A stretch of DNA of 20,996 bases, taken from positions 1-20,996 of the IMG/VR virus record IMGVR_UViG_3300044302_003421. The stretch is one strand, 5' to 3'. The translations under genes and the position numbers were made by a program. The number at the start of each line of letters is the position of its first letter. Position 1 is the stretch's first letter. The notes below the pieces were generated by a model. It did no database searches and had not been told where the DNA came from. It worked only from the letters and a program-made list of their open reading frames with translations. Origin of the DNA: a virus. Shown in pieces: positions 1 to 20,996 of this stretch.

Positions 1-522
1 TTGATTTAAAAACCATTTAAGATAATCTAAGGGAACATCTGTAATAAATTTTCCACTATGTTTACCAAAATTAAGAACATATCCAGATTGTTTATTTGTA
101 GGGGAATTTGGCTGAGGCTTACCAGGGGAACCCACGGAAGGTTCGGAAGGTAATATAGGAGTAGCGTCCCTTTTGACCCCAGCCTTTTTAATGTCGTATA
201 AATCCCTTGCTATACCCCATTTAACGCAAGCACGTTTAAATGAGTCGCTAACTATAGACTTTTCTCCTTCAAAGTTTGCTTCAGTTCCAGTGTCCCATTT
301 AGTTACTTTGGTTCCATTAACATTAATAGAAACACCACACATCAACAAACCCTTTACTTCTTTATAATCATCACTCCAGTTTTCAGGACCTACTACAGCA
401 TCTAAAACATCCATGCAGTATCTCGCATCTACATAGGACAGTTTAACCCCTGCTTGGGTTCTGTGTTTAATCCTGTCTTCTGGTGTTGGTTGTGCTAGTT
501 TAGATAAATCAATCTTACTCAT
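1..522 (-). CDS. Rad52/Rad22-like single-strand annealing protein with ExoX-C-like domain (partial, C-terminus off the left edge)
   Basis: The frame is open from an ATG at 522 to the left edge, giving 174 residues without a stop, so the C-terminus is missing. An AAAGGAG site lies just upstream of the ATG. The middle carries the phage Rad52/Rad22 signature: LSYVDARYCMDVLD, then GPENWSDDY, VNGTKVTKWDTGTEA, and a motif EKSIVSDSFKRACVKWGIAR followed by DLY. Proteins of this family anneal complementary single strands in phage recombination and replication. A Pro/Ser-rich linker (PSEPSVGSPGKPQPNSP) joins this core to a second small motif, LNFGKHSGKFITDVPLDYL followed by KWFL, which resembles the C-terminal domain of exodeoxyribonuclease X-like proteins (FGKxxGxxxxxVPxxYLxWL). 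The Rad52 assignment is strong; the second domain is a pattern match by eye. The gene sits downstream of the lysis genes and starts a different functional module. Confidence 0.85.
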   Translation of the reverse strand, partial: MSKIDLSKLAQPTPEDRIKHRTQAGVKLSYVDARYCMDVLDAVVGPENWSDDYKEVKGLLMCGVSINVNGTKVTKWDTGTEANFEGEKSIVSDSFKRACVKWGIARDLYDIKKAGVKRDATPILPSEPSVGSPGKPQPNSPTNKQSGYVLNFGKHSGKFITDVPLDYLKWFLNQ

Positions 523-578
523 AGTCGCTACTCCTTTTAGTTACAAAGAATTTACTATGAGCAGATATTTATTCCAAA

Positions 579-755
579 CTATTTCTTTTTAGCTAAAATA
601 CCTTCAAGTATTTCCATTAGACCGTCAAAGAGTGAATTTAGAATATCCTCTTCTTTGGCTTCTGAAATTAGAGGGATGTTAATTTTCTTATTAATTTCAT
701 CAACAATCTCTTCTTTGTTTTCTTTAAGGTAGTTTACTATTAGTCCAGCTATCAT
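579..755 (-). CDS. Small acidic/basic hypothetical protein, 58 aa
   Basis: This short frame runs from ATG at 755 to TAG at 579-581, with an AAAGGAT ribosome binding site about nine bases upstream that overlaps the end of the preceding gene. The product is rich in Lys, Glu and Ile. It begins MIAGLIVNYLKENKEEIVDE and ends ILEGILAKKK. The N-terminus (IAGLIVNYL) is amphipathic rather than a full membrane span, and the rest looks helical, with a hydrophobic C-terminal segment (SLFDGLMEILEGILA). I do not recognise a family. The good ribosome binding site, tight packing and position in a run of small lysis-type genes support a real gene. Such short charged helical proteins beside holins can be accessory lysis or regulatory proteins, but nothing here proves that. 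Confidence 0.6.
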   Translation of the reverse strand: MIAGLIVNYLKENKEEIVDEINKKINIPLISEAKEEDILNSLFDGLMEILEGILAKKK

Positions 756-761
756 TTTGTT

Positions 762-935
762 TTATCCTTTCCAGAGTTTCTTGAGTGTCAGTAGACCCAC
801 AACCAAACCAACGCAAACCGATGCGAAGTTTAGATATGGACTTAACATCTCCATATGATTTATAAATGCCCCACCGAATGAACCCATCATTCCTACAAGT
901 GGTTTTTCTACTACTGTTAAAAGTGTATCTTTCAT
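762..935 (-). CDS. Small membrane protein, holin candidate, 57 aa
   Basis: The frame runs from ATG at 935 to TAA at 762-764, with an AAAGGAG site six bases upstream. The N-terminal half (MKDTLLTVVEKPLVGMMGSF) is mildly hydrophobic and Gly/Met-rich. The C-terminal half has one clear membrane span (about residues 33-51, LNFASVCVGLVVGLLTL) followed by a positively charged end, KKLWKG. One span with a basic tail fits a very small phage holin, which would form lesions in the inner membrane to release or activate the endolysin. Several sub-100-residue membrane-type genes and a lysozyme-like gene lie within 1.2 kb, which supports a lysis role. No specific holin family is recognised, and a small structural membrane protein remains possible. 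Confidence 0.65.
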   Translation of the reverse strand: MKDTLLTVVEKPLVGMMGSFGGAFINHMEMLSPYLNFASVCVGLVVGLLTLKKLWKG

Positions 936-945
936 CTATTCTCCT

Positions 946-1230
946 TTATGAATTTTTTTTATTTAAACTGCTTATTATTCTAACGATTGAATGGTAGCTA
1001 CCCTCAAGTCGTGCAAGCTCCTTATGTAAATCTGGAAACTCGTCTGTTTGAAGACGCTTCTGTTGGTCTATAAGCTTGATAAGAATCCCCTCGGTACGAT
1101 TTTGACTCTCTTCTAGCTCCTGCATAAGCGTCTCCTGTATCCATTTATTTTGTCTAGATACATAAAAACCCAGTGCTATTACCCCTGCCACTGGCAAGCC
1201 AAAGGTTTCAATTAAATTTACAAAGTCCAC
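946..1230 (-). CDS. Membrane-anchored coiled-coil protein, holin- or spanin-like, 94 aa
   Basis: Translation starts at a GTG whose G is also the last base of the TAG stop of the upstream gene (TAGTG), so it is probably coupled to that gene; only a weak GATGAG precedes it. The product has one N-terminal membrane segment (about residues 8-24, ETFGLPVAGVIALGFYV) followed by a basic RQNK and a long charged helix up to about residue 90 with heptad-like spacing. The arrangement recalls BhlA/UviB-type holin-like proteins. It also superficially resembles an inner-membrane spanin, although the positive charges right after the span would place the coiled coil in the cytoplasm. Its place between the cysteine-cluster gene and another holin candidate supports a lysis-cassette role. 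Confidence 0.7.
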   Translation of the reverse strand: MDFVNLIETFGLPVAGVIALGFYVSRQNKWIQETLMQELEESQNRTEGILIKLIDQQKRLQTDEFPDLHKELARLEGSYHSIVRIISSLNKKNS

Positions 1231-1523
1231 TATTTATACTCATCTGGGTTTAATCTGTACTTTTTATCTACCCCACTCTTCTCCATCAGGTCGTTACAAA
1301 CCTCACTGGAAATTTTACAATATTCTTTATAGTTTATATCCATACCCTTTTTCTTTCTTTTTTCGTACATTTTTTTAATATTGCATATGTCTGGTCTCGT
1401 GTCGTATATACTACATTTGTTATCCTCAGATAAAAACTTGCAACTTCCATCTTCCTTAGTGGGTAATCCTATCAGACCTGCTTGCTTACAGCACGCCCCA
1501 CATTGACTACAGTTAAACTCCAT
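1230..1523 (-). CDS. YkgJ-like CxxCxxCC cysteine-cluster protein, 97 aa
   Basis: I choose the ATG at 1523 rather than the GTG codon just before it, because this ATG overlaps the upstream TGA stop (TGATG) and lies at a suitable distance from GGAAAG. The N-terminus CSQCGACC (Cys5, 8, 11, 12), then Cys28 and Cys37 in SCKFLSEDNKCSIYD, and RPDIC with Cys47, form the full signature of the YkgJ/CxxCxxCC family (zinc- or iron-chelating cluster proteins). Two further cysteines (69 and 76) follow in a Lys-rich C-terminal part. Family members are thought to bind metal, but their biochemical role is poorly defined. All core cysteines are intact, so it probably folds and binds metal. It sits inside a string of small membrane and lysis genes and overlaps both neighbours by one base, an unexpected place for such a protein. 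Confidence 0.85.
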   Translation of the reverse strand: MEFNCSQCGACCKQAGLIGLPTKEDGSCKFLSEDNKCSIYDTRPDICNIKKMYEKRKKKGMDINYKEYCKISSEVCNDLMEKSGVDKKYRLNPDEYK

Positions 1524-1675
1524 CACTTTCCAAATATCTTTTTAGCCATTAATAAAACTATTATTACCACTACTACTGATATAACATCAACAACGTGATT
1601 TCCACTGTCGCTTTCTAATGCACCTAGTGGCGTTTCTACTCTAAATGATTCAATTTTTGCTCTCTCCTGTGGCAT
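1523..1675 (-). CDS. Small C-terminally anchored membrane protein, 50 aa
   Basis: The frame starts at an ATG at 1675 that overlaps the TAA stop of the lysozyme-like gene (TAATG) and ends in a TGA at 1523-1525 that overlaps the next ATG (TGATG). The product begins with about 26 polar residues (MPQERAKIESFRVETPLGAL) and then has one strongly hydrophobic span, about residues 28-44 (VVDVISVVVVIIVLLMA), ending with basic KKIFGK. This is a typical single-span membrane protein. Translational coupling directly behind the peptidoglycan hydrolase makes it a plausible holin or other lysis accessory protein. I recognise no family. Coupled overlaps at both ends make a real gene likely despite its length. 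Confidence 0.65.
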   Translation of the reverse strand: MPQERAKIESFRVETPLGALESDSGNHVVDVISVVVVIIVLLMAKKIFGK

Positions 1676-2103
1676 TAGTTATTATCCACAAAGTGTTCTA
1701 TAGTGCCCTTTCCAGGACCATTGTAAATTTCTTTCCAGTATTTAGCTTGCTTAACCATTCCACTAGGGATTGGCTTGGGGCATCTCCAGTATTTATATCT
1801 ACAAAAAGCTACCTGTAGGTATATACTACACAGCACGCTGTTCTCTGGGTCTGTTAAATCAAGCCCACGCTTTACTAGGTGGTCTAATTTTTCTGGTCGG
1901 AACTTAAGGTAATTGTTGATAGTGTCATTAATGGTATCTGGTTCTACCTGAAAGAAACCCAGTGCTGGACCTTTAACTTGTTCTAGGTGTCTGTATCCAC
2001 TCTCAGCCATACCAGTCCTGTAGACTAGACTCTCTGCATCTTCACTATACATATTCAAGTCCTTAAGTACATATCTAATTATCTTTTTTATTGAATTTTT
2101 CAT
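1675..2103 (-). CDS. Lysozyme-like/transglycosylase peptidoglycan hydrolase, candidate endolysin, 142 aa
   Basis: The protein has a lysozyme-superfamily active-site pattern: YRTGMAESGYRHL with Glu34 as the likely catalytic acid, then GPALGFFQVEP at residues 45-55, where GFFQ followed by an acidic residue matches the G-x-x-Q motif of lytic transglycosylases and related phage muramidases. It would cut glycan strands of peptidoglycan. No signal peptide or N-terminal membrane span is visible, so it would need a holin or the virion to reach its substrate. The ATG at 2103 overlaps the TGA stop of the giant ejection protein by four bases (ATGA), so the two are translationally coupled. It is followed at once by small membrane proteins, which fits a lysis cassette; a virion-associated hydrolase is the alternative. 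Four cysteines lie in its C-terminal half. Confidence 0.75.
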   Translation of the reverse strand: MKNSIKKIIRYVLKDLNMYSEDAESLVYRTGMAESGYRHLEQVKGPALGFFQVEPDTINDTINNYLKFRPEKLDHLVKRGLDLTDPENSVLCSIYLQVAFCRYKYWRCPKPIPSGMVKQAKYWKEIYNGPGKGTIEHFVDNN

Positions 2104-5100
2104 TTTAACTTTCCTTGGTTTTTATGAAACGACTTTTGCTTTGATTTATAGCTTTTAATTCTTCTATCTATCCTATTTCGTTCTTTTTTATCGCTCGTCT
2201 CTCTCAATAATTCTATATTACTATCTATTAATATTTTAATATATCTATTAAAATCATCTCTCTCTGCATTAGAAAACCTAGTATAGGAAGAAACATTGTA
2301 CATATCGTACATCTTTGAATTAGCTGCAAATGAATCTGGTTCCGTTAACAACTTCCTTATAATTGGGACATTCTTTATTTTTTTTATTTTCCCAAATTTC
2401 ATTAAATCATACCCTGTCGTATATAAATTTCTTGAGGTTCTATATGGACCTCCACCCCAAGACTCAATAAAGTGGTCTACCCACTCAGGATTTATTTCAA
2501 TTAAGCCCCCTTTGTATCCACCACCTTTTCTTGGTCCACCCCCTGTAATTTCTGATATCCAATCTGTTGCCATCTTTGTATAAGGGTTCACTCCAGGGAA
2601 AGTTTCTTGACTTGCTGCCCTAGGTTTATTAGCCCACTTATTTGCTATTGGAGCTCCAGTAAACTTTTTATTATCTATTATTTCCCAGAGTGGTTTAGTG
2701 CCATAGGCTGTTGGAGCAAAAGATGATATTCCTGTCGTTCCAAACCCAATAGGGCTAGCTGCATTACCAAAAGCCTCCACCACTCTTTTAATATTATTTG
2801 TATGCTTAGGCTTTCTTCCACGAGATATAGCAACAACACCATCAGCCATCACATTTCCGAGTGTGTGGAAAATATTTAAACCCCAACCTATTTGCAGTTT
2901 AAACATTTGCCCATTAGGAAGAGGATACATAATATACGAATCTTTTTCATAGTCAGGTATTCCATCTGTCCAAGGATACTCGTCCTCGTCTGGGTCATCC
3001 ATTAACATAGAATTGATAATATTTAAAATAAATGATTGCATTGTTATTGCCATAACCATTCTTCTGGCAGACTTGCTCTTATATATACTGTTTGCCAATA
3101 TGTAGGTGCCCTGCATACTTGCATTTGAGAACAAATACGATGCTCTAAACAATGCTCCCTCTTGACCCTTTTGATTAAAGTCAACAGTTAAATCTCTCGT
3201 AGCTATTGCTGCATCGGCTTTAGATAATCCAGCCTCTCTTAAGTTTTTATATGCCGATAATCTTGTAGCTTGCTCTATAGCCATATTAAAATCTTCTGCA
3301 AACTTCCCTATAGCTCTCATAACAACCATTGGGTTCTTGCCCTTATGTCTCTTTATTATCTTATCAAGCTCTTTTAATTTATCTTCAATTTTTCTATTGG
3401 TGAACCAACCTACTGTAGCACCTTCTTTCCTCATTTCCTGATAATACTTACTCCACGCATCAAGCTTCTTTTTATTTACCGATAATTTTGCATCACCCTT
3501 GTCTCTCATAGAGCGATATATGGCTCTCATTGGACCACCAGACATAACATCTTTAAATACTTTTCTTCCTATTTTCTTATCAGGGGCTGATGCTTGTATA
3601 TTTACCATCGCTGTTTGAATATCTCTAATAAAATTACCCAATATAAAGTCAGGATTATATGTTGTATATGCTTTTCTAAGGAAGCTATTAACTTTTTCCA
3701 TCACCTTGTAAGATTTTTCTGTGCCTAAATTTTTAAAAGACTCCAATAAGCCCTTATCTGTTATAGTGATTATTTTTAACTTTCCATCTACTACAGCTTG
3801 TACCTCTTCGTTTCCTAGTTGCTTCTCTTCAAAAAACTTTAAATCTCCAGCCTTATCAAATCTTGGTATATATCTCTTACCCCTTGCACTCCAGAAAGAT
3901 GATGGGTTCTCTAGAGCCAGCAAGTAAAGCTTTTGTGCCACCCTGTTTTTACCTGACCTAACTACAGAGTTTGCATAATCTGAAATAGCAACTACAAATG
4001 GATTTAATGCCCTAGAGTTTCTGCCTCTCTTACGTTTAATATCTTTGCCTGTTATACTAAAACCTCTAACTCCTTGACCTTGTTGTTTTTTGTCTACGCC
4101 ACCCTTTAATGGTACGTAGAATTTATATGGAGAATCCTTTGTAAATTTATTATATGTCTCTTGGGAAATAAGACCACTATCTCTCAATATTCTAAGTCTT
4201 TTTTTAATAATTTTATTATCAAATTCCCTCGCAAACTTGACAATGCCTGTTCCACGATATTTTTCTAGGATAGATTTATACCCCTCTATTATTGTGCCAT
4301 CTTCTAGGGTAATATCTTCTCTCGCCATTCCAGAGCCTGTCCCCTCAAATGTAGCATCGTCTTCGTGTACTTTTTTGTTACGCTCTTCTGCGTGTCGTGC
4401 ATACAAGTATTCTCCAAAAGACTCAACATCAAACCCAGCATCCATTAGCCTTATAAGAAAATCTTTTTCTATGTAATTATTAAAATCTTCTAATTCTGCA
4501 CTTACCTTGCCTGGGAATAGTTTTGCTTCTTTATAAGGGTCTGTTAGCTCATCTGCATCTCTAACCAATCCAACGGTTTTATCTATCCTTTTTAATGAAT
4601 TAATATATTTTCTTATGAATCTTTCTCGCCTAGTCTCGTCTGATAATTCTAGTGGTTGGTCTGCTGGTTTAAGCTGGTAGCTTACTTGAGCTTTTTGCTT
4701 TTTAGGGAGGAGATTTTTGTTAAATCTTGGTCTGAGATTTGATATGTTGTTCCTAAGAACTGCTGAGTATCGTTCTGGATACCTTTCTTCGTATTCTGTG
4801 ATGATTTTGAGGTACTCTTTGTCTGCCTTTTGTCTGCTTCCAAAAGCCCCAATAAAGCTCGCCTTGCCAGTTCTTTGTTTAATTTCTTTGACATCTGATG
4901 CCTCCTTAAATAAATCTACTAAATTATTTCCCTCATCTACAACAACTAAATTAAATTTATTTCCCTGTATAGGTAAAGTCTTAAATAAAATTCCTGCATC
5001 TGTAAGCATTTTAGTATATGTTTTTAAATTTTTTGTATCTACATCTATTTCTACCTCATACATAGAATCTGGACCATTTTCCTGCACAACAAAATTTAAT

Positions 5101-8100
5101 ATCGTTTCTTGGTTTCTTGATAATCCTTTTACTGCTGCTATATACTTTAGTTGCTCTACATCTATTTCTGATGTTATTTCAGTGTACACGCTTGGTTCAG
5201 CCCCTGTTTCCCATTCACCCAAGCTTGACTTAGTTGTAGATTTCAATCCTTGCTCTACCTCTAAGTCTGCAACAAATCTATGAAAATTTATCAAGTCTTT
5301 ACTTTTAATTCCCTTTACAGCTTCATCTAAACCAATTTCTTTTATTTGAGGGCTTGCAACTTGTATGCCTGTAGTTTTTACGCCAAACAAACTATTATCA
5401 CCTGTATCTAAAAATTGTTTAAATAAATTAGTAGTAGGAGATTCTTTGTTTGTAATTGCTAAATTGTATGTCTTTGCCATTAAAAATGGATAATCTATTC
5501 TTTTATCACCTTCTTTTAGCTCTCCAACGTAATCTTTTAATAATATTGGCTCTTTTAGTTCTCTATAGCTTTTAAAATTTATTTCGTGGTCATAGGCTGG
5601 ATGTTTTACTTTTCTATCATCTCCAGTCCTAATATCTTCTACTTCAGCAACTGCAACAATTTTCCCAGCTATTTGATTAAAATCTGGAACAGAAGTCTCT
5701 CTACCCACTTGCTTCATATTTACTTTAGCCTCTGTAGCTGTTTTATATATGTTTTTTTTATTTTTTCTATAAAGTTGATTAAATTTTCTGACCCCTACAT
5801 TTTCTATAGCTGCTCTTTTTAAGGCTTCTATGAACGTAGGATTGTTTTTCATAGAATTAGCTGGGTCTGTAAGAGTTGTTATAGCTATAATATTATTTCC
5901 TTTGTCGGCTTGGTTTTTTATCTTTATAGCTGGTATTTTTGTAACTGCCCAACCCTTATATGTTCGTGGGTATCTTATTCCAAAATCTTCTTGCTCTCCC
6001 TTTAAATTGAGATTTGCTGCATCTCCAGCTATTATAAATGTTCCTGTGTTTTCTTTTTTATCTGCCGACACTATCTGATAGCTAGTATCTTTCTTCTTAG
6101 ATTTTTTGGATTTCTTTTTAGGTTTTTCTAAATTTGGCAACTCTTCTAAGATTGTTTCTGGAACATTCTCATACGTTGCATCGTCAAATGTTTCATCCTC
6201 TGAAATTTTAGGCTTAGGCTTAGTAGGCTTCTTAAGGTCTCTAATAGGTTTGATTGTTTCTTTGCCTACCTTCTTCTCTACCTCTTTAAGTATCTCTTCT
6301 TGTTTCTTTTCTGGTATTACATCAAAGAAGTCTAGTGATTCATATGGTAGGGGTTCAAACTTCTCCTTTAGAGTCTCTATTATTTTTGGCTCCACCATTT
6401 CTATTTCTAGGATTGGTCCACTATATATACCAGTAATCTCCTGGAACTGCTCATCTCCAAGTATGTCTCTTAGTATTTCTAGTGGTTGCCTAGGGTCGTC
6501 AGGCAAAACCGAACCACCTGGCATTACTTCTTTTTCTATTTTTATTTTCAGCTCCCTAGTAGCAACTGGAGATATTTTTTCTATTTCTTTGGGAACAATT
6601 TTCTTTGCCCTACGATTAAGAAAGTTAAACAATCTAGGCTTTGACTTAATTTTTTTAGATATTTCCTTTCTTTCCTTAACTTTTTTAGGTGGTGGTGGAA
6701 CTATCTCTGGTAGGTCTTCAAGCTCTGCTTCTGGAACATCCTCGTATGCTTCGTCTTCAAATGTCTCATCTAGTGTTGGCTTAGTCTCTGGCTTTAACTT
6801 TTTACGCTTCTTCTCTATTCTTTTTTTGCGTCTTTCTTCTTTCTTGGTAGGTTTCTTCTCTACCTCTACTTCTTCTTTGGGTGCTTCTTCTGCTTTAGGC
6901 TTTTCTTCCTTTTCTTCTTGACGCTGTTCTCTTCTTCTTTTTAGTAAAGCTGCACGCTCCCTAGAAATTGTCTGCTTTCTCTCTTGTGCTTGTCTATATA
7001 TATCAGCCACACCAGAAGAAACATTAAATCTTTTAAATGCCCTGTTGAACATATTACTAATAAACTGGAAGGTCTTATCTGCTGCACCACCCCTATCCTC
7101 TTGAATGCTCTTATATTCGTAAGATTTACCCTCTTTTTCAAAGAGTTCTTGTTCCGTAAGGGTTTGGGATACATCTGGAATCATCTTGTCTGACATTCCA
7201 TTTTCTTCCATCATATCATTTATAAACTGATTTATTTCTATCCTATAATTTTCGTCTGTTTTATATGTATCATAGTGCTCTGCAAAGACATCACTTTGCT
7301 CATTGGACAAGCCACCCCTATAATAAAGTCCATAATACTCTTCTATAGCTGTATCTAAGTCTGCACCTTTTCGTAGACCCAATTTTAGCTTGAAGTTATT
7401 AAACATAGTAAACCCTAATATATTTACATTATTAATATCGCTTGATAATCCCTCTCCTTCTAATGTAACCCCTTCATTTTCTAATTGCTCTTTAGTGGCT
7501 TTCATTTCTTCTTCAAGGTTTATATCTAATGATACCTCTTCTTTCAAAGAAGGGTCTTTAATGATTAGTCCCCTTATGAACTGTAAGATATTTTTTTTCT
7601 GCTTGGTTTCAATTATAGTTTCAACTTCTTCAATCTCTGCATCAGATAAATTTTCTTTTTTACCTTTTGACTTATTTTGTAGAACCTCTAGCCTTTTATC
7701 ATTTTTCTCTACTTCATTCTCTATTTCTGTAATTTGCTCGCCAAGCTCTGGATTATTTTCATTAAATTTATCTATCTTTTTATTTTCTCTTGCTTCGTAT
7801 ACACTATTGAATGCCTTTGATAACTTTCTCTTACCAATCCCTGGGACTGAAAATGCAACCAACTCCAAAGATAGCTGTTCCCACGTTGGATTTTGCCATA
7901 CCCAATTCTTATTTTCAAAACCCTCTATTAGTGGCTTTCCATTTTCATCTTTCGTTGTTGATAATAAGTTTAAAATATGTCTACCTGCATCACCAACTCT
8001 CTCTTCAAACATCTCCTCAAATACGCCATGATAACCAAATGTTCTAAATATCTTTTCTATATCTTTATTGCTAGCACCTGGATTTACTTTTTTAAACGCT

Positions 8101-9704
8101 CTCATTACAGCAGTGCTCATTAAATATTCTTTGTTGGGTAGACCTAATTTATCCCACGACTTAATAAACTTATCGCCTGTATATTTACCCACCTTTGTCT
8201 TGCCAATCCACCTTGCTAGCTTTGATGGAACGCCACCCACCATCTCAGAGCCAAACTCTAAAGTAGTACCCCAATAAGCTTGTCTTTCAGCAGAGAGTTC
8301 ATCCATACCATTGTATATTTTAAATAGTTCGCCATCAAGCAGTTCATAGCCTGGCATTAGATTTCTAATTTTCGCTGTCTCTACATCGCCTGATAAAGAT
8401 GTCCCAACTGTTGTTATTGCTACTTTCTCTGTAGCTCCTTTAACAAGTCTTGTGGCAGTTCTATTTTTTAGCTCCCTTTGTATTTTTGTTTCAATTCCCT
8501 CTTTTATATATTTTTTTAAGAATTTATCTGCAACCTTAATTGATGCCTTGCTACCAACCTTAACAAGACCACCTGATGTCCCAATCTCTACAAAAAAACC
8601 TGGCATAGATGCCAACATTTCAACTAATGTAGCACCCCAAGTTGCTGTACTCTCGTAATCCTGCTGCTCTACCCAAGCCATTAATTCATTTAACTCTTCC
8701 TCGGACATACTTGCTGGGTCTTCGTCAAACCTCTTTGCTAGCTTGTAAGCGTTAAATAACTCAGGGGCTCCATAGATTGCATCTGCGTATGGTATGTATT
8801 CGTGCATATTTTCATCTAAATGCTTCATGGCTGCAGCGAAGTCATATACTTTCTTATTTCTTTCTTTAAAATCTCTTTGAATATCTTTAATATCTATGTT
8901 GAAAAAATCTTTTTCTAGAGTACCCTTCTCTAGCGATGCCCTCCATTTAGACATTAACATACCTTTAATGGATGTAATATTGCCATTTTCATCCATATAG
9001 AGACCAGTCTTACCTGTTTTCTTATAATATCTATCTTCAGCTTGTCTTATCTTTGGAGATTTTTTTAAAATATCCTCTAATAATTCCTCATCTCCCTCTC
9101 CATGAAGTCCCCCTAAAGCCCAATGATACCAAGAATTGAATGCCTTTGCTGCATTATTGTCGTGCAGTTTTACATAATCATCCTTATCTTTATACAGGTC
9201 GTATCCAAAGTATTCTTTATACCTTTCTCTACCTCTTGTATTTATTTCATTTTTAATAATCTCTAATTTTTCACTCTCTTTATTCTCTGTCAATACATCT
9301 TCTACATTGGTGAGGGATTTTGGAGACTCATGACCCTCTATTCTTCCGTATAAATGCGATGTTTTGAATTTCTTTCTAGCCATTGCTTCTTTTGCAACAT
9401 CTAGACTTATATCTTCTGGAGTTTTTCTTGAGGTGAACGCACCAACACCTGGAGTTCCCTCTGGGTACTTAGCTTGTAATTCATCACGATATTTTAACAT
9501 AGGGTCTACAGGGTTTGATAGCCTGTAGTTTAATTCATTAATAGCGTTAACTTGGTCTTCATTGAAATTTTCAGGGTTCGCTTGAAGCTCATCATATTTG
9601 CCACGAATGAAGTTTACCTGCTCTTCATTGAGGTCGTCAACAGTATAATAAGTAGTATACTTACGCTTAAATAAGTCCTTTAATGGGTTTTTAATAGGTG
9701 GCAT
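2100..9704 (-). CDS. Giant virion/ejection protein with large polyvalent protein (LPD38-like) C-terminus, 2534 aa
   Basis: One uninterrupted frame starts two bases after the preceding stop. Its place at the end of the tail/ejection block corresponds to T7 gene 16 (the large internal ejection protein). Residues about 350-560 hold Gly/Ala-rich, weakly hydrophobic stretches (EMLASMPGFFVEIG, LEFGSEMVGGVPSKL). Residues about 924-1206 are a Lys/Glu/Pro-rich linker with a duplicated acidic motif. Residues 1208-1680 are unassigned. The C-terminal third shows motifs I associate with phage large polyvalent proteins: YLYARHAEERN near 1760, GSGM soon after, YVPLKG near 1860, YNPDFILGNFIRD near 2017, FNMAIEQATR near 2135 and FSNASMQGTY near 2190. 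The last two resemble domain LPD38. A hydrophobic segment (VMAITMQSFILNIINSMLM) lies near 2215-2235. Such proteins are thought to be packaged and delivered with the DNA. No transglycosylase, protease or methylase motif is visible. Confidence 0.8.
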   Translation of the reverse strand: MPPIKNPLKDLFKRKYTTYYTVDDLNEEQVNFIRGKYDELQANPENFNEDQVNAINELNYRLSNPVDPMLKYRDELQAKYPEGTPGVGAFTSRKTPEDISLDVAKEAMARKKFKTSHLYGRIEGHESPKSLTNVEDVLTENKESEKLEIIKNEINTRGRERYKEYFGYDLYKDKDDYVKLHDNNAAKAFNSWYHWALGGLHGEGDEELLEDILKKSPKIRQAEDRYYKKTGKTGLYMDENGNITSIKGMLMSKWRASLEKGTLEKDFFNIDIKDIQRDFKERNKKVYDFAAAMKHLDENMHEYIPYADAIYGAPELFNAYKLAKRFDEDPASMSEEELNELMAWVEQQDYESTATWGATLVEMLASMPGFFVEIGTSGGLVKVGSKASIKVADKFLKKYIKEGIETKIQRELKNRTATRLVKGATEKVAITTVGTSLSGDVETAKIRNLMPGYELLDGELFKIYNGMDELSAERQAYWGTTLEFGSEMVGGVPSKLARWIGKTKVGKYTGDKFIKSWDKLGLPNKEYLMSTAVMRAFKKVNPGASNKDIEKIFRTFGYHGVFEEMFEERVGDAGRHILNLLSTTKDENGKPLIEGFENKNWVWQNPTWEQLSLELVAFSVPGIGKRKLSKAFNSVYEARENKKIDKFNENNPELGEQITEIENEVEKNDKRLEVLQNKSKGKKENLSDAEIEEVETIIETKQKKNILQFIRGLIIKDPSLKEEVSLDINLEEEMKATKEQLENEGVTLEGEGLSSDINNVNILGFTMFNNFKLKLGLRKGADLDTAIEEYYGLYYRGGLSNEQSDVFAEHYDTYKTDENYRIEINQFINDMMEENGMSDKMIPDVSQTLTEQELFEKEGKSYEYKSIQEDRGGAADKTFQFISNMFNRAFKRFNVSSGVADIYRQAQERKQTISRERAALLKRRREQRQEEKEEKPKAEEAPKEEVEVEKKPTKKEERRKKRIEKKRKKLKPETKPTLDETFEDEAYEDVPEAELEDLPEIVPPPPKKVKERKEISKKIKSKPRLFNFLNRRAKKIVPKEIEKISPVATRELKIKIEKEVMPGGSVLPDDPRQPLEILRDILGDEQFQEITGIYSGPILEIEMVEPKIIETLKEKFEPLPYESLDFFDVIPEKKQEEILKEVEKKVGKETIKPIRDLKKPTKPKPKISEDETFDDATYENVPETILEELPNLEKPKKKSKKSKKKDTSYQIVSADKKENTGTFIIAGDAANLNLKGEQEDFGIRYPRTYKGWAVTKIPAIKIKNQADKGNNIIAITTLTDPANSMKNNPTFIEALKRAAIENVGVRKFNQLYRKNKKNIYKTATEAKVNMKQVGRETSVPDFNQIAGKIVAVAEVEDIRTGDDRKVKHPAYDHEINFKSYRELKEPILLKDYVGELKEGDKRIDYPFLMAKTYNLAITNKESPTTNLFKQFLDTGDNSLFGVKTTGIQVASPQIKEIGLDEAVKGIKSKDLINFHRFVADLEVEQGLKSTTKSSLGEWETGAEPSVYTEITSEIDVEQLKYIAAVKGLSRNQETILNFVVQENGPDSMYEVEIDVDTKNLKTYTKMLTDAGILFKTLPIQGNKFNLVVVDEGNNLVDLFKEASDVKEIKQRTGKASFIGAFGSRQKADKEYLKIITEYEERYPERYSAVLRNNISNLRPRFNKNLLPKKQKAQVSYQLKPADQPLELSDETRRERFIRKYINSLKRIDKTVGLVRDADELTDPYKEAKLFPGKVSAELEDFNNYIEKDFLIRLMDAGFDVESFGEYLYARHAEERNKKVHEDDATFEGTGSGMAREDITLEDGTIIEGYKSILEKYRGTGIVKFAREFDNKIIKKRLRILRDSGLISQETYNKFTKDSPYKFYVPLKGGVDKKQQGQGVRGFSITGKDIKRKRGRNSRALNPFVVAISDYANSVVRSGKNRVAQKLYLLALENPSSFWSARGKRYIPRFDKAGDLKFFEEKQLGNEEVQAVVDGKLKIITITDKGLLESFKNLGTEKSYKVMEKVNSFLRKAYTTYNPDFILGNFIRDIQTAMVNIQASAPDKKIGRKVFKDVMSGGPMRAIYRSMRDKGDAKLSVNKKKLDAWSKYYQEMRKEGATVGWFTNRKIEDKLKELDKIIKRHKGKNPMVVMRAIGKFAEDFNMAIEQATRLSAYKNLREAGLSKADAAIATRDLTVDFNQKGQEGALFRASYLFSNASMQGTYILANSIYKSKSARRMVMAITMQSFILNIINSMLMDDPDEDEYPWTDGIPDYEKDSYIMYPLPNGQMFKLQIGWGLNIFHTLGNVMADGVVAISRGRKPKHTNNIKRVVEAFGNAASPIGFGTTGISSFAPTAYGTKPLWEIIDNKKFTGAPIANKWANKPRAASQETFPGVNPYTKMATDWISEITGGGPRKGGGYKGGLIEINPEWVDHFIESWGGGPYRTSRNLYTTGYDLMKFGKIKKIKNVPIIRKLLTEPDSFAANSKMYDMYNVSSYTRFSNAERDDFNRYIKILIDSNIELLRETSDKKERNRIDRRIKSYKSKQKSFHKNQGKLK
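6135..6197 (-). repeat. Internal acidic peptide repeat, copy 2 (giant protein residues 1170-1190)
   Basis: This stretch encodes DETFDDATYENVPETILEELP, shown here as positions 1170-1190, with key residues DETF-D-YE-VPE-LE-LP. It matches copy 1 at residues 979-999 at 14 of 21 positions, and the DNA is also visibly similar. It is preceded by a KPTKPKPK stretch and followed by KPKKKSKKSKKK. Confidence 0.75.
6708..6770 (-). repeat. Internal acidic peptide repeat, copy 1 (giant protein residues 979-999)
   Basis: This is the first copy of the acidic motif (DETFEDEAYEDVPE, then LEDLP), 191 residues before copy 2. It is flanked by basic segments (KKRKKLKPETKP before, PPPPKKVKERKE after). The alternation of a basic stretch, the acidic motif and another basic stretch is shared by both copies. 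Confidence 0.75.
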
Positions 9705-9706
9705 TA

Positions 9707-10585
9707 TTAATCTTTCGCAAGTAGTCTGAGCCAGTCATCCTCTGTAAAAGTCTTTCTTGGTGGTGGAATGAGCGTACTTGGGTCTACTTTATCCCATTTA
9801 GTATCTCCAAATGTGTCTGTTTCCCCACTTCCTGTATAATAACTAGGTGGGGCACCATCAGGTCTTCTAACCGAATGAACCTTACTTGGGTCTATGTCTT
9901 TATTACTTAAAAGCTCAGGGAAACCACTTACACTTTGACCAAATTTACTTTTATAATTTCTATATTCCTTTATATTTTTTGGCTGTGAAGGGGTAAATTC
10001 TCCATAATCCTCAGCTCTAATATTGCCAAAAGCGTCTATTGCTTCATCTCTATAATCTCTTTCACCAAGCTGTGCAAACTCCCAAGCTTTTGTCATGGCT
10101 TTCACTTTATTCTTTTGTAAATTTTTTAATCTAGGAATATTTGATATTAAATCGGCATCTTCTGATTCGTAGTCCATATTGTCATCTTTGTATTTAGTAA
10201 TAGCATCGGATAAGTTCTTGCTCACTGTAAAATACTCATCCATAGCTTTTTCGTATTCTTCTCTTTGTACTTCACCAGAAGACTTATATCTATCTATTAA
10301 CTTTTGCCTTTCAAGCTTATCTTTTACAGCGTTAGACTTTTCTTTGTTTATTATTTTATTAAATTTATTTTCATATTCCTGCTTTTTTTCAAGTGGGGCT
10401 AGCATTTCATTGGCTTTATCTTTGCCCTTAACTACATCTATAGCATTTCCATTCTCATCTGTAATTATATAGAGGTCTTGGTCTTTAAATTCCCTTATAT
10501 ATCTTCCCACTAAATACTTTGAATTTGGAGAAAGTCTTTTATTTTTTGCTATTTTTTTATGATTTAATATTTTATTTTTATCCAT
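9707..10585 (-). CDS. Charged helical protein, candidate internal virion/ejection protein, 292 aa
   Basis: The ATG at 10585 lies behind an AAGGGG site that directly follows the stop of the 246-residue gene. The stop is two bases before the start of the giant gene. The product is very rich in Lys, Asp and Glu. It has a basic N-terminus (KILNHKKIAKNKRLSP), a probable long helical region at about residues 60-175 (LEKKQEYENKFNKIINKEKS onward), and a Pro/Gly-rich C-terminus (RRPDGAPPSYYTGSGETDTF, then PSTLIPPPRKTFTEDDWLRL). There is no signal peptide or membrane span. I recognise no family. Its position between a gene 14-like and a gene 16-like protein suggests an internal core or ejection protein, comparable in place to T7 gene 15 but much shorter. 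That role rests on gene order alone. Confidence 0.7.
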   Translation of the reverse strand: MDKNKILNHKKIAKNKRLSPNSKYLVGRYIREFKDQDLYIITDENGNAIDVVKGKDKANEMLAPLEKKQEYENKFNKIINKEKSNAVKDKLERQKLIDRYKSSGEVQREEYEKAMDEYFTVSKNLSDAITKYKDDNMDYESEDADLISNIPRLKNLQKNKVKAMTKAWEFAQLGERDYRDEAIDAFGNIRAEDYGEFTPSQPKNIKEYRNYKSKFGQSVSGFPELLSNKDIDPSKVHSVRRPDGAPPSYYTGSGETDTFGDTKWDKVDPSTLIPPPRKTFTEDDWLRLLAKD

Positions 10586-10596
10586 ATTGCCCCTTA

Positions 10597-11337
10597 TTAA
10601 TCTGGTCTATCATAACGTCTACCCCACTGCTCTGGGTCATTTGGGTGAGTGTCTTCATTTGCAGTATATGTATTTTGATTAGAATAATCCTTACTCATCC
10701 CAGTTGCAAAATCTGCACCAGCTTCATAGGCAGCTAATGCCTGACCTTGCTTTGATTGCATCTGTTGTAATTTTGCCCCACTAATAACGCCTGCTCTCTT
10801 CATCGCAAGTTCTCGCATTAGGGTTCCTCGTTTCATTAAAGATTCTTGGTACCTACGTTCTGCATCAGCTTTTGTCCTTTCGTTCTCCAAAGCTATTTGG
10901 CGAGCTTGTGTTGCTATAGAAGCTCTCACATCTGCACCAATCTTCCTAGACACTTCTTGGGCTATTATAGAGCCCTCTAAGCCTTGTGCAGTAATTTTCC
11001 CCATCGCCTGAGCCTCTTGAGCTTCCCCTTGTTGATAGAGTGGCTGTGCCATTTGCATATTTAACTTTTCAACATTCATGGTGCCTTGCTCTGCACCTTT
11101 TTTCATTCTACTCATAGCCTGAGCTTCTTCTGGAGACATCCTTCCTGCAGCTTTTAATTGTTTAAGCCCTGCCTTTTTTTGCTCTGCAATTAATTTTTTC
11201 TCTTGCTGTCTCTTTATTACGCCACCTACTATCTTAGACCCCAGTATAACAGCCATAGTGACTGGGTCTGGCATTTGCTTGTCGTTTCCATAAGGTCCAT
11301 TTTGAACCCATCCATCAATTTGTTCTAATAATTGCAT
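10597..11337 (-). CDS. Ala/Gln-rich internal virion protein, T7 gp14-like by position and architecture, 246 aa
   Basis: The ATG at 11337 overlaps the upstream TAG stop (TAG, A and T shared with the start), with GGAGG a few bases before. The N-terminus has one moderately hydrophobic segment (about residues 26-41, VTMAVILGSKIVGGVI) followed by a basic, Lys/Gln-rich stretch. Residues about 45-210 are an Ala/Gln/Met-rich region of predicted long helices (for example EEAQAMSRMKKGAEQGTMNV and ALENERTKADAERRYQESLM). The C-terminus is polar and Asn/Asp-rich. A short membrane-active N-terminus followed by Ala-rich helices is the usual layout of podoviral internal protein B (T7 gp14), which enters the host envelope during DNA ejection. 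Gene order agrees. No direct sequence match is claimed. Confidence 0.7.
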   Translation of the reverse strand: MQLLEQIDGWVQNGPYGNDKQMPDPVTMAVILGSKIVGGVIKRQQEKKLIAEQKKAGLKQLKAAGRMSPEEAQAMSRMKKGAEQGTMNVEKLNMQMAQPLYQQGEAQEAQAMGKITAQGLEGSIIAQEVSRKIGADVRASIATQARQIALENERTKADAERRYQESLMKRGTLMRELAMKRAGVISGAKLQQMQSKQGQALAAYEAGADFATGMSKDYSNQNTYTANEDTHPNDPEQWGRRYDRPD

Positions 11338-12284
11338 TAGATTTCCTCCCTTACACTATGAAAGAGGTCTCTATCTGCTGATTCGTTAATTAAGTTTTCC
11401 ATGTTCATAATCCATTTTGTCCAATAAGTGTTATATATATCTGGCGAGGATTTAGCGTTTGCTATTGCTATAGCATAGTCGCATAAAGATGTATGGAACT
11501 GGCCAGGGATTAAAGGTTGATAATCCCTAACTCCAAGCACAGTTACCATCGCTCCAATCGCATCTGACCACTCAGAGCCTGATAGGGAGCCCTCGGCTGA
11601 AAAAGCACTATTTAAAGTATAATAGCTTCCAATCCTATCAGGAGACTCCCCTGCAACCAATGCCCCAAGATAATTAGTAAATGATGTGTCTGGCAAGCCT
11701 GCAGATATTGTCGCACCTGAATTATTACCCCCAGACAATGTTCGTACTTGACCCTCAAAATGAAGCTTCTTGCCATCCAATAGTCCACCTAATGGGGTAT
11801 CTATATACACTGTTGGTCCAATAGCACTATAATATTGTAGGGTGTAAATCTTATTTCTTGTTTCCTCGGTTAATCTAGATTTATAATGTAATATAAAATC
11901 ATCGCCCCTTGAAGGTGCTGAGTTAAATACTATAAAATTTCCTGATATTGAGTACGCTGTAGGCGTTCCTGTGTATGTCTGTCCAGTGGTACTGCGATGA
12001 ATTTCATCCTCTGTCATTTTCTTTAAGCGTGTTCCCTTGTGGGTAACCCCTATATCTTGTAGGTAGTTAAGGGGGAGCTTTGCGTAGTTATGCTCCCTTA
12101 CAGTATCATGAGAACCCTCTCCAAGTCCATAGTCTGTATATGGGACTTTAATCTTATATAACGCCTCAAATAACATAAGTTTATCTGAAAGCTCTATTTC
12201 TGCTTCCTTCAAAAGCTCTTTTAGTAAACCACCTGGAGCATCTGTGAAAAGCAAACATCTATCTACTAATTTATCCCATGTCAT
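11337..12284 (-). CDS. Second adaptor/gateway-like tail protein, 315 aa
   Basis: The N-terminal 45 residues are helical (KLVDRCLLFTDAPGGLLKEL and the helix after it). A beta core follows with GTPTAYSISGNFIVFNSAPS and DDFILHYKSRL, the pattern I associate with Gp6/SU10-type head-tail adaptors, where a PxxYxxxGxxIxFxPxP block precedes an LxYY strand. Residues about 150-240 form a Gly/Ser-rich beta insertion, and the C-terminus is again helical (FHTSLCDYAIAIANAKSS onward). Proteins of this type form the dodecameric ring between portal and tail tube or nozzle. A better candidate for the first ring lies upstream of the nozzle gene, so this copy may form a second gateway ring or another tail part. 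The ATG at 12284 follows the 38-residue gene's stop by one base and uses GGAAG inside that gene. Confidence 0.65.
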   Translation of the reverse strand: MTWDKLVDRCLLFTDAPGGLLKELLKEAEIELSDKLMLFEALYKIKVPYTDYGLGEGSHDTVREHNYAKLPLNYLQDIGVTHKGTRLKKMTEDEIHRSTTGQTYTGTPTAYSISGNFIVFNSAPSRGDDFILHYKSRLTEETRNKIYTLQYYSAIGPTVYIDTPLGGLLDGKKLHFEGQVRTLSGGNNSGATISAGLPDTSFTNYLGALVAGESPDRIGSYYTLNSAFSAEGSLSGSEWSDAIGAMVTVLGVRDYQPLIPGQFHTSLCDYAIAIANAKSSPDIYNTYWTKWIMNMENLINESADRDLFHSVREEI

Positions 12285-12285
12285 A

Positions 12286-12402
12286 TTAACTTCCTTGTTC
12301 TAATTTTTTTATTCTTGCCTCTAAGTCAGATATTATCTGCTGAAGTCTTGCAATTAACTTATTTATTTCTGCATCTTGAGATTTATATCCTATACTACTC
12401 AT
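12286..12402 (-). CDS. Coiled-coil mini-protein, 38 aa
   Basis: The frame starts at an ATG at 12402 inside the last codons of the nozzle gene (8-base overlap, ATGAGTAG) and stops one base before the next start. After ten polar residues the product is one long amphipathic helix with hydrophobic residues at heptad-like spacing (INKLIARLQQIISDLEARIK, then KLEQ), typical of a small leucine-zipper-like coiled coil. The last codons hold the GGAAG that serves the next gene, so it also couples translation of its neighbours. The partner is unknown; a small tail assembly chaperone or oligomerisation factor is possible. The clean helix pattern and coupled ends support a real gene. Confidence 0.6.
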   Translation of the reverse strand: MSSIGYKSQDAEINKLIARLQQIISDLEARIKKLEQGS

Positions 12403-15400
12403 ACTCTACATCTACTTTTGAAATTTCTCTTACATTATTCTCGTTAAATTGGTCTGTTATATTAATCCTTACACTTTTTCCTCTTTGGCTTGTACGAGTT
12501 GACTGAACCCCATCTAGATATTCTTCTTTTGTTACTGTATACATACCTTCACCTCCAACCTCCAACTCCATACCAACTGAACCCCCACCTTTATTTGTAT
12601 TGGTATTAACTCTTCTAATATAGGCGTTTTGGTCGTATGGGGTTAACTCCTGCTCACCAGTCCACGCTTTTATCGTTATAGTTTGGCTTCCCTTATCTTG
12701 ATAGGATGAAGTATTGACTGCCTTTCTTATATAACTATTATTTCCAGAACCACCACTACCATTTGAGCTACTTTCTATTAATAAAGTATTATTGTCATTA
12801 TCTAGTGCAAACTCATCGTACCCAACACTTCCATGTTTTTCAGTTGCCCATGTTTGTCTTAAAATATCATATGTCCAAAAAAATGTAGTTGTTGATACGC
12901 TTTTTGTTATATATAGTTTATTATATTTTACATCATAATGTGTTTTCATAATAGCTGAACTACTTGCAACATTTGCCTGATATTCATCTCTAATTGGGTA
13001 TGTTATTGGTGTTGCAGAAAAACCTGAATTTAAAAATATTACATCTTCTTGCGATAAGAAAAATATCCCATTAGGCGTTTTTGTAATCCCCTTATCGTGT
13101 AGGCAACCTATATTAGGGTGAGCCTCTACTAAACTCCAATTTGATGGGTCAGCCGATGGGATACTAATTCTAAAGATTCCTTTTGTCATAAATACAACTA
13201 TGTCACTCATTAGGGATTCTATTCCAACTATCTCTCCACCTTGGAGGTCGTCAAGCTTAATAAAATTACTTGTAGGGATAATGTCTGGTGCTCCTGGGTT
13301 AGAGTACATTACAAAGTTGGGGTACTCTTCAGTATCCTCATCTCCTGTAATTTTAACATTAGCAACAAACTGCCTACCATTAAGCATCGTGGCGTACTTA
13401 AATTTAACATCTAAGGACGTAACTCCATCGTTTTGGTGTCTGGTTCCATCTGGCAATCCTGGGTCATAAAAATCAAATAACATATATTGGTTCATGTCAT
13501 TATCGTTAGCTCCATTTGTACCATAACTATAAAATTGATAATTAGATGTGCTATAGAAAAAAGTATCACTATCTGGCGTTAAGGCAGAGTTATTATTACC
13601 AAGGTCTGGTATCATATCCTCCACTCTCACAAAACCATCAACATTATCAACAATGACTGACCTATCTGTATAATCTCTTGTTGGATAGTATGCATTGTCA
13701 AGATGAATTTGTATGCTGTTTCCTTTTAAGATTCCATTCTGTAATCCTTCGTCTTGAAATGCTTTTGACATCCCAATATCTTTACCTGCAAAGCCTACCA
13801 AATTATCATCAAATGTGTAATTGGATACTGCTGGTCTAACAGAAAGACCCTTTACATACACTGCTGCATTATCAACATTGTCTGGTATATAGTTAAAATA
13901 ATACATATATAGGGTTGTGCTTGATGGTGTTATTTCGTATTGAAACCATCTCCATTTGTCAATATTTTGATTGGTGCCACCTTTTCCGATTGCTATATCT
14001 TGCAACCCTTCTGCTGATTCTTGGTCATGTCCAGATGAATCTGAAACGAATAGCCTCCATCTTGCATCTCCATCACTAAACCCTTCAGCCCTAATCCAGC
14101 CACTAATTATATGTTTGGTTGTAGAAACTGCAGCAGAGCCACCGAGTCTCCACCTTTTCATATCAGTATTTGCTGCCCCTGATGACCAAAATTTAAGGTG
14201 TATTTCGTCTGTAGAACCACCATCGCCAGAGTTAGTTGTTGTAAAATTTGTTGTAAAGGGTCCAGGGGTATCAGTGTCACCTTGCGTTAGTGAAATAGCA
14301 TCAGCAGTACTTGCTCCTGGAGGGTCAATATCAGTTCCATCATCAATAATATCTATTGTCTCTGCCCCTGCAAAGTACCAACCTCCGTTAGGACTACCTC
14401 CGATGACATCTCCACTATCTGCAAATATAAGTTCTGTAGCTTCTGATGGATGGTTAAATTTACTCATATTGTAAGAGCCATAGTATTCGCTTGACATATT
14501 TGCATCGTTTCTAACTACATTACCAAAAGTGCTTGCATAGCTATCATTAGTATTTACTAAATGGTATCCTGATGAATTAAAGTTAATTTCTAAGTTACCA
14601 TGATGTGGCTCATATCTAAACCCATCTATAATTAATTCATAGCTATCAAAATCTGTGTCTGCTGAAGGTGTTGTGTCTCCTTTGAACCACAGAGTATCTC
14701 TAGCTCCATATAAATCTACCTGCTTTTGATTAGGGTCATTATCACCCATATATATTGATTTAATTTTAAAGTATGTTCCACCATTTGTGCTTCTATATAC
14801 ATTAATTGCACTCATTCGTGGATTTAATAGTTGTAGGTCTATTTTCCCAGTCATTAGATATGCAGACCTTTCTGCTGACAATATTCCAAGTGGCTCTGTA
14901 AGTTTAGCATCCATTTGTCTTGTTGTACCCTCTAATATAGGAGATTCTAATAATACTTCCTGCACTCCATCATACACTGGGACGAATTTATAATCATATG
15001 TATTATTTTTTAAATCTAAAAGACCATCTATATATTTTGGCGTACTAGAATTATTTTCTGTAATAGTGTTGGCTGATATAATTGGAACAGCCTCATCTAT
15101 GAAAAATGTAGGGTACATTGTATGTGCATCAGCGTTATAGTCACGCTGTAGCATTCCATTGAAATGATGCCTATTAACATACTTAAGTAATAATGGAGAA
15201 TGCTCAAGTCCACAGGCAAATCTAACTCCGTCTGTGTATGTTTTCATTCTAATGTGCATATCAGACGCACCTGATAGTATATCTATTGTGTCAAGGTCTC
15301 CATAATCATTGGCATTTAACATACCTATTCTCATATCAGAACCATCAACCCATGTCACCATTAATGCCCTTCCATCATAGGAATTTCCATCATTAATTTG

Positions 15401-15976
15401 CAAATTATTTGGAGTTGCTCCATCATCTTGCCTATCAAATATAAATGAAATAGTTGCGTGTTGACCTGCTGACCCATTATTATCTACTGCTTCATTAGCT
15501 ACTGCTGTTGTAAATACAATAGTGTTTGTTGTTACTGAGCTTATGACAAGAGCTTTATCTTTATTTGTACAAGCACCACCACCATTCACAACTGCATTTG
15601 TGGATAAAACTATTGTATCTCCTGCTTTAAATATTGTTGTAAGGTCTGTTGAGCCTCCAGGAATTTTAATATTAGTGGTGTTTATAGTCCCACCTATAGT
15701 CAATGTGGTTGTTGATGTAAATGTTAAATTATTTGTGTTGACATCAACTATTTTCACACCTGTTAATTTTCTATGAACAAATATATCAGCGTTGGTGATT
15801 TTGCAATCCGTATTTCCTGTAATAGCACTAGATTGTGTTCCTGTGCCATATCTTTTAATTAACTTTCCGTTTACATGGCGTACATTCTCTAAAGTAGTAA
15901 AGCCATTAAATCCGACTCTTTTTGGGTCATCTTGTGTGTTTAGTCCTGCGTCTAAATTTACTTCAATTCTTGGCAT
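12395..15976 (-). CDS. Tail nozzle/stabilisation-type protein with beta-domain insertions, 1193 aa
   Basis: The N-terminus (NLDAGLNTQDDPKRVGFNGF, then LENVRHVNGKLIKRYGTG) is typical of phage stabilisation or nozzle proteins such as P22 gp10 and T7 gp12 relatives, which have a GGLN...DP...N...GxLxKRxG pattern. Residues about 890-1000 continue the same core (GIFRISIPSADPSNWSLVEA, then GCLHDKGITKTPNGIFFLSQ), with beta-propeller-like strands. Two apparent insertions lengthen it. At residues 73-165 is a Thr/Gly-rich small beta domain (FKAGDTIVLSTNAVVNGG). At residues 530-716 is a jelly-roll-like segment (IISGWIRAEGFSDGDARWRL, LYMYYFNYIPD, AAVYVKGLSVRP) resembling a carbohydrate-binding module. It probably forms the distal tail tube, and the insertions may contact host glycans. 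The ATG overlaps the previous stop (TAATG). Confidence 0.75.
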   Translation of the reverse strand: MPRIEVNLDAGLNTQDDPKRVGFNGFTTLENVRHVNGKLIKRYGTGTQSSAITGNTDCKITNADIFVHRKLTGVKIVDVNTNNLTFTSTTTLTIGGTINTTNIKIPGGSTDLTTIFKAGDTIVLSTNAVVNGGGACTNKDKALVISSVTTNTIVFTTAVANEAVDNNGSAGQHATISFIFDRQDDGATPNNLQINDGNSYDGRALMVTWVDGSDMRIGMLNANDYGDLDTIDILSGASDMHIRMKTYTDGVRFACGLEHSPLLLKYVNRHHFNGMLQRDYNADAHTMYPTFFIDEAVPIISANTITENNSSTPKYIDGLLDLKNNTYDYKFVPVYDGVQEVLLESPILEGTTRQMDAKLTEPLGILSAERSAYLMTGKIDLQLLNPRMSAINVYRSTNGGTYFKIKSIYMGDNDPNQKQVDLYGARDTLWFKGDTTPSADTDFDSYELIIDGFRYEPHHGNLEINFNSSGYHLVNTNDSYASTFGNVVRNDANMSSEYYGSYNMSKFNHPSEATELIFADSGDVIGGSPNGGWYFAGAETIDIIDDGTDIDPPGASTADAISLTQGDTDTPGPFTTNFTTTNSGDGGSTDEIHLKFWSSGAANTDMKRWRLGGSAAVSTTKHIISGWIRAEGFSDGDARWRLFVSDSSGHDQESAEGLQDIAIGKGGTNQNIDKWRWFQYEITPSSTTLYMYYFNYIPDNVDNAAVYVKGLSVRPAVSNYTFDDNLVGFAGKDIGMSKAFQDEGLQNGILKGNSIQIHLDNAYYPTRDYTDRSVIVDNVDGFVRVEDMIPDLGNNNSALTPDSDTFFYSTSNYQFYSYGTNGANDNDMNQYMLFDFYDPGLPDGTRHQNDGVTSLDVKFKYATMLNGRQFVANVKITGDEDTEEYPNFVMYSNPGAPDIIPTSNFIKLDDLQGGEIVGIESLMSDIVVFMTKGIFRISIPSADPSNWSLVEAHPNIGCLHDKGITKTPNGIFFLSQEDVIFLNSGFSATPITYPIRDEYQANVASSSAIMKTHYDVKYNKLYITKSVSTTTFFWTYDILRQTWATEKHGSVGYDEFALDNDNNTLLIESSSNGSGGSGNNSYIRKAVNTSSYQDKGSQTITIKAWTGEQELTPYDQNAYIRRVNTNTNKGGGSVGMELEVGGEGMYTVTKEEYLDGVQSTRTSQRGKSVRINITDQFNENNVREISKVDVEYE

Positions 15977-16818
15977 TATACTCCCAGACCATTAATTGCT
16001 TGTAGCATAGCTGCTGCATTATTTGCTGCTGCTGTTGCCCTACCTTGTCTATTATCTTGTCTCCATAGTAATGCCTCTGCTAGCTCTACTATTGCTTGTT
16101 GTACTGAGTCACTTAAATATGTTATTTCTGTAGCTGTATCTACTATATCTGTAGGGGATGTTATATATACTAAAGTACAATCTGATGTAGCTGTTGAAGA
16201 TGATACATAAAGTCTGTTGTTAAATAATGCTCCCTTAGTTCCGTAGTTATATGCTGTGTGGTCCCCAATAGCTGCTATTGTTGTTAGTTCTACAAATCTA
16301 TCGTTAGTATCGTCATATACACTTACTATTCTAGTCATTGATGTTTCTAATTTTTCTACAGTACCACCCAAGTCAGTACTTATTGAAGTTTCTGCAGGGT
16401 CTGCTGCTACTCCATTAATTTCAAATGTATTTCCATCTAATTGGTTTACTGTTCCTGTCATTCCATTAATTTCTGTCATTTGTGTAAAATCATAAAGCTT
16501 AACTATATCTCCATCAACTAATCCATGTGAAGTTTTAGTAAATACTGTAGGGTCTGCTGCTGTCGCTGTTACATCTGTTATAATTGCAGAGCTTGTAGGT
16601 AAGCTAAAATATAGCAAACTCCCTAAGTCTGTATCTGCTGTTGCACTCCCCATTGTCCTTGAGGTCTGTAAATGAACAAGTGCATCATTTGATAGCATTG
16701 ATATCGCTTGACGCTGTGCATCATTTAGTGCTACTAATTTCTGTGCTTCTGTAAAGTTTGCTTCGGTTAGGTCTTCCATTCGGTAACCTAAACTAAGCAT
16801 CATATCTGCTCCTGTCAT
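15976..16818 (-). CDS. Head-tail adaptor (T7 gp11-like) with FCCH-like inserted domain, 280 aa
   Basis: Gene order (capsid, this gene, nozzle) matches T7 gene 11. The N-terminal 60 residues are helical (LTEANFTEAQKLVALNDAQR and on), and the C-terminal 45 are helical and Ala-rich (SVQQAIVELAEALLWRQDNR and on), as in portal-to-nozzle adaptor proteins. Between them, residues about 78-145 form a beta domain with VTATAADPTVFTKTSHGLVD, GDIVKLYDF, TEINGMTGTV and NTFEINGV. This is the HGLxxGDxVxxxxxxGMxxINGxxxxV pattern usually labelled as the FCCH domain of ubiquitin-activating enzymes when found in phage tail proteins. No ubiquitin chemistry is implied. The insertion probably decorates the outside of the ring. 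I infer the adaptor role from order and fold layout, not from a direct match. Confidence 0.7.
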   Translation of the reverse strand: MTGADMMLSLGYRMEDLTEANFTEAQKLVALNDAQRQAISMLSNDALVHLQTSRTMGSATADTDLGSLLYFSLPTSSAIITDVTATAADPTVFTKTSHGLVDGDIVKLYDFTQMTEINGMTGTVNQLDGNTFEINGVAADPAETSISTDLGGTVEKLETSMTRIVSVYDDTNDRFVELTTIAAIGDHTAYNYGTKGALFNNRLYVSSSTATSDCTLVYITSPTDIVDTATEITYLSDSVQQAIVELAEALLWRQDNRQGRATAAANNAAAMLQAINGLGV

Positions 16819-16832
16819 CTTATCTCCAAATA

Positions 16833-16856
16833 TGGGGGCAAGTTACCCTGCCCCCA
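16833..16856 (-). terminator. GC-rich hairpin between head and tail genes (weak terminator or attenuator candidate)
   Basis: An 8-base inverted repeat (TGGGGGCA / TGCCCCCA) with an 8-base loop lies in the 69-base gap after the capsid-associated gene. It stands out in AT-rich surroundings. On the transcribed strand it is followed by ATATTTGG, not a long T run, so full intrinsic termination is uncertain; attenuation or mRNA end protection are alternatives. Confidence 0.45.
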
Positions 16857-16887
16857 GTTTGTTACTCGTTTAAGAGTTATTTACTAC

Positions 16888-17403
16888 TTACCAACAGTAT
16901 AAAAACGCTGCTGTTGAAGCATCACCTCCATCATCAACTAAAGAAGTACCAAAATTATCTTCTAAAGTTGCTCTGAGACTCGCTTCTTCATCTACACTGT
17001 GTATTGCCATTGCTGCACCTGCTGTACAAGTACCATCTGTTCTTACATAGTCACAAAACCCTCTGACCTGTATCCAAGTATAGTAATCTGTTGTAACATC
17101 TCCTTGTGCAACACCCATAGCTTTTTGTGTAACACCACCTGCAGCCAAACCAGCTGACCTGTCGCAAGTAACTATGAATGGGTTGGATGCACTTTTGTTT
17201 TGCATCACAGCACCATTAGATGCACCAGTTCCACTACCTAGAGTAGTTGGAGCATCTTTAACTTGAACATAAACAAACATCTTGCCTAAGTCAAATTGTA
17301 TAGTGTCCCCAAGAGTGTGTTCTGCTGTTGCATCATTTACTCCAGCTTCAATGTCTGCTAGACTTACAGGAGGTATTCCTGCTTCTAATCTATATTGACT
17401 CAT
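16888..17403 (-). CDS. Capsid-associated protein, possible decoration protein, 171 aa
   Basis: The gene lies directly behind the major capsid gene, with a GGGGGTG ribosome binding site. The product is Ala/Gly/Thr-rich with alternating beta-strand pattern (TIQFDLGKMFVYVQVKDAP, GVAQGDVTTDYYTWIQVRGF) and ends in a beta-like AAFLYCW. Small, glycine-rich beta proteins of this length beside the capsid gene are often capsid decoration or cement proteins, with a repeating gatekeeping pattern in which added values such as dose or state (AGGVTQKAMGVAQGD) sit between strands. There is no signal peptide or membrane span. I do not recognise a specific family, so the decoration role is inferred from position and composition. 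A head-completion or tail-attached protein is the alternative. Confidence 0.6.
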   Translation of the reverse strand: MSQYRLEAGIPPVSLADIEAGVNDATAEHTLGDTIQFDLGKMFVYVQVKDAPTTLGSGTGASNGAVMQNKSASNPFIVTCDRSAGLAAGGVTQKAMGVAQGDVTTDYYTWIQVRGFCDYVRTDGTCTAGAAMAIHSVDEEASLRATLEDNFGTSLVDDGGDASTAAFLYCW

Positions 17404-17417
17404 TCTACACCCCCTTT

Positions 17418-18533
17418 CTAGTAGCCAGTAGGACCACCAACAATCATTCCTTGCATTCTTGGGTTAGTACATACTAACTGACCCATCCAGAAGATTTTGG
17501 CTGTCCTAGCGTCTTGGTTAATTGGTTTCTGGAAATCCTGGAAAGAGAAGTTTCTCTTACTGTGAACCTTAAAGTCAAGATACTTAGTGTTTAAGAATAA
17601 CATTACGCCATCTGGGCAATGTGAATCTGCAACAACATCTGCACCTTTGAACCTAAGAGTTGAGAAACCTGCATCTGCTAATCCAGCGTCTGTTCCAACA
17701 AATCTCTTATTTGCCTGCAAAGATGTCTCATACGCATCGTATAAGTTCTGAGGACAAATAATGAGGTCTGGCTGGTCACTACCAATAGTTAGCTTACCAT
17801 ACATTCTAGTCATTCTTCTAACTATTTTACCAACACCATCAGTTGTTTCGCTTAAGTCACTCCAAGTAGCTCTTGCGTTATCATTATCTGCATCTTGTCC
17901 AAACGATGCAAATGGTGATTCCCACCAAGTGTAGCTATCAGAGTTAACACCACCTAGGCTTCTATTGTAACCAATAACACAGTTATCAATATTACCAGGG
18001 GCGTGCCACGCATCAGATGACCCTGCGTCAATTATTGCTCCTTCTGCTGTGTAATCTGCTGACGCTTCTACACCTTGACCACAAAGTGCTGTGATTTCGT
18101 TACTTCCAGGGGCTGCAGTACCAGAACCAAATAATTTAGTTCCAAATAGGTCCTTTAAAGAACGCTCTGCATTTCCCATTTTAGATTTCAACAGTGATAA
18201 CACCATGCTATCACCTGAGTTTTTCAATTCTTCTTCTCCAGAAATTGATATATTAGCATACGCCTGTTTCCAATCCCACACTGCTGATGTCACAGGGTCG
18301 GATGGAGTTGTATCTAGTACATCATATCCAGAGTAGAAGCCTTGAGCTGTATTCTTTGCATATTCTAGTGGAGTAATAATCTTTCTTCCACCATCTAACT
18401 TTTCAGCATTCTTAAGAAGCTTCACTGCTAGAGGGTTAGAGTTAAAGATATTATCTACTAAAACAGGCAAGAATTTATCACGAGTTAACGAGGATAAAGC
18501 ATCCCAATTAATCGTTGTTGAACTTACTGCCAT
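17418..18533 (-). CDS. Major capsid protein, HK97 fold, 371 aa
   Basis: The protein has the block typical of one large group of phage major capsid proteins: FLPVLVDNIFNSNPLAVKLL near the N-terminus, then GGRKIITPLEYAKN, FYSGYDVLDTTPSD, WDWKQAYANISISGEEELKN, SKMGNAERSLKDLFGTKLFG with a GSGTAAPGS turn, and later DLIICPQNLYDAYE, FKGADVVADSHCP and FLNTKYLDFKV. These match the N-arm, E-loop/P-domain and A-domain of HK97-type capsid subunits that build the icosahedral shell. No long cleavable delta domain is visible, as the scaffold is a separate upstream gene. The start ATG lies behind an AAAGGAG site typical of a highly expressed gene. It sits directly downstream of the scaffold-like gene and upstream of the decoration candidate. 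Confidence 0.93.
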   Translation of the reverse strand: MAVSSTTINWDALSSLTRDKFLPVLVDNIFNSNPLAVKLLKNAEKLDGGRKIITPLEYAKNTAQGFYSGYDVLDTTPSDPVTSAVWDWKQAYANISISGEEELKNSGDSMVLSLLKSKMGNAERSLKDLFGTKLFGSGTAAPGSNEITALCGQGVEASADYTAEGAIIDAGSSDAWHAPGNIDNCVIGYNRSLGGVNSDSYTWWESPFASFGQDADNDNARATWSDLSETTDGVGKIVRRMTRMYGKLTIGSDQPDLIICPQNLYDAYETSLQANKRFVGTDAGLADAGFSTLRFKGADVVADSHCPDGVMLFLNTKYLDFKVHSKRNFSFQDFQKPINQDARTAKIFWMGQLVCTNPRMQGMIVGGPTGY

Positions 18534-18545
18534 TTTTTAGCTCCT

Positions 18546-19463
18546 TTATCTGTTAAAGTACTTAGCGACATCAGGGTCATCTATATTGATGTCTTTCATC
18601 TCTTTGTAGTTCTTCGGTGATGAAACTTCCGTAGCACCTATCTTAGAGTTATGAACGACTTTCCCCATGTTTCGCTGTTTATTTCCATCTAACTGTCTAT
18701 GATGGTCAAGTTCATCTTGCATCTTATCGTAACTCCAAAGCTTAAATGCTTGGTTCAAATCAGTCAAATTAGATTCTTGAGCGAACTCTAAGAATTTAAT
18801 GTCATCATCTTCACCTTGAAATGAGTCTTTGTTGTCATCAACAATAGCATTGAACTCCATTTCTAAATCATCAACGTGTCTTTCAAACTCCATTTGATTT
18901 AGTCTCCCCTCAACTTCTTCCATCTTTATGTCAGTTTCACCTTTTTCAGGTTCTGCCATAATTTCTTCTTCAAAGCCTAGGGGTCGTAGCTCCTTATCTA
19001 ATCCCAGTTCCTTTAAGCCTTTTTCGTCCTCGTAAAAGAAATCTTTTACATAGTCACGAAACTCAGAGTCTTCTGCGATTTTATCGTTGAACTTTGACCA
19101 TTTTGCGATTTCTTGAGCCTTTTGGGTGTTTGATGCTTGCCAATTCTCTTTGTTAGCAGAATCTTCCTGCCAACGCATAATATCAGCTCCATCAAAAGTT
19201 TCACCATCAATCTCAACTTCATAGTCCTCTAGATTGAACTCATCGCTCTCACTAACCTCAGTTTCTCCTTCTGCTTCAGTTTCCACTTTCGTTTCTACCT
19301 CTGCTTCTTCTGGAGTATCAGCTTCGTGAGTTTGGCTTCCAAAGCCTTCTTGTCCGTCAACCCCTGCTTCTTTTGCCATTGGCACTTCATCAGCACCTGG
19401 GTTTTCGTATATAGACTGCTTATCGGAATCCGTTAACTCCACATCATTGTATGGACTTGGCAT
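18546..19463 (-). CDS. Acidic scaffold-like protein, 305 aa
   Basis: The product is strongly acidic. Residues about 45-80 are a Glu/Thr/Val-rich low-complexity stretch (EEAEVETKVETEAEGETEVS). Then comes YEVEIDGETFDGADIMRWQE, a short beta-hairpin-like block often seen near the start of phage scaffold proteins, and long helical segments with coiled-coil character (RLNQMEFERHVDDLEMEFNA, SYDKMQDELDHHRQ). The C-terminus is mixed, with basic patches (NKQRNMGKVVHNSK), fitting the capsid-contacting helix of scaffolds. Order portal, scaffold, capsid is the same as in T7 and many podoviruses. It would guide procapsid assembly and leave or be digested afterwards. The ATG is preceded by AAAGGAG. No protease motif is seen. 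Confidence 0.78.
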   Translation of the reverse strand: MPSPYNDVELTDSDKQSIYENPGADEVPMAKEAGVDGQEGFGSQTHEADTPEEAEVETKVETEAEGETEVSESDEFNLEDYEVEIDGETFDGADIMRWQEDSANKENWQASNTQKAQEIAKWSKFNDKIAEDSEFRDYVKDFFYEDEKGLKELGLDKELRPLGFEEEIMAEPEKGETDIKMEEVEGRLNQMEFERHVDDLEMEFNAIVDDNKDSFQGEDDDIKFLEFAQESNLTDLNQAFKLWSYDKMQDELDHHRQLDGNKQRNMGKVVHNSKIGATEVSSPKNYKEMKDINIDDPDVAKYFNR

Positions 19464-19527
19464 TGTAGACGCTCCTTTCAGCTTTCGCTTGTTTGGTGTT
19501 GGTCTTCAAATTTTTACTTAATTTCAT
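19444..19527 (-). CDS. Possible 27-residue micro-ORF in the gap before the scaffold gene
   Basis: An ATG at 19527 overlaps the TAA stop of the small basic-protein gene (TAATG, the coupling arrangement used elsewhere in this operon). The frame runs 27 residues (MKLSKNLKTNTKQAKAERSV and seven more) and ends inside the start of the scaffold gene. The peptide is Lys-rich. It could be a real micro-protein, a leader that delivers ribosomes to the scaffold start, or chance; its short length keeps confidence low. Confidence 0.25.
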   Translation of the reverse strand: MKLSKNLKTNTKQAKAERSVYNAKSIQ

Positions 19528-19823
19528 TATTTTACACTATTCCTATCATCTGGAAGAGCTCCATATCCTCTAGGACCAGATTGAACCTTATAGGTCGTTC
19601 CTTGGTATCTAAAATATGATTTCCCTGCTCCTGCTGCAAGAGAGGCTGCTGCTTGTGCAGTTGCTGCTGTATCTAATCCTTTATCGCCACCGTGTAAATC
19701 AATTAACACATCTTGCTTAAAGCCATTACTGTGAACTGGGCTCTGGAATTTACCTTTTGCAAATCCTTTAAGTGCAGCTCTTCTCTTGGCAGACCTTGCT
19801 CCTTTTTTCTTTCTCTTAGCCAT
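19527..19823 (-). CDS. Small Lys/Arg-rich protein between portal and scaffold, 98 aa
   Basis: I choose the ATG at 19823 rather than one 33 bases upstream inside the portal gene, because AAGGAG sits seven bases before 19823 and the portal stop ends one base before it. The N-terminal 24 residues are extremely basic (MAKRKKKGARSAKRRAALKG). An Ala-rich helical stretch follows (TAATAQAAASLAAGAGK), then SYFRYQGTTYKVQSGPRGYG, which looks like a short beta hairpin. I recognise no family. The basic tail could bind DNA or the acidic scaffold encoded next door. Its place between portal and scaffold genes points to a role in procapsid assembly or packaging. No Cys or membrane segment is present. Confidence 0.7.
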   Translation of the reverse strand: MAKRKKKGARSAKRRAALKGFAKGKFQSPVHSNGFKQDVLIDLHGGDKGLDTAATAQAAASLAAGAGKSYFRYQGTTYKVQSGPRGYGALPDDRNSVK

Positions 19824-19824
19824 C

Positions 19825-20996
19825 TTATTCTCCTTCGCCCTCTTCTGGGACTGCACCCATTTGAGCTCGTTGTTGTAGCAGAGTTTCCATTATCTCATTC
19901 TCATCTGTTGAGTTGTTTAATGTTTCCATCTGCTGTTGTTGCATTTGTTGTTGCATTTTCTTTTGTTCTATAATTTCCTCTAGAATATCCTTTGAAATAT
20001 CCTTTTCGTGCCATCTCCAGAATTGCTCTGGTGTTAATAGTCCAATTTGAACATACTCTAAGGCTTGGTCAATACGACTTGCACGAGATTCTGGCATAGA
20101 TGAGCCTGGGATATATTTAAAGTCCATATCGTCAGTAAGCTCGTATGGCTGTACCTGCTTAAATTCATAGCCCATTTGGGTGTTTCTGCGAATAATTATA
20201 GCTGACTCGTAGTTATTAGCCAGAATACTTAAAGTTTGCTTATATATGTCTATTATGGAGTCAAATCCTATCTCTCTCTCCTTTGCTCTTATTATTTGCT
20301 GTGATGCCTCTTGCAGTGCTGATATCGCCTTGGCTGCTGTAACTCCACTTGGGTTACGCCCTTGTGTGATGTCGTGAATGCCACTAATTGAGTCTGTAAG
20401 CTGCATCATATACTGAGCTAAAGGCAGGTTTGATGAGGACATATTACCTGCTGGGAGCCTTTGTATTTGCTCGTGAGGTCCATTTGTCCAAAATACCTGT
20501 CCTGGTTTGTCGCTTGGTCTGTTTCCAGGCGTTTTTGATAGTGATTTACTCATTACCCATGCTGGATTTCCATGGTAAATAATATTATCAAGGCTTTGGG
20601 AAAGCAGTATAGCTGTACCTACTACAAGAGGCTCAACAATCTCTGGTTCCCCTTTGCCCCAAAAGTGATGTTCATCTGAGTAATTCTTAAATTGTACAAT
20701 AGGAATGAAGTCTGTAGGTGCCTCTGTGTGCTGAAGTAATACTTTACCTGCCCACGTTGTTAGATAAAGCTTGTCATTCATGTAGTGCCAGCACTCTTTT
20801 AGTAGAACCTGACCACCAAATACTTCTTTGTCATCCATATCATCTGTAGGACCTATTTCTTGAAAATCAGTTCTTACATCTCCACTAAATGCTGATACTC
20901 CTGTCTCTGATGATGTCCCAGCTTGACCTCCTGAAGCTGTTGTGGTTTGTCCTACGCCATCTTCTGACTTTTGACGGATAAAGGCTTTATATTCGT
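19825..20996 (-). CDS. Portal protein (partial, N-terminus off the right edge)
   Basis: The frame stays open to the right edge, with 389 residues visible, so the start lies outside the window. The visible part has typical podovirus-type portal features: EIVEPLVVGTAILLSQSLDN, a loop ending LPAGNMSSSNLPLAQYMMQL, the signature SGIHDITQGRNPSGVTAAKA followed by ISALQEASQQIIRAKEREIG (portal helix), and SSMPESRASRIDQALEYVQI near the crown/barrel. The C-terminus is Gln/Met-rich (QKKMQQQMQQQQMETLNNST) and ends in acidic EEGEGE. Portal dodecamers form the DNA entry/exit ring at one capsid vertex. Near the right edge lies a Gly/Ser/Thr-rich, weakly conserved stretch (TTTASGGQAGTSSETGVSAF). The terminase genes probably lie further right. 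The assignment is strong even though partial. Confidence 0.88.
   Translation of the reverse strand, partial: EYKAFIRQKSEDGVGQTTTASGGQAGTSSETGVSAFSGDVRTDFQEIGPTDDMDDKEVFGGQVLLKECWHYMNDKLYLTTWAGKVLLQHTEAPTDFIPIVQFKNYSDEHHFWGKGEPEIVEPLVVGTAILLSQSLDNIIYHGNPAWVMSKSLSKTPGNRPSDKPGQVFWTNGPHEQIQRLPAGNMSSSNLPLAQYMMQLTDSISGIHDITQGRNPSGVTAAKAISALQEASQQIIRAKEREIGFDSIIDIYKQTLSILANNYESAIIIRRNTQMGYEFKQVQPYELTDDMDFKYIPGSSMPESRASRIDQALEYVQIGLLTPEQFWRWHEKDISKDILEEIIEQKKMQQQMQQQQMETLNNSTDENEIMETLLQQRAQMGAVPEEGEGE
19830..19835 (-). promoter_or_regulatory. Ribosome binding site that fixes the start of the small basic-protein gene
   Basis: AAGGAG is read on the minus strand inside the last codons of the portal gene. 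It is six bases from the ATG at 19823 and downstream of the alternative ATG at 19856, which has no comparable site. It therefore supports the shorter 98-residue product. Confidence 0.7.

Follow-up and report, generated by a model that had tools for sequence, protein, structure and literature searches.

The question raised by this locus is what kind of protein is encoded by a single, very large gene lying at the position where T7 has gene 16. The window, that is the whole stretch of 20,996 nucleotides that was analysed, carries this gene, designated P0001, as the final gene of the virion gene block (Table 1). It takes up 36% of the window, as had been noticed earlier when it was described as exceeding one third, and near-identical copies are present in two other contigs (L002 and L003), so that it is no assembly accident. 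The gene follows the portal and capsid genes and then two small internal-virion-protein-like genes, and its same-strand block contains matches to the PHROGs of portal and major head protein; the same gene order around P0001 is found in G003 and G005. From their size, composition and order, and without a profile match, the two small genes preceding P0001 may be regarded as gp14/gp15-like. The one at the gp15 position has no match in G005, and the one at the gp14 position shows a saturated dS of 1.5, against about 0.4-0.6 for the capsid genes.

Table 1. Features of the P0001 locus, with coordinates in the window.
Feature	Coordinates	Strand	Remarks
P0001, 2534-aa LPD38-type polyvalent / ejection-position protein	2100..9704	minus	ATG start, one intact ORF
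N module, residues 1-960, helical	6825..9704	minus	common to all sister phages
Charged K/E-rich linker, residues ~961-1206	6087..6824	minus	
Junction motif 1, K-rich + TSYQI, S at residue 1208	6072..6101	minus	
Cargo M1, residues 1218-1442, predicted YTH/PUA-like fold (tentative)	5379..6053	minus	
Cargo M2, residues 1446-1674, ferredoxin/ACT-like core at 1543-1615	4683..5369	minus	predicted structure (tentative)
Junction motif 2, K-rich + VSYQLKP, S at residue 1675, DNA GTAAGCTACCAGCTTAAACCA	4665..4700	minus	
C module type A, residues 1685-2534 (stop included)	2100..4652	minus	
Hydrophobic helix, residues 2217-2235	3000..3056	minus	likewise located in most type A modules
Pfam LPD38 (PF18857), residues 2245-2431	2412..2972	minus	
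292-aa gene, gp15 position	9707..10585	minus	36-39% identical in G003
246-aa Ala/Gln-rich gene, gp14 position	10597..11337	minus	co-diverges with the P0001 gene

The C-terminal part of the protein indicates its type. P0001 is matched by the LPD38 profile with an E-value of 4.5e-24 and 86-91 bits, well above the curated cut-off of 27 bits, which bears out the assignment to phage large polyvalent proteins made in the earlier note. LPD38 is one part of a larger conserved C-terminal module of about 820-850 aa. The motifs on which that note had relied (ARHAEERN, GSGM, YVPLKG, NPDFILGNFIRD and FSNASMQG) are all present in P0001, where they lie upstream of Pfam LPD38 within the same module, and they form the most conserved blocks of the ~820-aa module when divergent phages are compared. 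At least 479 IMG/VR stretches carry the C module, as do Stx-type, Vibrio, Ruegeria, Bcep22-like, Bacillus and Pelagibacter phages, and in annotated phage records the gene encoding it is the big gene within the virion block or ending it. It is joined to very different partners: LPD5/LPD1/MuF_C in phage P27, helicase/methyltransferase/GNAT in Ruegeria 45A6, ART-PolyVal and DUF7178 in L021, and InPase, DUF7178 and ART-PolyVal in L042. Among the three alternative C modules (type A of the window, type B of L097-L099, and that of L105) no homology was found, and types B and C have no match among GenBank phages by tblastn.

A comparison with known proteins is provided by the DarB-like proteins JC1 gp69 and BcepIL02 gp70, whose C module is homologous to that of P0001 (26% identity over ~550 aa, E ~1e-30) and which are also encoded by the final gene of the virion block. 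Unlike P0001, these proteins have 4500-4700 aa and carry N-terminal SLT, methylase-like, helicase and LPD3 domains, the SLT match of the BcepIL02 relative lying at residues 77-168. Published mass spectrometry detected JC1 gp69 (4515 aa) in purified virions by 51 unique peptides (PMC9144972); a cultured relative of the kind that the earlier note had proposed to inspect thus does carry the protein in its particles. P0001 shares with the LPD38 polyvalent proteins described in the searched passages of Iyer et al. 2017 (PMC5512222) the position of LPD38 near the C-terminus, the very large size, the virion-gene neighbourhood and the mosaic cargo; it differs from them in that no zincin MPTase domain was detected, the HEXXH zincin having no Pfam match in P0001. 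P0001 thus belongs to a known phage polyvalent type and is probably ejected.

As for T7 gp16, P0001 resembles it in gene order, as a very large ejection-position protein encoded after two smaller ones, and in the hydrophobic segments near the C-terminus, but it is devoid of the N-terminal transglycosylase domain. The SLT transglycosylase profile has no match in P0001 or elsewhere in the window, in agreement with the first inspection, in which no such motif was visible; a by-eye reading of residues 1675-2103 as an SLT transglycosylase found no support from PF01464. Comparison of the C module with T7 gp16, T7 gp15 and the C-terminal region of the N4 vRNAP (BLAST, hmmsearch, hhalign) revealed no sequence similarity, and T7 gp16 and N4 are not among the PDB fold matches listed for a model of the cargo cassette (M1 and M2, below) plus C module, a search that gave no match at E<=0.001. 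The earlier placement of the gene where T7 has gene 16 therefore holds for position and not for sequence homology, and the term gp16-like is an analogy by position and topology, given that neither T7 gp16 nor N4 vRNAP showed a sequence relationship to P0001. The published description of the N4 virion RNA polymerase gp50, a giant ejected protein composed of an N part, a cargo in the centre and a large C part that is mostly helical, offers a similar likeness if P0001 is ejected, as we infer; P0001 has no detectable sequence similarity to gp50 and no RNA polymerase, and here too no HEXXH zincin domain was detected in P0001.

Among sister phages with the same gene order, the P0001 gene differs in cleanly bounded blocks, whose breakpoints coincide with two motifs, K-rich + TSYQI (1208) and K-rich + VSYQLKP (1675). 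DNA similarity to P0001 extends in G003 over residues 979-1685, with none from there to 2531, in L099 it is confined to residues 1209-1676, and in L016 it covers residues 950-1198 and resumes from 1674. The junction motif occurs 17 times in eight sister proteins, where 2.2 occurrences are expected; other proteins from two sister phages, 17,682 aa in total, contain it only twice. Of 43 diverse family members, 20 have a related motif upstream of the C module, compared with 3.1 in shuffles (maximum 10) and none of the 43 for the reversed motif used as a control; the strict junction motif is absent from more than half of diverse LPD38 proteins. The motif also brackets recognisable cargo, namely ART-PolyVal in L121 (1702-1819, with motif copies at 1684 and 1831), GNAT in L031 and ART-PolyVal in L042. 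As read from sequence, P0001 thus holds several different domains in one chain that are exchanged between relatives.

It could be argued that the SYQ[LI] junctions are mere marks of DNA recombination, a short common DNA word enabling the swaps while the peptide has no function. The word GTAAGCTACCAGCTT(AAACCA) is indeed shared exactly, or almost exactly, by five phages at the right junction and is almost confined to this phage group in IMG/VR; however, other junction copies encode the same peptide by different codons (AGC/AGT/TCT, TAT/TAC, CAA/CAG, CTT/CTA/TTA/CTC), and the related [FY]S[RLIVK] motif is kept at the same place in divergent LPD38 phages, which points to constraint at the peptide level too and leaves this explanation rather doubtful. 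A further proposal, put forward tentatively and held with no more conviction, is that LPD38-type proteins are standardised delivery cartridges in which the short peptide at the junction (K-rich + [ST]YQ[LI] for this group, [LIRVM][FY]S[RLIVK] family-wide) would be a recognised site where the chain is cut or, as it is ejected, unfolds in an ordered way, parting the cargo from the ejection module and letting cassettes swap as units. Cleavage at the junctions by a protease is speculative; no protease was recognised in the examined parts of these phages, and no mention of junction motifs at cassette borders was found in the searched passages of PMC5512222.

Between the two junctions lies the cargo cassette (residues ~1208-1679), which recurs at 50-92% identity beside unrelated parts: in L097-L099 it is paired with a different C module, and in L105 both N and C parts are different. 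Its dN/dS of about 0.1 indicates that it is under purifying selection. The synonymous divergence from L097 amounts to 0.50 for the cassette, 0.37-0.59 for the capsid genes and 1.2-2.3 for the N module. A fresh import of the cassette, which would leave it more conserved than its flanks, is rejected on these values; since its dS equals that of the capsid genes and the N module is older, the replacement must have affected the N and C parts on either side of the cassette. No meaningful match to the cassette was obtained in Pfam or PDB sequences, no relative in the genome collection, and no known enzyme by family searches; it is in none of the libraries searched, which sets P0001 apart from the LPD38 proteins of PMC5512222. 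Neither the cassette nor the N module has a match among GenBank phages by tblastn, and a PADLOC scan of the whole of P0001 returned nothing.

The N module behaves differently from the cassette. It is carried in L097, L015, L016, L098, L099, L116 and L121, and in part (about 343-620) in L021, L024 and L073, being common to all sister phages regardless of the cargo carried. Its model is all-helical and of low confidence (pLDDT 53), and the module looks more like a fixed structural part than an effector. The suggestion in the earlier note that the N-terminal and middle regions may hold an effector is consequently sustained for the middle, which is exchangeable and whose slot holds DUF7178 or ART-PolyVal in sister or related phages, and less so for the 960 N-terminal residues.

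P0001 might instead be a purely structural, gp16-like internal-virion protein, the cassette being a region of the ejection conduit, or of the contact with the cell envelope, that varies to fit the host envelope and has no effector role. The neighbours at the gp14 and gp15 positions and the large tail gene have also strongly diverged, T7 gp16 has the same position and hydrophobic-helix layout, and the cassette resembles no known enzyme. We regard this alternative as unlikely, since elsewhere the slot holds cargo of the DUF7178 type or, in one sister phage, an ART-PolyVal enzyme between two motif copies, and the occurrence of the cassette beside unrelated N and C parts fits cargo better than conduit.

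What the cargo may do is hinted at by its predicted folds. When M1 was compared by VIA-align, YTH domains made up about one third of the 50 best rows (YTHDF1, YTHDF2, YTHDC1, Mmi1 and MRB1; Z 7.1-8.0, 125-138 residues aligned); they top the list at Z 8.0, a borderline level that the tool calls common, and model confidence is moderate in this region. It is conceivable, if rather less likely than not, that the cassette is an anti-restriction or anti-defence binder of modified bases of the YTH/EVE/ASCH superfamily, carried as a polyvalent domain. The several YTH proteins recovered speak for it, while the match is one of fold alone and the YTH, EVE and ASCH profiles (PF04146, PF01878, PF04266) gave no match at E<=10 in three cassette-carrying phages; controls were detected. 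M2 weakly resembles a domain located after DUF7178 in sister phages; with E 0.009 in pairwise hhalign and a corrected HMMER value of about 1, this likeness is suggestive only.

Taken together, these data are best explained, with a probability of roughly 0.7, by a polyvalent protein that would be packed in the virion and then enter the host along with the phage DNA. The last ~850 aa, which include LPD38 and a single hydrophobic helix, would serve as the common packaging and ejection part, the N-terminal ~960 aa as a helical part specific to the phage group, and residues ~1208-1679 as a cargo slot; sister phages exchange blocks of the gene at the two fixed peptide junctions. In this phage the slot would hold the two-domain cassette, M1 being YTH/PUA-like by fold prediction and M2 ferredoxin-like, which probably targets nucleic acid or host defence within the first minutes. 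The polyvalent type itself is already known; what is new is the anatomy of P0001, with its exchanged blocks, junction motifs and cargo cassette.

Phage-delivered proteins that act ahead of phage gene expression form a large pool, most of it unassigned. If exchangeable cargo is indeed bracketed by a sequence mark, effectors inside giant chains could be recognised by rule and then tested singly, and the junction motifs recast the processing of polyvalent proteins, whether it occurs and where, as a question for mass spectrometry. The cassette itself is a candidate family of injected effectors absent from the family libraries searched.

The large gene of the window is intact, under selection and mosaic; it belongs to the LPD38 type of phage polyvalent genes and has a cargo slot with defined limits. 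The earlier note had described a gene filling over a third of the window and ending in a polyvalent-type C-terminus; the gene is real, and residues 2245-2431 of its product match Pfam LPD38 (PF18857, E 4.5e-24). Matches to three PHROGs that have no assigned function and are 2793-3925 positions long (14770, 616 and 10691) are restricted to residues ~1703-2523, where the motifs quoted in that note (ARHAEERN and others) are located among the invariant blocks. No transglycosylase motif had been seen by eye, and none was found by Pfam domain search in the protein, nor SLT by profile search anywhere in the window. Copies of 100% identity occur in two further IMG/VR contigs, one of which holds residues 1-1987 only, up to the contig end.

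Features of the window (nucleotides) and cassette borders (residues of the 2534-aa protein)
Feature	Position	Strand	Remarks
Rad52/Erf-type single-strand annealing protein	1-522	minus	Pfam Rad52_Rad22 E 2e-10, PHROG 1097
Three small genes after the big gene	946-2103	minus	
2534-aa gene	2100-9704	minus	ATG start, 36% of window
Genes in gp14/gp15 position	9707-12284	minus	
1193-aa tail gene	12395-15976	minus	
Left cassette border	residue 1208		SKKKDTSYQIVSAD
Right cassette border	residue 1675		KKQKAQVSYQLKPAD

Among GenBank phages, tblastn matched the C-terminal ~800 residues alone (1685-2485), in Stx-type coliphages, Vibrio, Ruegeria 45A6, Bcep22-like, Bacillus Pagevirus, Pelagibacter HTVC034P, VvAW1 and Pondi; this C module is encoded in at least 479 IMG/VR stretches. 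In each of nine annotated records the matching stretch forms the C-terminal part of a single very large gene, which in most of them lies within the virion block or is its last gene, and in most members a single hydrophobic helix stands immediately ahead of LPD38. The N-terminal parts of the relatives are unlike one another in domain content, with SLT, methylase-like, helicase and LPD3 domains in BcepIL02, LPD5, LPD1 and MuF_C in P27, and helicase, methyltransferase and GNAT domains in Ruegeria. HTVC034P gp44 (1229 aa), encoded two genes downstream of an internal-virion-protein-like gene, is hardly more than the C module.

IMG/VR scans recovered sister phages with the gene order of the window and portal and capsid identities of 85-92%, among which piecewise comparison revealed the big gene as a mosaic. 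The N module (residues 1-960) is common to all of them at 25-79% identity. The cassette (1208-1679) is shared with the contigs L097 (92%), L098 (73%), L099 (72%) and the further carrier L105 (50%), and is absent in L015, L016, L116 and L121, three of which (L015, L016, L116) carry the C module (1685-2534) at 59%, 48% and 47%. An unrelated C part of ~735 residues replaces it in L097-L099 and L121, and L105 has a third, different from both; nothing except the cassette is detectably shared between L105 and the window protein. The L105 ORF (1816-8754) encodes 2312 residues, with the cassette between wholly different N and C parts that have no match in Pfam or PHROGs. In three separate comparisons DNA similarity ends and resumes at residues ~1198-1209 and ~1674-1685. 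Synonymous divergence from L097 is 0.50 in the cassette, close to that of linker (0.61), capsid (0.37) and portal (0.59), and near saturation (1.2-2.3) in the N module, which indicates that the flanks were replaced around an inherited cassette; its dN/dS of ~0.1 implies purifying selection.

Each border of the cassette is marked by a K-rich stretch together with [ST]YQ[LI]. In eight sister proteins [STN][YF]Q[LIV] occurs 17 times, at cargo borders, against 2.2 expected by shuffling. In two sister phages, 17,682 residues of their other proteins contain it twice. The 2610-aa sister protein of L121 (ORF 9601-17433) has four SYQL/SYQI junctions, the last two, at 1684 and 1831, enclosing one Pfam domain, ART-PolyVal (1702-1819, E 6.5e-17); it apparently holds three cargo modules in tandem, the others being DUF7178-like and a second ART-like stretch, 'YRAGP...GDWITLS', both by eye. 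The right-junction DNA is near-identical in five phages (GTAAGCTACCAGCTTAAACCA), its 20-base core being confined to five IMG/VR contigs, all of the sister group, and other copies of the junction retain the peptide with different codons. Of 43 diverse members of the wider LPD38 family, 20 have a related motif, [RKLVIYMTNSH][FY][SQ][LIRVK], within the ~50 residues that precede their C module (shuffles: mean 3.1, maximum 10). These counts overstate significance somewhat, as this form was picked after data inspection; the reversed motif (0/43) is not fully subject to that bias. It brackets the GNAT domain of the family member L031 (790 and 905 around 822-883) and ART-PolyVal of L042 (2399 and 2670 around a match beginning at 2422), and lies upstream of LPD3 in BcepIL02 (3307 before 3331). 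No protease was recognised in the examined parts of the sister phages, and we read the motif as a module border constrained at the peptide level and re-used in block exchange.

A structure model of residues 1212-2411 (46 sequences, pLDDT 74) was compared by VIA-align. For M1, residues ~1218-1442, YTH domains came top (Z 8.0, 133 aligned, rmsd 3.8), with several YTH proteins among the best 50 rows. Since best Z values of 7-8 are common by the tool's own note, and profile searches of the cassette-carrying phages gave no match to YTH, EVE or ASCH, a YTH/PUA-like M1 binding nucleic acid or modified bases is a tentative lead, somewhat doubtful. The predicted ~1543-1615 resembles many ferredoxin/ACT/PII-like domains, and M2 (residues 1446-1674) weakly resembles the domain after DUF7178 in L015, L021, L024 and L042.

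The three small genes, 73-98% identical in sister phages, are possibly a lysis cassette: a 142-aa protein (PHROG 3108) that looks lysozyme-like by eye (ES...GFFQ) and did not match the SLT profile, a PF03692 protein with CxxCxxCC, and one of 94 aa that has a single hydrophobic helix at its N-terminus. The Rad52/Erf-type gene, terminated by the window end, has a short QSregVF_b/ExoX-like stretch at its C-terminal end. Between sister phages the gp14/gp15-position and tail genes are 36-63% identical, and portal, capsid and downstream genes, at 73-98%, are far less divergent. The sister phage G003 has a 295-aa gene (27584-28471, plus), cytosine-methyltransferase-like by eye (MNILSLFNGMSTG...), missing at the equivalent place in G005 (L110, L111). 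The 38,020-base G005 record looks like a complete genome, circularly permuted or terminally repeated, because the same gene (MIKLGDAMRPL...) opens and closes it.

Mosaicism has already been described by Iyer et al., who drew a comparison between polyvalent proteins and polyproteins, and no description of the junction motif was found in the searched passages of the main article (PMC5512222). The new features here are the slot bordered by the junction motif, C modules that can be replaced, and an unassigned cassette. Polyvalent proteins of this family are reported to be virion-borne and believed to be injected along with the DNA (PMC9144972; PMC5512222), and gp69 of the Bcep22-like JC1 yielded 51 unique peptides in purified virions, second by score behind the capsid protein (PMC9144972). 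T7 gp16 showed no sequence homology to the window protein by BLAST, HMMER or hhalign, and fold searches spoke neither for nor against kinship; its role in envelope passage offers a functional analogy to that proposed for the C module, which, including its hydrophobic helix, would package the protein and ferry it across the envelope; the cargo would then act early inside the cell.
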